Of a stretch of 64,000 nucleotides of DNA, positions 1 through 64,000 are shown piece after piece. This DNA is from a candidate division KSB1 bacterium (GTDB lineage Bacteria; Zhuqueibacterota; Zhuqueibacteria; Oleimicrobiales; Geothermoviventaceae), in assembly GCA_034506315.1 (NCBI GenBank), contig JAPDPT010000004.1, positions 1-64,000 on the forward strand, read 5' to 3'. The position numbers and the translations under genes were made by a program. How positions within the stretch are numbered: position 1 is the stretch's first letter; each line of letters begins with the position of its first letter. The notes beneath the pieces were generated by a model. It searched no databases, had not been told where the DNA came from, and was given only the letters and a program-made list of their open reading frames with translations.

Positions 1-259
1 GCACTGCAAGGGGGCTGACTTTCAGCCTCGCCGCTTGATCCGGCTGCGACACGGCCCCGTTGAACCTTCGCCAGGACGGACTCTCTCCTCCGGACAAAGG
101 AGGCGGGTCGCAAGCTCTCCATTCCCGCGGCAAAACGGGTTGCAGATGGACCGGCTGCTCGGTAGATTCGGCCCGAAGGCCTCCCGGAACCAAGCCCGAG
201 TAGGTAGGGCCGACAAAGGAGGCCACCATCTGCCGACCGGAGGTGGGGAGCAAGCGAAA

Positions 260-2185
260 ATGGCTGAGGACCTGCCGCGGTGGACTTTTCGCAGCCTCCT
301 GACCATCCTCGTAGTAATGGGCGTTGCGGAAGTCGGTGGTCCCCAGGTGTGCCTTGAGGATCCGGTCGTTTACGTCGGCTCCCGGCAGCCGAAGCCTGAG
401 GTTTACGATGGCGGACTCCCGCACGCCGTGGGCGTACACAGCGTGCAGGTCTGGCGAGCGAACCGGGCGCACCCCCTTCCTGGCGATTCCATTGGCTGGA
501 CGTACAACCACGCTCCGATGCTCGCGCACTGGCAAGGGCGGTTCTGGATCCAGTTCATCAGCAACCCGAAGCAGGAGCACGACCCTCCCGGGCGCACCCT
601 ATTGGTGAGCTCGCGCGACGGCGTGCACTGGAGCGAGCCCCAGATCCTCTTCCCCGAGATCGTGCTCTCGAGGATCGAGTGGCAGGGCTACAGGATCCCC
701 GAAGGATTCCCGGCCGTCATGCACCAGCGATGCGGATGGTACGTAGCTCCGAACGGCCGTCTCCTGGCGATTGGCTGCTACAGCTTCTGTCCCAATCCGC
801 GCGTCGGTCCGAACCGGGGACAGGCCTTCGGCCACGTGGTACGCGAGGTCTTCCCAAACGGGAGCTTGGGGCCCATCTACTTCGTGCGCTACAACCGTCA
901 AGCAGGATGGGGGGAACACAACGCGCCCTGGTTTCCTTTCTACCGCGAAAGCTCCGACACCGGGTTCGTGCACGCCTGCGACTCCCTCCTGGCCAACCGC
1001 CTGATCACCCTGCAGTGGTGGGAAATGGAGCAGACCTACGACGATCCCTTCTATTGCCTTCTCCCTCCGCGTGGGCTGGTCCCCAAGGCCTTGTGCTTTT
1101 TCCACCGGGCAGACGGGGCGGTGGTCGCCATCTGGAAGCAGCAGCTTTCCGCCCTTAGCTTTGATGAGGGACGCACGTGGACACCTATCACCCGTTCGCG
1201 CACCCTCTGGGACTGCAGCGCCAAGGTCTGGGGGCAGAGGACGGACGACGGTCGCTACGCCCTTGTTTACAACCATTCCGCAACGCGGCGGAATCGTTTC
1301 CCCCTCGTAGTGCTCACGAGTGACGACGGGCACCTCTTTGACCGCATGCTGTGCGCAGTGGGCGAGGTCCCTCCGATGCGCTACCAGGGCCTGAATAAGA
1401 ACCTGGGGCCACAATACGTGCGTGGAATCGTGGAGGGGAATGGCAATCCGCCTGGAGATCATCTGTGGGTTGCTTACAGCATGAACAAGGAGGACATCTG
1501 GGTCAGCCGTCTTCACGTGCCGATCACGGACCAGGCGCCTCACGTCCAGGAGTCCTTCGACGGGATCGACGACATCTCGGACCTTGAGCTGTGGAGCCTG
1601 TACCTTCCTCTCTGGGCGCCCGTGAAGGTCGTGCGCGACCGTGCGCTCGGTAATGGCAGCTACCTGGCTCTCTGTGACGAGGACCCCTACGACTACGCAC
1701 TCGCCGAGCGGAGTTTCCCCTCCTGCGACAAGGTGCGGGTCGATTTCCGGGTTTACCTGGAGCGTGCGGGACACGCCTGCCTCGAGGTTGAGGTCCAGGG
1801 GAGCTCTGGGGCCAGGCCTCTCGCCCTGCGCTTCGACAAGAGCACCCTCAGCTTTGATCTCGGTAAGGTGGAATCGGAACCCATTCCCATCTCCACTGGA
1901 GTGTGGTACTGGGTCCAGCTGGAAATCGATTGCCAGGCAGGGATGTACCAGGTCACGCTCGAACCAGGGGAGCATCGCCGCCGTGTCCCCTTCGCTCAGG
2001 CAACCCCGGAGGTATCTCGCCTTGTCTTTCGCACGGGACCGTGGCGAGGGCTTGTTCCGGCCGAGATCGTATCGGGAGAGCCGGGCACGCCGGGCTTGCA
2101 CGATGAGGATCGGCCTGGGGCCGAGACGAAGGCTCCCGCCAGCGTGTTCTTCCTGGACGATGTCCGAACGCATCCCCTGCCGTAG
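260..2185 (+). CDS. Secreted sialidase-like beta-propeller protein
   Basis: A 641-residue protein. The ATG at 260 follows a GGAGGTGGGG ribosome site and opens a signal peptide (hydrophobic SLLTILVVMGVAEV stretch); the frame stays open upstream, but that extension is Arg-rich and not protein-like. The body has repeated Asp-box-like pieces of sialidase/BNR propellers (SSRDGVHWSEP near residue 115, SFDEGRTWTP near 305, TSDDGHLFD near 350), followed from about residue 435 by a beta-rich C-terminal region resembling a LamG/concanavalin-type module ending in FFLDDVR. It is probably an exported carbohydrate-active or carbohydrate-binding protein; the substrate cannot be read from the sequence, and many such proteins are not true sialidases. 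The next gene encodes a GntP transporter on the same strand, so a shared catabolic role is inferred. Confidence 0.7.
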   Translation: MAEDLPRWTFRSLLTILVVMGVAEVGGPQVCLEDPVVYVGSRQPKPEVYDGGLPHAVGVHSVQVWRANRAHPLPGDSIGWTYNHAPMLAHWQGRFWIQFISNPKQEHDPPGRTLLVSSRDGVHWSEPQILFPEIVLSRIEWQGYRIPEGFPAVMHQRCGWYVAPNGRLLAIGCYSFCPNPRVGPNRGQAFGHVVREVFPNGSLGPIYFVRYNRQAGWGEHNAPWFPFYRESSDTGFVHACDSLLANRLITLQWWEMEQTYDDPFYCLLPPRGLVPKALCFFHRADGAVVAIWKQQLSALSFDEGRTWTPITRSRTLWDCSAKVWGQRTDDGRYALVYNHSATRRNRFPLVVLTSDDGHLFDRMLCAVGEVPPMRYQGLNKNLGPQYVRGIVEGNGNPPGDHLWVAYSMNKEDIWVSRLHVPITDQAPHVQESFDGIDDISDLELWSLYLPLWAPVKVVRDRALGNGSYLALCDEDPYDYALAERSFPSCDKVRVDFRVYLERAGHACLEVEVQGSSGARPLALRFDKSTLSFDLGKVESEPIPISTGVWYWVQLEIDCQAGMYQVTLEPGEHRRRVPFAQATPEVSRLVFRTGPWRGLVPAEIVSGEPGTPGLHDEDRPGAETKAPASVFFLDDVRTHPLP

Positions 2186-2281
2186 CCGCCTGTGCGTGCG
2201 GAGAACCAGTAGGTGCCTGTCGCCTCCGGCGAGAAGGCCTGCTGAGCCTGATCCAGGCCGAGAAGCTCCACGGAGTGAGCC

Positions 2282-3601
2282 ATGCTCTATCTGATCGCCC
2301 TTGTGATTGTCGTCACGCTCATGATCGCGGGATCGACGCGCTATCGGATCCACCCGTTCCTGAGCCTCCTGTTCGCCGCGATCGCCATGGGCTTTCTTTC
2401 AGGCATGGGGGGCAAAGCCGTTCTGGACCGGATCACGGAAGGCTTCGGCCATACCTTGCGGAGCATCGGGATCGTGATCGCCTGCGGGACGATCGTCGGA
2501 AGCTTCCTGGAAAAGAGCGGCGGGGCCTGGCGGATCGCCACGGCGATCCTGCGCCTTGTGGGCGAGCGCCGTTCGGCCATGGCCATGTCCCTTGCGGGGT
2601 TTGTCGTGTCGATCCCGGTGTTCTGCGACTCCGGATTTGTCATTCTCTCCCCGCTCAATCGCGCCCTGACCCGAAGGACCGGCCTGTCGCGGGTCTCCCT
2701 GGCGGTGGCTCTCGGCACCGGACTCTACGCCACGCACGTCTTTGTCCCCCCGACCCCAGGACCGCTCGCCGCAGCGGCTGCGCTTCAGGTGGACGTGGGC
2801 TGGATGATCCTGTTGGGTCTGGCCGTCGCGGCTCCGGCCGCCCTGGCCGGCTATCTGTGGGCAGTGCTGTACGCGCGACGGTTTGCCGGGACGGCGGAGG
2901 AAACCGGCTCCACAATCGCGCCGGATAAGTTGCCATCCCTGGGTAAAGCCCTTGCCCCTATTGCTGTACCTGTGTTGCTCATCGCTCTTCGCTCGATTTC
3001 GGATCTTCCGGCTCACCCCTTCGGCGCCGGCTTTTTCCGGTCCCTCTTCGACTTCCTGGGACATCCGGTGATGGCACTGCTGACCGGCGTGTTGCTCGCC
3101 TTTCGCCTGACGGTGACGGAAGGGAGTAATTCGCGCCTCGATCTGGTGAGCTCGAGCCTTCGGCAGGCAGGGTCGATCGTCCTCATCACCGGGAGCGGCG
3201 GTGCCTTCGGCGAGATCCTGCGTGCTTCAGGGTTGGGTGACTGGGTGGGACAAACCATGGCCCAATGGCATCTGGGTCTCCTGGGGCCTTTCTTGATCGC
3301 GGCGGTTCTCAAGACAGCCCAGGGCTCTTCCACGGTGTCTCTGATTACGACGGCCGCCCTCACCAGTCCGATGCTCGCAGGCATGGGCTACGCTACACCG
3401 CTGGGCAGGACTCTGGTTGCACTGGCCATTGGCGCCGGGTCGATGGCTGTGTCGCACGTTAACGACAGCTACTTTTGGGTGGTCGCGCAGTTTTCGGGGA
3501 TGGACACGACCACTGCTCTTCGGGCCCACACGGTCGCCACGCTGATCCAAGGTCTCACGGGGTTTGTGTGCGTGGTTTTGCTGTCCGCGATTCTTCTCTG
3601 A
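2282..3601 (+). CDS. GntP family carboxylate/H+ symporter
   Basis: A 439-residue integral membrane protein with about 12 hydrophobic segments, the usual GntP length. Family marks are the N-terminal hydrophobic start (MLYLIALVIVVTLMI), the SIPVFCDSGFVIL segment near residue 110, the HVFVPPTPGPLAAA segment near 155, and the late QGSSTVSLITTAAL and SHVNDSYFW segments. GntP proteins import gluconate, related sugar acids or short hydroxy acids with protons across the inner membrane. The ATG at 2282 follows GGAGTGAGCC. It starts 97 bases after the propeller gene and may be co-transcribed with it. Substrate assignment within the family is not possible by eye. Confidence 0.9.
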   Translation: MLYLIALVIVVTLMIAGSTRYRIHPFLSLLFAAIAMGFLSGMGGKAVLDRITEGFGHTLRSIGIVIACGTIVGSFLEKSGGAWRIATAILRLVGERRSAMAMSLAGFVVSIPVFCDSGFVILSPLNRALTRRTGLSRVSLAVALGTGLYATHVFVPPTPGPLAAAAALQVDVGWMILLGLAVAAPAALAGYLWAVLYARRFAGTAEETGSTIAPDKLPSLGKALAPIAVPVLLIALRSISDLPAHPFGAGFFRSLFDFLGHPVMALLTGVLLAFRLTVTEGSNSRLDLVSSSLRQAGSIVLITGSGGAFGEILRASGLGDWVGQTMAQWHLGLLGPFLIAAVLKTAQGSSTVSLITTAALTSPMLAGMGYATPLGRTLVALAIGAGSMAVSHVNDSYFWVVAQFSGMDTTTALRAHTVATLIQGLTGFVCVVLLSAILL

Positions 3602-3710
3602 ACCGGTGCAGCCGGAGGGGAACCCGAGGAAGCCGCAGCGGGTCTCCGTACTTCTGCGAGGCGGGAACCGACCCAGGCGGGGCGAACGTTCGAGCCCCGG
3701 CGGGAAGTGC

Positions 3711-5549
3711 CTACCGGCTGAGGGCGATCTTCTCCCCTCGGAGGGAAGCGAACTGCAGCTCGTAAAGACGAGCGTAGATTCCCCCGCGCGCCAGGAGCTC
3801 CTCGTGGGTACCGCTTTCCCGGATTTCCCCCTTGTGGAGCACCAGGACCCGATCGGCGCCCTGCACCGTGGAGAGTCGATGTGCGACGATGAGGGCGGTG
3901 CGTCCGACCAGGAGCCTTTCGAGCGCGTTCTGCACCTCTCGCTCCGTTTCCGGGTCCACACTGGAGGTAGCCTCATCCAGCACGATGATCCGGGGGTTGT
4001 GAGCCAGCGCGCGAGCAAAAGCCAGAAGCTGCCTTTCCCCCAGGCTCAGACGGCTCCCCCTTTCGCGCACTTCCTCCTGGTATCCGCGCGGTAGCCTCTC
4101 GATGAAAGGATGGATGTTCAACGCCTCCGCAACCTGTCGAACAGCCGCTGAGGAGATGCGTGGGTCGCCCAGGCGGATGTTTTCCTCCACGCTCCCGGCA
4201 AAAAGGAAGACGTCCTGAGGTACCACCGCGATTCGGCGGCGCAGCTCGGGGAGGGGCCATCTTCGGATATCCACCCCATCGAGAAGGATAGCGCCCTTCT
4301 GGGGCTCGTAAAGGCGGGTCAGGAGGCTGAGGATGCTCGTCTTTCCGGCGCCCGTGGCCCCTACAAAGGCTACCCGCTCGCCGGGCGCCACACGAAAGGA
4401 GACGTTGCGGAGAACCCAGTCGTCCCCATTGTAGGCAAACCAGACGTTGCGGAACTCGATTTCCCCGCGCACCTCGGGCAGATGAACCGGCGAGCCCGAA
4501 GACTCAGGCTCCCCCCTCTCGTCCAGGAGCCGGAAGATGCGTTCCGACGAAGCCATGGCGGATTGCATGATGTTGTACTTCTCCGCCAGGTCGGAGAGCG
4601 GGCGGAAGAAGCGTTGGGCATACTGGATGAAGGCGACTACGGACCCAATGCTCAGGGTCCCCGCCTGCACTCCTTTTCCCCCGTACCACAGGATGAGCGC
4701 GATGGCCACCGCGCCCAGAAGTTCCACCACCGGGAAAAACACGGCGTGGTAGAAGATCGTACGCAGAAAGGCATCGAGATGGTCGAAATTGAGGCGGCGG
4801 AAGTGCTCGTGATTGCGCGTCTCGCGCCCGAAAAGCTGAACCACCGCCATCCCCGAGATGTTCTCCTGCAGGTAGGCATTGATCTTCGCGATCCGCACGC
4901 GAATCTCCCGGTAGGCATCGCGCACCTTGAGGCGAAAGGTGAAGGTTGCCACCGTGAGAAACGGCAGCACGAGGAAGCACACCAGGGCCAGCTTCCAGTG
5001 AAGCGATAGCATCACGGCAGCGATTCCCACCAGCGTGAACACGTCTCCGAAGACGGCCACCACTCCCGACGAGAGCATCTCGTTGAGATTCTCGACGTCC
5101 GTGGTCACACGCGTCATCAGTCGGCCTACGGGATTGCGGTCGAAGAAGCTCAGGGGGAGTCGCTGCAGGTGCGCGAAAATCTCCAGGCGGAGGTCGCGCA
5201 TGATGTTCTGGCCCATCCACTGGATGGCATAGGACTGCGCCACCTCCACAACAAACTGAACGAGGAGGACCCCGAAGAACAAGGCGCTGATCCACGTGAG
5301 CCCACGCACCTGCCCCCTGGCGATGTACCCGTCGATGGCCACTTTGACCAGGTAGGGGCCTGCGATCTGCAGTCCCGAAAGAAGCAAGAGCAGGCCCACC
5401 GCGCCCGCTGCTACCCCGACGTACGGTCGTAGGTACCGCAGGAGTCGACGCATCAGGCGGGCGTCGTACGCCTTGCCGAGGACCTCCTCTTCACGAAAAT
5501 CAACATTCGTCATCGGAATCCGAAACCCCACGCTGGAGAGCAGCCCCAC
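3711..5549 (-). CDS. ABC exporter half-transporter (membrane + ATPase), catalytic partner
   Basis: A 612-residue type IV ABC exporter with an N-terminal six-helix membrane domain and a C-terminal ATPase. Walker A is GATGAGKTS, the signature is LSLGERQLLAFARAL, Walker B is IIVLDEATSSVD with the catalytic Glu present, and the H-loop is IVAHRLSTV. The first start is GTG at 5549; ATG at 5513 (MTNVDFREEEVLGKAYDARL) matches family N-termini better and is the likely true start. It begins 36 bases after another half-transporter on the same strand. That neighbour has a degenerate Walker B, so the two probably form a heterodimeric exporter of the TM287/288 or BmrCD kind, moving lipids or drugs out of the inner membrane. 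Confidence 0.9.
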   Translation of the reverse strand: MGLLSSVGFRIPMTNVDFREEEVLGKAYDARLMRRLLRYLRPYVGVAAGAVGLLLLLSGLQIAGPYLVKVAIDGYIARGQVRGLTWISALFFGVLLVQFVVEVAQSYAIQWMGQNIMRDLRLEIFAHLQRLPLSFFDRNPVGRLMTRVTTDVENLNEMLSSGVVAVFGDVFTLVGIAAVMLSLHWKLALVCFLVLPFLTVATFTFRLKVRDAYREIRVRIAKINAYLQENISGMAVVQLFGRETRNHEHFRRLNFDHLDAFLRTIFYHAVFFPVVELLGAVAIALILWYGGKGVQAGTLSIGSVVAFIQYAQRFFRPLSDLAEKYNIMQSAMASSERIFRLLDERGEPESSGSPVHLPEVRGEIEFRNVWFAYNGDDWVLRNVSFRVAPGERVAFVGATGAGKTSILSLLTRLYEPQKGAILLDGVDIRRWPLPELRRRIAVVPQDVFLFAGSVEENIRLGDPRISSAAVRQVAEALNIHPFIERLPRGYQEEVRERGSRLSLGERQLLAFARALAHNPRIIVLDEATSSVDPETEREVQNALERLLVGRTALIVAHRLSTVQGADRVLVLHKGEIRESGTHEELLARGGIYARLYELQFASLRGEKIALSR

Positions 5550-5585
5550 GCCTGCCCCGTTGGGCGGAACAGACCGAAACTGCTC

Positions 5586-7358
5586 TCAAAGGATCGCCAG
5601 AGTGGCTTCCAGTCGCTGCTTCTCGTACATCTCCCAGTAGATACCCCGCAGGCGCAGGAGTTCGTCGTGCGTTCCGACCTCAGCGATCCGGCCCTCGTCC
5701 AGAACCACGATGAAGTCGAGATCCTTCACTACGGAGAGACGATGTGAAACGACAAGGATCGTACGGCCGCTCATAATGGACCGCAGATTGCGCAGGATGC
5801 GCTCTTCGGTGTCCGCGTCGACCGCGGAGAGAGCGTCGTCCAAGATCAGCACGGCCGGATCGCGGATGAGGGCGCGGGCCAGGGCCACTCTCTGCTTTTG
5901 CCCCCCGGAGAGGTTGATCCCACGCTCGCCCAGCACTGTTTCCAGCCCGTGCGGGAAGGAACGGATGTCTTCGGCCAGGCCGGCCATCTCCGCAGCCCAC
6001 AGGATGCGCCCCTCATCGACTTCGGGCTCGCCGAAGGCAATGTTGGCGGCAATCGTGTCGGAGAAGAGGAAACTCTCCTGCGGCACCACAGCCACGTGCC
6101 GCCGCAGCACCCCAAGGGGAATTTCTCGCACATCATGGCCGTCGATCCGCACGCAGCCCTCCGTCGGATCGTACAAGCGGGGCACCAGGTGAATCAGGGT
6201 CGACTTCCCGGCTCCGGTTCTCCCGACGATCCCGACGGAGGCGCCCCGCGGGATCTCCAGGTCGATCTCTCGAAGCACGAATGGCCCGTCGTATCGGAAG
6301 CTCACCCTGTCGAAGCGGATCTCCCCCTCCACGCGGTCGTGGGAGAGGTTGGTCTGGGGGCCATCGGCGATCTCCGGCCGCTCTTCCATCACCTGCTGGA
6401 TACGCACCAGGGAAGCGCGACCCTGTTCCAAGAGATTGAGCGTCCACCCGATGGCGATCATCGGCCAGGAGAGCATGGCGAGGAAGGACATGAAGGCCAC
6501 AAGCTCACCCAGACTCATGTGTCCCCGGATCACCCTGTAGCCCCCAATCCACAGGACGCAGAGGATGCCCACGCCAGCAAGAATCTCAATGGTACCCACC
6601 AGGGAGCCGCGGACCTTGGCCAAACGCAGATTTCGTCGGACGTACTCATCGTTGATGCGGCCGAAGAGTTCGATCTCGCGGTTCTCGGCCACGTAGCTCT
6701 TCACGATGCGGATGCCGGACAGGTTTTCCTGGGCTTTTTCGCTCAGGCGGGAGTAGGTGGCTTGAATGCGATCGTAGAGGTGTCGGATCCTGCGCATCAG
6801 ATGGAACACCACCGCGCTGATCAGGGGCAAAGGCCCAAGCGCGACCGCCGCCAGGGTGGCATCCAGACTGAACATCTGGGTCACGGCGCCCAGCGCCACC
6901 AGGACTGTCCCGCTGGCCTGCATGATCCCAGGTCCCAGCATCGAGCGCACCGCATTGAGGTCGTTGGTGGCGCGGGCCATGAGGTCCCCTGTCCGCCATC
7001 GGTGGTAGAAGGAGGGGCTCATCCGCAGCAGGTGGGCGAAATAATCGTTGCGGAGGTCGTACTCAATCCAGCGCGAGGCGCCGATCATCGTCATCCGCGT
7101 GAGGTACCGAAAGAGACCGGCGAGGGCCGTGACCGCCACCAGGGCCAGAGCGTAGAGCGCGATCCGTCCCGGAGCCTCCTTGCGGACCAGGGCGTCGATC
7201 CCGTACCTCAGGATCCACGGCGAGGACAGCTGCAACCCGGTGGCCGCGACCACGGCAAGCAGCCCTGTCAGGTAGGCCCGTCGGTACCGGCGCCAGTAAG
7301 GCAGGAGGGGGGCGAGATCTCGGAAGAAACCGCTCACAGCCGATTGCCCGTCAAACAA
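5586..7358 (-). CDS. ABC exporter half-transporter with degenerate catalytic site
   Basis: A 590-residue half-transporter with six predicted membrane helices (residues 20-310) and an ATPase domain. Walker A is GRTGAGKSTLIHL and the signature LSGGQKQRVALARAL is canonical, but Walker B reads VLILDDALSAVD: Asp replaces the catalytic Glu. This substitution is the known hallmark of the degenerate site in heterodimeric exporters. The annotated start is TTG at 7358; GTG at 7337 is an alternative and neither has a strong ribosome site. First gene of a two-gene unit. Exported substrate unknown. Confidence 0.9.
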   Translation of the reverse strand: MFDGQSAVSGFFRDLAPLLPYWRRYRRAYLTGLLAVVAATGLQLSSPWILRYGIDALVRKEAPGRIALYALALVAVTALAGLFRYLTRMTMIGASRWIEYDLRNDYFAHLLRMSPSFYHRWRTGDLMARATNDLNAVRSMLGPGIMQASGTVLVALGAVTQMFSLDATLAAVALGPLPLISAVVFHLMRRIRHLYDRIQATYSRLSEKAQENLSGIRIVKSYVAENREIELFGRINDEYVRRNLRLAKVRGSLVGTIEILAGVGILCVLWIGGYRVIRGHMSLGELVAFMSFLAMLSWPMIAIGWTLNLLEQGRASLVRIQQVMEERPEIADGPQTNLSHDRVEGEIRFDRVSFRYDGPFVLREIDLEIPRGASVGIVGRTGAGKSTLIHLVPRLYDPTEGCVRIDGHDVREIPLGVLRRHVAVVPQESFLFSDTIAANIAFGEPEVDEGRILWAAEMAGLAEDIRSFPHGLETVLGERGINLSGGQKQRVALARALIRDPAVLILDDALSAVDADTEERILRNLRSIMSGRTILVVSHRLSVVKDLDFIVVLDEGRIAEVGTHDELLRLRGIYWEMYEKQRLEATLAIL

Positions 7359-7405
7359 AAGCTCTTTACCGGTGGCCCTACGCCCACCGTCCCTGAACGC
7401 CGGCT

Positions 7406-7434
7406 AATGTACGCACTCCCTGCGGATTTTCGAA
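7406..7434 (-). promoter_or_regulatory. Candidate promoter for the ABC exporter pair
   Basis: Read on the minus strand, TTCGAA (7429-7434) and TACATT (7406-7411) are separated by exactly 17 bases, about 50 bases upstream of the first exporter gene. The -35 match is poor, so this is a candidate only. Confidence 0.3.
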
Positions 7435-7495
7435 ACGGAAGGGCGCGGTCAATCGCAAGTGGCCGACAGGCATCCCGCGGATGGGCGCAGCCCGG

Positions 7496-8329
7496 CTACC
7501 TGCGCAGCGCCTCCTCAAGGGCAGTGGCGCGATCGGTCTTCTCGTCCCGGTACTTCACGATGAGCGGACAGTAGGCGTGGAGCCCATGGTCTGCGGCAAA
7601 GGGGGTAGCGACGGGCCGCGATCCCGGCACGACCACCGCGTTCTCCGGCACCACCAGAGGCTTCCCTTCCTCCGCCCGGATGACGCACCCGCGCACCACA
7701 TCGTAAATGGGCAGGGAGCGTGTGAGGATCGTCCCTGCGGCCAGGACGGCTCCCCTTCTCACCACCGTGCCCTCGTAGACGCCGCAATTGCCCCCGACCA
7801 AAACATCGTCCTCAATGATGACCGGAAGCGCCCCCACCGGCTCCAGAACCCCGCCGATCTGGGCGCCGGCGCTCAGGTGCACCCGCTTGCCAATCTGGGC
7901 ACACGAACCCACCAGGACGTGCGAGTCAATCAGGGTTCCCTGGTCCACGTAGGCTCCGATGTTGACGTAAGCAGGGGGCATGACGATCACGCCTGGCGCC
8001 AGATACGCGCCGTCGCGAACCGTAGTTCCGCCCGGCACCACCCGGACTTGATCCCGGAGATCGAAAGCCTTTACCGGGAGCGTGTCCTTGTCAAAAAAGA
8101 CGAAGGGAGCGTGGCTATCGTACTTCGAAAGTCGGCCCAGCCGGAAGCCAAGGAGAATGCCCTTCTTGACCCACAGGTTGACCTGCCAGCGATCGTCCAC
8201 CTTCTGCGCCGCCCGGATCTTGCCCGCGCTTAGAAGCTCGCGGAAGGTCTCGAACACGCTGCGGGCCGAAGCTGGCATCTCAGCGTCCGGAAGCTCGTAA
8301 AGCCGCTCGATCTCCTGTTGCAGATCCAT
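7496..8329 (-). CDS. dapD: 2,3,4,5-tetrahydropyridine-2,6-dicarboxylate N-succinyltransferase
   Basis: A 277-residue DapD. It transfers succinyl from succinyl-CoA to tetrahydrodipicolinate in the succinylase branch of lysine/diaminopimelate synthesis, in the cytosol. A short helical N-terminal domain is followed by left-handed beta-helix hexapeptide repeats (residues 95-230; e.g. [49 protein letters not shown]) and the C-terminal CPLIVKYRD segment. Length and order match the trimeric family. Its ATG overlaps the dapA stop by one base (TGATG), so translation is probably coupled. Last gene of the riboswitch-controlled dapB-dapA-dapD unit. Confidence 0.97.
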
Positions 8330-9225
8330 CAGTGCACCACCTCCACGCCGAGTTCACGCAGCAGCTGGCGCAGGAGGTTCAAGGTCGACTCGGCCGGCGG
8401 GACCAGAGGCAGCCGGTAGCTCAGTTCCACCTTGCCCATCAGCCAGAGGGCAGCCTTCACCGGGATCGGGTTGGACTCCAGGAAATTGGCCTCCATCAGA
8501 GGAAGCAGCCGATAGTGGAGGACGCGGGCCTCCTCCCAGCGACCCTCGAGAGCCGCCCGCACCATCTGGGCGGTGAGGGCAGGGGCCTCGTTGGCGACCA
8601 CGGAAATCACCCCGTCCCCTCCGAGTGCCAGGATCGGCAGCGTGATGGCATCGTCCCCAGAGAGAACGAGAAATCCGTCCGGGCGCTCGCGGAGGATCCG
8701 CATGATCTGCGACAGGTTTCCGGAGGCCTCCTTCACCCCCGCCACGTTCGGGATTTCTGCCAGGCGCAGGATGGTTTCGGCGGCGATGTTCACTCCTGTA
8801 CGGCCCGGCACGTTGTAGATGAAGAGGGGCAGGGATGTGGACTCTGCGATGGCCCGGAAGTGCTGGTAAAGCCCTTGTTGGGTGGGCTTGTTGTAGTAGG
8901 GGGCCACGGAGAGGATGGCATCGGCTCCTGCCTTCTCAGCGTGGCGCGTGAGGGAAAGGGCTTCGGAGGTCGCATTACTCCCGGCCCCGCACATCACGGG
9001 CACCCTCCCGGCAGCCTGCTCGATCACGATGTCCATTACCCGGTGGTGTTCCTCGTGGGAGAGGGTTGCGCTTTCACCCGTGGTGCCGGTGGCAAGGAGC
9101 ACGTCGATTCCCTGCTCGATCTGCCACTCCACGAGCTCGCGCAGGCGAGGCTCGTCGATGGCCCCGTCGGGAGTGAAGGGGGTGACGAGCGCCACGGTGG
9201 TTCCCCGAAATCTCCGGACATCCAT
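8329..9225 (-). CDS. dapA: 4-hydroxy-tetrahydrodipicolinate synthase
   Basis: A 298-residue class I aldolase-fold enzyme that condenses pyruvate with aspartate semialdehyde, the first committed step to diaminopimelate and lysine. Visible marks are the N-terminal [25 protein letters not shown] near residue 43, the [10 protein letters not shown] segment near residue 137 with the catalytic Tyr, and the Schiff-base Lys in VAGVKEASG near residue 165. Typical length. It sits between dapB (16-base gap) and dapD (one-base overlap) in a single lysine-responsive operon. Confidence 0.97.
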
Positions 9226-9241
9226 GGTCAGCCTCCGTGCT

Positions 9242-9973
9242 TCATCTGAGTAGGTCTTCGAGCATATCGTCCAAGGTGAACAGGCCCCTGCGGTCCCGAA
9301 TCCACTCGGCTGCGCGCAGGGCGCCCCGGGCGAACGCCTCCCTTCCCCGTGCTCGATGGTGGAGCTCGATGGTATCGTCGGGCGAGTCCAAGTAGAGGAT
9401 GTGCTCGCCGGGAAAGGTGCCGCAACGAGTGGACGTCACGTGCAGCTGATGTGGACCGATACGCCCTGGCGGCCGGTCCGCCAGAACCTCCGCCTTCCCT
9501 GCCCAATGGCGTACCACAAGCTCGGCCAGCTTGAGGGCTGTTCCGCTCGGGCTGTCCGCCTTCCCTGCGTGGTGAATCTCGTGGATCCCGCAGTCGTAGG
9601 TTCCCAGTTTGCCGTAGAGCTGGGCGGCTGCTTCCACCAAGCGGAAAAACAGGTTGACGCCGAGGCTGAAGTTAGGCGCGTAGATGAGGCCGATCCCGGC
9701 TTCCCGGACGATCGCCTCGACTTCTGGCAGCTTCTGGTACCAGCCGGTGGTCCCGATGACCATCGGTCTACCGGCTCTGGCAACCTCCGCTACGTTCGTC
9801 GGCACCGCGTCGGGCAGCGAGAAATCCACACAGACTTCCACTTCTCTGGGAATCAGCTTGGCCTGAACGGGTTGAACATCGGTGTAGACCGCCGCCACGC
9901 GGTGTCCCTCCTCCTTAGCGACCCGCTCCAGCGTTTTTCCCATTCGGCCGTAGCCGATAAGTGCCAGGATCAT
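9242..9973 (-). CDS. dapB: 4-hydroxy-tetrahydrodipicolinate reductase
   Basis: A 243-residue NAD(P)H-dependent reductase that makes tetrahydrodipicolinate, the substrate of DapD. The start is taken at ATG 9973, directly behind GGGAGGAGAGG, which places the nucleotide-binding MILALIGYGRMGKTLE at the N-terminus; an upstream in-frame start at 10000 lies in the terminator region and is unlikely. Other marks are the TTGW segment near residue 87, APNFSLGVNLFF near 110, the catalytic EIHHAGKADSPSGTA loop near 140, and SPDDTIELHHRARGREAFA near 200. First gene of the dap operon. Confidence 0.96.
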   Translation of the reverse strand: MILALIGYGRMGKTLERVAKEEGHRVAAVYTDVQPVQAKLIPREVEVCVDFSLPDAVPTNVAEVARAGRPMVIGTTGWYQKLPEVEAIVREAGIGLIYAPNFSLGVNLFFRLVEAAAQLYGKLGTYDCGIHEIHHAGKADSPSGTALKLAELVVRHWAGKAEVLADRPPGRIGPHQLHVTSTRCGTFPGEHILYLDSPDDTIELHHRARGREAFARGALRAAEWIRDRRGLFTLDDMLEDLLR

Positions 9974-10001
9974 CCTCTCCTCCCGTTGCGGGCGAAACAA
10001 A

Positions 10002-10045
10002 AAGGGTTGACCGGGCAGCCCCAGAGCAGCTACCCGACCAACCCT
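10002..10045 (-). terminator. Riboswitch expression-platform terminator upstream of dapB
   Basis: On the minus strand an 18-base arm AAGGGTTGGTCGGGTAGC (10045 downward) pairs with GCTGCCCGGTCAACCCTT, with two mismatched positions and G-U wobbles, around a short loop. A run of five T follows at 10003-9998. It lies between the lysine aptamer and the dapB ribosome site, so it is the off-state terminator. Confidence 0.85.
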
Positions 10046-10079
10046 TCACGTTCCCAGGAAATCGCGAAAAGGCTGTCCT

Positions 10080-10260
10080 CAGATAGCGCTCCACGGCCGC
10101 GCTGCCGCCGTGACAGTCCAGCGGGTATTCCCACGCTGGCCCAACCGGGACGCCAAGCGGGACGCCCCGATTTCGGCCCGGAACCCCTTTCGCGGCGATC
10201 TCGGCGGGGCCGCCTCCCCTGGCACCGCCGCTACTCTTGATTCCAGGCGCCTCTATCTGA
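10080..10260 (-). ncRNA. Lysine riboswitch (L box) aptamer controlling dapBAD
   Basis: Read on the minus strand, the 5-prime strand AGATAGAGGCGCC (from 10259) and the 3-prime strand GAGCGCTATCTGAGG (to about 10078) close a P1-type stem. Between them are signature pieces of the lysine riboswitch in the right order: GAGTAGC soon after the 5-prime strand, CAGGGGAGG, the GAAAGG core, GGAATACCC, and the highly conserved ACTGTCACGG (plus-strand 10109-10118) followed by CCGTGGAG. Total length near 180 nt matches the class, and several pieces match the Thermotoga aptamer as I remember it. A terminator follows and dapB is next, so lysine should cause premature termination. Confidence 0.93.
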
Positions 10261-10306
10261 AAAAGCCCCCATTCTCAGCGCGAGCTAAGCCGCACGAAGT
10301 GCGCCC

Positions 10307-10335
10307 AAATTAATCCCACCCGGGGTGAAATGCAA
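10307..10335 (-). promoter_or_regulatory. Promoter of the riboswitch-dapBAD transcript
   Basis: On the minus strand TTGCAT (10330-10335) and TAATTT (10307-10312) are spaced by 17 bases. Transcription would begin near 10299, about 40 bases before the riboswitch P1 stem. Confidence 0.55.
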
Positions 10336-10465
10336 GGCCTTTATCGGGCGTCAGCGCCTTTCCGTGGGCTGCTACTCCGTCCGACAGAGGTTGATCCGAG
10401 CGCCCTCCCTCCGTACATTGCTCGGCGCTGACGATCGGGACGCGGTACGATGAGAGGAGGTTCCC

Positions 10466-10897
10466 ATGCGCGAGAAGACCCTGGGCGATATTCGGATCGG
10501 ACAAAAGGCATCCTTCACGAAGACCATCACGGAAGCCGACGTGGTGCTCTACGCGGGGCTCACCGGCGACTTTAATCCCATCCACGTGGACGCCGAATAC
10601 GCCCGCACCACACGCTTCGGCGAACGCATTGCACACGGACTTCTGGTCGCTGGGCTCGTACAACCCGCTCTAAGCCAGATCACAACCCCGGGCGGCGTTT
10701 CTCTGCGCTACGAGTTCGACCTGCGCGCACCCGTGCGCCTCGGCGACACCATTACCGCCGAGGCGGAGGTAGTGCACATCCGGGAGGACAAGCCGATCGT
10801 CTCTCTCGTCACCCGCTGTCTCAATCAGAGGGGCGAGCTGGTCATCGAGGGAAAGGCCCTCATCTATATGCTCTCGGAAAAAGACCGTGGCCGCTGA
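10466..10897 (+). CDS. MaoC-like (R)-specific enoyl-CoA hydratase
   Basis: A 143-residue single hot-dog domain protein. The hydratase motif is GLTGDFNPIHVDAEYA near residues 28-43, with the catalytic Asp and His in the D-x-N-P-I-H core, followed by RIAHGLLVAGL. Relatives hydrate trans-2-enoyl-CoA to (R)-3-hydroxyacyl-CoA, or serve as (R)-hydratases in fatty acid or polyester metabolism. The ATG at 10466 follows GAGAGGAGGTTCCC. It stands alone, divergent from the dap operon. A thioesterase role is less likely because the hydratase motif is intact. Confidence 0.88.
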   Translation: MREKTLGDIRIGQKASFTKTITEADVVLYAGLTGDFNPIHVDAEYARTTRFGERIAHGLLVAGLVQPALSQITTPGGVSLRYEFDLRAPVRLGDTITAEAEVVHIREDKPIVSLVTRCLNQRGELVIEGKALIYMLSEKDRGR

Positions 10898-11000
10898 CCC
10901 CCTACCTCGGCCGGAGGCGACCAGACCACCCCGGCACCCTGGGCGCAACTTCTTGCTGCCAAGACGCACACGGCCGAAGTTCGCTGGCGGCGTTTCTCCC

Positions 11001-11029
11001 TTGCTTTCCAGAATCGCTCGCGTTATCTT
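11001..11029 (+). promoter_or_regulatory. Promoter of the TetR-exporter operon
   Basis: TTGCTT (11001-11006) and TATCTT (11024-11029) are spaced by 17 bases, placing the start site near 11036, inside the operator palindrome. Confidence 0.6.
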
Positions 11030-11044
11030 TAACCAGCTGGTTAA
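11029..11044. promoter_or_regulatory. Operator palindrome for the TetR regulator
   Basis: A perfect 16-bp palindrome, TTAACCAGCTGGTTAA, starts on the last base of the -10 hexamer and covers the predicted start site, 18 bases upstream of the TetR gene. Position and symmetry fit autorepression; which protein binds is inferred. Confidence 0.7.
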
Positions 11045-11062
11045 CGCGCTTGCAGGGCTGGG

Positions 11063-11704
11063 ATGGACACCGAGAAGCGGATCCTGGAGGCGGCCAGGGA
11101 GGTCCTCCTCGAGCGGGGAGTGGACGGCGCGCGGATGGAGGAGATCGCCCGCCGTGCCGGCGTCAACAAGGCCCTCTTGCACTACTACTTCGGCTCGAAG
11201 CAAGATCTTTGCCTCCGGGTGCTGCGGGAGGCCCTGCGGGAGTTGCTCCAGAGGGCGTTCGAGGCGAGCGACCCAAATCGACCCTTCCGGCAAGCGCTCC
11301 AGCACTTCGTGTCTGAGTACGTCGGCTTCGTGGCCCAGAACCACCAGCTCACGCAGCTTGTCCTCTGGGAACTGCGGCGTCGGGGAACGGACCTGGCCCG
11401 CACCTTTCGGGACTGTCTCGAACAAGCCGGATGGACGGAAAACCCGCTGGTGGCTCTGTTTCGCCGGGCCATGGAGCGGGGCGAAATTCGGCCTGTCGAC
11501 CCCGTGCAGGCCGCCCTCAGCCTCGCCGCGACCTGCATCTTCCCTTTTCTGGCCCGGGACATGGCTCCGATAACCCTTGGGGCGGGAGATTTCCTCGACC
11601 CCGAGTTCCTCGAAAAGCGGAAGCAACACATCGTGGAGCTCTTCTGCGAGGGACTGGGTGCGGGGCCCAGATGCCAGGCCCGGGAATCCCAGGACTTGGG
11701 CTGA
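11063..11704 (+). CDS. TetR/AcrR family repressor
   Basis: A 213-residue regulator. The N-terminal DNA-binding domain (residues 1-60) has the TetR helix-turn-helix: RILEAAREVLLERGVDGARM, then EEIARRAGVNKALLHYYFGSK. The C-terminal helical domain is a ligand/dimer domain without recognisable specificity. It heads the exporter operon (28 bases before the HlyD gene), as CecR (YbiH) precedes ybhGFSR in E. coli, and a palindrome overlaps its own promoter. It probably represses the operon until a toxic compound binds. Confidence 0.92.
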   Translation: MDTEKRILEAAREVLLERGVDGARMEEIARRAGVNKALLHYYFGSKQDLCLRVLREALRELLQRAFEASDPNRPFRQALQHFVSEYVGFVAQNHQLTQLVLWELRRRGTDLARTFRDCLEQAGWTENPLVALFRRAMERGEIRPVDPVQAALSLAATCIFPFLARDMAPITLGAGDFLDPEFLEKRKQHIVELFCEGLGAGPRCQARESQDLG

Positions 11705-11732
11705 CTCGGCACCGTAGACGACGGGAGTGGAG

Positions 11733-12611
11733 ATGATCGCGCGAGTGGTGGCTGGTCTCTTAGCGGCGTTCCTGCTCACCAGCTGCAGGAGCCAGAAACA
11801 GCAAGAGGTCTTCACGGGCCTTGCCGAGGGACGTGCCGTCCTGGTCCCCGCACTCGTCGGTGGGAAAATCCTCGAGCTTCGAGCAGACGAAGGCGAGACG
11901 GTGGCGAAGGGCGACACCCTGGCGGTTCTGGATACGCTGGAGTTAGTCCTCGAGAGAAGGAGCCTCCTTGCCTCTCTGCGAGAACTGGAGGTGCAAGAGA
12001 GTCTGGCCAAGGCCAATCTGGAGCGTGCGGCGGACGATCTCTCCTACGCGCGGCAGAGGTACGAGCGCGTGCGGGCTTTGCACAGCCAGGGAGCCGCCAC
12101 CGATCAGAGCCACGAGGACGCTCAGAACGTCCTGTCCCGAGCTCAATCCGCATACCAGACCGCGCAGCTTCAGCTTCAGGCGGTGCGCGCAAAGAGAGAG
12201 CAACTTCTCGCCCAGCTCCGCGTGCTCGACAAGAAGATCGCCGATTCGGTGATCCTCAGCCCCGAGGCAGGTGTGGTGACGGAGCGTTTCTTTGAGCCCG
12301 GCGAGGCCATCGCCCCTTACCGGCCGATCTTCGAAGTCACCCGGATCGATCTGATGGAGGTCAAGATCTACGTGCCCGAGGCCTATCTGCCGCGGGTAAA
12401 GCCCGGAGCAAGAGCCACGGTCCGGGCCGATGGCCTGACGCAGGAACTGGAGGGAACCGTGGCCTGGATCAGCTCCAAGGCTGAATTCACGCCGCGCAGC
12501 ATCCTGACGCCGGAAACACGCGCCTCGCTGGTTTACGCCGTCAAGATCCGCGTTCCCAACCCGAATCACGTCCTGAAGGACGGCATGCCGGTGGAAGTGG
12601 TGCTCCGCTGA
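11733..12611 (+). CDS. HlyD/YbhG-type periplasmic adaptor lipoprotein
   Basis: A 292-residue membrane fusion protein. ATG 11733 (GTG 11727 is also possible) follows GGGAG and opens a lipoprotein signal ending in the lipobox LLTSC near residue 17. Residues 45-75 form the first half-lipoyl segment, about 75-155 a long hairpin coiled coil (SLRELEVQESLAKANLERA, then VRAKREQLLAQLRVLDKKI), followed by the second half-lipoyl (ILSPEAGVVTERFFEPGEA) and a beta-barrel domain. It should bridge the inner-membrane ABC permeases to an outer-membrane channel not encoded here. Confidence 0.92.
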   Translation: MIARVVAGLLAAFLLTSCRSQKQQEVFTGLAEGRAVLVPALVGGKILELRADEGETVAKGDTLAVLDTLELVLERRSLLASLRELEVQESLAKANLERAADDLSYARQRYERVRALHSQGAATDQSHEDAQNVLSRAQSAYQTAQLQLQAVRAKREQLLAQLRVLDKKIADSVILSPEAGVVTERFFEPGEAIAPYRPIFEVTRIDLMEVKIYVPEAYLPRVKPGARATVRADGLTQELEGTVAWISSKAEFTPRSILTPETRASLVYAVKIRVPNPNHVLKDGMPVEVVLR

Positions 12612-12689
12612 TGCACCTTCCCACTCGCGGGGGAGGCTCGGGATCCCCGTGCGAAGGTCGTACCCGCTGAAATAGCCCGGACCGGAGAG

Positions 12690-13652
12690 GTGGTGAAGCC
12701 CGTGTACGCGATACAGGCCTGGAACCTGCGGAAGAGCTTCGGGGCGAGCACGGCTTTGGCAGGCATCGACGTGCAGGTCCGCAAGGGCGAGCTGTTCGGG
12801 CTGATCGGCCCCGACGGCGCGGGCAAGACAACGCTGATCCGCACCCTCTGCGGGCTCCTTGCCCCCGATTCAGGACACGTGGAAATCCTCGGACACGACG
12901 TCTACCGCTCCGGCCGGAGCATTCGTGAGATAGTCGGCTACATGCCCCAGCATTTCTCGCTTTACCAGGATCTCAGTGTCGAGCAGAATCTGCGCTTCTT
13001 CGGCGAGCTCTACGGAGTACCTCGTCACGAGCTGGAGGAACGCCTGGAAGAGCTCTACCGTTTTTCCCGGCTCAAGGCTTTTCGCCACCGTAGGGCCGGT
13101 GCCCTTTCGGGAGGCATGAAGCAGAAGCTGGCCCTCTCCTGCGCCCTCATCAATCGGCCTCCGGTGCTGCTCCTGGACGAGCCCACCTACGGCGTCGACC
13201 CTATCTCCCGGCAGGAACTCTGGCAAATCCTGCTTTCCCTGCGGGGAACCGGGACTACCGTCTTGGTCTCCACAGCCTACATGGAGGAGGCCGACTATTG
13301 CGACCGCGTGGGGCTTCTGCACCAGGGTCGGATCGTTCGGGTCGGCGCTCCAAGAGAGCTGCGGGCAAGCTACCCCTTGAATCTCTACCGCGTGCGCTGT
13401 GCCGACCTCCCCTCGGCGCGCCGGTTTTTGGAAGAGACGGCGTCTGCGGTCACGGTCCACGCCTTCGGCGACTCGCTGCACGTCGGTTTTCCGAAAACGA
13501 TGCCGATGCCGGCCTGGAGGGAGCCACGCGATCTGGCCCTCGAGTGGGAACCGATCGCCCCCTCCATCGAGGATGTTTTCCTCTACGAGATGGAGCGCCA
13601 GTCCGCGGAACACAGACTCGCTTCGGGAGAGGAGGGATCGGCGGCAGACTGA
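12690..13652 (+). CDS. ABC transporter ATPase (YbhF N-half-like)
   Basis: A 320-residue ATPase with Walker A GPDGAGKTTLI, signature LSGGMKQKLALSCAL, Walker B VLLLDEPTYGVDP and switch region VLVSTAYMEEA. The C-terminal 90 residues are the regulatory extension seen in drug and antibiotic exporters. GTG start at 12690 after GGAGAGG. In E. coli YbhF both ATPase domains lie in one chain; here this gene and the next carry them separately. Confidence 0.93.
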   Translation: MVKPVYAIQAWNLRKSFGASTALAGIDVQVRKGELFGLIGPDGAGKTTLIRTLCGLLAPDSGHVEILGHDVYRSGRSIREIVGYMPQHFSLYQDLSVEQNLRFFGELYGVPRHELEERLEELYRFSRLKAFRHRRAGALSGGMKQKLALSCALINRPPVLLLDEPTYGVDPISRQELWQILLSLRGTGTTVLVSTAYMEEADYCDRVGLLHQGRIVRVGAPRELRASYPLNLYRVRCADLPSARRFLEETASAVTVHAFGDSLHVGFPKTMPMPAWREPRDLALEWEPIAPSIEDVFLYEMERQSAEHRLASGEEGSAAD

Positions 13653-13665
13653 GTCGAGGATCCCA

Positions 13666-14472
13666 ATGTCGCCTCTGATAGGTGCACGTTCGGGTGGAGA
13701 TCAGGTGGCGATCCAGACGATCGACCTTAGCCGGCGCTTCGGCTCTTTCGTGGCTGTGGACCGGGTGAGCTTGAGCGTCCGGCGGGGGGAGGTCTTCGGT
13801 CTTCTGGGCCCAAATGGCGCCGGGAAGACGACCCTGATCCGCATGCTCTGCGGCCTCCTTTCTCCGAGCGGGGGGAGCGCGTACGTCGATGGCCTGGACG
13901 TGTCGCGGTTCGGCGAGGAGGTTCGTCGCCGGATCGGTTACATGAGCCAGCGCTTTTCCCTCTATCCCGATCTCACCGTGGAGGAGAATCTCGAGTTCTA
14001 CGGAGGCGTCTACGGCTTGCAGGGCCATCACCTCCGGGAACAGGTAAAGGAAAGGATCGAGCAGCTTGGGCTGCAAGCGTTTCGATGGACCCTGGCCAGG
14101 GAGCTACCGCTGGGGTTCCGACAGCGGCTGGCTCTGGGCTGTGCCACTTTGCACAACCCGCCGATTCTGTTCCTGGATGAGCCGACATCGGGAGTCGACC
14201 CCCGTGCCCGCAGGTCTTTCTGGGACCTGATTCACCAGAAGGCCGCCTCCGGAGTCACCCTCATTGTAACGACCCACTTCATGGAGGAGGCAGAGTATTG
14301 CCACCGAATCGCCATTATGGATAGCGGCAGGGTGATCGCTCTTGGGTCGCCCACTCAGCTCAAGCACGAGTACGCACGTCCATCGATCCAGGAGGTCTTC
14401 CTCCGTTTGCTTCAGGGCGAGCCGGAACCTTCGGCAGCGCAGAGCGAGTCCCGCTCCACGGCGGCTGACTGA
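13666..14472 (+). CDS. ABC transporter ATPase (YbhF C-half-like)
   Basis: A 268-residue ATPase starting at ATG 13666 behind CGAGGA, 13 bases after the preceding ATPase. The frame is open further upstream, but only over the preceding gene. Walker A is GPNGAGKTTLI and Walker B ILFLDEPTSGVDP, with H-loop VTTHFMEEAEYC. The signature is changed to LPLGFRQRLALGCAT, a variant I recall from second-half ATPases of YbhF-type proteins. It should pair with the preceding ATPase under the two permeases. Confidence 0.92.
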   Translation: MSPLIGARSGGDQVAIQTIDLSRRFGSFVAVDRVSLSVRRGEVFGLLGPNGAGKTTLIRMLCGLLSPSGGSAYVDGLDVSRFGEEVRRRIGYMSQRFSLYPDLTVEENLEFYGGVYGLQGHHLREQVKERIEQLGLQAFRWTLARELPLGFRQRLALGCATLHNPPILFLDEPTSGVDPRARRSFWDLIHQKAASGVTLIVTTHFMEEAEYCHRIAIMDSGRVIALGSPTQLKHEYARPSIQEVFLRLLQGEPEPSAAQSESRSTAAD

Positions 14473-14562
14473 CTGCGCGCCCGTCCGGGGCGACCAGGCC
14501 AGGCTTACCGTGCGGCACAGGGCCTTTGAGGCTGATCATACCTGCTGGAAAGGGAGAGGAAC

Positions 14563-15675
14563 GTGAGGGCAAGCCCCAGCCGTATTTGGGCGCTCGCGCG
14601 AAAGGAATTCTACCACATCGCGCGCGACTACCGCACGCTGGCCATCGTGGTGCTGATGCCGATTGTCCAGCTGGTCATGTTCGGCTACGCGCTTAATCTG
14701 GAGATCCAGCGCGTGGACCTCGGAGTTGTGGACCACGCTCGGAATCGCTGGTCACGGGACCTGATCGCCCGCTTCGAGGGAAGCAAGCTCTTCCACCTCC
14801 GGCCTGGACCCGACTTGCCGGAACAGGTGGACCATCTTTTCCGCGCGCGCCGGGTCCAGGCGGTTCTCGTGATCCCCGCTCGTTTTGGCGAGGACCTGGA
14901 ACAGCGCGGATCTTCCCCTGTCCAGCTTCTGGTGGACAGCTCGGATCCCAATGCCGCCACCCTGATCCGGGATTACGTGCGGCGGATCACCCTTAGCTTC
15001 AGCACACAGGGCTACACCGCCCCGCAGCCCATAGACTTCCGGCCGACGATCCTGTTCAATCCGGACATGAAGAGCGCCTACTTCTTCGTCCCAGGGATCA
15101 TCGCCCTGGTGCTGGTGATGATCTCGGCGCTTCTTACCAGCATTACCATCACCCGGGAGAAGGAGACGGGGACGATCGAGATGCTGTTAGCCTCCCCCGT
15201 CCGCCCGCACGAGATCGTGTTGGGAAAAGTGCTGCCCTACGTCGGATTGGCTTTTGTGGACGCCGTGTTTATCCTTTCCGTAGGGGTGCTCCTGTTCGGT
15301 GTCCCTTTCCGGGGAGACCCGCTACTACTCCTGCTTCTGACGGTGGTCTACGTTACCACGGGGCTAAGTTTGGGCCTGATCCTTTCCACCCTGGCGCGCA
15401 CCCAGCAGGTCGCGATGATCATGGCCATGGTGATCACCCTGCTCCCCACGCTCATGCTCTCCGGGCTGATCTTCCCCATTGCCTCGATGCCTCGCTGGCT
15501 CCAGTTGCTCACCTACATTGTTCCGGCCCGTTATTATCTCCTCATTGTGCGAGGTATCCTCCTCAAGGGGAGCGCCTTCGCCCAGCTGGTCCAACCCTCG
15601 TTGGTGCTGGCTGGCACGAGTATGTTCCTTCTGGCCCTTTCGGCTCGTCGTCTGAAGATGACCCTGGAGGTCTGA
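14563..15675 (+). CDS. ABC-2 type permease (YbhS/R-like)
   Basis: A 370-residue inner-membrane permease with one N-terminal helix (residues 22-42), a large periplasmic domain (45-175) and five C-terminal helices. The ABC-2 signature segment is EKETGTIEMLLASPVRPHEI near residue 200, with LMLSGLIFPIASMPRWLQ near 305. GTG start behind GGGAGAGGA. It forms the membrane pore with the next gene. Confidence 0.92.
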   Translation: MRASPSRIWALARKEFYHIARDYRTLAIVVLMPIVQLVMFGYALNLEIQRVDLGVVDHARNRWSRDLIARFEGSKLFHLRPGPDLPEQVDHLFRARRVQAVLVIPARFGEDLEQRGSSPVQLLVDSSDPNAATLIRDYVRRITLSFSTQGYTAPQPIDFRPTILFNPDMKSAYFFVPGIIALVLVMISALLTSITITREKETGTIEMLLASPVRPHEIVLGKVLPYVGLAFVDAVFILSVGVLLFGVPFRGDPLLLLLLTVVYVTTGLSLGLILSTLARTQQVAMIMAMVITLLPTLMLSGLIFPIASMPRWLQLLTYIVPARYYLLIVRGILLKGSAFAQLVQPSLVLAGTSMFLLALSARRLKMTLEV

Positions 15676-15676
15676 C

Positions 15677-16795
15677 TTGCGGACCATCGGCCACCTCATT
15701 CGCAAGGAATTTCGGCAGATCCGGCGCGATCGGCCGATGCTGGGGATCATTTTCGTGGTGCCCCTTGTCCAGCTGCTGATCCTTGCGAACGTCTTTACCA
15801 CCGAGACGAAACACGTGAAGCTACTCATGGTGGACATGGACCGCAGCCGGGCCAGCCGCGAGTTGCTCCGGGTGTTCTCGAACACGGATCGCTTCGACAT
15901 CGTCGGGCATCTGGACGATCCAACCCCCGTTCGCGAGGAAATGCAGGCCTGGCGCGCACAGGCAGCCCTGGTCATCCCGCCGCACTTTGAGCGCGACCTA
16001 TTGCGCGGTCAGGCGCCGCAGCTGCAGCTCGTGCTCGATGGCGTGGACGGCAATACGGCTGGAGTCGCGCTGGGCTATGCCGAAGGGATCTTCCGCCACT
16101 TCTTGGAGGCGCTCCCTGCGCCTGCAGCTGCCCAGACCGACCTTCGCGGCGCACCGATCCGTCTCGAAGAGCGGATGTTCTATAATCCGAACCTCAGCAG
16201 CCAGCAGTACATGGTACCGGGCCTTGTGGTGGCGCTTCTCACCATCATCCCGATGCTCCTTACGGCGATGAGCTTCGCCCGGGAGCGGGAGCTGGGAACC
16301 CTCGAGCAGCTCCTCGTCACCCCCATTCGCAAGCACGAGCTGCTGCTCGGTAAGCTGGTCCCGTACTTGGTCCTCTCCTACATCGAGCTCAGCTTCGTCA
16401 CCACAGCGGCGGTGCTGGCCTTTCGCATTCACGTGGAGGGCAGTCTCGTCCTGCTTGCGGGGCTCGGCCTGGTCTACCTTTTCACGACCCTTGGCCTCGG
16501 GATCTTCGTCTCCACGATCGCCGAATCCCAACAGCAGGCGATGTTCGTAGCCTATTTCTTCGCGGTCTTCATGCTCCTGATGAGCGGCTTCTTCATCCCC
16601 ATTCCCAACATGCCGGAGCTGCTCAAGAAGCTGACCTATCTGGATCCCATGCGCTACTTCATGGCCATCGTCCGGGACATTTTTCAGAAGGGATCCCCCC
16701 TGCGTTACCTCCTTCGGGACGCCATCCCCATGGCTGCCTTCGGTCTGGCCATCTTCGGCTTCAGCGTTGCCAAGTTCCGAAAGCAGATAGGCTAA
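15677..16795 (+). CDS. ABC-2 type permease (YbhR/S-like)
   Basis: A 372-residue paralogue of the preceding permease with the same layout: an N-terminal helix, a periplasmic domain, and membrane segments after residue 175. Matching motifs are RERELGTLEQLLVTPIRKHE and SGFFIPIPNMPELLK. It starts at TTG 15677, one base after the upstream stop, with CTGGAGG as ribosome site. It completes the TetR-adaptor-2 ATPase-2 permease exporter. Confidence 0.92.
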   Translation: MRTIGHLIRKEFRQIRRDRPMLGIIFVVPLVQLLILANVFTTETKHVKLLMVDMDRSRASRELLRVFSNTDRFDIVGHLDDPTPVREEMQAWRAQAALVIPPHFERDLLRGQAPQLQLVLDGVDGNTAGVALGYAEGIFRHFLEALPAPAAAQTDLRGAPIRLEERMFYNPNLSSQQYMVPGLVVALLTIIPMLLTAMSFARERELGTLEQLLVTPIRKHELLLGKLVPYLVLSYIELSFVTTAAVLAFRIHVEGSLVLLAGLGLVYLFTTLGLGIFVSTIAESQQQAMFVAYFFAVFMLLMSGFFIPIPNMPELLKKLTYLDPMRYFMAIVRDIFQKGSPLRYLLRDAIPMAAFGLAIFGFSVAKFRKQIG

Positions 16796-16876
16796 ACCTG
16801 GGGGCAACCGCCTTTTCGGCGTTCATCTCCGTGTTAGCCTGGTGAGGAATCGTGCCGCGTTGGCCGAGCCTTCTGC

Positions 16877-17848
16877 CTATGCCTCGTCCGAGAGGCGAGC
16901 CAGGTGTTCGAGCGTTCCAGCCAGCTTCTCGTGCTGCTTGTGAACGGCGTCCAGGATCAAGCGGGCCCTGCGCAGATGGAAGCCAAGCCTCGAAAGCCCC
17001 TGCCCCATTTGCGCTGTCTCACGTTGCAGCGCCTCCAGGGCGTTTACGATCTGGCGGGCCGCCTGCTCGACCCTCTGGGTCTGCAGGCCGAGCAAAATGG
17101 CGTGCAGGAAGTAGTAGAACGCGTTGGGGCCGACAAGGAAGACCTTCTGCCTGCGCGCGAACAACAGGAGCTCTGAATCGCGGCTGATGACCTCGTGGTA
17201 GATCGACTCACTGGGAACGTACAGCATCGCCAATGGGAGGGTCCCCTCGGCTGGCCGGATGTACTTCTTGCTCACCTCCTGGATCTGTCGCCGCAAATGT
17301 GCGGCAAATTCGTCCCAGGCCCTGTTCCGCTCGGCGTCGTCGCGGGCGCGGGCGTAGCGGGCGAAGGTTTGGAGAGGGAACTTGGAATCGATAGGGATCA
17401 ATCCACTTTCGGTCCGGATGACCAGGTCCACTTTTTCCCCATCGGAAAACGGATGCTGAAGCTCGAAGCTGTGCCGGGGCAGGACGTCGGCCACGAGATC
17501 CCGGAGCGCCTCTTCGCCCATCATCCCGCGGAGCTTCGGGCCTCGCAGCATCTCCTGGAAGTCGCGGATCTCCTGGCCGATCTCTTGCACGCTGCCCAGA
17601 GCCTCCCGCACGGATGCCAGCGTTTCGGACACGCGATCGAGCCTCTGCCCCACACTCTCCGTGGTATTGCGGACACCGTTATCGATCGTTCGCAGCCATT
17701 CGAGAAGAGGGTCAAGGGAAAGGGGCTGGGCTATCTGCTTTTCGAGCCGGCGAACGACCTGGGCCTGAACCGCGATCCAGAAGGCCAATACTCCGATGGC
17801 CACCGCCAGCACCGCTAAAGCAGCCCAGAAAAGAGTACTCGCGGGCAT
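16877..17848 (-). CDS. rmuC: RmuC family DNA recombination protein
   Basis: A 323-residue protein with an N-terminal membrane helix (residues 7-27), a coiled-coil region (30-95) and the conserved RmuC nuclease-like domain: GMMGEEALRDLVADVLP near 108, then KVDLVIRTESGLIPIDSKFP near 140-160. E. coli RmuC limits inversion at short inverted repeats and helps clear stalled forks. The protein is shorter than the E. coli form (about 475 residues) because the coiled coil is short. It is a single gene, converging on the exporter operon. Confidence 0.9.
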   Translation of the reverse strand: MPASTLFWAALAVLAVAIGVLAFWIAVQAQVVRRLEKQIAQPLSLDPLLEWLRTIDNGVRNTTESVGQRLDRVSETLASVREALGSVQEIGQEIRDFQEMLRGPKLRGMMGEEALRDLVADVLPRHSFELQHPFSDGEKVDLVIRTESGLIPIDSKFPLQTFARYARARDDAERNRAWDEFAAHLRRQIQEVSKKYIRPAEGTLPLAMLYVPSESIYHEVISRDSELLLFARRQKVFLVGPNAFYYFLHAILLGLQTQRVEQAARQIVNALEALQRETAQMGQGLSRLGFHLRRARLILDAVHKQHEKLAGTLEHLARLSDEA

Positions 17849-18092
17849 CTGCTCCTTGCCTCCAGCCTGATGGCTCAGTTCACAAAGGGTTCAGGAGTGC
17901 GCCCTCCGGGAACTCAGGACCCCACCCCGTCCTCTCGTCGTGTGCCTCGCACTCGGCTGCAGCCGTTCTGGCCGGAACTTGCTGTCCGCTCTTTCGGTGA
18001 GCGCAGCCGTAACGAACGCGCGTCCGGGGCTTTTCGCCGCACGGTCAGCTCTTGCCCCCTGCTTTCTGCCTTGGTGCCGATCAAGGGAGTAG

Positions 18093-21020
18093 TCAGAGCT
18101 CCGTACTCGTGGCGGGGCAGATGCGGCTGTAGGCGCAATAGCGGCACACGTACGGACTCGGTTTGGGGTCGAACTGCCGCTTGCGGATGCCGGTAGCGGC
18201 CTCCTCGATTTCTGCGATCGCCTTCTCGGCCAGCTTGTCACTCCACGGCAGGACGCCCACCGCTCCTGTGTCCACAAAGTGGAGTTCGAGACGGGAAGGT
18301 GGGGATCCGTACTGCCGCTCGTAGGCCAGCCCGTAGATGCGGAGCTGCAGGCTTTCTCGCGCCCTCTGCCGCGCTTCCTCCTCGCTGCGCACATCCGAAG
18401 ACTTGTAGTCGATGATCACCACCTCCCCATTCCGCACGTCCACCCGGTCCCAGCGGCCGACGATGCGATTGTTCCCCTGCCAGAATGCGAATTCCTCCTC
18501 CACCATTGCCGGGACCGTGCCGTCCTTCTCCTGGCGTTCGAAGAAGCGGCGCAGCGCCTCCTTGCCGGCCTGGAAGCGCAGGTCCTCGTGCTCGCGGCTG
18601 ACAAACCCTTCGCTGACCCACATGGCCTCGAACTTGGCGAGGAGATCGTCAAGGCTTACCGGAAGGCCCGCCCGCTTCGCCTGGTTGTAGAGGCGGATCG
18701 CTTCGTGGATCGCCTGCCCGTAGACGATTGTGTGGTGAAGACGGATGGGCACCCGCAGCTGGTGAATGTACTTGTACTTCAGAGGACAGGTGAGGTAGTC
18801 ATCCACCTGGAGGTGGCTGAGCGATAGCTTCTGGGAGGGCGGAATTTCGCTGAGTTGCAGGTCTCTGACCCCGGCCGCCGAGCGATGGCGGCGGATAACC
18901 TCCAGGGGGTTGGTCTTAAGGGCGGTGATGTCGGCTTCCTGACGGTCGAGGGCCTCCAGAACGAAGGGGCTGACCTTCCACTTCTTCTTGCCGCCCAAGT
19001 CGCTGGCGCTGGTCAGGTAGAGCTCCTGCTGGGCCCGGGTCATGGCCACGTAGAACAGTCGCCTCTCCTCCTGCAGGTGCACATCGCCGGAGGGGATGAC
19101 CTCCCGCACCAGTTCATCGGGAAGGGGCAGCGGCTCCGCGCGACGGCGCAAGGGGAAGCGATCTCGGACCAGTCCGACCACAAATACCACCGGGAACTCC
19201 AGCCCTTTGGCCTTGTGCACGGTGAGCACATTCACCGCATCGACATCGGGATCGGCCTCAGCGGTGGGTGGATCGTCCCCAGCCTCGATGAGCAGGTCCA
19301 GGTACTGGACGAAATTGGGCACCAGATCGTGCCTGGCGGTGTTGGAGAATGCCCGCACAATCTCGAAGAAGCGGGCAAGGTTCTGGACTTTGAGCTCGGC
19401 CTGGGGGGCTTCCCCCCGCGTTAAGCGGGTCAGGTAGCCGGTCCGCTCCAGGAACTCGTAGAGCACATGGCCCACCGCCTTCTGACGCGAGTACTCAGCG
19501 AAATAGGCTAGATCCTCCAGGAATTTCACCCGGGTCGCCTCGGCCTCGGGCGAGAGCTGGACGCCCTCCGCCAGGAATTTCGCTGGCTCGCGCAGGGCCG
19601 CGATGAGGGGGCGCCGGGCGCGATCCGAAGCGGAAAGCAAAAGGTGAAGGTCCTCCATCGGAAAACGGTAGATTTCGCAGGAAAGAAGATTAAACAGCTC
19701 GACCGAATCGGCCGTATCGTAGAGCACTTTCAGGAAAGAAATGAGGGCTCGCACCTCCTCTCTCCGGTACAGACCGCGGCTGCCGGAGAACTGGTAGGGA
19801 ATGTCCCGCATCCGAAGGGAGGTGAGATAGGGCTCGGCGTCGTTGTTGGAGCGGACCAGAATGGCGAAGTCGCGGTACCGGTAGGCGCCGCTTTCGACCT
19901 TCTTGGCGATCAGATCGGCCACGGCGTCGGCCTCGGCTGTGAGGGTCTGATAGTGGAGGTGCTGGACAGCCGGCCCCGGCGGCCGCGTGCTCCGGAGCCG
20001 CTTGTCGAACCCCTCCCGCACTTCCAGACGTTCGGGGTCATTGTGACGGATGAGGCGATAGGCCGCGTCAAGGATCTCCTGGGTACTCCGGTAGTTGCGT
20101 GTCAGGACCACGATGCGCGCATGGGGGTAGGCGTCGCGAAAGTGTAAGACGTTGCTGATTGCGGCCCCCCGGAACTTGTAAATGCTCTGATCGTCATCGG
20201 CGACCACCGTCACGTTGCCGTGGGGTTCGGCCAGATACTTCACCAGCTCGAACTGGGCATAGTTCGTATCCTGAAACTCGTCAATGAGGATATACCGGAA
20301 GCGCTCCCGGATTCTGCTTGCCACCGTGGGCTTGTGGCGCAGGAGGTAAAGGACGAGGTTCACCTGGTCGCCGAAATCGATCTTCCCTTCGGCGCGAAGC
20401 GCCTCCTGGTACGCGGCATAGATTTCAGCCAGCTCCGCCTGGCGTTCGGCCTGTTCCTGCAACTCCGCGTCCTCAGGATGGGCGCGGGCCCTCTCGCGAA
20501 GCCTCTCCGCGTAGGCCCGATACTCCTCCGGGGCCACGTTCTCGTCTTTGGCCCTGCTGATCAATTGCAGGATGGGACCGATGTACAGGGTGGGGTTATT
20601 GAGCGGACGGAAGAGCCGCATGGGGAAGCGAAACAGGTGCTCGCGGAAGAAGATCACCTGCTCCGGCTCCGACAGCACCTGGAAATCCGGCGGCAAGTTG
20701 ACCTCATGGGCGAATTCGCGCAGGATACGATCTCCGAACGAATGAAACGTGCTGATCCAAACGTTGGCGTACCCGTAGGGGAGAAGGGCGTCGACACGCT
20801 CTTCCATTTCTGTGGCCGCCTTCTCGGTGAAGGTCAGCGCCAGGATCTGCTCCGGCCGCGCCTTCTTGGCGGCGATCAGATAGGCGATGCGGTAGGTGAT
20901 CACGCGGGTTTTTCCCGTCCCCGCGCCGGCAACTACCATCAGCGGCCCTTCCCCATGGGTGACGGCCTCACGCTGCTCCTCATTCAAGTCCCCGAGGATT
21001 CTCTCGACGCTCAGCTCCAT
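18093..21020 (-). CDS. UvrD-type helicase fused to an Fe-S PD-(D/E)XK nuclease
   Basis: A 975-residue superfamily 1A helicase-nuclease. Helicase motifs in order: GAGTGKT (about residue 33), LIDEFQDT (247), ADDDQSIYKFRGA (276), TRNYRST (310), TVHKAKGLEFPVVFVVG (630) and FYVAMTRAQQELYL (690). The C-terminal 230 residues resemble AddB and Cas4: CPLKYKYIHQL near 770, GRWDRVDVRN followed by VVIIDYKSS for the nuclease active site, and a terminal C-x2-C-x5-C cluster (YVCRYCAYSRIC) that with the earlier Cys would bind [4Fe-4S]. It likely resects or repairs broken DNA. It is the last gene, 15 bases behind the kinase-like gene. Confidence 0.9.
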   Translation of the reverse strand: MELSVERILGDLNEEQREAVTHGEGPLMVVAGAGTGKTRVITYRIAYLIAAKKARPEQILALTFTEKAATEMEERVDALLPYGYANVWISTFHSFGDRILREFAHEVNLPPDFQVLSEPEQVIFFREHLFRFPMRLFRPLNNPTLYIGPILQLISRAKDENVAPEEYRAYAERLRERARAHPEDAELQEQAERQAELAEIYAAYQEALRAEGKIDFGDQVNLVLYLLRHKPTVASRIRERFRYILIDEFQDTNYAQFELVKYLAEPHGNVTVVADDDQSIYKFRGAAISNVLHFRDAYPHARIVVLTRNYRSTQEILDAAYRLIRHNDPERLEVREGFDKRLRSTRPPGPAVQHLHYQTLTAEADAVADLIAKKVESGAYRYRDFAILVRSNNDAEPYLTSLRMRDIPYQFSGSRGLYRREEVRALISFLKVLYDTADSVELFNLLSCEIYRFPMEDLHLLLSASDRARRPLIAALREPAKFLAEGVQLSPEAEATRVKFLEDLAYFAEYSRQKAVGHVLYEFLERTGYLTRLTRGEAPQAELKVQNLARFFEIVRAFSNTARHDLVPNFVQYLDLLIEAGDDPPTAEADPDVDAVNVLTVHKAKGLEFPVVFVVGLVRDRFPLRRRAEPLPLPDELVREVIPSGDVHLQEERRLFYVAMTRAQQELYLTSASDLGGKKKWKVSPFVLEALDRQEADITALKTNPLEVIRRHRSAAGVRDLQLSEIPPSQKLSLSHLQVDDYLTCPLKYKYIHQLRVPIRLHHTIVYGQAIHEAIRLYNQAKRAGLPVSLDDLLAKFEAMWVSEGFVSREHEDLRFQAGKEALRRFFERQEKDGTVPAMVEEEFAFWQGNNRIVGRWDRVDVRNGEVVIIDYKSSDVRSEEEARQRARESLQLRIYGLAYERQYGSPPSRLELHFVDTGAVGVLPWSDKLAEKAIAEIEEAATGIRKRQFDPKPSPYVCRYCAYSRICPATSTEL

Positions 21021-21035
21021 CGCGTTCTCCCACCC

Positions 21036-22544
21036 TCATTCCGGGAGTGAAATCACCGTCAGGTAAGTGCCTGGCCCCCTACGAAGCTCAACGGCGCCGC
21101 CCAGCTCTTCAAGGATCTGAGCCGCCACAAAGAACTCGAGGGAGACATCGGGCGTTTCCACGGGCGAACCTTCCTCGGCGGCCGCCACCGTCGCGGAGTC
21201 GCGCTCCTCGACCCCGATGACCACCTCGGCGGCAAGGCCAGGCTTCGCTGAGGCCCGCGTCGACACGCAGACGCTGCCTCGCGGCGAGATTCTGCCTATC
21301 TGGTCGCGCAAGAGGCACATGAGGGCGCGTCGGAAACGCAGGCGATCTGTGCGCACCGACGCCAGCGACTCGTCGGGCACAAACGTGAACCGAATCCCCT
21401 GCTTTTCGGCCTCGAGGAGCGAGACCACCTCGCGCACGAACGGGTTCAGGGGCACGTTTTCGAACGAGGGCTCGGGCAGGCTCCCGAGCTCTGAGAACAT
21501 TGTAGTGAGCTGCGAGAGACGGCTGAGCCGCTCCTGGAGGCTCCGAAGGAGGGCCTCGCTCGTCGCTCTGTCCCTTGCTGATCCTCCACGCAGCTGACGG
21601 AGCTCCTCCAGAGCTGGCCTCAGGAGGTTGGATACCTCGAGGGACAGGCGACGGGTCGCCTCTCTCCACGCTGCCAGCCGTTCGGCGCGAGCCAGGCGTT
21701 CTCTCCCTTCCCTCAGCTGGACGATCATCCGATTAAAGGTCCGTGCCAGGTTGGCAATCTCGTCGTCGCCCTCCTCGGGAGCCTGGATGTCCAGGTCGCC
21801 GTGGGTTGCCCGCTCCATTGCAGACGCCAAGTGCGAGATCGGCTTGGCGATGCCTCGCGCCGTCGCCCGCGCCACAATCCCAGCCACTACCCCCAACACC
21901 ACGACGGCGCTTGCACTCAGGGCCCAGAGGACTTGCTCTCGCATGACCCCCTCCCGGACCAGCGTCAGAGTACCGTATGCACGCAGGCACTGGCCGAGGT
22001 CCTGGAGTGTGCGAGAGAGGGCCGGAGGATAGCGGCGGCAAACCAGGTACCACCGCCCATCGGTCGATTGGACGCGGAATCGGTGCAGGATCTCCTTCGG
22101 TCGCCCAGCTTCGTCACCCGTCAGGATGGGTGCCTTGCCCGCTCGACCCGTGTCGCCCCAGATGCGTGTGAACCGAGTGCCCGAGCTATCGGCCAGCAGG
22201 GCCACCCAGAGGACGCTCGAGTCCTGGAGGCAGGCTTCGGGTCCATCCCGCCGCAGCTGGTCCTGAATCCTTTGCTCCGTCCGTCTCTCTTCCTGCTGCA
22301 GCACCTCGATGGCCTCGCGAACGGCGAGGTCCAGGCCCGGCACACTCAGGGCGCGGACCAGCTGGTCCATCCCCCTGGTGAACCAGAAGACGGTAGCGAC
22401 ACAGGGGAGCAAGCCAAAGGCCAGCAGGAGAAACGTCAGCCGCAGCCGGAAGGATTCTCGCCTGCCCACCCGGCGGCGTGGCCACAGAAGGTAGCCCCCA
22501 ACGCCCAAGAAAACCGCCAGTGTCCACACCAGGAAGACAAGCAC
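21036..22544 (-). CDS. NtrY-like membrane sensor lacking the phospho-acceptor histidine
   Basis: A 502-residue protein with N-terminal helices (residues 1-22 and 31-55), a periplasmic sensor region (60-205), a third helix (210-232), HAMP (235-285), then a dimerisation and ATPase-like region. The segment AERLAAWREATRRL aligns with the NtrY phospho-acceptor region, but where NtrY has AHEIKNP this protein has SLEVSNL: the His is Leu. The ATPase region has no recognisable N-box, DxGxG or GxGxG and ends with GGAVELRRGPGTYLTVISLP. It is therefore probably a signalling pseudokinase or scaffold. It sits between DUF58/MoxR genes and the helicase-nuclease gene. Confidence 0.75.
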   Translation of the reverse strand: MLVFLVWTLAVFLGVGGYLLWPRRRVGRRESFRLRLTFLLLAFGLLPCVATVFWFTRGMDQLVRALSVPGLDLAVREAIEVLQQEERRTEQRIQDQLRRDGPEACLQDSSVLWVALLADSSGTRFTRIWGDTGRAGKAPILTGDEAGRPKEILHRFRVQSTDGRWYLVCRRYPPALSRTLQDLGQCLRAYGTLTLVREGVMREQVLWALSASAVVVLGVVAGIVARATARGIAKPISHLASAMERATHGDLDIQAPEEGDDEIANLARTFNRMIVQLREGRERLARAERLAAWREATRRLSLEVSNLLRPALEELRQLRGGSARDRATSEALLRSLQERLSRLSQLTTMFSELGSLPEPSFENVPLNPFVREVVSLLEAEKQGIRFTFVPDESLASVRTDRLRFRRALMCLLRDQIGRISPRGSVCVSTRASAKPGLAAEVVIGVEERDSATVAAAEEGSPVETPDVSLEFFVAAQILEELGGAVELRRGPGTYLTVISLPE

Positions 22545-22612
22545 ACCTCGCCCTCTTCCTACTGTACGACCCGCCTGCCGGCGGCTCTCCAGACAGCTGA
22601 CCGCCTTGCCCC

Positions 22613-23524
22613 CTACCCGCGAAGGCGTTTCCGCTTCACAAGATATTCGAAGAGTGCTCGATCAAAGGGCTCTGAGGTGTCGAGCAAGACGTAGTCGATG
22701 AAATGCTCCCGGCACTGTTTCCGCATGGCATCGATGAACGCGCGCACCTGCTCCCTGTACGCGCGCCGGATGTGGGCGGCCTGGGTGCCGAGGCGCTGGT
22801 GCGTCTCCAGGTCCTCAAAGACCACGTTGCCCGAAAGATCCAGGTCCCTTTCCAGCGGGTCCAGGATGTGGAAGACGATCACCTCGTGGCCGTCATGGCG
22901 GAAGTGGCGAAGTCCGGAGAGAATCTCAGCGGGTTCGTCCAGCAGATCGGACAGCACCAGGATCAAACCGCGCCGGCGGATACGCTCGGCCAGCTCGTGC
23001 AGGACCGGGCCCAGGCGCGTTGGGCCGCCCGGGCCGAGGCTTTCGAGCTCCGTCAGGATGGGCGTAAGGTAACTCAACACGGAGCGCGGCGGGTAGTACG
23101 TGCGGGGGCGCTCGTCGAAGGTCAGCAAGCCCACGGCGTCGCGCTGCTTCAGCATCAGATAGGCAAGGGCGGCGGCCAGATGCTTGGCGTAGTCCAGCTT
23201 CGTGAACCCGCGGGAGGTGAAGCCCATGGAAGCGGAGGCATCTACCACCAGGTAGGCCTTGAGATTGGTCTCCTCCTGGAACTGCTTCACGACAAAGCGA
23301 TCCGTGCGCCCGTAGACTTTCCAGTCCAAGAGCCGGATCTCATCCCCGGGCGAATAGGGCCGGTGTTCCGAGAATTCCACGCTAAAGCCGTGATATGGGC
23401 TCTGGTGGAGCCCGGCGATGAAGCCTTCGACCACCAGACGCGCACGAAAGGAGAGATTTCCCAGGCGGCTCAGGGTTTCTGGATCCAGGAGGGAGATGGA
23501 AGCTCTCGGACGAACCGGAGACAT
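22613..23524 (-). CDS. DUF58 (vWA-like) protein partner of MoxR
   Basis: A 303-residue protein. ATG 23524 is chosen because the upstream open frame is Arg/Gly-rich filler overlapping moxR. The DUF58 hallmark SEHRPYSPGDEIRLLDWKVY is near residues 55-75, and a von Willebrand-type metal site VVDASASMGF near 98. No membrane segment is evident. DUF58 proteins are regular partners of MoxR AAA+ ATPases, which load or remodel metal- or membrane-linked complexes; the client is unknown. It lies 17 bases after moxR. Confidence 0.9.
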   Translation of the reverse strand: MSPVRPRASISLLDPETLSRLGNLSFRARLVVEGFIAGLHQSPYHGFSVEFSEHRPYSPGDEIRLLDWKVYGRTDRFVVKQFQEETNLKAYLVVDASASMGFTSRGFTKLDYAKHLAAALAYLMLKQRDAVGLLTFDERPRTYYPPRSVLSYLTPILTELESLGPGGPTRLGPVLHELAERIRRRGLILVLSDLLDEPAEILSGLRHFRHDGHEVIVFHILDPLERDLDLSGNVVFEDLETHQRLGTQAAHIRRAYREQVRAFIDAMRKQCREHFIDYVLLDTSEPFDRALFEYLVKRKRLRG

Positions 23525-23541
23525 AGCGCAATGGCCCCCGC

Positions 23542-24546
23542 CTACAGACCCCCATCGCGGAGAAGCCGTTCGATGACGTCCACGGTGGTGATCCCCTCTG
23601 CCTCGGCGTGGAAAGTGGTGACCAGGCGATGACGGAGCACAGGTACGGCTACGGCCCGGACATCTTCGATATCGGGCGTGGCCCGCCCGTCCAGCACGGA
23701 GCGCGCTTTCGCCCCCAGGACCAGGTACTGGGAGGCGCGCGGTCCTGCCCCCCAACGCACCCACTCGTTGATGAAGTCCGGGACTCCGTCTGAGTGCGGG
23801 CGCGTCATCCGGACCAGCCGGACAGCGTACTGGACAACCTTGTCCGCCACCGGGACCCTTCGGACAAAGCTCTGCAGCATCAGGATGTCCTCAGCATCCA
23901 ATACAGGCTCCAGGTCCACATCCCGCGCGCTGGTCGTTGTCTTGACGATCAGGGCCTCCTCGTCGGCCGAGGGATAGTCGACCCACAGGTTGAACATGAA
24001 GCGATCCAGCTGCGCCTCCGGAAGGGGATAGGTACCTTCCTGCTCGATGGGGTTCTGGGTAGCCAGGACGAAGAACGGCTCGTCGAGCTTGTACGTCTGC
24101 CCACCGGCGCTCACCTCGTGTTCCTGCATAGCTTGGAGGAGGGCTGCCTGCGTTTTTGGAGGGGTACGGTTGATCTCATCCGCAAGCACAATATTGGCAA
24201 AGACGGGCCCCTTCACAAAGCGGAACACCCGCTTGCCCGTCACACGGTCCTCCTCGATCACCTCGGTCCCGGTAATGTCCGAGGGCATCAGGTCGGGGGT
24301 GAACTGGATCCGACTGAACGTGAGGTTGAGCACCTTGGCAAGCGTGCTGATCAGTAGCGTCTTGGCGAGGCCTGGCACCCCTACCAGAAGACAATGGCCG
24401 CGGCAGAGAAGGGCCATCAAGAGCTGGTCGATCACCAGCCGCTGACCCACGATCACCTTCCCGATCTCGCCCACCAGGCGATCGTGGGCCTCCCGCGCAA
24501 GCTCGAGAACCGCCGCCTCCGAATCGACCTTGCGGAGTTTTGCCAT
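23542..24546 (-). CDS. MoxR family AAA+ ATPase
   Basis: A 334-residue ATPase. ATG 24546 ([13 protein letters not shown]) is the likely start; the frame is open to 24612. Walker A region is [18 protein letters not shown] near residue 52, followed by [16 protein letters not shown], Walker [20 protein letters not shown] near 113, and the sensor region [23 protein letters not shown] (residues 147-170). MoxR ATPases act as chaperones with vWA proteins, consistent with the DUF58 gene directly downstream. First gene of a four-gene minus-strand run. Confidence 0.93.
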
Positions 24547-24639
24547 TTCCGCCGCCCGTCGAAAACCCTTGTCGTTCTTGCCCAGCCCTGTTTGCCGAAT
24601 CAAGTTACCCATTCAGCCAGGCTTTTCCAAACTTTTTCC

Positions 24640-24668
24640 TTGGAGCCGGGATAGACGCCCTTTACATT
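24640..24668 (+). promoter_or_regulatory. Candidate promoter of rlmN
   Basis: TTGGAG (24640-24645) and TACATT (24663-24668) are spaced by 17 bases in a locally AT-richer patch, 25 bases upstream of the proposed rlmN start. Confidence 0.4.
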
Positions 24669-24692
24669 GGACGGAGAGCAAGGGAGGTGCCG

Positions 24693-25862
24693 TTGGCTTG
24701 GAAGCACAACTTTCGGGATAAGCCGCCGAGAAAGGGCGAGCGCAAGGCTCGTGTACCGGAGCCTCGGGGGAACGCCGCTATCCCGCGGGTGACGCCTGCG
24801 CCCACGCCAGGAAAGACGCTCCTCAAGGGCATGACCCTGGACGAGCTGCGGGCGTGGGTGGAAGAGCAGGGTTGGGAACGCTTCCGCGCCGACCAGATCT
24901 TCTCCTGGATGTACGTGAAGCGGGCCACCTCGTTCGAGCAGATGACAGACCTCGGCAAGGCGATCCGCTCGCGGCTCGGAGAGATCGCGGACCTCGGGAT
25001 CCTGCCTGTCCTCCGGACCGCCGTGTCCCCCCAGACGGGGACGATGAAGCTTCTGGTGGGGCTGCCCGACGGCAATAGGGTTGAGTGCGTCTATATCCCC
25101 GAGGGCAAGCGCCGCACGGTGTGTCTGTCCTCGCAGGTGGGCTGCCCCCTCGGCTGCTCGTTCTGCGCGACGGGCCAGATGGGCTTCCGTCGCAACCTGG
25201 CGGCCTGGGAGATCCTCGAAGAGCTCCTGGCCGTCGAAAGGATCGTCGGCCAGAAGCTCACGAACGTCGTGTTCATGGGCATGGGCGAGCCCCTCCTGAA
25301 CTACCGGGAGGTAATGAAGGCGGCGGACCTGATCAGCGACGAGCGGGGCATCAGCATCGGACACCGCAAGATCGTCATCTCCACCGTCGGGATGGTGGGA
25401 AGCATCAAGAGAATGGCCGATGAGGGGAAATTGTATCGCCTGGCCATCTCCCTCAATGCTGCCGACGACGATACCCGCTCCCAGCTAATGCCGATCAATC
25501 GCCGCTACAAGATTCGCGAAGTGCTGGAGGCGGCGCGCTACTACTACCAGAAAACGCGGCGGCGAGTGACTTTTGAGTACGTTCTCATCCGGGGGGTCAA
25601 CGATCGCAAGCGGGACGCAGAGCGGCTTCGACAGCTCCTGCACGGTTTTCCCTGCAAGATCAACCTTATTCCGTACAATGAGACCGTCGCGGAGTATCAA
25701 CGGCCGAGCGACGAGGAGATCGAACGCTTCCGTCGGTGGCTGCAACCGTTGCAGGCGCCGGTCATCGTGCGCTGGAGCCGGGGTCGAGATATCCGGGCCG
25801 CCTGCGGCCAACTCTGGGCCATGGACGAAACAGAAACCAAACTTTCGGGAGCCGGGGTCTGA
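24693..25862 (+). CDS. rlmN: 23S rRNA/tRNA adenine C2-methyltransferase (radical SAM)
   Basis: A 389-residue RlmN. It methylates A2503 of 23S rRNA and A37 of some tRNAs. The radical SAM motif is GCPLGCSFCATGQMGF (C-x3-C-x2-C). The family Cys sites are also visible: an IRAACGQL segment near the C-terminus. Other family segments are RFRADQIFSWMY and VVFMGMGEPLLNY. TTG 24693 behind AGGGAGG is the preferred start; GTG 24687 is possible. It carries a Lys/Arg-rich N-terminal extension of about 45 residues before the usual family start (MTLDELRAW). Confidence 0.95.
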   Translation: MAWKHNFRDKPPRKGERKARVPEPRGNAAIPRVTPAPTPGKTLLKGMTLDELRAWVEEQGWERFRADQIFSWMYVKRATSFEQMTDLGKAIRSRLGEIADLGILPVLRTAVSPQTGTMKLLVGLPDGNRVECVYIPEGKRRTVCLSSQVGCPLGCSFCATGQMGFRRNLAAWEILEELLAVERIVGQKLTNVVFMGMGEPLLNYREVMKAADLISDERGISIGHRKIVISTVGMVGSIKRMADEGKLYRLAISLNAADDDTRSQLMPINRRYKIREVLEAARYYYQKTRRRVTFEYVLIRGVNDRKRDAERLRQLLHGFPCKINLIPYNETVAEYQRPSDEEIERFRRWLQPLQAPVIVRWSRGRDIRAACGQLWAMDETETKLSGAGV

Positions 25863-25879
25863 CCGTGTCCGGCACAGGA

Positions 25880-25941
25880 CTCAGGCCAAGCGGGCCAGCC
25901 TGAGACGAGAGGGACGGGGCGCCTACTTGAGCAGGCGCCCC
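25880..25941. terminator. Pair of hairpins between converging genes
   Basis: CTCAGGC (25880-25886) pairs with GCCTGAG (25898-25904). GGGGCGCCT (25916-25924) pairs with AGGCGCCCC (25933-25941), which overlaps the stop of the minus-strand small gene. Neither has a T run, so termination function is plausible but not proven. Confidence 0.5.
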
Positions 25942-26144
25942 ACCAAGCAGATCCGGTAGGTACCGGTGGTGGGGTCAAAGAGCTCGACGTAGGCACGCAG
26001 AGAAACCGCAGCCTCCACCAGATCGAGGAGGAGCTGGGCATTCCGCTCGTCGAACTCCTCGGCGCTGAGCCGGAGGAGCGCGACGCCCGGCCTTGTGGCC
26101 TGGTCCGGGCGCACAGGCCGGGCGTGGAGGCGCGGCCTACGCAT
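25923..26144 (-). CDS. Small protein of unknown function (paralogue B of a tandem pair)
   Basis: A 73-residue protein. The start ATG 26144 overlaps the last eight bases of the upstream small gene (ATGCGTAG), so translation is coupled. A basic N-terminus is followed by a helix (LSAEEFDERNAQLLLDLVEA) and a beta-rich tail YVELFDPTTGTYRICLVGRL, which aligns with the tail of its neighbour. No known family is recognised and no signal or metal motif is seen. Location opposite a perR-like gene suggests a stress role, but that is only context. Confidence 0.6.
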   Translation of the reverse strand: MRRPRLHARPVRPDQATRPGVALLRLSAEEFDERNAQLLLDLVEAAVSLRAYVELFDPTTGTYRICLVGRLLK

Positions 26145-26334
26145 GGGTTCGCCGCAGTTGTCCTTCCAAGACGATACGAAACGTCCCATCTTGGGGATCT
26201 ACCTCCTCCACTACAGCCCGCCATCGCTGAGAGCGGAGGAGGATGGCGCTGATCTTCTGCCGCAGGGCATTGGAAGAGGGGGGCAGCTGCTCGAGGATCA
26301 GGAAATCCCGGGTGTCAAAAATCTGGCCTTCCAT
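26137..26334 (-). CDS. Small protein of unknown function (paralogue A of a tandem pair)
   Basis: A 65-residue protein starting at ATG 26334 behind GGGAGGTGTCGCC. The N-terminus MEGQIFDTRDFLILEQLPP leads into a helix with LRQKISAILLRSQRW and a tail VVEEVDPQDGTFRIVLEGQL. The tail matches the downstream small protein (DPxxGTxRIxLxGxL). Divergently transcribed from the perR-like gene across 244 bases. Function unknown. Confidence 0.6.
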   Translation of the reverse strand: MEGQIFDTRDFLILEQLPPSSNALRQKISAILLRSQRWRAVVEEVDPQDGTFRIVLEGQLRRTHA

Positions 26335-26505
26335 GGCGACACCTCCCGGCAACGCGCCGCAAAGCGTCCTCGCGCTCTTATATTTCCGCCCTCCCTCTGC
26401 CAAAGTCAAGAATTGTAGATGAGAATTCACCGAGTTGAAGGAGAATTCTGCACCGCAGCGGCCCACAGGGGGCCTGGACTTCCGTTCGGGCATGAGAAAT
26501 AGGGC

Positions 26506-26533
26506 TTGACTTTCTCGGGCCGAATGATAGATT
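26506..26533 (+). promoter_or_regulatory. Promoter of the perR-ferritin unit
   Basis: TTGACT (26506-26511) and TAGATT (26528-26533) are spaced by 16 bases. The imperfect dyad TTAGAAATAGTTCTCAA (26532-26548) overlaps the -10 element and is a candidate autoregulatory PerR/Fur-type operator. Confidence 0.55.
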
Positions 26534-26578
26534 AGAAATAGTTCTCAATAGGGCGGCCTCGCCGCGTAAGGAGGAAGA

Positions 26579-27019
26579 ATGAGCTTGCCCGATGAGGTTC
26601 TCAGACCCCCCGGAAGGAGGCTCACGCGGCAGCGCCGCATCATCTACGAGATCGTACGCTCGCGCCGCGACCACCCAAGCGCCGCGGAAATCCACAAGGA
26701 AGCTCTCCGCCACCTTCCCTCGATCTCCCTGGGCACCGTGTACCGGAACCTGAAGCTGCTTGCCGAACAGGGTCTCATCCGCGAGATCACGTACCTGGGC
26801 GAAGGATCGCGCTTCGACGGATACCCCGAACTGCACGCCCATGTCGTCTGCCGCCGTTGTGGCAAAGTCCTGGATCTGGAACTGGACGTGGAAGCGAAGC
26901 TGGACTCCCTCGTTGCCTCCAAGACCGGCTTCCGCAATCTCGTCCACAGCCTGACGTTCTACGGTGTCTGTCCGGAGTGTTTCTCGGAAGCGAAGCACGT
27001 CACCAACCAGGAGGTGTAG
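26579..27019 (+). CDS. perR: PerR-like peroxide-sensing Fur family repressor
   Basis: A 146-residue regulator. The winged helix carries RLTRQRRIIYEIVRS and SLGTVYRNLKLLAEQGLI. The regulatory metal site of PerR is recognisable: SRFD near residue 80, HAH near 87, and an acidic residue in LDLELD. The structural zinc site has two CxxC pairs, CRRC and CPEC. These residues fit B. subtilis PerR better than Fur or Zur. In PerR, bound Fe(II) lets H2O2 oxidise a ligand His and release DNA. It sits two bases upstream of a ferritin-like gene and heads an oxygen-defence island, so that island is its likely regulon. Confidence 0.88.
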   Translation: MSLPDEVLRPPGRRLTRQRRIIYEIVRSRRDHPSAAEIHKEALRHLPSISLGTVYRNLKLLAEQGLIREITYLGEGSRFDGYPELHAHVVCRRCGKVLDLELDVEAKLDSLVASKTGFRNLVHSLTFYGVCPECFSEAKHVTNQEV

Positions 27020-27020
27020 C

Positions 27021-27422
27021 ATGGCCAATAAGATCATCGATGCCCTGAACGAAGCCTTGAGCCTCGAACTGGGAGCCCTCACCCAGTACATGTGGCACCA
27101 CGTAATGGCCAGGGGCCTCGAGAGCCCGGGGTTCCGCGAAGAGGTCAAGAAGATCTCCATCGCAGAGATGCGCCACGCCGAAGCTCTGGCTGAGAGGATC
27201 TTCTATCTGGGAGGTGAACCCACCGTCAAGATCGGGCCTGTCAAGGTTGGTGGCGACCTCAAGAAGATGATCGATGACGACGTGAAGGCGGAGGAGGAGG
27301 CGATCGCCCTCTACAAGCGGATCTTCGAAATGGCCAAGGACGATCCCGTCACCCAGGACCTCGTTCTGAAGATCCTGGGCGAGGAGGAGGAGCATCACGA
27401 CTTCTTCCGCTCACTCCGGTAG
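27021..27422 (+). CDS. Bacterioferritin/ferritin-like diiron protein
   Basis: A 133-residue four-helix protein starting at ATG 27021 behind GGAGGTGTAGC. Carboxylate ligands appear as E in SLELGALTQYMWHH, ExxH in EMRHAEALAERIF, E in EEEAIALYKRIF and ExxH in EEEEHHDFF. This is the Bfr-like single-domain type, shorter than classic bacterioferritin (about 158 residues). It likely oxidises or stores Fe(II), consuming O2 or H2O2. Two bases after perR, so almost certainly in the same transcript. Confidence 0.88.
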   Translation: MANKIIDALNEALSLELGALTQYMWHHVMARGLESPGFREEVKKISIAEMRHAEALAERIFYLGGEPTVKIGPVKVGGDLKKMIDDDVKAEEEAIALYKRIFEMAKDDPVTQDLVLKILGEEEEHHDFFRSLR

Positions 27423-27475
27423 CGTTGTCGGCCGGAGCCTCTCCCAGAGGCCGAGGGTCCTCCCTGCTCGTGAAG

Positions 27476-27522
27476 GGGCTGGCCGCTTCCGATCCGCTTC
27501 GGACGACGGAAGCAGCCAGCCC
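27476..27522 (+). terminator. Hairpin after the perR-ferritin pair
   Basis: GGGCTGGC-c-GCTTCC (27476-27490) pairs with GGAAGC-a-GCCAGCCC (27508-27522), a 14-pair stem with one mismatch. Only a weak T-rich tail (AGATTTGG) follows. Confidence 0.6.
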
Positions 27523-27894
27523 AGATTTGGAGGAAAAGAAGACCGAGCAACGCACCCGGAATGTGCACCCGGCAGAGGGAAGATCGACCGGATCCATCGA
27601 ACCGTGCGAGCGCTCCGTAGGCCACACCGGGCAGGGGCTCCGTGTCCGCGGGACATTGCGGGCCAGCTCCGGAGGCTTCTACGCTCCACCAGCCGTCGGC
27701 TTCGAGTCCGTGAAGCCGCACGGGATTGCGCGAGGTGGTAGGTGCCGTGACACCCCAACCTTCGAATCCGGAGGGCAGGAACAGGGTCGGCCGCACGGGT
27801 TTCGCATCTGCGCAGGGCCAGGCTGGTCACGGATCCTCGCCCGTACCAGCCTGACCAGTGATGCTGCAGTACCTCGATCCGTAGGGTAACCAAA
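27523..27894. other. Non-coding gap between ferritin-like genes
   Basis: About 370 bases after the hairpin with no protein-like frame on either strand. The end, AGGGTAACCAAA, is the ribosome site region of the next gene. A promoter for the next ferritin-like gene may lie here, but no convincing hexamer pair was found. Confidence 0.5.
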
Positions 27895-28344
27895 ATGGGA
27901 CAGAATGATCTTGCCGACATCTTGCAGTTCGCGATCTCCAAGGAAATCCAGGCCGTCCAGATGTATTCCCTGATGGCCAAGAAGGCGGAGTTCCCCCACG
28001 TGCGACAACTGTTTGAAGAGCTGGCGGCCGAGGAGCGGAACCACCGCAAGATGCTGCAGGAGCTGGACGTCAGCGAGATCGAGGGTCAGGACCTCACCCA
28101 GTTTCCGGAAATCCGCCTGACCGATTACACCGTGGCGCAGGAGTTCCGCCCTGACATGGGCCTTCAGGATGCCCTTCTCCTGGCTATTCAGAGGGAGGAG
28201 AAGTCGTACGCCCTCTACCAGAAGCTTCAGAGTGGCGTGGTGGGAAAAGTCCGTGCTCTGTTCACCTTCCTGGCCGGGGAGGAAGTAAAGCATCGCGAGA
28301 GGCTTCAGAAGCTCTACGAGGAGGGCATCCTGAGCGAGTTTTGA
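27895..28344 (+). CDS. Ferritin-like/rubrerythrin diiron-domain protein
   Basis: A 149-residue all-helical protein with the rubrerythrin diiron pattern: E in AISKEIQAVQMYSL, EERNH near residue 48, E in IQREEKSYALYQ near 102, and GEEVKHRERL near 128. No rubredoxin zinc/iron knuckle is present, so electrons would come from a separate rubredoxin, several of which are encoded nearby. Likely peroxide reductase or iron oxidase in the cytosol. Confidence 0.85.
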   Translation: MGQNDLADILQFAISKEIQAVQMYSLMAKKAEFPHVRQLFEELAAEERNHRKMLQELDVSEIEGQDLTQFPEIRLTDYTVAQEFRPDMGLQDALLLAIQREEKSYALYQKLQSGVVGKVRALFTFLAGEEVKHRERLQKLYEEGILSEF

Positions 28345-28405
28345 ACGAGTGCCTGCTTCCCCAGCAAGGATCAGAGGAACGTAGACTGGGCCATGGAGTG
28401 CGGAG

Positions 28406-28885
28406 ATGACCCTTCTATCCCGAAACGAGGTGATTGAGGTCGCTGTCCAGATTGAGCGTGAAGGGAAGGAATTCTTCGAAGCTGTGGCTGAAGCTGCCAA
28501 GAGCGAGGAGGTGAGAAGCGTCTTCCAGTGGCTCGCCACGGAGGAGACGCGCCACATGCGCGTGTTCGAGGAGATGCGGGACGCCTCCGACCGCCTGGTC
28601 CTGGCCGGACCCTACGACTGGGAGGAGGCGGGGCGGTACCTGAAGGCGATGGCGGAGGAGCGGGTCTTCCCAGGACTTAAGGAAGCAGATCGATTGGCGC
28701 GGGGGCTGACCGACCTCAGTCAGGTGTTCCGTTTCGCCCTGCAGATCGAGAAGGACAACATCCTCTACTTCCACGAGCTGCGCGACCTGGTGAGCGAAGG
28801 GGATCGCTCCACGCTCAACCAGCTCATTGCGGAGGAGAAGTCGCACATCCGGCGCCTCATGGAGCTCCGGCAGAAGCTACTCTAA
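28406..28885 (+). CDS. Ferritin-like/rubrerythrin diiron-domain protein
   Basis: A 159-residue protein starting at ATG 28406. Ligand pattern: E in IEREGKEFFEAVAE, EETRHMRVF near residue 48, E in QIEKDNILYFHEL, and EEKSHIRRLMEL near 145. Like its neighbours it lacks a rubredoxin domain. It follows another such gene by 61 bases and precedes the pentaheme cytochrome by 30. Confidence 0.85.
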   Translation: MTLLSRNEVIEVAVQIEREGKEFFEAVAEAAKSEEVRSVFQWLATEETRHMRVFEEMRDASDRLVLAGPYDWEEAGRYLKAMAEERVFPGLKEADRLARGLTDLSQVFRFALQIEKDNILYFHELRDLVSEGDRSTLNQLIAEEKSHIRRLMELRQKLL

Positions 28886-28915
28886 CCGAACAGGCTTCCG
28901 CGAGGGAGGAGAACT

Positions 28916-30277
28916 ATGCGCAACTACCCGCGGCAAATAGGGGGAAGCGCTGCGCTGTTCCTCGTGCTCACGTCGGTCGCCCTGTCCCAGGGACCCGGCG
29001 GCGAGGCTGCCTACGGCACTCGGAAATACGCCGATTTCGAGCGTCCCGAGACCTGCCGCCAATGCCATGTCGACTTCTACTACCAGTGGCAGCAGGCCAT
29101 GATGTCGCAGGCCTACGTCCATCACTGGGACGAGATCGAATACTTCCGGCTCGCGGTGCCGCACGCTGAGAGGGACCCGCAGGTGGCCGGGGTGAAAGCC
29201 GGGTGCAATGGGTGCCATTCGCCCCTCGCCTTCCTTGCGGGCGACACCCCCCCTCCCCCGCCTTCGGCCGGGAGCCGTGCCAACGAGGCGGTCAGCTGCG
29301 AAGTCTGCCACCTGGCCGTCGGCCGAACGGAGGACACGTCGTTCAACTACAACTACGTCTTGGACCCTGGGAGAGTAAAGTACGGCAACCGGGAGGGCGT
29401 GGAAAGTCCGCACCACATGACGAAATACTCCCCATTCCTTCGCACGGCGGCCTTCTGTGGAACGTGCCACAACGAGAAGAGCCCCTATGGCGTGTGGGTG
29501 AAATCGACGCAGCTGGAATGGGAGCAAGGGCCGTACGCGCAGGAAGGCGTGCCCTGCCACGTTTGCCACATGCCTCGCGCTCCTGGCCGGAACGCCATCA
29601 CGGCCAAGGAGGAACATCCTGACGTGGCGCAGCACCTATTCCACGGCGCCCACGATCCCGGCAAGGTCAGGGGATCCATCGAAGTGCGAATGCAACCGAA
29701 CGAGCGTGAGGTGGAGCCGGGGGACCGCGTCGTGATCACCGTTCAGCTCTTCAATGGCAAGTGCGGGCATAAGGTCCCTTCAGGGTCGGCCGAGGAGAGG
29801 CAGCTCTGGCTCCACGTAGAGGCTGTGGATGCGAATGGGCGCGTCTATCACCTCCCCGTGGACCGGAAGGGCTTCCCTGGCGAGGAGCACACAATCACAA
29901 GCAACGAGCTCGCCTACCAGGACATCGGAGAAATTCTGGGCGACCCCTCGTTTCGCGGCTTACCGCGCGACGCGCTGCCCGAAGGCGACCGCATCTTCTG
30001 CTTGCCCTACTTTGATCCGAAGGGCCGGCGCACCATCGCCCAATGGAATACCGCCTCGCTGGGCGTCGATTACCGCATCGGGCCACGCGAGACCAAGGTT
30101 GAGACGTATACCTGGACCGTGCCGGAAGACATCCCGATCGGCCGGGTGACCGTACGCGCTGAGCTGAACTACCGGAGGCTCGTCAAGTCCGTCGCCGATT
30201 TCCTGGGCGTTCCGGAAGATGAGACGGAGATCATCCGCGTGAACGAGGCAACCACTTGGTTCGATGTGGTGGACTAA
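28916..30277 (+). CDS. Secreted pentaheme c-type cytochrome
   Basis: A 453-residue exported protein with a signal peptide (hydrophobic AALFLVLTSVALS, cleavage near residue 26). There are five CxxCH haem sites: CRQCH, CNGCH, CEVCH, CGTCH and CHVCH, all in the first 225 residues. The layout resembles cytochrome c554/multiheme electron carriers. The C-terminal half is beta-rich and haem-free (VRMQPNEREVEPGDRVVITV, then GHKVPSG), probably a binding or docking domain. It precedes the porin-cytochrome gene by 50 bases and may pass electrons to or from it in the periplasm. Confidence 0.88.
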   Translation: MRNYPRQIGGSAALFLVLTSVALSQGPGGEAAYGTRKYADFERPETCRQCHVDFYYQWQQAMMSQAYVHHWDEIEYFRLAVPHAERDPQVAGVKAGCNGCHSPLAFLAGDTPPPPPSAGSRANEAVSCEVCHLAVGRTEDTSFNYNYVLDPGRVKYGNREGVESPHHMTKYSPFLRTAAFCGTCHNEKSPYGVWVKSTQLEWEQGPYAQEGVPCHVCHMPRAPGRNAITAKEEHPDVAQHLFHGAHDPGKVRGSIEVRMQPNEREVEPGDRVVITVQLFNGKCGHKVPSGSAEERQLWLHVEAVDANGRVYHLPVDRKGFPGEEHTITSNELAYQDIGEILGDPSFRGLPRDALPEGDRIFCLPYFDPKGRRTIAQWNTASLGVDYRIGPRETKVETYTWTVPEDIPIGRVTVRAELNYRRLVKSVADFLGVPEDETEIIRVNEATTWFDVVD

Positions 30278-30327
30278 GGCGAAGGGCCGTATCCTTCGGC
30301 AAGTGAAGCAAAGGGAGGAGGAAAACC

Positions 30328-31521
30328 GTGCTCGGACTCAGCAGCAGTCGGACGAGAGAAGTCGCCGCGTTTCTCATCGTGGTCGGGTTCGTGTGTCTGT
30401 GGGGGAAGCAGGCGGCCGCAATCCCCGCCTTCGCGAGAACCTACCGCCTTTCGTGCACCACCTGCCATGCGCCACCTCCGCATCTTAAGGCGTACGGCGA
30501 AGATTTCGCGGCCAATGCCTTCCAGCTCGAGGGCAAGGAGCCCGTGCGCGCGTTCCGCGACACCGGCGACCCCCTTCTAACGCTCCAACGTGAACTCCCC
30601 ATCGCGATTCGTTTCGACAGTTACGCCTCCCTCCAGTCCAAGAGGCTCGGCCGAACCAGCGACTTCCAGTGGCCTTACTACATGAAGATCCTCTCCGGCG
30701 GGCAAATCGCGCGCAATGTGGGCTATTACCTCTACTTCCTTATGTCGGAGCGGGGGGAGGTGGCGGGGGTGGAGGACGCTTACGTCTACTTTAACGATCT
30801 TCTCGGCGTTGACCTGGACGTGACGGCCGGTCAGTTTCAAGTCTCGGACCCGCTCTTCAAACGGGAGCTGCGCCTGACGCTCGAAGATTACCAGATCTAC
30901 CGGGTGCGCGTGGGCCGCACGCCGAGCAACCTCACCTACGACCGCGGCGTCACCGTGGCGTACGGATCACCCTTCGGGCTGGACGTGGTGGCAGAGGTCA
31001 TCAACGGCAACGGGATCGGCCCAGCCGAGAACCCCTATACCTTCGACTCAGACAACTGGAAGAACTTCGCCCTCCGCGCCTCCCAATCCGTAGGCCCTGC
31101 CCGCCTCGGCGCCTTCGCCTACCTGGGCCGGGCCCGATTCCTGGACGCCACCAACAAGTTCTCGTACTTCGGTGTGGACGGGACCCTGGACCTCAGAAAC
31201 AGGCTCCAGCTGAACGCCCAGTACCTCGAGCGATACGACGACAACCCGTTTTTCCTCCGCCATCCCCACAGGGAGCGGACGGTCCGGGGAGGCTTTGTGG
31301 AAGCGATTTGGGCCGTGCAAGGGGAAATGGGACGGCTTTTCGCCATTGCTCTGTACAACCGGGTGGATCCGGCGCGCGGCCTGCCGGAGCTACGGTACGA
31401 GACAGCCACGCTGAGCCTTACCTACCTGCTGCGGCGAAACCTCCGGGTGGTGATCGAAGGCACACGCGATCTCGAACTCCGCGCCAACCGACTGAGCGCG
31501 GGCTTCGTCTCGGCTTTCTGA
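30328..31521 (+). CDS. Outer-membrane porin with N-terminal c-haem (Cyc2-like architecture)
   Basis: A 397-residue protein. GTG 30328 follows GAGGAGGAAAACC. A signal peptide (AAFLIVVGFVCLWGKQAAA) is followed at once by IPAFARTYRLSCTTCHAPPP with a single haem site, then KAYGEDFAANAFQLEG. The remaining 320 residues alternate polar and hydrophobic positions with aromatic girdles and end in a Phe (AGFVSAF), as expected for an outer-membrane barrel. The arrangement, one N-terminal haem plugged into a porin, is that of Cyc2-type iron oxidases, but the same layout occurs in proteins of unknown function. Its neighbours are a pentaheme cytochrome and ferritin-like proteins. Confidence 0.75.
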   Translation: MLGLSSSRTREVAAFLIVVGFVCLWGKQAAAIPAFARTYRLSCTTCHAPPPHLKAYGEDFAANAFQLEGKEPVRAFRDTGDPLLTLQRELPIAIRFDSYASLQSKRLGRTSDFQWPYYMKILSGGQIARNVGYYLYFLMSERGEVAGVEDAYVYFNDLLGVDLDVTAGQFQVSDPLFKRELRLTLEDYQIYRVRVGRTPSNLTYDRGVTVAYGSPFGLDVVAEVINGNGIGPAENPYTFDSDNWKNFALRASQSVGPARLGAFAYLGRARFLDATNKFSYFGVDGTLDLRNRLQLNAQYLERYDDNPFFLRHPHRERTVRGGFVEAIWAVQGEMGRLFAIALYNRVDPARGLPELRYETATLSLTYLLRRNLRVVIEGTRDLELRANRLSAGFVSAF

Positions 31522-31618
31522 GCTGAATGAAAACAGAGCGGGACCGGGCTCCATCAGGAGGCTTCGGCCCTGCTGTCCGTAGAAACGGGGCATGATCAGC
31601 ACGACAGGAGAGAACGCG

Positions 31619-32155
31619 ATGAGCCAAACACCGGATGCAAGGGCCCTGCAGGTCGCCCTGAGGATGGAAGAGGACGGCCGCAGGCTTTACCAGGAAGCGG
31701 CAGCGAAGGTCACAAACCCGCTCGCCAAACGAACCTTGGCCTGGCTGGCCGATTGGGAACTGGACCACATCGACCTCATCAAGCAGTTCTACAGCCGCCT
31801 GACCGGCACGGGCAGCTGGGGTGAGGTCAAGAAAACCCTGGCAGGGCGAACCATGCCCAAACAGGCCTTCCGCACACTCTTCGAGGAGGCCCGGCAGAAC
31901 CTCGACCAGCTCCTGAGCACCGACAGCGAAGCCTTGGAGGCCTATAAGCTGGCGAGGGATTTCGAGAACAAGGCCGTGGGCTTCTACAATGAGCAGCTCC
32001 GCCACGTCACGGATAGCGAGGGCCGGGCTTTCTACGAATTCATGGTCCAGCAGGAGAAGGAGCACTACGAGATCCTGGACCGTTCCTACCGTTACCTTGA
32101 GAACCCCGCCCTCTGGCACGCGGAAGAGGAAAGTTGGATGTTTGACGGCGGCTGA
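31619..32155 (+). CDS. Ferritin-like/rubrerythrin diiron-domain protein
   Basis: A 178-residue helical protein. ATG 31619 behind AGGAGAG is preferred over an upstream ATG at 31592. Candidate iron ligands: E in RMEEDGRRLYQEAA, ELDHIDLI near residue 48, E in DFENKAVGFYNEQL, and QEKEHYEILDRSY near 150. It has a C-terminal extension rich in Trp and acidic residues (ALWHAEEESWMFDG). Fourth ferritin-like paralogue of the island. Confidence 0.82.
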   Translation: MSQTPDARALQVALRMEEDGRRLYQEAAAKVTNPLAKRTLAWLADWELDHIDLIKQFYSRLTGTGSWGEVKKTLAGRTMPKQAFRTLFEEARQNLDQLLSTDSEALEAYKLARDFENKAVGFYNEQLRHVTDSEGRAFYEFMVQQEKEHYEILDRSYRYLENPALWHAEEESWMFDGG

Positions 32156-32250
32156 GATACCTCCCGCTTGCCCAGGATGGGGGTGCGATGCCCAAGGGCA
32201 GGCGGGTCGTGCCGTCGGCGTGCACCGGAGAAAGCACGAGGGGCCACACC

Positions 32251-32766
32251 ATGTCCGGTTCAGATGTCAGCCTCGTCGTGAACGAGGCAATCCAAATCGA
32301 GATCAATGGGCTGGACTCGTACCTGCGATTCGCGTCTCGCACCCGTCACCTGACGGGAAAGAACATGTTCATCCGTCTGGCCAAAGACGAGCTGGAACAC
32401 TTGCGTCTGTTCGAGAAGCTGCGTCCCAAGCTCCTGGCGGGACAGCCCGCCTCGACCCAGGAGGCTGAAGTCAGGCCCATTTCCTTTGTACGCCCCCAAC
32501 TCCGCAAGGTGGATCGGGTCACCAAGGGGGAAGAGCACGCGGACGAGCTGACCGCTCTCGAGGCTGCCCTCGAGCTCGAGAGGAAAAGCATCGAGTTCTA
32601 CGGCCGGTGGGCGGAAGACGTCGCCGACCCGGAGCTTCGCAAGCTGCTCCTCTCGCTCAAGGAGGTCGAGGAGAGCCATTTTGACCTCCTCCAAGCGGAG
32701 ATGGACAGCCTGACAGGCACAGGCTTCTGGTTTGGCGTCCCCGAGTTTGACCTGGAAGCAGGCTAA
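32251..32766 (+). CDS. Ferritin-like/rubrerythrin diiron-domain protein
   Basis: A 171-residue helical protein starting at ATG 32251; an ATG at 32188 would add a 21-residue tail that looks unstructured. Ligand pattern: E in QIEINGLDSYLRFA, DELEHLRLFEKL near residue 47, E in ELERKSIEFYGRWA, and EVEESHFDLLQAE near 142. The C-terminus GTGFWFGVPEFDLEAG resembles the tail of other rubrerythrin-like proteins. It precedes a rubredoxin-type gene by 68 bases, a natural electron donor. Confidence 0.82.
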   Translation: MSGSDVSLVVNEAIQIEINGLDSYLRFASRTRHLTGKNMFIRLAKDELEHLRLFEKLRPKLLAGQPASTQEAEVRPISFVRPQLRKVDRVTKGEEHADELTALEAALELERKSIEFYGRWAEDVADPELRKLLLSLKEVEESHFDLLQAEMDSLTGTGFWFGVPEFDLEAG

Positions 32767-32834
32767 GTCCATCAGCCACGAGTCGACGGACAACGGCTGC
32801 TGAACGGGTAGGGTGAGAAGCGAGGGAGGCGAAG

Positions 32835-33167
32835 ATGAAGTGGCGTTGCTCAGTCTGCGGGTACATTCACGACGGAGCCGCCGCCCCCGAGGTATGTCCC
32901 AAGTGCGGCGCCTCCAAGGACAAGTTCCAGCAGCTGCCGGACGAGGCGGCCAGCCTCATCGAGCGCTCGCGCCTCAGCAATGATCTGCACATGCGTCTTT
33001 CCGCCCTGCTGGACGAAGCGCTCGGCATCGCCGAGAAGGGGATACAGGACAACCTTGACCCCGCCTGCGTGAAGATCTTTACCCGGACCAAGGAATGTGC
33101 AACGCAGCTCAAGCAGGCGATCAAAGCGGAAATAGCCACGCACATCGCGAAGGGAAAGTGGGGCTAA
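32835..33167 (+). CDS. Rubredoxin-type knuckle fused to a helical domain
   Basis: A 110-residue protein. The first 30 residues form a short rubredoxin-like fold, CSVCGY followed by EVCPKCGAS, with C-x2-C-x12-C-x2-C spacing as in the C-terminal domain of rubrerythrin. Residues 35-110 are predicted helices with no family I recognise. It looks like a rubrerythrin split into separate genes: this protein could give electrons to the preceding ferritin-like proteins. Start ATG 32835 behind GAGGGAGGCGAAG. Confidence 0.85.
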   Translation: MKWRCSVCGYIHDGAAAPEVCPKCGASKDKFQQLPDEAASLIERSRLSNDLHMRLSALLDEALGIAEKGIQDNLDPACVKIFTRTKECATQLKQAIKAEIATHIAKGKWG

Positions 33168-33398
33168 GATGCACGACGGCAGGGGATCGGCGCACCTGCC
33201 GACCCCTTGCCACACCCAACACGGGATTCCAAAACGCGGCAGGCGGCGAAAAGCAGAGATGGTCGCGCCATCCCCCTATTCGTTTGCACGAGACAAGAGA
33301 GGAACGGTACCGCAAGCTCAACGGCTCTCGAGAACGCAGGGGGGCGTGACTCATGAGACGCCGGGCCGGTGCCAAGGAGATGCAATGGAGCATGGGTG

Positions 33399-34649
33399 AT
33401 GGATCTGCCAGCTATTCGCGTGCCCGTTCTTGGGGCGAGCGGGTTCATGGCGATCGTGATGCTTCTTCACATGATCGTGTTCGCGAACTTCGTCGTGGGG
33501 GGACCTGTCCTGGCGGTGATCACCGAATACCTCAGCCTGAGGAGGAAAGATCCGCGCTTTGACCTTTTCGCTCGCCACCTGGCGAACATGCTCTTCGTCG
33601 CCATGGTCCTCGGTCCGGTCCTCGGCGTAGGGATCGTGGCGCTCAACACAGGGCTGTTCCCGCGCTTCTTTACCACGGGTGTGCGTGTGTTCTTCTGGCC
33701 TCTGGCCGCGGAGATCGTGGCCTTCCTCCTCGAAGCCATCTTTATCGTGGCTTACAAGTATACCTGGGACCGTCTGCGGGATCGCCGGGGCCTCCACATG
33801 AGCCTTGGCCTGTTGGGAGCCCTGGGTTCGTGGTCGAGCATGGCATTGATCAATGGCCTGGCCTCCTTCCTTCTCACGCCCGGCCGGTGGGTCCAGACAA
33901 GGCGCACCGTGGATGCCGTGTTCAACCCGTCCTTCCTGCCCTCGCTTTTGCACCGGGCTGTGGCGAGCCTCTCCCTGGCTGCCTTCTTTATGGTCGGGTA
34001 TTCCCTGTACATGCGGAAGCGAGAGCCGGAACCGGGCTATGCCGCCTGGGCCCTCCGCTACGCCGGTCTGTGGGCGGTCGTCACCACCTCGCTCCAGTTC
34101 GTGCCCGGAGTCTGGTACCTGCAGAAGCTCCCAGCGGAGGTGTGGGCTAAGTTCCTGGCCGGCCCGCTTACACCCTACTGGTTCGGCGGGATCCTGCTGG
34201 CCGCCGCCGCCATCTTGATCCTTTACTACGCAACTCACCACGCAAGTCGAGCACTTGCCTGTCCCGCGGTCCGAGGCGCCATGTGGCTTTCCATCCTCAT
34301 GGTCGTTGCGACGACCTGGCTCATGGGCTTCAGCCGCGAGCGGGCCCGCAAGCCCTACCTTATCTACGGGGTGATGTACGGAAATCAGCAGTGGGTCCAG
34401 GCGGAAGCCCCAAGCCAAGAAGCCGGAGCGGTCGACGCCAAAGCCCTCTTCCGCACTCACTGCGCAGCGTGTCATCCGGCCATAGGCGGCGACCCCTTCA
34501 CCAAAGCCAGACAGTACCCGACCTCAGATTCCCTGGCTGCGTTCCTCCGCGACCCCGCGGCCCACGGCAAACCCAACATGCCCCCCTTCGACGGGACCGC
34601 GGAAGAGCTGCAAGCCCTTGTCGAGCACCTACGGACTGGCGGTGAATAG
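33399..34649 (+). CDS. CydA-like oxidase subunit with C-terminal cytochrome c domain
   Basis: A 416-residue membrane protein (ATG 33399 behind GGAG; upstream starts possible). About eight helices resemble cytochrome bd subunit I: His24 in MLLHMIVFANF matches the haem b595 ligand, Glu105 and Glu112 in PLAAEIVAFLLEAIF match the Glu pair of the O2 site (one residue closer than in E. coli CydA), and His in LLHRAVASLSLAAFF matches the b558 ligand. After residue 340 a soluble c-type domain carries THCAACHPAIGG and the Met-ligand segment NMPPF. No quinol loop is apparent. It likely reduces O2 with electrons from its own haem c, paired with the next gene; no cydB is present. Confidence 0.85.
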   Translation: MDLPAIRVPVLGASGFMAIVMLLHMIVFANFVVGGPVLAVITEYLSLRRKDPRFDLFARHLANMLFVAMVLGPVLGVGIVALNTGLFPRFFTTGVRVFFWPLAAEIVAFLLEAIFIVAYKYTWDRLRDRRGLHMSLGLLGALGSWSSMALINGLASFLLTPGRWVQTRRTVDAVFNPSFLPSLLHRAVASLSLAAFFMVGYSLYMRKREPEPGYAAWALRYAGLWAVVTTSLQFVPGVWYLQKLPAEVWAKFLAGPLTPYWFGGILLAAAAILILYYATHHASRALACPAVRGAMWLSILMVVATTWLMGFSRERARKPYLIYGVMYGNQQWVQAEAPSQEAGAVDAKALFRTHCAACHPAIGGDPFTKARQYPTSDSLAAFLRDPAAHGKPNMPPFDGTAEELQALVEHLRTGGE

Positions 34650-34703
34650 ACACACCTCCGACTCTCGGGAGTCAGGCCGTTACAAGATCGAGGAGGAGCG
34701 GAG

Positions 34704-35963
34704 ATGAAACTGCCGCCCGTACGATTGCCTGTCAGCAGTTCGGCGGCCATTGGAGTCGTTGCCCTAATCCACATCACGCTGGTGACCCTGGTGATCCTGG
34801 GGCCCTTGATCCTCGTCGCCACGGAATATCTCGGCCTCCGCAGACGCGACGAGCGCTACGATGCGCTGGCCAAACGCCTCACTCAGATTCTGATCGAGAC
34901 CACCGTGATCGGCGGCATTTTCGGTAGCGCCCTGGTCGTGCTGCTCTTGGGACTATTCCCGGCGCTGATCACCACCCTCTTCAACATCTTCTTCTGGCCC
35001 TTGGTGCTTCAGCTCTTAGCCGGCTATCTCCTGAACCTCTTATTCCTGTGTCTGTACTACCTCCGCTGGGAAGCCATGAGGGAACGGCGCGCTGGCCACA
35101 TGGTCCTCGGCCTGGCTGCCGGTGCAGCGCCCTTGCTTGTGGCTGCGGTCTTCAACGCCGGCGTAACCTTCATGGGGACACCCGGGCGATGGCCTCAGAC
35201 CGGCAACCTGTGGCACGGGGTGTTCAATCCCACCTTCCTGCCAGGGCTCGTGCATCGGGCGGTCGCCAGTCTCGCTTTGGTGGGGGCGCTGGTCGTTGCC
35301 CAAGCCCTGTGGCGATCCAGACGTGGCGCTCCGGCAGATGGGACGATCTTCGAGATCCGGTACGGCAGCCGGCTGGCTGCGTTTGCCACACTTTTCCAAG
35401 TTCTCCCTGGCCTCTGGTACTACCTCGCTCTTCCGGCGGCCGCTCGCGATCTGCTGTGGGCGGACGTCTACGGCCTCTGGCTGGGCGGAATTCTGGCAGG
35501 AGCTATCGCCGTCGCGCTTCTGATCGTCTACGGAGTGGGGGCGCAAACGGGCCCCTCCCATCGGAGTCTGTGGGCGGCCATCGGACTTCTCGTCGCAAGC
35601 CTTTGGCTCATGGGGTGGACGAGGAGCGTAACGCGCGGCCACGACCTCATCGCCGGAATCATGGATTCCGGGCAGCAGTTTCGAACCCTGCCCGCCCCTC
35701 TGGTCCCCACGGCGAGCGGCGAGGCCCTTTTCGCCCAAAATTGCGGCATGTGCCATCCGGGCCTGGCCGGCGATGCCATCGCGAAGGCGAGAAAATACTC
35801 TTCGGACGAAGAGCTGAAGAGCTTCTTGCGGGATCCCGCCGCCCGCGGCATCGCCATGCCTCCCGTACAACTGTCGGAAAACGAACTGGAGACACTCCTG
35901 CGTTACCTTCGGCAGCAAGGCGAAATCCGGCCCAAGCAAGGCGGATCGGAAGGGGATCGGTAG
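34704..35963 (+). CDS. Second CydA-like subunit with C-terminal cytochrome c domain (A-prime)
   Basis: A 419-residue paralogue of the preceding gene, 54 bases downstream, ATG behind AGGAGGAGCGGAG. The two His ligands are kept (LIHITLVTLV near residue 23; LVHRAVASLALVG), but the Glu pair of the active site is replaced: PLVLQLLAGYLLNLLF has Gln and Asn. The c-domain has QNCGMCHPGLAG and AMPPV. Loss of the catalytic Glu residues while keeping the fold is the pattern expected for the non-catalytic partner of a CydA-CydA-prime heterodimer. Confidence 0.85.
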   Translation: MKLPPVRLPVSSSAAIGVVALIHITLVTLVILGPLILVATEYLGLRRRDERYDALAKRLTQILIETTVIGGIFGSALVVLLLGLFPALITTLFNIFFWPLVLQLLAGYLLNLLFLCLYYLRWEAMRERRAGHMVLGLAAGAAPLLVAAVFNAGVTFMGTPGRWPQTGNLWHGVFNPTFLPGLVHRAVASLALVGALVVAQALWRSRRGAPADGTIFEIRYGSRLAAFATLFQVLPGLWYYLALPAAARDLLWADVYGLWLGGILAGAIAVALLIVYGVGAQTGPSHRSLWAAIGLLVASLWLMGWTRSVTRGHDLIAGIMDSGQQFRTLPAPLVPTASGEALFAQNCGMCHPGLAGDAIAKARKYSSDEELKSFLRDPAARGIAMPPVQLSENELETLLRYLRQQGEIRPKQGGSEGDR

Positions 35964-36048
35964 TTTCTCCGGCAGTCTGAAAACATCGGGCGGGGCGACG
36001 TGAAAACTCCCGATTCGATAGGATTGAGCAGCGGGTAGAGGCAAGGCA

Positions 36049-36555
36049 ATGACAGCGGCACGTATTGGAGTAACCGTCCTCTTCGCCAGTCTCCTGACTG
36101 TCGGTCTGGCGAGCAGGCCGATGCGCTACCACGCCTGCGGCAATCGGACTCCCTACGCCCTAACTACCCCTGCTGACTCCTTCTTAGGGAAGAACGTGCG
36201 CGTCGCAGGGACGGTCGCCCCGGACTCAGGCGTAGTGCTCCGAAGAGGCCCGCTGACGATCCGTGTCGCCCCCCTGCGAGGGGCCTCCGGCATCTGGATT
36301 CTCTTCCCTGCGTCGACAGCTTCCTTGCCCTCGGAGCAGCAGACCTTCGAAGGGCGCCTGGTCCGTTGTACCGAGGTCCCGTTTCTCCGCCGCGAAATGG
36401 CAGCGGTGCCGGCCATGGACTCGTCCGCCCTCGTTCTGGAGGAGGGGAATGTTCCCAGGCGAAAGGTGGTTTGGGTCTTTGTGGGCGTCGTGGTTGCGGT
36501 TTTTGCCGGCTCGCAAGGCCTCCTCAGCCTGTGGTCGAGGATCAGGAGGAGTTAG
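36049..36555 (+). CDS. Membrane-anchored protein with possible OB-fold
   Basis: A 168-residue protein with an N-terminal signal or anchor (GVTVLFASLLTVGLA), an extracytoplasmic domain of about 100 residues, and a C-terminal helix (VVWVFVGVVVAVFAGSQGLL). The domain has a beta-rich stretch, GKNVRVAGTVAPDSGVVL and then FEGRLVRCTEVP, that recalls the OB-fold of CcmE, but the CcmE haem-binding His is not seen. It follows the cydA-like pair by 86 bases, so a role in oxidase assembly is possible. No family assigned. Confidence 0.6.
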   Translation: MTAARIGVTVLFASLLTVGLASRPMRYHACGNRTPYALTTPADSFLGKNVRVAGTVAPDSGVVLRRGPLTIRVAPLRGASGIWILFPASTASLPSEQQTFEGRLVRCTEVPFLRREMAAVPAMDSSALVLEEGNVPRRKVVWVFVGVVVAVFAGSQGLLSLWSRIRRS

Positions 36556-36558
36556 AAC

Positions 36559-37251
36559 GTGGGAGGAGCGGTCCGCACCTCGGACGGCTGGGTGTTCTGG
36601 TCCCCCGATGGCCGGCGCGAGCGACGGTACCGGCTGGTACCGATGCCGGAGGAATTTGTCCGCTGGCAGCTGGAGGCGCGCCGGCACCTATATCGCCGAC
36701 TTTCGGAAGCCAAGGAGGAGGTCCACTTTGCCCCGCCGCATCTTCCCGTGCTCGCAACCCGAAACCCTCGGGAATCCGATCACCCTATTAACCTGAGCGT
36801 AAAGGGGATCGCCCTTTTCCCTGTCCGGGAGCTTCTCGGGCCGATCGTCCAGCAGATCGAAAGGATGCTGGCCCAAGCAGCCCCTTCCCCCCTTCCGTTG
36901 TCCCTTGCGCAGCGGAGCGACTTCGTGGCCGGACTGTTCCGAGAGCCTGGAGAAGTCGACCGCTACGCGTTCGGCGGTTTGGAGATTTTCGAGGGCACAA
37001 CCTTTCGCAACCTTGGGCGGGACCCACGGGCCACCCTCCTGTTCGTGGGGGACGGTCCGGAATATCCCTGCTACCAATTCGATGTGGTCTCCGAAATCGT
37101 AAGGGAAGGGGACCTGCGCTACCGCTACCTGTCCGGTCTCCGCCGCCTGTTCGAGGGCGATTCTTTCCACGTGCGCCAGACTCGTTACCCATGGGGGTAC
37201 GTGTTCTGGATCGTTGGGGTACGGGACAAGACGCCGAGACCGAGGTCCTGA
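36559..37251 (+). CDS. Conserved-looking soluble protein of unknown function
   Basis: A 230-residue protein with GTG start 36559, four bases after the upstream stop (GAGGAGTTAGAAC as ribosome site). Mixed composition, no signal peptide, one Cys (GPEYPCYQFDVV), and a C-terminal aromatic cluster RYPWGYVFWIVGV. I do not recognise the family. It is locked between the membrane protein gene and the UspA gene (one base apart), so it is part of the oxidase-stress transcript. Confidence 0.6.
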   Translation: MGGAVRTSDGWVFWSPDGRRERRYRLVPMPEEFVRWQLEARRHLYRRLSEAKEEVHFAPPHLPVLATRNPRESDHPINLSVKGIALFPVRELLGPIVQQIERMLAQAAPSPLPLSLAQRSDFVAGLFREPGEVDRYAFGGLEIFEGTTFRNLGRDPRATLLFVGDGPEYPCYQFDVVSEIVREGDLRYRYLSGLRRLFEGDSFHVRQTRYPWGYVFWIVGVRDKTPRPRS

Positions 37252-37252
37252 G

Positions 37253-38446
37253 GTGAGCCTCAATTATCGGAAGCTTCTGGTCGCAGTCGATGGATCCATC
37301 TGGTCCCGCTGGGCCACGGAGTGGGCCATTCGCGTTGCCCAGCATTGCGGGGCGGAAGTCCACGCCCTCCACGTTTACGCTGCGAGGCTCCACGAGACCC
37401 GTTTCCAGCAGATGGAACCGGCGCTGCCCGACACGTACCAGAAGGAAGCGAATCTGGCGCGGCTACGGCGCACGCACGCTGCCCTCATTGGGGAAGGGCT
37501 CCAGCTGATCGCCCAGTCCTACCTGCGGGAGGCGGAGCGCCGGGCCCGGGAGCTGGGCGTGGCGTTCACTCCCGTCCTTCGGGAAGGGAAACACTTCGTG
37601 GAAATCCTGAGATACGGGAAGGAGTCGCAAGCCGATCTGCTGGTGCTTGGAGCCAAAGGACTCGGCGGCTCCGAACGTGTTCCGCTGGGCAGCGTGGCCG
37701 AGCGCGTCCTGTGGGCTGCGGAGTGCGATCTACTTATCGTCCGCTCCGCTTTTCCTACCGGCAGCGGCGGCATCCTGGTGGGGGTCGACGGCTCGCCCTA
37801 CAGCCTGGCCGCTGCCCTCCAGGCATCCCGTTGGTCCCATTGCCTCAGCCTTCCCGTGATCCTGGCAGCAGCTTACGATCCGGCATTCCACACCGGCGTG
37901 TTCCGGACCGTGGCCGATGTTCTGCCGGAAGACGCGGCAGCTCGGTTCGATTTTCGGAGCCAGGAACGTCTGCACAATGAGATCATCGACCAGGGGCTTG
38001 CCCATCTCTACCGGTCGTATCTGGAGCAGGCGGCGAGCGTAGTCGCCAGCCCCCATCCGCCCGAAACGCTTCTCCTGGAGGGGAAGCCCTTTGAGGCGCT
38101 AGTGGAGCAGGCCCTGCCGGGCCGCGTGAGTCTGATCGTGGTCGGACGTCACGGCGCTCATCGTGAGGGGATCCACCCCATCGGCTTCAACGCTGTCGCC
38201 GTGGCGCGCTACTGCCCCGTTTCCGTTCTGATTTCGAGCGCAGAGTCCGCCCCGCAGGACCTCCGCGAAGTGGCCTCCGAAAAAACGGTGACGTGGGATC
38301 CGCAAGTCGAGGAACGGCTTCAGCGGATCCCCAGCTTCGTCCGTGGGATGGCCAAGAAGACGATCGAGCGCTTTGCGAAAGAGCAGGGCTACGACCGGGT
38401 TACCCTGGACGTCTACGAACGCGCCAGGAAACATTTCGGGATGTAG
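37253..38446 (+). CDS. Double UspA protein with C-terminal PCP_red domain
   Basis: A 397-residue cytosolic protein, GTG start one base after the previous stop. Residues 1-165 form a first universal stress domain ([19 protein letters not shown], then [20 protein letters not shown]), and 175-345 a second ([16 protein letters not shown], then [12 protein letters not shown]). The last 50 residues match the C-terminal domain of protochlorophyllide reductase subunit BchB/ChlB (PCP_red): [20 protein letters not shown] followed by an IERFAKEQG / [14 protein letters not shown] segment. No photosynthesis gene is nearby. It probably binds ATP and regulates or protects another complex. Confidence 0.85.
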
Positions 38447-38610
38447 CGGCCGATAGGGAAGGATCGCGCGGTTGGAGGCGGGCCCGGGGAAAGGGCTTGT
38501 GCTCGGGGCGACCCGCGCCGGTGAACGGGGGCTGGAGGAGCGTCGGCGCCGTTCGGGGTAGGGAGCACAAGAACCGCCGGCAGCCGGTAATCGAAAAAAG
38601 GGATTGGCAC

Positions 38611-40008
38611 GTGCGGTACATCTGCCAGGTTTGCGGCTACACATACGACCCGATGCAGGGTGACCCCAGTCAGAACATCCCGCCGGGGGTTCCGTTCGAG
38701 GCTCTGCCGGCCTCGTGGGTCTGTCCCGTCTGCGGCGCGAGTCGGTCCCTGTTCGAACCCGAATCTGCTCTGGAGGAAGGGGAAGAACGACCTGCGGTGT
38801 CCGGTCGGGTGGTGATCGTGGGCAACGGGGTGGCCGGGTTCACCGTGGCGCGAGAGCTGGCCAGAAGGAGCTCCGGCCTCGAGATCCACGTTCTTGCCGA
38901 AGAACCTCACCACTACTACGCCCGACCTCAGCTCCCCCGTCTGCTTTCAGGCGAACTGGAGGTCAAGGACCTGGTCTTCTACGACGAGACCTGGTACGAG
39001 AGGCGCGGGATCCGCGTCCATCTGAGCGATCCTGCGGTGGCCATAGATCGCTTGGGGCGCGGGGTCTCCCTGCGCAGCGGGGGCACCCTTGGCTACGACT
39101 GGCTCGTCCTGGCGTGCGGAAGCCGGCCCGCCGTCCCGCCCATTCCGGGCGCTGGGAAAGACGGGGTCTTTACCCTGCGGACCATCGAAGACGCCTTAGA
39201 GATCAGGCAACGGGCGCGCAACGCCGAGCAGGTGGTGATTCTCGGAGGGGGCCTATTGGGGCTGGAGGCCGCCCGGGGATTTCGCAAACTGGGCCTCGCG
39301 GTGACCGTGGTGGAAATAGCCCCTTACCTCTTGCCACGCCAATTGGACGGAGCCGGGGGCGAGATCCTGAGGCAGCTCCTGGAGCAACAGGGAATTCGGT
39401 TTGTTCTCGGGATCCCCGTAGCGGAGTTCGTCGGAGAACGCTCCGTGAAGGGCGTCCGGCTTGCGGACGCCCGCACGCTCGAGACGGAGCTTGTGCTCCT
39501 CAGTGCAGGGATCCAGCCGGAGGTGGAATTGGCTCGAGCATCCGGACTGGCCTGCGAAAGGGGTATTCTCGTAGACGATCATCTGCGCACAGAGGACCCG
39601 CGCATCTACGCCTGTGGAGATGCCGCTCAGCACCGGGGCCGCATCTACGGGATCATCCCACCCGCGATCGAGCAGGCCCTCGTGGTCTCGAACAACGTGC
39701 TCGGCAGAGAAGCCATGTACGCGGGATCGGTCCCCGTGGCGACGCTCAAGGTAGCCGGCATCGACTTAACTTCCGTGGGCGAGGTGCACGCTGAGGGATC
39801 CGACGTCGAACATGTTCGTGCCTCCCGCCCCGAGGAAGGCCGCTACCGAATGATCGTGTTACGGAATGGGAGAGCAATAGGGGCCGCCCTCCTCGGCCTT
39901 CGCCAGGAGGTGCCCCGGGTTCTTCAGCTCGTGGCTCAGCAGGCTAACCTTGGACCGGTGCGGAAGCAGCTTGAGGACCCCGACTTTCGCCTCGACGAAT
40001 GGGGCTGA
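38611..40008 (+). CDS. Rubredoxin fused to NADH:rubredoxin oxidoreductase
   Basis: A 465-residue fusion with GTG start 38611 (AGGGA, 8-base gap). Residues 1-50 are a full rubredoxin ([13 protein letters not shown] and [16 protein letters not shown]). Residues 65-465 are a class I pyridine nucleotide-disulfide type flavoprotein: FAD motif [21 protein letters not shown] motif [17 protein letters not shown], and the second FAD motif [10 protein letters not shown]. No redox-active CxxC is present, as in rubredoxin and ferredoxin reductases. It should move electrons from NADH through its own rubredoxin to the downstream flavodiiron protein or to the ferritin-like proteins. Confidence 0.9.
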
Positions 40009-40225
40009 AGTAACAGGAGAACCAATTCCGAGCTACACCCGAGGGGGTCGGGTTATCTGAGCTGCCAGAGAGATTCCGGGACGGGAGGAACGGAGCGCCT
40101 CCCGGATCGGCGCTCGAGTTGCGGTTCCCGAGAGGGGGCCGCTCCGAATTCCCTCTGGGGACGAATCGAGCCGTATCAGACACAAGAACTTGAACTCGTA
40201 GACGCAGCAAGAGGAGGTGACAGAC

Positions 40226-41401
40226 GTGGGTGCACTTCGTATTACGGACGGTGTCTACTGGGTCGGTGTCTTGAACGCGAATCTGCGCTGGTTCGACATC
40301 GTTGTTCCGACCGAACACGGGACCACCTACAACTCCTATCTCATTGTTGATGACAAGATCGCCCTCATCGACACCGTGCACGCCGACTACACCCCCCTGT
40401 TTCTAGAAAAGCTCGCCTCCGTGGTGGATGTGAGCAAGATCGACTACGTGATCGGCCACCACGCCGAGATGGACCACTCCGGGTCCTTGGCTCGAATCCT
40501 GGAGCTTGCCCGCAACGCCGAGGTTGTGAGCTCCAAAGCCGGCGTGCGCTATCTGCAGCAGGTGGCCCACCGCGAGTTCAAGGCGCGCGTAGTGGGCGAT
40601 GGAGACGAACTGCGGCTTGGCAACAGGACTCTCCGCTTCCTCGCGGCTCCTCTCTGGCACTGGCCCGAGACCTTTTTCACCTTTGCGGTGGAGGACGGAA
40701 TTCTATTCTCCTGCGACGGCTTCGCGTCCCACTACGCCGACGAGAGGATGTTCGACGACCAGATAGGAGACTTCACGGCCGACTTCCGCCTCTACTATGA
40801 CCACATCATGAGGGTCAACAAGAGCAAGATCTGGCAGGCGGTTCAGAAGGTCGAAAAACTCGATGTCCGGATCATCGCGCCGAGCCATGGGCCTATCCTC
40901 CGGCAGCGCGCCCAGTGGGCGATCCAGAAGTACGCCGAGTGGAGCCGGCCGGTGGAGAAATCCGACAAGCGCGTCCTGATCTTCTACGTTGCCGCGTACG
41001 GGAACACGGCGCGCATGGCCAAGGCCGTGGCGGAAGGGCTTCGGGAGGCTGGGGTCAACGTAAGCCTCTACGACGCCCAGGGACTGGACATCGTTTCCCT
41101 CTTCGATGCCATCGAAGCGGCCGATGGACTCCTCTTCGGATCCCCGACGTTTAATGGGGACGCGGTCAAGCCTATTTGGGACGTGCTTTATTGGCTGTCC
41201 TTCGTAGAGGTGAAAGGAAAAAAGGGCGGAGCTTTCGGTTCCTACGGCTGGAGTGGAGAAGCCACGCGGCTGATCGAGGCCCGTCTTCAGGACCTCAAGC
41301 TGTCGGTCCCCGTGCCGGCCGTTAAGGCGACCCTGGTGCCAACCGAGGAAGATCTCGCCCGCTGCCGGCAATTCGGACGTGACTTCGCTGCCCAGCTGTG
41401 A
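40226..41401 (+). CDS. Flavodiiron protein (rubredoxin:oxygen oxidoreductase, FprA type)
   Basis: A 391-residue A-type flavoprotein; GTG 40226 is preferred, five bases behind GAGGAGGTGA. The N-terminal metallo-beta-lactamase-like domain keeps the diiron ligands: HHAEMDHSG (H-x-E-x-D-H), WHWPETFF, SCDGFASH and APSHGP. The C-terminal flavodoxin domain begins VLIFYVAAYGNTARMAKAV and continues GLLFGSPTFNGD. Such enzymes reduce O2 to water, or NO to N2O, using rubredoxin; the rubredoxin-reductase fusion lies 217 bases upstream. No fused rubredoxin at the C-terminus. Confidence 0.95.
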   Translation: MGALRITDGVYWVGVLNANLRWFDIVVPTEHGTTYNSYLIVDDKIALIDTVHADYTPLFLEKLASVVDVSKIDYVIGHHAEMDHSGSLARILELARNAEVVSSKAGVRYLQQVAHREFKARVVGDGDELRLGNRTLRFLAAPLWHWPETFFTFAVEDGILFSCDGFASHYADERMFDDQIGDFTADFRLYYDHIMRVNKSKIWQAVQKVEKLDVRIIAPSHGPILRQRAQWAIQKYAEWSRPVEKSDKRVLIFYVAAYGNTARMAKAVAEGLREAGVNVSLYDAQGLDIVSLFDAIEAADGLLFGSPTFNGDAVKPIWDVLYWLSFVEVKGKKGGAFGSYGWSGEATRLIEARLQDLKLSVPVPAVKATLVPTEEDLARCRQFGRDFAAQL

Positions 41402-41436
41402 GGTCCGGCAGCCAGAGCCACCCGGGGGAGGTGACC

Positions 41437-42381
41437 GTGGGAATGACACGCGGGCTCCTTACGATGCAGCAAGAGCGCACAGCCGGACAAGCTCTGACAC
41501 GGAGGGAGTTTGTGGCCACTACGTTGGGCGCAGGCCTGGCGGCTTTCTCGCAACCGGGTTCTAACCGGCCTCCCCAGAGGGAATCCTTGCCTACCGTCCC
41601 CTTCGGTCCCTACCGCATCAGCCGGCTTGTGGTGGGGGGCAATCCGATCAGCGGGCATTCCCACTGGTCACCGGAACGCGACGAGGAGATGATGGACTAC
41701 TTCTCGGCGGCCAACGTCAAAGCTCTGCTGCGGCGGTGCGAGGAGCTGGGCATCAACACCTGGCAATCGCGCGGGGACGCTCACATTCGGCGGCTCCTTC
41801 GCGAGTATCGCAACGAGGGCGGCACCATCCAATGGATCGCGCAGACCGCGTCCGAGTACGCCGATCTCCGGCGCAATATCCGGGACATTGCGAGAATGAG
41901 GCCCATCGCCATCTACCACCACGGCTCGCGCACGGACCGCCTGTGGCAGGAGGGGCAAATCGAATCGCTTCGGGATCTCCTGAAAGAGATTCGCGACACC
42001 GGGGCCCTGGTGGGTGTAGGCAGCCACATCCCCGAGGCCCTCGAGTACGTGGAGGAGCGGGGCTGGGACGTGGACTTCTACATGGCCTGCTTCTACAACG
42101 TAAACCGCCGTGTCGAGGGCAAGGAAGCTTACCTCCCCGAGGACCGCGAACGGATGGTCCGGTTCATCCGCTCCACACCCAAGCCATGCCTGGCCTTCAA
42201 AGTGCTCGCGGCGGGCCGTAACGCCTCCACCCCTCGCGACGTCCGGGAGGCGTTCGCCTACGCCTTCGCCAACCTCAAACCTAACGATGCGATTGTCGTG
42301 GGGATGTTCCCCAAGTACAAAGATGAAGCGGCCGAGAATGCCGCCATCGTGCGAGAACTTCTGTTGGGCCGGTCTGGTTAG
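41437..42381 (+). CDS. Tat-exported aldo/keto reductase-like protein
   Basis: A 314-residue protein; GTG 41437 after GGGGGAG, or ATG 41443. The N-terminus has a twin-arginine signal, TRREFVATTLGAGLAAF, so it is exported folded. The body suggests a TIM barrel: ISRLVVGGNPISGHSH, GINTWQSRGDAHIRRLL, RPIAIYHHGSRTDRLW and VGVGSHIPEALEYVEER. The catalytic tetrad of classic aldo/keto reductases is not clearly present. Its place after the flavodiiron gene (35 bases) may only reflect shared transcription. Confidence 0.65.
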   Translation: MGMTRGLLTMQQERTAGQALTRREFVATTLGAGLAAFSQPGSNRPPQRESLPTVPFGPYRISRLVVGGNPISGHSHWSPERDEEMMDYFSAANVKALLRRCEELGINTWQSRGDAHIRRLLREYRNEGGTIQWIAQTASEYADLRRNIRDIARMRPIAIYHHGSRTDRLWQEGQIESLRDLLKEIRDTGALVGVGSHIPEALEYVEERGWDVDFYMACFYNVNRRVEGKEAYLPEDRERMVRFIRSTPKPCLAFKVLAAGRNASTPRDVREAFAYAFANLKPNDAIVVGMFPKYKDEAAENAAIVRELLLGRSG

Positions 42382-42460
42382 GGACGCCTGGCGAATAGAA
42401 GCGGAAGAGGCGCAACACAAGAGAAAAGACCAAAGCTCACAAGCCGATGGAGGAGCAGCT

Positions 42461-42574
42461 ATGGCCAAGTGGCGCTGCCGCAACTGCGGAACCGAGGTGA
42501 AGGGCCGCTGCAGACCAAAGGCCTGCCCCCAGTGTGGGGCCCCCAAGGAAGATCTGGAGAAGATCGAAGACTGA
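42461..42574 (+). CDS. RCKP-type rubredoxin-like small protein
   Basis: A 37-residue protein starting at ATG 42461 (GGAGGAGCAGCT ribosome site). It consists only of a rubredoxin-type knuckle: KWRCRNCGTEVKGRCRPKAC continuing PQCGAPKE, i.e. C-x2-C-x12-C-x2-C with an extra Cys in the RCRP segment. This is the layout of the RCKP-type rubredoxin-like family. It can serve as an electron carrier for rubrerythrin-like or flavodiiron partners in the island. Confidence 0.85.
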   Translation: MAKWRCRNCGTEVKGRCRPKACPQCGAPKEDLEKIED

Positions 42575-42586
42575 AGCTCAAGGTAT

Positions 42587-42615
42587 GGAGTCGGGGCCTC
42601 TGCGGCCTCGGCTCC
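42587..42615. terminator. Hairpin between converging genes
   Basis: GGAGTCGGGGCC (42587-42598) pairs with GGCCTCGGCTCC (42604-42615), 12 pairs including two G-U, loop TCTGC. It lies between the end of the rubredoxin-like gene and the end of the GH116 gene. No T run, so function is inferred from position. Confidence 0.45.
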
Positions 42616-42642
42616 CGCTCCCTCGGCTGCTGCGAAAAAGGC

Positions 42643-45273
42643 TCAGGGATCGCCGGTGCCGCGCGGCACGATCACCTTCGCCGTTGCCGGCGCAGTGAGG
42701 CGCAGGGGGGGACGGAGCGCAATCTTCCCGTAGTCCCGCAAGACCAGGGTCGCCACCGAGAGGGAACCGTGTTTTACCTCCAGGACCACGCGAACCTCGG
42801 AGGCAGCTGGCTCGAGAGATACCGTACCCCAGGCGTAGCCATTGGACCAGAACCAGGTCACGGGACTTTCGGGGGCGCGGAAGACAAGCGTTTTCTCCAC
42901 ACCGGAGTAGTGAAAGCCTGTGATGGCGAGTACTGCGGCCCACGACGCCATGGCACGCGCGTAGTGATGGCCGCATTCCGCTTCGTCGAACGGATTTCGC
43001 CGCCGGCCATCGTAGCGGGCGCGCACATCGCGGATGACCCGCAACCCCTCTTCCACCATGCCCTCGTACAGCATCCCCACGGCCGCAGTGTACTCAAAAC
43101 CGGTCATGACCTCATTGAAGTAGGAGAATGGGAACTTGGGGCGCCCCTTGGGGTAGGCGGCCATGAGAAGAGCTGCCTCATCGCCCGCCGCGTAGGTCCG
43201 CATGTTGTTGAAATGGTCGAACAGGCTTTCGCGGCGATTGTACCGCAGGATGCTCGTCAGAGCCGCTCGTACGTGTTCCCGCTCCACCAGGTAACCGAGT
43301 CCGCAGATGTGCGCCATGTACTGGCCGACGAGCTGGTCCACCAAGCACCCGTTGGCGAGCTGGTAATCCGGATGCTCAAGATCCTTCGCCCCGGCGGAAC
43401 CGCGGAACATCGGGAGAACGGTTGGGTCGACTTGTGGGACCAGGACCTTGTGTTCGTAGTATTCCCCGTTGAACAGGTTCTCATCGATCCAGCGGCTCCC
43501 GTTTTCGAAGAGAGCCCGGCAAGTCTGGGCGAAATCGTGCTCACCGAGGTAGCGGGCCATCTCTTCAGCCGCTCGTAGGGCCCCCAGGTACCAGATGCCC
43601 ATCTGCGGATTCGGTCCGAAATACTCGACGTCCATGGTATTGTGCTGAATCCCCTCCATCACGCCGTCTTTGTCCGCGTCCCAGCCGCCGGGGATCCAGC
43701 AGAATTCCAGGGCCCTGCGGACATTGGGCCACAAGCGTCGCAGAAAACCGTCGTCGCCCGACAGCTGCCAATCACGGTACATTTTCATGATGGTGCCCAT
43801 CTGGCCGTCGGCGGCGGCAAAGCCGCGCAGCTCCCGGTTTTTCTCGAGGGGAAGGGCAACGCGGAAATTCATCAGGCCGTCCGGGTGGGTGGCATAGCCG
43901 AACTCTACTTCGCGCATGCTCTGCGCCAGGGTTCCGAACAGGAAAGCGGTGGCCTGCTCATAGTTCCACACGTGCGTGCAGGATCCGTGGCAACAGCCGC
44001 CATCGTCGAAGGTTCCCTCCCAGCCCAGGAGGTGTCCGCTCGGGATGCGGAAGCAGGTGTTGGAACGAAGCGTGCTCAGATTGAACAAGGCTGCTTCCTT
44101 CACCTCCAACGGCAGGTCGCTCCCGACCAAGGCATTGACGAATTCGATGGTCTTCTCCTCCAGCATCGGAAGCTGCGGCACTACCTTCTCTACCACGTCC
44201 CACGCATCCTTGAACTGCCTTGCGTAGTAATTGCCGACGATCTCCTTCCCGCTCCAATCCTGTCGGTTGGGAAAGTGCCAGGCAATGAGAAAGCGCACGA
44301 GATGGGTCGCGCGGGGAGGGATCCGGAAACTCACGGCAAGGGAAGCCAGGGGGGTATCGGAATTTGGTTCGTAGTTCTGGTCGAACCGGCCGTTCTCGGC
44401 GAAATCGTCCCACACGTCCAGCAGCGTGCCTCCCCAGAAGCGAAGAGGGGTTGCGGTGCGATAGGAAACGCCCTCCTCGGCAAGGGTGACAAAGGCGATG
44501 GTTCCCCACTGGGGGGCCTCCTTGGCCACACCAGCAGACCACATATAGATGCCCTGAAACCCCTTGCCTTTGCGGAAGTCGTTGCGGTTCTGCTTCGCCC
44601 CGGTCACGACGAACTTGTTGCTCCAGGTCCGGGTCAGCTCGTGCCCGTCCATTCCGATGAAGTTCTCGAAGTTGCCGCAAATGGAAACGTCCAGAGGGCT
44701 ATCCGTCTCGTTCCGGACCTCGTAGGTCAACACGAAGACCGGCAGCCCACTGGCTTCGGGATCTCCAGGTATTAGGGGATTGAAAGCTTCCGCCGAGACG
44801 CGCACGGGCATGTTTTCGTCCCAAAGGTTCACACGACCAAAGGGATAGGACGCCTCAAAGGTAGCGTGGCGGAACCTGGGCAGGCCGTGGTTGGGCACGG
44901 CCGTCCCCATCATGCTCTCGTATTCGTGATCTGCGAGGGGGCCGAGGAGGGCTTTGGTCTGGGTGAAGCCATCCGGGTACCGAATCCAGATGGCGAAGAA
45001 GGGTAGGACGTGTTCCAGCGAGGCGTGCACCCCAGGTCCCGCGTGGAAATCTTTCGCCGCTCGATTGACGATCTCCCAGTCCCTGAGCTCGCCGCGGCCA
45101 CCGAACGAGATGGTGCCGGTGCCGATCCCGCCCACGGGAAGCGCAATCCGTGCGATGTGCTGCTCATCGTAGCGCCGGAGCACGGCCCATCGCGACCCTG
45201 CGCTCGTGGCAGAGGCCAGGAAGAGCAGCCCTGTAAACCCCAAGAGCGCACATTTAGCGACCGCACACAACAT
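42643..45273 (-). CDS. Secreted GH116 beta-glucosidase/glucosylceramidase-like enzyme
   Basis: An 876-residue protein with a signal peptide (ALLGFTGLLFLASATSAG). The N-terminal beta domain starts with IALPVGGIGTGTISFGGRGE; the catalytic (alpha/alpha)6 barrel includes DGGCCHGSCTHVWNYEQATA and HNTMDVEYFGPNPQMGIWYL, where the Asp fits the general acid described for bacterial GH116. GH116 enzymes hydrolyse beta-glucosides or beta-xylosides. Start ATG 45273 behind GAGGAGGTGGAAG. It is transcribed alone, downstream of a terminator, and seems unrelated to the cytochrome genes around it. Confidence 0.88.
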   Translation of the reverse strand: MLCAVAKCALLGFTGLLFLASATSAGSRWAVLRRYDEQHIARIALPVGGIGTGTISFGGRGELRDWEIVNRAAKDFHAGPGVHASLEHVLPFFAIWIRYPDGFTQTKALLGPLADHEYESMMGTAVPNHGLPRFRHATFEASYPFGRVNLWDENMPVRVSAEAFNPLIPGDPEASGLPVFVLTYEVRNETDSPLDVSICGNFENFIGMDGHELTRTWSNKFVVTGAKQNRNDFRKGKGFQGIYMWSAGVAKEAPQWGTIAFVTLAEEGVSYRTATPLRFWGGTLLDVWDDFAENGRFDQNYEPNSDTPLASLAVSFRIPPRATHLVRFLIAWHFPNRQDWSGKEIVGNYYARQFKDAWDVVEKVVPQLPMLEEKTIEFVNALVGSDLPLEVKEAALFNLSTLRSNTCFRIPSGHLLGWEGTFDDGGCCHGSCTHVWNYEQATAFLFGTLAQSMREVEFGYATHPDGLMNFRVALPLEKNRELRGFAAADGQMGTIMKMYRDWQLSGDDGFLRRLWPNVRRALEFCWIPGGWDADKDGVMEGIQHNTMDVEYFGPNPQMGIWYLGALRAAEEMARYLGEHDFAQTCRALFENGSRWIDENLFNGEYYEHKVLVPQVDPTVLPMFRGSAGAKDLEHPDYQLANGCLVDQLVGQYMAHICGLGYLVEREHVRAALTSILRYNRRESLFDHFNNMRTYAAGDEAALLMAAYPKGRPKFPFSYFNEVMTGFEYTAAVGMLYEGMVEEGLRVIRDVRARYDGRRRNPFDEAECGHHYARAMASWAAVLAITGFHYSGVEKTLVFRAPESPVTWFWSNGYAWGTVSLEPAASEVRVVLEVKHGSLSVATLVLRDYGKIALRPPLRLTAPATAKVIVPRGTGDP

Positions 45274-45334
45274 CTTCCACCTCCTCAGGGAAGGTTATCT
45301 CCGTCTCTCGGCGCGAGTTGTTCCAGAACAATAA

Positions 45335-45366
45335 GGGCTCGCGCCCGAGTTTCCGAGCACGAGCCC
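45335..45366 (-). terminator. Terminator after the 14-haem cytochrome operon
   Basis: On the minus strand GGGCTCG (45366-45360) pairs with CGAGCCC (45341-45335), followed by TTATTGTT. It separates the cytochrome operon from the GH116 gene. Confidence 0.65.
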
Positions 45367-45402
45367 GCTGTGCAATCTCCCGTTCTCTTTCCTCGGCCGG
45401 GA

Positions 45403-46584
45403 CTACTTCTTCCCGTGGCAATAGCCGCAGAAGCCTTCCCCCGCTCGGGCCCGTACATGGCAGTTAAAGCAGACAGCGCCTGCGTCGTGATGGAACTCCG
45501 CCCCCTCGCCGAAGCGATCTGCGAACCCGGCTCCGTGCGTCCGCGGGTCCGTACCCCTCACCCCGTCAAAGTCCGTGTGACACAGGAGGCAATTGGGATC
45601 GGATCCCTGGACGTCGTGGCAGGCCGCACAACGTTCGATGTCGCGTTCCGCCAGCTCTGCGTGCTTTCCCCCGCCCGAGCCGACGGCACCGCGGCGCGCT
45701 CCCCAATCGGGCCCGCCGTGCCAGGCCGGCCGATGCAGGAAGGCCCCCGCACGGCTCCGCTCCGTGTGGCACTCCACACAGGTCCGATTCCCCTCGTGGC
45801 AGACCTGGCATTGCTCGGCCTTGCCCTCCGCCTCCAGGGAGTGCCAAAAGCGGTAGTTCAGGTCGTGCACCCGCGAAAGAACCAAGGGAGTTTGCCCCGA
45901 AGCTGGTCGGAAGCTTGCGAAGTATTCCGTCGGCAGAACCTTAGCCGTCACGAGGTCGACAGCCTCGTGGCAGTCCTGGCACTCGCGGTTCTGGTGGCAG
46001 TGGGCGCAATCCTTTTCACCTCCGGCCCGGAGGCGTACCATGTGTTCGTGCGCCCAATCGGAGGCGTGATCGAGCGGCAGAATCTCCACTTCCCCCACGT
46101 GACACAGCTGGCACTCCTGCGAGACGAGGGTCCCGTTGTGACAAACGTTGCAGCTCTCCCGCGGCGGAATCTTCTTACCGTCGCCAAGATCCACCTCGTC
46201 GATCCCTTTGTGACAGGCGAGGCACTGCAGGCGGGTCTCGGCGACGTGGGTGGCGTGGCTGAACCGGAACGAGCGAACCGGGTTGGCCAAGGCCTCCAGT
46301 CTATCCTGGGACACGTGGCAGAGGAGGCACTGCTTCTCGTCCGTTACGTCGTGGCAGGAGCCGCATTGTTCCATCGTGGGCAGCAGACGATCGGAGGACT
46401 CCTTGCTCTCCGCTGCCTCGGCGTGACAGACATTACACTCTGCCCCTACCTCCCGGACGTGCTTCCTATGGGAAAACTTAATGAGTTCCTTCCTGCTCTG
46501 GCCCCAGGCGCCCAACCACAAGAGCGACGCGAGCGCCGGGATGACCGCGATCGGTAACCATGAAGCCCTTACCGCGTTCCTCAT
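45403..46584 (-). CDS. Periplasmic 14-haem c-type cytochrome
   Basis: A 393-residue exported protein with an N-terminal signal or anchor (LPIAVIPALASLLWLGAWG). I count 14 CxxCH sites, the last ending four residues from the C-terminus (FCGYCHGKK). Repeats of the type KFSHRKHV and RFSHATHV before haem pairs are typical of the c3/c7 family, where the His supplies the sixth ligand. Spacing of one haem per 25 residues suggests a wire-like carrier. It is the third gene of a run with an 11-haem lipoprotein and an outer-membrane barrel, so it is the likely periplasmic part of a transmembrane electron conduit. Confidence 0.92.
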   Translation of the reverse strand: MRNAVRASWLPIAVIPALASLLWLGAWGQSRKELIKFSHRKHVREVGAECNVCHAEAAESKESSDRLLPTMEQCGSCHDVTDEKQCLLCHVSQDRLEALANPVRSFRFSHATHVAETRLQCLACHKGIDEVDLGDGKKIPPRESCNVCHNGTLVSQECQLCHVGEVEILPLDHASDWAHEHMVRLRAGGEKDCAHCHQNRECQDCHEAVDLVTAKVLPTEYFASFRPASGQTPLVLSRVHDLNYRFWHSLEAEGKAEQCQVCHEGNRTCVECHTERSRAGAFLHRPAWHGGPDWGARRGAVGSGGGKHAELAERDIERCAACHDVQGSDPNCLLCHTDFDGVRGTDPRTHGAGFADRFGEGAEFHHDAGAVCFNCHVRARAGEGFCGYCHGKK

Positions 46585-46622
46585 CGCCCGATCTCCCGTT
46601 GGCCCTGAGCGAAACTCCGTCT

Positions 46623-47933
46623 CTATCCGGCGATGCGGGTTCGGAAGCCATATGTGACGCGCAGGAGAGCTCGCACGTCTACGTCCACGTGTCGGTTCTG
46701 CAGTCCCTGCAGCTCCATGTCCACCCGCAATCCCCTTGCCGGCAACCAGGTGAGGCCCAAGATCTCAGCCAACGTGTGCTCCCATTCGCCGTCCAACCCG
46801 TACTCCTGGTAGGTGCTGTAGTTGGAACTCACGTGCAGCCAAAGCCGCCGATCCAAGCGCCAGTGGTAATCGCCCGTTAGGCCCCAACGGTCACCGCCGT
46901 AGCCGGACTGATGAGCCACACCCAACGTTCCCCCCCGCGCGCGGATGCCCACCGCGAAGCGAAGACTCGACTCCTCCTCAAAAGCGAGGTACGCGACACG
47001 ACCGAAAAGTCCCACCTCGCGGGAAAAAGCGTAGAGCAAACGTGCTGCCATTTCCTGGCTGCTCTTCTGGGAAAACACGCTGAAGATCGAGTTCCCGTCG
47101 ACCAGGGGATTGCGGAAGATGTAGTCGCCCCCTACTTCCAGCTTGCCGAAGCGAGTGCGGATGTTCCCCTCTGCACGCTGGAGCCGATTCAGGAGCAAGT
47201 CGTAGTCGAGTCGGCCTGACCATTCGGCCCGACCAGTCTGTTGCCAGAGATCTATTCCCACACGGCGCTGCTGCAGAGCCGAGATCTTCTCCAGAAGCCA
47301 TCGATGGGCGGTGTACTCGCCGGGAAGGAGGTAGACCTTACGGGCTCTGCTTTTTTGCACGAAGCTCACGGCAAGGCGCGTTCTCTGCCACCCCGTGCTC
47401 CGCAGCCGGCCTCCCAGCATGTGGCTCTCGTTCCACGAGTCCAGCTTCACGCCGTGAACCAACGGCATCTGGAGGCCGGCAAACGCCTCCAGCTCCGTTT
47501 TCTCCAGCAAGCCGAAGCGGGTAAAGACGCCGTCCAGTGTCCCGAAACCCACCCCCGCGAAAATCCTTTGGCGCCCGAGCCGGACCTCTCCCGTCGGGAA
47601 GTCGTAGCGCAGATAGGCACTGTAGAGCCAGAAGCGCGGATCGTCAACGGTGTTCCCGCGCAGGTCGGTGTTGGCCAGCCCGTACAGGTGCAAGGACAGG
47701 TTCCGGCCAGCGATCTTCGTGGCGGAGAGATCGAGAGTCTGGTAGTACCGGATGTGCTGACTCGTGGCCTCGTAGCCGGGGGCTCGTTCGAACCCGTAGA
47801 AAGTCGAAGAAAGCCGTCCGCGCAGCTCCTGGCCGTGCAAATCGCAGAAGGCCACAATGAGAGCGGCCAGAGCAGCTTCGAAGCGAACCCACCGGCTCAG
47901 TCGCAGCCTCGGCAACTTCATGGGAGTCCTCAC
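46623..47933 (-). CDS. Outer-membrane beta-barrel of a porin-cytochrome conduit
   Basis: A 436-residue protein (GTG/ATG at 47933, or ATG 47921 MKLPRLRLSRW) with a signal peptide (FEAALAALIVAFCDLHG). The mature part is a series of amphipathic beta-strands with short turns and frequent Tyr, Trp and Arg at strand ends (HIRYYQTLDLSATKIAGRNL, RFWLYSAYLRYDFPTGEVRL), as in large porins. No haem motif. It lies between the 11-haem and 14-haem cytochrome genes with gaps of 30 and 38 bases, the arrangement of MtrB/PioB/OmbB-type sheaths. No sequence family can be confirmed by eye. Confidence 0.75.
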   Translation of the reverse strand: MRTPMKLPRLRLSRWVRFEAALAALIVAFCDLHGQELRGRLSSTFYGFERAPGYEATSQHIRYYQTLDLSATKIAGRNLSLHLYGLANTDLRGNTVDDPRFWLYSAYLRYDFPTGEVRLGRQRIFAGVGFGTLDGVFTRFGLLEKTELEAFAGLQMPLVHGVKLDSWNESHMLGGRLRSTGWQRTRLAVSFVQKSRARKVYLLPGEYTAHRWLLEKISALQQRRVGIDLWQQTGRAEWSGRLDYDLLLNRLQRAEGNIRTRFGKLEVGGDYIFRNPLVDGNSIFSVFSQKSSQEMAARLLYAFSREVGLFGRVAYLAFEEESSLRFAVGIRARGGTLGVAHQSGYGGDRWGLTGDYHWRLDRRLWLHVSSNYSTYQEYGLDGEWEHTLAEILGLTWLPARGLRVDMELQGLQNRHVDVDVRALLRVTYGFRTRIAG

Positions 47934-47963
47934 CTGCTCGTGGTTGCCCTGTCCTCGATGGCG

Positions 47964-49187
47964 CTACGGAACCCGTTCCACGACGACTGACTCGTTGGCC
48001 TGGACTTCCTCCGAAACCATCGCCCCCTGGCTGACTTTCTGTTGCAAGTAATCGCGCGTGAGGTACAGCGCGGGGTTCAGGTGACAAGGTCCGTAACAGC
48101 CGCTGTTCTGCGGCGTCTTTTTCTGGATGTTGTGCGGACTGGCGTACGTCCACGTCGGGGCCCCAGCGAAGTTTCCGAGGTTGACCCCCCACTCGCTGTA
48201 GCTCGTGGGGTTAACCGGAGCATGGCGCAGAACCACCCAGTCCCAAGGATGGCGGTCGTCCTTTACCGGGTTCTTGCCGATCCGGAAATCGTCCTCCGAG
48301 AGGGCCAGCTGACTTGTCTTCGTCCCCACGTGGCACCCGTAGCAGTTGCGATATCGTTGGGCGTGGCAAACCTGGCACTGGACCTTCCTGACCATCAGGC
48401 GGTGGTAGACATTGGTCGTGGTTTCGGAGAGGGCCTCCGGGTGGCAGTTAGTACAGCGGGGCAGATCGGCCACGTGGTAGCGGGTGGAATCGAGCCTCCC
48501 GCTCCCGTGGAACCCGCCGCGGGGGTGGCAATCGAAGCAGGTCATCCCGCGCTCGTAGTGCACGTCGGGTTGCGTGCCGGGAACCTGCCCTGTAAACTCC
48601 CTAATCGTCCGCTCACCGTGGCAACGGAAACAGCCCTCCTCCACGCTCGGCTCGCCCGTAATCGAATGCATACGCCCTGCCGAGACTCCTGCCCCCGCAG
48701 AAGGACGCACGTGGCACTTGCCGCAACTGGCGTGGCAGGCACCGCACGCCTCCTCAAACATCGCCCTCGCATTTCCAGCTACCGGCGAGCCCGTGCGCCT
48801 CTCGATCGCCCGTAAGAAGCCCTGCTGAGATCCGTGCGCACTTTGCTCGTATAGTGCAGCCACCCGGCCGTGGCATGACGCGCAAACGTTCGCCCCTCGA
48901 CCCGATGGATCCCTGATGACCCCCCGATGCGCCTGCTCCTTGGTGGCGGGTCCTGCCTGGCCTGCGTGGCAACCCGTGCAGCCTCGCCGCCCGTGGACGC
49001 TGGTCACAAACTCTTGGCTCACTCCCATCTGAGGCTGATAGGAGGCAGCCACGCCGATCACGTGACACGTTTCACACGTCCCTTCGCCAGGATCAAGGGC
49101 TTCCGTTGGTGAACGCTTCGTACAGCTCGCGAGGCCCACAAGACCCAAAATCGCCGCGACGAGGAGAAGACCTCGAAACCTACCCAT
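47964..49187 (-). CDS. Multihaem cytochrome c lipoprotein (10 CxxCH + 1 CxxxCH)
   Basis: A 407-residue protein; ATG 49187 behind GGAGGAAGG. The lipoprotein signal is GLLLVAAILGLVGLASC, so the protein is lipid-anchored, probably in the outer membrane. I count ten CxxCH sites (CETCH, CTGCH, CASCH, CGACH, CGKCH, CFRCH, CFDCH, CTNCH, CQVCH, CYGCH) and one CYGPCH, a CxxxCH variant that may also bind haem. First gene of the conduit operon; its likely role is the surface-exposed or outer-leaflet terminal that meets the final electron acceptor or donor. Confidence 0.9.
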   Translation of the reverse strand: MGRFRGLLLVAAILGLVGLASCTKRSPTEALDPGEGTCETCHVIGVAASYQPQMGVSQEFVTSVHGRRGCTGCHAGQAGPATKEQAHRGVIRDPSGRGANVCASCHGRVAALYEQSAHGSQQGFLRAIERRTGSPVAGNARAMFEEACGACHASCGKCHVRPSAGAGVSAGRMHSITGEPSVEEGCFRCHGERTIREFTGQVPGTQPDVHYERGMTCFDCHPRGGFHGSGRLDSTRYHVADLPRCTNCHPEALSETTTNVYHRLMVRKVQCQVCHAQRYRNCYGCHVGTKTSQLALSEDDFRIGKNPVKDDRHPWDWVVLRHAPVNPTSYSEWGVNLGNFAGAPTWTYASPHNIQKKTPQNSGCYGPCHLNPALYLTRDYLQQKVSQGAMVSEEVQANESVVVERVP

Positions 49188-49425
49188 TCCTTCCTCCTGC
49201 TGAAGACGACGAGGCACCGCCTTTCGACAGGCATATGGGCACTGGCCTCTCGCCCCCCTGCGCGCCGCAAGGTAATAGCGCCTCGACAAGAAGTCAAGGA
49301 AGAAGTTCCGCGCCCGATCCCCCAGGAGTCGCCTGGTCTTCGTCGACAAGACGGGCAAGCTCTCTTGCAGATGAGTGACGCGCGTTAGGCCCCGCATCTG
49401 AAGGGAGCTTGCGCTAGCGGCGCCC

Positions 49426-50304
49426 TCAAGACGACGCGCTTCCTTCGGACTCCACCGTGGGCGGCGGTGGCTCAGGAATGCCGGGGCGCCGGGAAACACC
49501 CGTGCGCTCCCCCGCCAGGGGCGCCGGTCGGTGGGGTTTCTTGAGCCTCCAGCGTCGGAGGAGGGCCAGTCGCTTGAGCAATTGAATGCCGAGGGCGGGA
49601 TCCACCCCTTTCGGACAAGCCTCGGAGCAAGCCCCTGCCAGATGACAACGCCACGGTCCCTCCGTGCCGGCGGCCACCTTCAGCCTCTCGTCCATTCCCG
49701 CATCACGCGTGTCCTTGCAGTAGCGATAGGCCTGAGCCAAAGCCTGCGGCCCGAGGTACTGAGGATCTGTGGCCACGGTAGGACAGGCGGTCAGGCACAA
49801 CCCACACTTGATGCAGTAGGTGAACTGGAGGAATTCCTCCAGCTCCTCAGGCTTCTGGAGGAATTCGCCCGTCGGCTGCTCCAGCTCGCGTGGGTCGCGG
49901 ATCACGTACGGGCGAACGGTACGATGCTTCTCAAAGAGGGGCCCAAGATCCGGGACCAGGTCCTTCACCACGGGATAGTTCGGCATCGGCCGCACGTCCA
50001 CGGTGTCGGAACCGAGCTCCAGGATCTGGGTTTGGCAGGCCAGGCGAGGAAAGCCATTGATGAACATCCCGCAGGATCCACACACACCCATCCGGCAGCT
50101 GAAGCGATAGGCCAGCGTGGAATCCAGATTATCCCGGACGTAATGTAAACCATCGAGCACTGTCATGCCCCGATAGACGGGGACCTGGAATTCCTGTACG
50201 TAGGCTTTCCCCTCTTCAGGCCGGAAGCGCTGCACCCGGAACCGAACGACTTTCACCACTTCTTCGCCGAAGCTCTGAGCCGTTTGCTCCCTCTCGCGAT
50301 CCAT
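49426..50304 (-). CDS. sdhB: Succinate dehydrogenase/fumarate reductase iron-sulfur subunit
   Basis: A 292-residue SdhB/FrdB. The N-terminal ferredoxin domain binds [2Fe-2S] through CRMGVCGSC and the later LAC; the C-terminal domain has YCIKCGLCLTACP and CHLAGACSEACPKG for [4Fe-4S] and [3Fe-4S]. The last 40 residues form a Pro-rich, low-complexity tail not seen in standard family members. Final gene of sdhA-sdhC-sdhD-sdhB. It carries electrons from the flavin subunit to the membrane quinone site. Confidence 0.95.
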   Translation of the reverse strand: MDREREQTAQSFGEEVVKVVRFRVQRFRPEEGKAYVQEFQVPVYRGMTVLDGLHYVRDNLDSTLAYRFSCRMGVCGSCGMFINGFPRLACQTQILELGSDTVDVRPMPNYPVVKDLVPDLGPLFEKHRTVRPYVIRDPRELEQPTGEFLQKPEELEEFLQFTYCIKCGLCLTACPTVATDPQYLGPQALAQAYRYCKDTRDAGMDERLKVAAGTEGPWRCHLAGACSEACPKGVDPALGIQLLKRLALLRRWRLKKPHRPAPLAGERTGVSRRPGIPEPPPPTVESEGSASS

Positions 50305-50317
50305 CGGCTTTTCCCTC

Positions 50318-50680
50318 CTACCGCACGTAGGCCACGATCGCCGCCACGGTTCCCAGAACGAAGAGAGAAATCCCGAGGGCCAGCACTAACCATTGGATCA
50401 CGCGCGCTGCCACACGGCCCGGGTTCAGCTCGAGCAGGATGTTGCGCAAGCCGTATAGACCGTGGTACAGGGCCGTCCCCAACAGAAGCACGTAGGCTAC
50501 CGTGAAGAGAAGCTTCTTACTTCGTACGACCACCGAAGTCCAGCTGAGGGGATCCGGATAGCCGGTGCCCATCGCAGCCAGGATGTCCTCCAGATGCATG
50601 ATGCCCATATGGACGGCCAGCAGCACAAGGATCACTATTCCCGCCGCCAGGTGCAGTGTCCACAACGTCGCCTCGCGCAT
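50318..50680 (-). CDS. sdhD: Succinate dehydrogenase membrane anchor subunit
   Basis: A 120-residue protein with three predicted helices, ATG 50680 behind GGGAGGAA. Candidate haem ligands are the His residues in LLAVHMGIMHLEDIL and TALYHGLYGLRNILL. Fourteen bases upstream of sdhB and 17 bases after sdhC. The assignment rests on the operon and the topology. Confidence 0.85.
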   Translation of the reverse strand: MREATLWTLHLAAGIVILVLLAVHMGIMHLEDILAAMGTGYPDPLSWTSVVVRSKKLLFTVAYVLLLGTALYHGLYGLRNILLELNPGRVAARVIQWLVLALGISLFVLGTVAAIVAYVR

Positions 50681-50696
50681 GCCTATTCCTCCCTGG

Positions 50697-51131
50697 CTAA
50701 TGGCCCAGAACGAAAAAGTCCCAGCCGCCGGCAACGATGAGCGCCGCCGAAAGGATCATCAGGGCAAGGAACAGTGGGCGTTGTCGCCGGTGTGCCACGG
50801 GGTAGGGGTAAACGGGGCGCCCTGGGCGTCCGAGCGTGAAGCCCAGTTCGCCCAGGATCAGCCGTACCCCGTTGAGGGCGTGGTAGGCAAATGCGACGTA
50901 GACGAGAAACTCCCCAAACCGGAAGACCGGCTTGTTCAAGAACCCCATCACCGACTCCCACGCCCCTTGCCCAAGGGCCCGGGAGGAGGTGACGAAGACG
51001 TGGAGAAGAAAATAGGCCAGAATCCCCAGGCCGGTGATCCGGTGGAGGAGATAGGCATACCGCTCCACCCCGAAACGTCCGGCGTAGGCCCACCCGAGGA
51101 TGCCCAGGCGGCCTGTCCTTGCACGGTTCAT
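50697..51131 (-). CDS. sdhC: Succinate dehydrogenase cytochrome b subunit
   Basis: A 144-residue, three-helix protein; ATG 51131 behind GGAGGAGCTGC. It has the SdhC-type HRITGLGILAYFLLHVF helix with the haem-region His residues and the FAYHALNGVRLILGELG segment. It pairs with SdhD to bind haem b and quinone. Confidence 0.92.
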   Translation of the reverse strand: MNRARTGRLGILGWAYAGRFGVERYAYLLHRITGLGILAYFLLHVFVTSSRALGQGAWESVMGFLNKPVFRFGEFLVYVAFAYHALNGVRLILGELGFTLGRPGRPVYPYPVAHRRQRPLFLALMILSAALIVAGGWDFFVLGH

Positions 51132-51156
51132 CGCAGCTCCTCCGCTCTCGCCGGTC

Positions 51157-52875
51157 TCAGTACTTCCGCTCAACTGGCTTCCAGGTGTTGATCACCACTG
51201 GCTTGTACTCCAGGCGGGGGCCTTCTGGCGTGCGGAAGGCAAGGGTGTGCTTGAGCCATTTCTCGTCGTCGCGCTTTGGGAAGTCGCGGCGGGCGTGGGC
51301 CCCTCGCGATTCCTCCCTTGCCAGGGCCCCGGCCAAGAGCACCTCGGCCACGTCGATCAGGTTTTCGGTCTCCAGAGCGTGGATGAGGTTGGTATTGTAA
51401 GCAGACCCCTTATCCTGGATCGAGATGCTGCGGAAGCGCTCGCGGATCTGGCGCACGCGCTCCAGCCCCGCGCGCATTTCCTCGCCCGTGCGGAAGACGC
51501 CCGCTGCCCTCACCATCGTATCGCGCAGTTCCTGACGGAGCCGGTACGGGTTCTCCGGGCCTTCGCGCTTGAGGAGATCGCTGAAGATACGCTCCTGCTC
51601 TCGCCTCACCTGGTCCTCCGGCGCCCTGGGGATTTCGGTCATCTGCATGGCGTACTCGGCAGCCTTCCTCCCCGTAATGGCACCCCAAACCAGACACTCA
51701 GCCGTCGAATTCGTACCGAGGCGATTGGCACCGTGCAAACTGACAGCCGCGACCTCTCCCGCCGCCCAGATGCCTTCCACGCGCGTCTTACCGTCGATAT
51801 CCGTCTCCACGCCGCCCATTGAGTAGTGGGCCACCGGACGGACCGGGATGGGCTCGTCAATGGGGTCAAGGCCCAGGAACTTCAGGGTCACCTCGCGGAT
51901 GAGGGGCAGTCTCTCGAGGATCTTTTGCCGGCCCAGATGCCGCAGATCGAGGTGGAGGTAATCGAGTCCTCGCGGCCCCTTGAAGCCGCGACCCTGCTCG
52001 ATCTCGGTCATCATAGCCCGCGAGATGACGTCGCGGGGGGCAAGCTCCATCCGCTCCGGCGCGTAATGGGCCATGAAGCGCTCCCCCCGGTTATTGAGCA
52101 GGTAGCCGCCCTCTCCGCGGCAGGCCTCGGTCATCAGGATCCCGCTCGGGATCAGACCCGTGGGATGGAACTGCAGGAACTCAACGTCCTCAAGCGGGAT
52201 CCCAGCTCGATAGGCCAGAGCCAACCCGTCGCCGGTCACTGTCTGAGAGTAGGTCGTGAAGCCGAAGAGAGTCCCCGCCCCTCCGGTGGCAATGATCAGG
52301 GCTTTCCCTTCCATCACGTAGAACTTGCCCGTAGCCATCTCAATGAGGGTAAGCCCCCGGAAACGGTTGTCCTCCACGAGGATCGAAGTCGCGAACCACT
52401 CGCTGTAACCCTTCCAGTTGTCGTACTTGAGGAGCGTATCGTAGAGGGTCTGCATCTCAAAGAAGCCGGTCTTGTCCTCGGCGAAGGTGGCTCGCGGGAA
52501 GCTATGTCCCCCGAACGGCCGCTGAGCGATTCGGCCGTCCGGCTCCCGCGACCACGGGATACCCCAGTGATCGAGGAGGAAAATCTCCTCTGGCATGCTG
52601 CGCACGAAGCGGTGCACGACATCCTGGTCGGCAAGAAAGTCGCTGCCTTTGACCGTGTCCCAGGCGTGAAGTTCGAAGCTGTCGCCCTCCTCCGGGCGTA
52701 GGACTGCGGCCGTCCCCCCCTCGGCGCACACCGAGTGGGCCCGCATGAGCTGGACTTTGGAAACCAGAGCGACGTTCACTTTCCCGCCGCTCACCCGGCA
52801 GGCCTCGACGGCTGCCCGCAATCCTGCCAGCCCCGATCCCAGAATGATCAAATCGTGTCGGATAACGTCGGCCAT
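51157..52875 (-). CDS. sdhA: Succinate dehydrogenase/fumarate reductase flavoprotein subunit
   Basis: A 572-residue flavoprotein. FAD-binding motif LIILGSGLAGLRAAVEA near residue 10; the covalent-flavin region is MRAHSVCAEGGTAAV; the active-site region is GGHSFPRATF; the capping segment GANRLGTNSTAECLVWG is near residue 385. It oxidises succinate to fumarate, or the reverse. First gene of the sdh unit, 258 bases downstream of the fumarase genes. Whether the enzyme runs as dehydrogenase or reductase cannot be read from the sequence. Confidence 0.95.
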   Translation of the reverse strand: MADVIRHDLIILGSGLAGLRAAVEACRVSGGKVNVALVSKVQLMRAHSVCAEGGTAAVLRPEEGDSFELHAWDTVKGSDFLADQDVVHRFVRSMPEEIFLLDHWGIPWSREPDGRIAQRPFGGHSFPRATFAEDKTGFFEMQTLYDTLLKYDNWKGYSEWFATSILVEDNRFRGLTLIEMATGKFYVMEGKALIIATGGAGTLFGFTTYSQTVTGDGLALAYRAGIPLEDVEFLQFHPTGLIPSGILMTEACRGEGGYLLNNRGERFMAHYAPERMELAPRDVISRAMMTEIEQGRGFKGPRGLDYLHLDLRHLGRQKILERLPLIREVTLKFLGLDPIDEPIPVRPVAHYSMGGVETDIDGKTRVEGIWAAGEVAAVSLHGANRLGTNSTAECLVWGAITGRKAAEYAMQMTEIPRAPEDQVRREQERIFSDLLKREGPENPYRLRQELRDTMVRAAGVFRTGEEMRAGLERVRQIRERFRSISIQDKGSAYNTNLIHALETENLIDVAEVLLAGALAREESRGAHARRDFPKRDDEKWLKHTLAFRTPEGPRLEYKPVVINTWKPVERKY

Positions 52876-53133
52876 GGACTCCTCCCGCTCCCTGCCAGCC
52901 AGATCACCTCCACGGACTCACAGCCCTCCGCTCCCCCAGTCCGCGCTCCTCGATGCGGTTTTCTCCCTCTCGCCGCAGCCTCGGTCCCCGCAACAGGCAT
53001 ACCAACAAACAGCGCCCCAATTTCCTGAGGAAGGCAGAGAAGAGGGCCTTTCGTCGCCTGACGACGGGCGAACCGGTCGTCCCTCTCCCACTTCTGAGAA
53101 AGCCGCGTGTGAGGTTATCACTCCTGCAAATGT

Positions 53134-53694
53134 CTACGCAAGCTGGTAGCGACGTCGGCCTTCCTGGTAGAGATTCCCCCCGTGGCAATCCTGGGCCACC
53201 GTCAGGGGAAGATCCCGGACCACAAGCCTACGGATCGCCTCCGGTCCCAGGTCCTCGTAGGCCACCAGCTCCGAGGAGACCACGCACTGGGCGATGAGCG
53301 CACCGGCCCCACCGATCGCGGCGAAATAGACGGCCTTGTACCGCTCCAGAGCCTCCTGCACCGCCCGATCCATTTCCCCTTTTCCGATGATCCCCTTCTG
53401 CCCCGCGGCGAGGAGGCGAGGTGCGTAGGGGTTCATTCGGCCGCTGGTCGTGGGCCCCGCCGCACCGATCACCTTGCCCGGTCGGGCAGGTGTCGGCCCG
53501 ACGTAGTAGATGACCTGACCACGAAGGTCAAAGGGGAGCTCCTCGCCTTTGTCCAGCAGCTCTACAAGGCGCTTGTGGGCAGCATCGCGGGCCGTGTAGA
53601 TCACGCCGCTCAGCAAGACATTATCTCCAGCCGAAAGGCCCTCGACCACTTCGTCTGTCAGCGGGGTGCTGATGTGCTTGAATTCGGACGCCAT
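53134..53694 (-). CDS. Class I fumarate hydratase, beta subunit
   Basis: A 186-residue protein equal to the C-terminal domain of class I fumarases; ATG 53694 behind GGAGG. Family segments: LSGVIYTARDAAHKRL near residue 30, YYVGPTPARPG near 65, GPTTSGRMNPYAPRLL near 80 and GKGEM. With the alpha subunit it hydrates fumarate to malate. Two-subunit, oxygen-sensitive enzymes of this kind are usual in anaerobes. Confidence 0.93.
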   Translation of the reverse strand: MASEFKHISTPLTDEVVEGLSAGDNVLLSGVIYTARDAAHKRLVELLDKGEELPFDLRGQVIYYVGPTPARPGKVIGAAGPTTSGRMNPYAPRLLAAGQKGIIGKGEMDRAVQEALERYKAVYFAAIGGAGALIAQCVVSSELVAYEDLGPEAIRRLVVRDLPLTVAQDCHGGNLYQEGRRRYQLA

Positions 53695-53745
53695 GGCTGG
53701 ACCTCCGCACCTTCCGAACCGTCCTTCGCTCCGATTCGCCAATGC

Positions 53746-54588
53746 TCAGATCACCGCCGATTTGTGGCGCGCGGCATGGCACTGGATATTCACCGCCACA
53801 GGCAGGGAGGCAATATGGCACGGATAGGCCTCGACGTGCACGTCCAGAGCGGTCACGCGGCCGCCAAGACCCTGAGGACCGATGCCCAGTTTGTTGACCT
53901 CCTGGAGCAATTCCACCTCGAGCTGCGCGTAGAACGGATCGGGATTTCGCACCCCCAGGTCCCTCAGTAACGCCTTCTTCGCCAGCCAGGCACACTTCTC
54001 GAACGTCCCTCCAATCCCTACCCCCACAATGATCGGCGGACACGGGTCACCCCCCGATCGGCTCACCCGATCCAGTACGAAGCGCTTAACGCCCTCGAGC
54101 CCGTCGGCGGGCTTGAGCATCCGTACCTCGCTCATGTTCTCGCTTCCTCCCCCCTTCGGTGCTACAGTGATGCGGATCTGATCCCCGGGGACCACCTCCG
54201 TCCAGATGACCGCGGGGGTGTTGTCGCCCGTGTTGACTCGTCGCAGGGGATCCTTGACGATGGACTTTCGCAGGTAGCCTTCGGCGTAGCCGCGGCGCAC
54301 CCCCTCGTGGATCGCCTCCGTGAGGCTTCCGCCTACCACGTGGACATCCTGCCCTAACTCCACAAAGACGACGGCAAAGCCGGTGTCCTGGCAATAGGGG
54401 TACTCGCCCTTGGCGGCGATCTCTGCGTTTTCGATGAGCCGCTCCAGAATCGCTTTGCCTACGGGGGATTCTTCTTGCTCCAACGCCCGCCGGAAGCCTT
54501 CCACCACGTCCTCGCCCAGGTAGTAATTGGCCTCAATGCATAGTCGGGCTACCTCGGCCGTGATCTTCTCGGCTGGAACCTCGCGCAT
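53746..54588 (-). CDS. Class I fumarate hydratase, alpha subunit
   Basis: A 280-residue protein equal to the N-terminal domain of class I fumarases. Three Cys segments fit the [4Fe-4S] ligands: YCQDTGFAVVFVELG, DPCPPIIVGVGIGG, and FEKCAWLAKKALL. SENMSEVRMLKPADG also matches the family. It precedes the beta subunit by 51 bases and follows mdh across a terminator. Confidence 0.93.
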   Translation of the reverse strand: MREVPAEKITAEVARLCIEANYYLGEDVVEGFRRALEQEESPVGKAILERLIENAEIAAKGEYPYCQDTGFAVVFVELGQDVHVVGGSLTEAIHEGVRRGYAEGYLRKSIVKDPLRRVNTGDNTPAVIWTEVVPGDQIRITVAPKGGGSENMSEVRMLKPADGLEGVKRFVLDRVSRSGGDPCPPIIVGVGIGGTFEKCAWLAKKALLRDLGVRNPDPFYAQLEVELLQEVNKLGIGPQGLGGRVTALDVHVEAYPCHIASLPVAVNIQCHAARHKSAVI

Positions 54589-54657
54589 GGCTCCGTCCTC
54601 GTTGCTTGGCGATCCAACCTCTCGTCACCCATGACTCCAGAACCCGGGATTCAAAGA

Positions 54658-54696
54658 AAAGGCCACCTTCCCCCTGATCGGAGGCAGGTGGCCTTT
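54658..54696 (-). terminator. Terminator after mdh
   Basis: AAAGGCCACCT (54658-54668) pairs with AGGTGGCCTTT (54686-54696); on the minus strand the second arm runs into TTTTCTTTG. It lies directly between the mdh stop and the fumarase start. Confidence 0.85.
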
Positions 54697-54716
54697 CACC
54701 CTTTCACGTTCCCGTC

Positions 54717-55781
<1,065 letters not shown>

Positions 55782-55786
55782 TCCGT

Positions 55787-56038
55787 TCAGTTGAGTACGT
55801 TCACCACTTTCTTATTGCGGCCCTTCGTCTGAAACTTTACGTAGCCATCGACGAGGGCGAACAGGGTGTCGTCGCCGCCAATCCCCACGTTGCGCCCCGG
55901 ATGGATTTTGGTGCCCCTTTGGCGGACCAGGATGCTTCCGGCGCGCACAAACTGCCCATCGTACCGCTTCACGCCCAGCATCTTGGGATTGCTGTCGCGG
56001 CCGTTCCGTGAGCTTCCTACCCCTTTTTTATGTGCCAT
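55787..56038 (-). CDS. rpmA: 50S ribosomal protein L27
   Basis: An 83-residue L27 with the conserved N-terminus [16 protein letters not shown] and [15 protein letters not shown]. No N-terminal leader needing cleavage. It follows rplU by 19 bases, the usual pair. Confidence 0.98.
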
Positions 56039-56057
56039 CGGACAGACCTCCGCTCTC

Positions 56058-56369
56058 TCACGCTACAATCTCGTTAATCCGGATTACCGAGTATGGCTGT
56101 CGGTGACCACGCTTCACCTTATAGCCTTTCCGCCGCTTCTTCTTGAAGATCACGATCTTCGGCGCCCTACCGTGGGACACTACCGTTGCCTTGACCTTCG
56201 CGCCCTCTACGGCAGGTGCACCCAGTCGCAGACCTTGCTCATCCCTCAGAAGAAGAACGCGATCGAACTCCGCTTCACTCCCAGGCTCGAGGGGCAGCCG
56301 GGGGGTGACATATTCTTTCCCTTTCTCGACCCGCAACTGCTTACCGGCAATGTCGACAATCGCATACAT
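56058..56369 (-). CDS. rplU: 50S ribosomal protein L21
   Basis: A 103-residue L21 starting [17 protein letters not shown] and ending in the basic [16 protein letters not shown] segment. Standard length. First gene of the rplU-rpmA unit. Confidence 0.98.
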
Positions 56370-56423
56370 TCAGAACGTTCCTCCGGGCGTATTCTGGACT
56401 CTCCACCTCAAGTTTGGCGGGCA

Positions 56424-56452
56424 AATTTAGGGAATCTTCCTCGCAATGTCAA
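56424..56452 (-). promoter_or_regulatory. Promoter of rplU-rpmA
   Basis: On the minus strand a consensus TTGACA (56447-56452) and TAAATT (56424-56429) are spaced by exactly 17 bases. The start site would be near 56417, giving a leader of about 48 bases before the rplU ATG. It is the best housekeeping promoter in the window. Confidence 0.85.
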
Positions 56453-56656
56453 GGCCCAATCGCCGTGAGTAGACGGTTTTTCCGGGAGTTGGCCGCGGCA
56501 GAGGGATTCGCCTCGGCAGTCCGTCTCCCTACTGACCCGCCACATCCCTTCTGTGATCCGGATGCCTCATTTCGGCGGAACACGAGGGGCCCACCCTCCC
56601 TTGCGCAACTCCCCGGACACAGGCGACAGCCCCTTTGCAGCCGAGGGCCGTTTCCC

Positions 56657-58195
56657 TTAACCTATCCCCGGGAGGAGGACGCGGAATCGCGTCCCCTTGC
56701 CGGGGGCGCTGTCCGCGCAGATCCAGCCGTCATGGTCTCTCACGATTTTGAATACGATGGCGAGGCCGAGCCCCGTTCCCCCTTTCCCGTCCTTGCTGGT
56801 AAAGAAGGGCTCAAAGATGTGTTCACGTACCTCCTCACTCATTCCGATCCCCGTATCCTCAACCAAGATCTCGGCGTAGCGTTTCCGCTCCGGCAGGAGG
56901 AGTCCAGCTGGCCCAAGCTCGTCGCGTTGCACGCCAGCGGCCCGAACCCTAAGGGTCCCGCCCTCAGGCATTGCATCCCGGGCATTGATACAGAGATTCA
57001 GGAGGCACTGTTCGATCTCGGCGGGATTCCCTTCGATAGGAGGAAGATCCGGGGCCACGTAGGACTCCACGCGGATATTTTTGGGGAAGGTTCTGCGCGC
57101 AAGTTCCACAATCTCCCGAACGGCATCGCCCAGAACCATGGCTTGACGCTTGCCGCTGTCCCCCTTGGCCAGGGCGAGGAGCCTGCGGGTCAGCTCGGAG
57201 GCCTTCCGCCCGGCGGTCTCGATGGCCTCGAGGGCCCCCCGCAAATCCGCCGAAAGATCTGCCGAGGAGCGTAAGAGACACACGTTCCCCAGAACTGTGG
57301 TCAGAAGGTTATTGAAGTCATGGGCGATACCGCTGGCCAGAGTCCCTATGGCCTCCATCCTCTGCGCCTGGGCCAATTGGGCTTCCACAAACCGCTTCTC
57401 CTCCTCCGCGCGCCGTTTCTCCGTCAGATCTACAATGACGCCGTGGATCCAGATTCGGCCTCCGTACTCTAACCGCGAGCCGTGTACCTCCACATCGATT
57501 AGGCTCCCGTCTTTCCTCACCGCCTTGAAGCTGTAGCGAGAAGAGAGCTTTTCGCCCGAGATTCGCTTTTCCAGCTCCATCTTGACGGCCGGGTGCCACT
57601 CAGGGGCAGTGAGGTCAAGAGGCCCAAGGCGATTCTCGATCTCTTCCTTGGAGTAGCCGAAGATCCGGCAGAACTCTTGATTGACGTATCGGAACCTGCC
57701 GTCCTCGATCAGATAGACCCCGACCAGGGAATTGTCGAGGAGAGCTCGATAACGTGCCTCACTGGCCCGAATCTCTTCTGTGGCCTTCCTGTTCTCCTCG
57801 AATAGACGCAACTTCTCTTGGCGATCCATGAAAAGCCCGACCGCGAGGATTGCGAATCCGATCAGATGCACATACCGATCGAGATCCTGGAGGAAGGGGG
57901 GCAACCTGCGAAATTCGTCCGTGACGTTTGCGACAGCGCCGACGACCATTATCGCCAGGCCCAGCGGAATGGCCAACGGGCGGGAATCGGGCATGGCCTG
58001 AAGCCAGGCGACCAAACCGGCTGCCAGAAAGAGGAGCACACATAGCTCGAAGACCACATCTGACCAGCGTATCCGTTCGGATTCGATGGATGGGTAAGAA
58101 AGGCCCCACCAGAGCGCAACAATAAGCCCGAGAATTCCGACTCCACCAAGGAAGAGAAGCTTCCCCCGCTCCCAAGGACGAATTGAGGTCTCCAC
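56657..58195 (-). CDS. Membrane PAS sensor histidine kinase
   Basis: A 512-residue kinase; GTG 58195 behind GGGAGGCGACGG is chosen because upstream open frame is not protein-like. Four predicted helices span residues 10-120, then a PAS domain (YRALLDNSLVGVYLIEDGRF), HisKA with the phospho-acceptor SGIAHDFNNLLTTVLGN, and an intact ATPase domain: NLCINARDAMPEGG, EDTGIGM and GKGGTGLGLAIV. The HDFNNLL type commonly carries a receiver domain, which is absent here, and no response regulator gene lies next to it. Input signal unknown. Confidence 0.92.
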   Translation of the reverse strand: METSIRPWERGKLLFLGGVGILGLIVALWWGLSYPSIESERIRWSDVVFELCVLLFLAAGLVAWLQAMPDSRPLAIPLGLAIMVVGAVANVTDEFRRLPPFLQDLDRYVHLIGFAILAVGLFMDRQEKLRLFEENRKATEEIRASEARYRALLDNSLVGVYLIEDGRFRYVNQEFCRIFGYSKEEIENRLGPLDLTAPEWHPAVKMELEKRISGEKLSSRYSFKAVRKDGSLIDVEVHGSRLEYGGRIWIHGVIVDLTEKRRAEEEKRFVEAQLAQAQRMEAIGTLASGIAHDFNNLLTTVLGNVCLLRSSADLSADLRGALEAIETAGRKASELTRRLLALAKGDSGKRQAMVLGDAVREIVELARRTFPKNIRVESYVAPDLPPIEGNPAEIEQCLLNLCINARDAMPEGGTLRVRAAGVQRDELGPAGLLLPERKRYAEILVEDTGIGMSEEVREHIFEPFFTSKDGKGGTGLGLAIVFKIVRDHDGWICADSAPGKGTRFRVLLPGIG

Positions 58196-59500
58196 CCCGT
58201 CGCCTCCCGGTTGTTTCTTCGCAGTTCCGGTCCTGTCGATCCGTCCCAGCCACCCCCAACCGGGAAAGGCCCCGAAGGCCTCGGTCCCCCGTCTACCCCC
58301 GGCCGTAGTCGCAATGCGGTCACAACCTGGCTTGATTTTGGCCGGGTTTCTTAGCACCGCGGGCAGACAGCCGTTCATTCCAAGCCGCTTTGCAAATCCC
58401 GGGCCAGGCCTCGGCGGATTGACGATACGAGAGAGGGTCGACAGAGAAGGCGACATAGCGGCCCCGTCGGGAACGGGACACGCGAGGGCACCGCCAGACT
58501 CACCTGAGGGCGGTTCGACCAGGCATGGGTGCGAAGAAAAGAACAGGGCGTCGCTAAGTAGGAGACCCTGATGGGACCGGAAGCAAGAAGTCTTGTTCCA
58601 CCAGCAAGGGTCAGGCCACCGAAGCGGGAAATAGCGCGCGGCGAGCGGAGGCAAGTTCAGCCCGCGTTCTCCAACCTGCGTGAGGAAAGTCTTAGAACAC
58701 AGGCAGGACTTTGAAATCGGTCGGGACCACCCTCCGGTCCAACAGTGGATTGCGGCCCGAGTGGGACTTCTGAGGAAAGGCCGCGCGCAGCATTCGTGCT
58801 GCAGTGTGTAGAGGAACTGCCTGCGGCCTGGAACGCAGTGCCTTTTGGCCTTGATTCTTGCCCGCCGGCAAGGCCCTTGCCGTGGGAAGAGCCGGGGGCG
58901 ATTCTCGAGGCAGGGACCGCCCGAGACCTTGCTTAGTTTAACGCGGCCGAGACGGTACATCGGCAATCGCTTGTGGCTTATCAACCAAACGTCACAGGCC
59001 GATAATGGGAAAGGCAGGAGACTTACTGTAATTGCTGCGAGGAGCCAAAAAGGACTTGACTATGAGACGAAGGCCCCCTAAACTTTTCTACCGTCTGGAC
59101 CCCATTGTCCAGAGGAACTTGACCCGGGGGGGGAAACCTTCTTGGGGAGAAGGGGCGTCTATCATCCCACCCGGAAAGCGGAGTAGGGGAAGAGCGCAGA
59201 ACCGTGCGGCATACCACGGAGGGTGTCGGCCACTGCCCCAACCGAAACTGAGCTGGCCGATAACACGGCGGGGAGAAGCATTCGCTTTCCTCGAAGCAAC
59301 CACTTGCTACAGATAGGCTCAGGTCTCCCAGTGCACTGCCCTCGGCACGATAAGAAGCGAGACCGTCTGGTCGGTTTGGCACGCAAGCTTCAACGTGGTC
59401 GGGCCCCGCCACGTTTCGCGGAGCACATGCCACGCAATGCGACGATACTCGTCAACGGCTTCAGGAAGAAAAAGCGGGACCCTGCACAGAGGAGGAACCC
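58196..59500. other. 1.3-kb gap without a supported gene
   Basis: No frame on either strand looks like protein: those present are short and rich in Arg, Pro, Ser or Gly. A small hairpin CTGGAC-CCCATT-GTCCAG lies at 59095-59112, near a possible -35 (TTGACT, 59056-59061) with a poorly spaced -10. No riboswitch or tRNA pattern was recognised. Confidence 0.5.
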
Positions 59501-60400
59501 ATGGGAAAATCGATCCTGCAGCGACGAAAACTCGCGAGCGCATGTCTGGGCCTGGCGGCAACTCTCGTAGGGACTCTACCTTCGGCCCGAGGTGGCGACC
59601 GGTGGTGGGAAAAGAACGTGGGCATCGGTTTCCGATGGAATTCCGCGTTCTATTCCAGGGGTTACTTGGCGAAGTCAACCCCGAATCTTCCCATCGACGC
59701 AGCGTTTCCGTATCTTGGGGGAGCCTAGAGCCGGACAGAGGAAGTGGACCGGTACGATCTCGGCACAAAACTGAACCATTCCTACGAGCTGCTGCTTTCC
59801 TTCTGGCGCCAAAGATTTCAGCTCGTTTTCGGGAGCTTGGAACACACCAACTCCCTATTCCGGAAAGAGTCTCCGCCTAAAGAGTTCGGCCCACTTAACA
59901 AATTAACGGTATGGGGGTGGGCCGGGGAGTTCGCCGAAAAGTTCAACTACGGAGGGGCCGCTTTCTATATTCCCCTTTTGACCTCTAGGAAGATAGGCAG
60001 GTTCTCGATCGGTTGTGCCGGGCTATACGGACACGCGAAAGGGAGTATCGCACACTACCAGACCTACAATTACGAGACAACTCGAAGTGGTAGCTGGAGG
60101 AGCCCTTACTATGACCTCACCGACTGGAACGTGACCCTTTCCGCGTGGATTGTGCGATCATCTCTTGGCCTACGTTATGACTTTCCTCTCTTTCCCGTCT
60201 CTATCGAAACGGGTCTCGCCGGTCATGTTTACTTGATCTCAACGTACAAGAATATAGGGGACTGGGAAATAGACTACACCACAGGCGCCGGGCGTTTCAT
60301 CTTGAATGACCGCCTGTACCGCGAGCGTGCTTTCTGGCAGGAGCCGGGAATCATGGTCCTGGACATCTATACATCTATTTCCGTTGTCTTGCCGCTGTAG
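59501..60400 (+). pseudogene. Exported, barrel-like protein interrupted by an in-frame amber codon
   Basis: ATG 59501 follows AGAGGAGGAACCC and encodes a signal peptide (ASACLGLAATLVGTLPSARG) and about 45 mature residues (NVGIGFRWNSAFYSRGYL). A TAG at 59726-59728 stops the frame; the same frame then stays open to 60400 for another 223 codons, beginning SRTEEVDRYDLGTKLNHSYE. The second part has alternating hydrophobic and aromatic residues and ends in VVLPL, like a secreted beta protein. A separate start at GTG 59744 has no signal peptide. Either a nonsense mutation, a sequencing error or suppression. The second part seems less GC-rich than its surroundings. Family not recognised. Confidence 0.6.
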
Positions 60401-60438
60401 AAGGCTTAGGAGCCTCGAATCATCTTTCTAGATTTCCC

Positions 60439-60473
60439 CCGTCCACGGGCGGTTAGACAGCGCCCGTGGACGG
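60439..60473 (+). terminator. Strong hairpin after the interrupted gene
   Basis: CCGTCCACGGGCG (60439-60451) and CGCCCGTGGACGG (60461-60473) form a perfect 13-pair stem with a nine-base loop. There is no T run after it on the plus strand; on the minus strand the stem is followed by GGGGGAAATC. A smaller hairpin AGGCT-TAGG-AGCCT lies at 60402-60415. Confidence 0.55.
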
Positions 60474-61681
60474 CTCAACTTCCGGCGTCGCCAAGGAACG
60501 GGACTTTCAGACTTTAACGTGGGAAGCAGAACGGGCGACCGGTGTATTTGACTCTCCTTGGCCGCCTGACTATTGCGGATCGAGGTCCTTCTCAATCCAG
60601 CAATAATTCTCGATAGCACGGAACCAATGAGTGAGCCAGTGTACAGCACTGGCAGGTTTCTCGCAACATTCTATGCCCCGTGCGGGGGGTAGCATTCCGA
60701 AGTACGTCTGCCACCTTGACCGCCTCCTGCGTCCACCGGGTGCTTACCGCCCTCCCCTCGAGCACGGAAAGCAGGGGCTACTGGGGACGGGAAGTCCACC
60801 TGCTTCCGGACGGCCGCAGAGACCGGCAGCTCCGGGAACTTCGGTGGCGTAGCCAATCTGTGCCGTTGGGTCCAAGAAAAGGACCATCCGGTGGTCGAAT
60901 GAGACGATGAGGATCGGGATAAGGTCTAAGCCTCGCCCCCTCCACAAAGAGTCGAACAAGCAAGCGGCGGTGATCTACTAAAAGCCTCTGACGGGCCTTC
61001 AGGGCTGGGAGGTCCCAGTTCGTTCTGGTGGGGAGCGTCAGGCCTGGGCTCCGGGCGAGCAGAATTGCTCAGGGAAACCCCACCGTACGGCACGGAGGTC
61101 CGATCTTGCCTAATGGAGTCGTGCAATTTCCCTCTCTTCCACTGGACCTGCCCTAGCCCACACACGCTCGGAAAGCAGGCACTCCGCTCAATGGCGAAAG
61201 GAACAACACGGTCTCGTGCCGGCACCCCTTCAAGATAGGCTAACGGCGTTTGTTTACCAGAGAGGGGTAACCGTGCGGACTGGTCCGTTGGAAAGCTAGG
61301 CACCCTTGGACTGGCGATCGCTTGCCAGCCGCTGTCTGGGAATGGCGACAACTGGCCTTGGGGTTTGGCCTGGTGCACCGCTTACGAACGGGGGACTGCC
61401 CAGGTCCCACCGCTCCGGGTCGGATCGCCCTAACGGAAGTGATACTTGCCCCTCGGAGGGAGCCAGGCCTTCCCACCGCCGCAGAGCGCCCAATGGCACG
61501 AAGCGAGCTCAGCCCATCTGGGAAATCGATTTCGGCCTTAGCGAAGAGCGGATGCCCGAGCGTGCAACATCCGCAAGAGCTAGGCCCCTTCCTTACGGGG
61601 AACTGGTTGGTAGCCGTTTCGTTAAAATTGGGACTTTATCCGAATGCACAAGCCGACATTCGCCTTTCGAGGATCCTTATT
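60474..61681. other. 1.2-kb gap without a supported gene
   Basis: Short frames only, none convincing. A minus-strand frame within 60744-60959 has a short protein-like hydrophobic stretch (LDLIPILIVSFDH), possibly a gene remnant, but no ribosome site or homologue could be named. An A+T patch near 61620-61640 may hold the promoter of the next ABC gene. Confidence 0.45.
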
Positions 61682-62605
61682 GTGGCGGGAAAGTCCGTTG
61701 TGCAGGTCGAGCATCTGCGCAAGACGTACGGGCCAAGAGTCGCAGTGGACGACGTCTCTTTCGAAGTCTACGAGGGGGAAATCTTCGGCCTGGTTGGCCC
61801 CAACGGGGCCGGAAAAACTACGACTATCGAATGCGTCGAGGGGATGCGCCGGCCCGACGACGGGCACCTGCGGGTGCTCGGCCTGGATCCTCGGCGCGAC
61901 GGATACATTCTCCGTTCCCGCATTGGAATTCAGCTGCAGGAGTCAGCCCTGCACCCCCGCATCCGGGTATGGGAAGCCCTGGATCTTTTCGCCGCGTTTT
62001 ACCCGCGCTCGGTAAACTGGGAGGCTCTCATCGACCAGCTGGGTCTGACCAGCCTGCGCAACTGCGTATTTGCAAAACTCTCCGGAGGAGAGAAGCGGCG
62101 GCTGTCAATTGCACTGGCGCTCGTTAATGACCCGGAGCTCGTCTTCCTGGATGAGCTCACCACGGGGCTTGACCCGCAGGCCCGGCGAACGGCGTGGGAT
62201 CTCGTTCGAGAGATCCGCAATCAAGGCAAGACGGTATTCCTCACCACGCACTTCATGGAAGAGGCAGAACGCTTGTGTGATCGGGTAGCCATCATCGACC
62301 GGGGCCGCCTCGTTGCCATCGACACCCCCGAAAATTTGGTGCGTACCCTGGGTGCCGAGCAGCGAATGATCTTTCACGTGGGGGGACCTTTCCAACCGGA
62401 GCAACTCCGGCAGTTGCCAGGCGTCTCCCGGGTGGAACTGATGGGCGAACGGGTCATCGTCTACGGCCAGACACCCGAATTTGTCAGCGCGGTGGTGGGG
62501 GCTCTTTCGCAAAATGGGGTACCGTTCCGCGACCTTCGCACGGAGCAGCCGACACTGGAGGACGTTTTTCTCTTCCTGACAGGTCATGAGGCGCAAGACC
62601 AATAG
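61682..62605 (+). CDS. ABC transporter ATPase (ABC-2 exporter)
   Basis: A 307-residue ATPase; GTG 61682 behind GAGGA. The frame is open for 120 codons upstream, but that part is not protein-like. Walker A GPNGAGKTTTIE, signature LSGGEKRRLSIALAL, Walker B LVFLDELTTGLDP (Leu where Pro is usual in DEPTTGLDP), H-loop LTTHFMEEAERLC. The C-terminal extension ends in LEDVFLFLTGHE, typical of DrrA/YadG-like exporters. Twelve bases before its permease gene. Confidence 0.92.
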   Translation: MAGKSVVQVEHLRKTYGPRVAVDDVSFEVYEGEIFGLVGPNGAGKTTTIECVEGMRRPDDGHLRVLGLDPRRDGYILRSRIGIQLQESALHPRIRVWEALDLFAAFYPRSVNWEALIDQLGLTSLRNCVFAKLSGGEKRRLSIALALVNDPELVFLDELTTGLDPQARRTAWDLVREIRNQGKTVFLTTHFMEEAERLCDRVAIIDRGRLVAIDTPENLVRTLGAEQRMIFHVGGPFQPEQLRQLPGVSRVELMGERVIVYGQTPEFVSAVVGALSQNGVPFRDLRTEQPTLEDVFLFLTGHEAQDQ

Positions 62606-62617
62606 AGAGCAAGCCCG

Positions 62618-63361
62618 ATGCGCGGCCTTTGGAAAATGACGTGGACCGAGTGCAAGCTGCTCATGCGTGAACCCGTCGTCGTCTTCTTCACCCTCATCTT
62701 CCCGTTGATGATGCTTTTCCTGTTTGGGACCATCTACGGAAACAAGCCCAACCCTATGTTCGGTGGCTACGGCTCCGTGGACGTTTCCGTCCCCGCCTAC
62801 GCGGCAATGATCATTGCTACCAGCAGCTTGCTTTCCCTGACCATCCAGATCGCCGCTTATCGGGAGCATGGCATTTTGCGCCGGTTCAGGGCTACACCCC
62901 TACACCCAGGGACAATCCTCGCCGCTCAGGTAATCGTGATTTTCGTCATTACTACGGCCGGCATGGTCCTTCTCGTGGTCGCAGGCAAACTCGTCTACCA
63001 CATGCGCTTCGCCGGCAATTGGTTGCTTGTCCTGATCGCATTCGTTCTCAGCAGTACGAGCTTTTTCGGCCTCGGCTTTGTGCTGGCAAGCGTGCTGCCA
63101 ACCACAAGGGCCTCGCAGATCGTAGCCATGGTTCTCTTCTACCCTATGCTTTTCTTGTCGGGAGCAACCATCCCGCGTGAACTGCTACCCGAAAACCTCC
63201 GCCGCTTGGCTGAGGCCTTGCCCCTAACCCACGTCGTGACGCTCCTTAGGGGACTGTGGGTCGGTGACCCCTTAGGGAGGCACGTCAAGGAAATCGCCAT
63301 CCTAGTGGCTCTGCTTGGTGCGGGTGCCGCCGTGTCGTCCAAAACGTTCCGATGGGAGTGA
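62618..63361 (+). CDS. ABC-2 type permease
   Basis: A 247-residue, six-helix permease. Segments: VVVFFTLIFPLMMLFLFGTI near residue 22, YREHGILRRFRATPLHPGTI near 85, and FYPMLFLSGATIPRELLPEN near 170, as in the DrrB/YadH family. It forms a two-gene exporter with the preceding ATPase; no regulator or adaptor is adjacent. Substrate unknown. Confidence 0.92.
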   Translation: MRGLWKMTWTECKLLMREPVVVFFTLIFPLMMLFLFGTIYGNKPNPMFGGYGSVDVSVPAYAAMIIATSSLLSLTIQIAAYREHGILRRFRATPLHPGTILAAQVIVIFVITTAGMVLLVVAGKLVYHMRFAGNWLLVLIAFVLSSTSFFGLGFVLASVLPTTRASQIVAMVLFYPMLFLSGATIPRELLPENLRRLAEALPLTHVVTLLRGLWVGDPLGRHVKEIAILVALLGAGAAVSSKTFRWE

Positions 63362-63796
63362 GGGCCCGGAAGGCCCCGATCGGAGCTCTAAGCGGACCGA
63401 TGACTACCGCAGAGCCTCATTGCCCCGCCGATCGAGAAGACGGAGGATCTCCGGTTCTGAGGTTTCCCCCGCGATAGGCTCGGGTCAGACAGTAGGGAGC
63501 TGGTCTTCCAACAAGCCGTCGGTGGTACACGGGAGCATCCCCCCTCTCTTCCGGCACCGGTTCTTCCCACCTTACGTGACAACAGCGTGGTGGGAGGCCG
63601 AACCATGGAGCCTGTACCGGGCGGGAGAAGTTGGAATCTACGCGCGTCGACCTGCTTTCCCTCGCAGCTGACCGGCACGGCGCCCGGGCCAGGCAAAGAT
63701 CATGTTCGTTCCCCTTGAACGCCTTGCGGCTGCCCCACGCTGCACGGCCGCGGGCTTTGCCATTTGCAATGGACGGTCTCAGAGGAGTGCGCGGGC
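63362..63796. other. 435-base gap between converging genes
   Basis: No supported gene on either strand and no strong terminator hairpin. It separates the end of the ABC-2 permease gene from the end of the peroxiredoxin gene. Confidence 0.5.
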
Positions 63797-64000
63797 TTAT
63801 TCCTTGATCCCAAGTTCCAACAGCACTTCCTCTGCGTGCCCCTCGGGCTTCACGTTTGTGAAAACGCGCAGAACCCTCCCTTCCTCGTCGATCAGATAGG
63901 TGGTCCTCGCTACTCCGAAGCGGCGCTTACCGTACAGGGTTTTCTCTTGCCAGGCGCCGTAGGCTTCAATCACTTTGTGCTCGGGGTCGGAAAGAAGCGG
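63797..64000 (-). CDS. bcp: Bcp-type thiol peroxidase (C-terminal part, cut by window end)
   Basis: The last 67 codons of a minus-strand gene whose start lies beyond the window. The translated end begins [17 protein letters not shown] and continues [19 protein letters not shown], then [20 protein letters not shown]. This is the C-terminal part of AhpC/TSA peroxiredoxins of the Bcp (PrxQ) group, which reduce peroxides with thioredoxin. The catalytic Cys region is outside the window. Confidence 0.9.

What the first reader, a model, noticed from the sequence alone, without database searches (positions are those of the whole stretch)
45403..49187. Candidate new porin-cytochrome conduit for extracellular electron transfer
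An 11-haem lipoprotein, a large barrel and a 14-haem exported cytochrome lie in one minus-strand operon with 30- and 38-base gaps and a terminator. The parts match Geobacter OmcB-OmbB-OmaB by role, but haem counts and order differ from the types I know.
Basis: partly seen in the sequence, partly recalled or inferred. Interest (0 to 1): 0.75.

Follow-up and report, generated by a model that had tools for sequence, protein, structure and literature searches.

The report
Porin-cytochrome outer-membrane electron conduit (KSB1)
Three neighbouring genes in an uncultured KSB1 bacterium very probably build a haem-lined wire through the outer membrane; the kind is known, but this lineage is new, and cousins of one part carry selenocysteine, an amino acid that this species has lost from it.

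Summary
In detail: an 11-haem lipoprotein (47964-49187), a barrel (46623-47921) and an exported 14-haem cytochrome (45403-46584), closely spaced on the minus strand and followed by a strong terminator. The organism is a KSB1 / Ca. Zhuqueibacterota MAG. The barrel is modelled with 22 strands at high confidence and matches no named porin family. It is bound to the 14-haem protein: in 53 barrels from KSB1 and Calditrichota the gene directly downstream is the same 12-14-haem family, and the two trees agree. This is a porin-cytochrome conduit with a conserved core and a changing lipoprotein partner, as in Geobacter. It is not MtrB/PioB. A 14-haem, 400-residue partner was described in Ignavibacterium album in 2014, Caldithrix was said to have a pcc-type porin, and PCCs were reported in KSB1 MAGs in 2023, so the kind is known. 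New here: the 11-haem lipoprotein belongs to a family in which 15 of 19 KSB1 members have an in-frame TGA (GE[GS]-U-GG, two Cys variants) with a SECIS-like hairpin, usually beside a double-rhodanese lipoprotein and the barrel, an arrangement resembling Geobacter extHIJKL. The window's genus lost both Sec and rhodanese. Electron direction and substrate are unknown.

The parts
47964..49187 (-). 11-haem outer-membrane lipoprotein cytochrome (10 CXXCH + 1 CX3CH), Sec-less member of a family that elsewhere in KSB1 carries selenocysteine
49122..49124 (-). lipobox cysteine (LASC, residue 22)
   Evidence: sequence; lipid-anchor motif also present in the complete homologues
49014..49058 (-). region where homologues have the GE[GS]-Sec-GG segment; deleted here
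   Evidence: alignment
46623..47921 (-). 22-stranded outer-membrane barrel of an unnamed family (alternative GTG start 47933)
   Evidence: no Pfam/NCBIfam/PDB match
45403..46584 (-). exported 14-haem cytochrome, proposed core wire through the barrel
45335..45366 (-). intrinsic terminator (14-bp stem, TTATTGTT tail)

Best explanation
The three genes encode a trans-outer-membrane electron conduit of the porin-cytochrome kind. The 22-strand barrel sheathes the 14-haem cytochrome, which carries electrons across the outer membrane. The 11-haem lipoprotein is the outer-membrane-anchored exchange partner. Electrons would come from the quinone pool through inner-membrane multihaem cytochromes (an 11-haem/b561 fusion and NapC/NrfH-like proteins occur in the genome) and could pass on to secreted cytochromes with T9SS tails. 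Shown by computation: gene content, barrel fold, strict barrel/14-haem linkage and co-divergence, lipoprotein motif, presence of possible inner-membrane and extracellular partners. Inferred: insertion of the 14-haem protein in the barrel, orientation of the lipoprotein, direction of flow. The operon is a trimmed version of a four-gene set (Sec 11-haem lipoprotein, double-rhodanese lipoprotein, barrel, 14-haem) still present in a sister genus of the same family.
For: Barrel relative in 46 of 63 class genomes. In 53 of 53 distinct barrels examined the next cytochrome downstream on the same strand is the 12-14-haem family; one has a small ORF in between. Tree distances of the pair correlate at r = 0.74, 0 of 2000 permutations as high, and genomes holding two barrels (e.g. 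G043: L049 and L050) pair each with its own cytochrome clade. 22 strands, pLDDT 81. Upstream lipoprotein varies: GSu_C4xC type or similar with 6-21 haems, T9SS-tailed 7-haem, or the P0001 family, the pattern reported for Geobacter conduits (PMC6148476). Partners in the genome. Four-gene set in G012.
Against: No experiment. The 14-haem model is poor (pLDDT 45), so barrel insertion was not modelled. The lipoprotein could face the periplasm. Part of the tree agreement reflects shared species history.
Confidence: 0.77

Rival explanations
1. A chalcogen-oxyanion (selenite, tellurite, thiosulfate or polysulfide) reducing system at the outer membrane, like Geobacter extHIJKLMNOPQS: the lipoprotein cytochrome is the reductase fed through the barrel/14-haem wire, not a general Fe(III)/electrode conduit. 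(This overlaps with the best explanation: same wire, narrower substrate.)
For: Relatives place the P0001 family beside a double-rhodanese lipoprotein and carry a conserved Sec with a SECIS-like hairpin; weak ExtN/ExtM/ExtH profile hits; extI deletion impairs selenite/tellurite reduction (PMC5877670).
Against: In the window's genus both Sec and rhodanese are gone, so the specific chemistry may be lost; ExtH/ExtM/ExtN hits are far below cut-off.
Confidence: 0.35
2. Electron uptake: the conduit takes electrons from outside (Fe(II), minerals, partner cells) for respiration or H2/CO2 metabolism.
For: Conduits are reversible; a Cyc2-like single-haem protein with a likely barrel lies at 30328-31518, and Cyc2 homologues were reported in KSB1 (PMC9769843).
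Against: Nothing in the operon fixes direction; the genome has quinol-oxidising type multihaem proteins.
Confidence: 0.2
3. Ordinary nutrient porin next to unrelated periplasmic cytochromes.
For: Foldseek finds generic porins, expected for any barrel.
Against: Strict linkage and co-divergence; no match to any porin family for the window's barrel and only scattered weak hits for relatives; Foldseek matches have TM about 0.3-0.55 and rmsd about 9-19 A.
Confidence: 0.05

Closest known systems
Ignavibacterium album Pcc cluster IALB_1837-1840 (PMC4245776)
   Same: 14-haem, about 400-residue periplasmic cytochrome beside a divergent Pcc porin; outer-membrane cytochrome with atypical haem motifs
   Different: Sequence not available here, so homology untested; its locus-tag order suggests that the outer-membrane cytochrome lies on the other side of the pair from the window's arrangement
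Geobacter sulfurreducens extHIJKL(MNOPQS) (PMC6148476, PMC5877670)
   Same: Barrel of about 45 kDa; relatives of the window operon have a rhodanese lipoprotein just upstream of the barrel and a selenocysteine multihaem cytochrome
   Different: Window lacks rhodanese and Sec; 11- and 14-haem partners; profile similarity to ExtH/M/N weak
Geobacter OmbB-OmaB-OmcB and ExtABCD
   Same: Barrel plus periplasmic plus lipoprotein cytochrome, conserved core with replaceable lipoprotein
   Different: Haem counts (8+12; 12+5+12) and order
Shewanella MtrCAB
   Same: Works the same way
   Different: 10+10 haems, 26-strand MtrB; no profile match to MtrB/PioB or above-cut-off match to MtrA/DmsE or MtrC families

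Membership tests
Porin-cytochrome conduit (general kind) | outer-membrane barrel of about 18-28 strands | tested here: met
   22 strands, pLDDT 81
Porin-cytochrome conduit (general kind) | multihaem cytochrome gene directly linked to the barrel and co-diverging | tested here: met
[quoted passage not shown]
   needs biochemistry
MtrCAB / MtoAB / PioAB | barrel of the MtrB/PioB family | tested here: not met
   no MtrB/PioB model of Pfam or NCBIfam matches any of 24 barrels at E<=1; no PDB sequence match
MtrCAB / MtoAB / PioAB | decahaem MtrA/DmsE-family core | tested here: not met
   P0003: no TIGR03508 match; P0001: 35.7 bits against cut-off 192; MtrA 6r2q_A only E=0.09 by profile
Geobacter OmbB-OmaB-OmcB Pcc | sequence homology of barrel to OmbB | not testable with these tools
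   no OmbB sequence or model reachable
Geobacter OmbB-OmaB-OmcB Pcc | 8-haem periplasmic and 12-haem lipoprotein | tested here: not met
   14 and 11 haems
Geobacter extHIJKL type | rhodanese lipoprotein next to barrel | tested here: not met
   absent in window and its genus; present in G012 and other KSB1
Geobacter extHIJKL type | profile match to ExtH/ExtKL/ExtM/ExtN | tested here: not met
   only sub-cut-off hits
Ignavibacterium album-type Pcc | 14-haem, about 400-residue partner | tested here: met
   393 aa, 14 haems; published description PMC4245776
Ignavibacterium album-type Pcc | sequence homology to IALB_1838/1839 | not testable with these tools
Bacterial selenoproteins (P0001 family outside the window's genus) | conserved in-frame TGA, Cys homologues, downstream hairpin, tRNA-Sec in the genome | tested here: met
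   15 TGA, 2 Cys; hairpin 98% paired, two double changes; tRNA-Sec by Rfam in most but not all carrier genomes, ARAGORN confirms the three checked

The most novel reading that the evidence does not exclude
KSB1 bacteria use an undescribed family of selenocysteine-containing 11-haem outer-membrane lipoproteins, paired with a double-rhodanese lipoprotein and wired through a 22-strand barrel plus 12-14-haem cytochrome, as a surface reductase for selenium, tellurium or sulfur species. The window shows a lineage that dropped Sec and rhodanese together and kept the bare conduit.
Probability: 0.33. Interest if true: 0.8.

Novelty: new variant of a known kind. Interest (0 to 1): 0.56.

Why it matters
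It defines a conserved barrel/12-14-haem pair across two candidate or poorly cultured phyla (KSB1 and Calditrichota); the barrel has no family model in Pfam or NCBIfam, so annotation pipelines pass over it. It also exposes an apparently unlisted selenoprotein cytochrome family tied to such conduits, and a natural experiment: concerted loss of Sec and rhodanese with retention of the wire, which makes the role of the selenocysteine in outer-membrane electron transfer testable.

Tried and rejected
PDB sequence search with the barrel and its profile: nothing. Foldseek: only generic barrels. AlphaFold2 of the 14-haem protein with 11 sequences: poor, not used. Plasmids and viral contigs: no relatives. 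Direct comparison with OmbB, ExtI, ExtA or IALB_1838 was not possible because none of these sequences could be reached. Rejected: nutrient porin; MtrB/PioB membership; chance CXXCH. Considered and not adopted: a functional link to the neighbouring GH116 glucosidase and SDH operon; the synteny with SDH was seen only in the same genus.

Full report
Observation. The first (47964-49187, minus strand) has a signal peptide with lipobox LASC, ten CXXCH motifs and one CX3CH. The second (46623-47921) has a signal peptide and no haem motif. The third (45403-46584) has 14 CXXCH and a signal without lipobox. The gaps are 30 or 42 nt (start-codon choice) and 38 nt. A 14-bp terminator hairpin with a T-rich tail follows at 45366-45335. 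The reversed window has no ORF with more than one CXXCH.

Organism. Twelve named loci came back for the barrel; seven are titled candidate division KSB1, the rest Calditrichota, Deferribacteres or plain bacterium. The nearest relative is the same-genus MAG RSWS12 (67%). I take the window to be a KSB1 / Ca. Zhuqueibacterota genome, 3.4 Mb, 99% complete.

Barrel. AlphaFold2 with 12 homologues gives 22 strands, mean pLDDT 81. Pfam, NCBIfam and PDB searches with the protein and with 24 family members give no credible family. In particular no MtrB/PioB model appears. Foldseek lists only generic barrels at TM about 0.3-0.55.

Linkage. A barrel relative occurs in 46 of 63 genomes of the class. I collected 53 distinct barrels from KSB1 and, using genomes of the phylum of L040 (a record titled Calditrichota), from that phylum. 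In every one the 12-14-haem relative of P0003 is the next cytochrome downstream on the same strand, nearly always within 150 nt (a few copies are cut by contig ends). Three further Calditrichota cytochrome loci had no recognisable barrel. Distances on the two trees correlate at r = 0.74 (0 of 2000 permutations as high), and genomes with two barrels (for example G043, loci L049 and L050) pair each barrel with its own cytochrome clade, so species history alone does not explain it. The 12-haem members match P0003 up to about residue 345, so the 14-haem form appears to carry two extra C-terminal haems.

Roles. The invariant partner (14-haem) is the best candidate for the wire inside the barrel. 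The upstream partner changes between lineages: 6-21-haem lipoproteins (the 21-haem one scored as GSu_C4xC__C2xCH), a 7-haem protein with a type IX sorting tail, or the P0001 family. Jimenez Otero et al. (PMC6148476) describe the same behaviour in Geobacter: conserved periplasmic part, replaced surface part. The window's genome has possible inner-membrane partners (663-aa 11-haem/cytochrome b561 fusion, L159; NapC/NrfH-like proteins, L154 and L157) and extracellular partners (16-haem protein with T9SS type A tail, L158; 8-haem protein with FlgD-like/T9SS-like tail, L161). Which of these actually connect is inference.

What the 11-haem lipoprotein is. P0001 has close homologues in 19 KSB1 genomes, itself included. 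All eleven haem sites align (one member, G037, misses one), including the CX3CH, which is CXXCH in G012. In 15 of the 19 the reading frame contains TGA in the motif GE[GS]-TGA-GG between the first and second haem sites; two have Cys there (TGT in G019, TGC in G020); only the window's genome and its genus mate G013 lack the segment. About ten bases after each TGA lies a 7-bp hairpin with loop NGTTN or close to it, 98% paired over 15 sequences, with two compensatory double changes; sliding the partner abolishes pairing. The hairpin is damaged in one Cys form (G020) and kept in the other (G019). Because this stretch is also coding (V-x-x-L-E-A-W), conservation alone is weak; the TGA/Cys exchange carries the main weight. 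tRNA-Sec scores above 60 bits in most carriers and in the window's own genome; four carriers (G045, G034, G038, G032) and G008 showed none at that level, which incomplete assemblies or the search's first filter may explain. The full Sec form has no NCBIfam match, and the 2026 selenoproteome review lists other multihaem selenoproteins (ExtKL, octahaem tetrathionate reductase, GSU2204), but I did not see this one in the passages read (PMC13188914).

Neighbours of the Sec form. In the eleven loci inspected outside the window's genus (including the two Cys-type contigs' G019) a rhodanese lipoprotein follows the cytochrome, in eight of them followed by the barrel. In G012, same family as the window, the order is Sec cytochrome, rhodanese lipoprotein (two PF00581 domains), barrel, 14-haem. 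The window and G013 have no such rhodanese anywhere. Thus Sec and rhodanese were lost together. The full set recalls Geobacter extHIJKLMNOPQS (rhodanese lipoprotein ExtH, barrel ExtI, Sec cytochrome ExtKL, further cytochromes and a cytochrome b), whose barrel is needed for normal selenite/tellurite reduction (PMC5877670). Profile matches to ExtH, ExtM and ExtN are far below cut-off, so this is likeness of composition, not shown homology.

Known or new. Porin-cytochrome clusters with a 14-haem, 400-residue periplasmic member are known from Ignavibacterium album (PMC4245776), a pcc-porin homologue was reported for Caldithrix abyssi (PMC6137239), and PCCs were noted in KSB1 MAGs from the Oslofjord tunnel (PMC10732223), whose MAGs supply loci L034-L036 here. 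I therefore file the operon as a new variant of a known kind. The Sec family and the concerted loss are the less expected results.

Limits. No experiment; the 14-haem fold was not modelled well; homology to OmbB, ExtI and IALB proteins could not be tested; direction and substrate stay open.

Noticed in passing
L164-L168, L170, L171, L173-L180 (P0001 homologues in other KSB1 genomes): Conserved in-frame TGA in GE[GS]-TGA-GG with a SECIS-like hairpin; two Cys variants (L169, L172): a selenocysteine 11-haem lipoprotein family without an NCBIfam model.
   Followed up: yes
L202:1431-2444 (G012) and L066, L068-L070, L197-L201: Double-rhodanese lipoprotein next to the Sec cytochrome, often just upstream of the barrel; absent from the window's genus.
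   Followed up: yes
L158:5343-7697 and L161:3-2636 (same genome as the window); L034:5876-7825 (G008): Multihaem cytochromes with type IX secretion (or FlgD/T9SS-like) tails, likely extracellular; in G008 one lies in the same gene run as the barrel and 14-haem genes.
   Followed up: partly
window 28916-31518 +: 5-haem cytochrome with a sub-cut-off ExtKL-like match (53 bits) followed by a Cyc2-like single-haem protein with a likely barrel (FARTYRLSCTTCH).
   Followed up: partly
window 33369-35960 +: Two tandem cytochrome bd subunit I-like proteins, each with a C-terminal cbb3-type cytochrome c domain.
   Followed up: no
window 31592-32763 + and 38293-41398 +: Two rubrerythrin-domain proteins, a rubredoxin/NADH-oxidoreductase-like protein (by sequence inspection) and a flavodiiron-like protein: an oxygen-defence set near the respiratory genes.
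   Followed up: no
window 42643-45273 - and 49426-52875 -: GH116 glucosidase directly downstream and succinate dehydrogenase/fumarate reductase genes directly upstream of the conduit; SDH-like synteny also seen in G013.
   Followed up: partly
L198-L201, upstream of the Sec cytochromes: A PAS-domain-like kinase and a small TPR-like protein repeatedly precede the Sec cytochrome/rhodanese pair, a possible dedicated regulator (by sequence inspection only).
   Followed up: no
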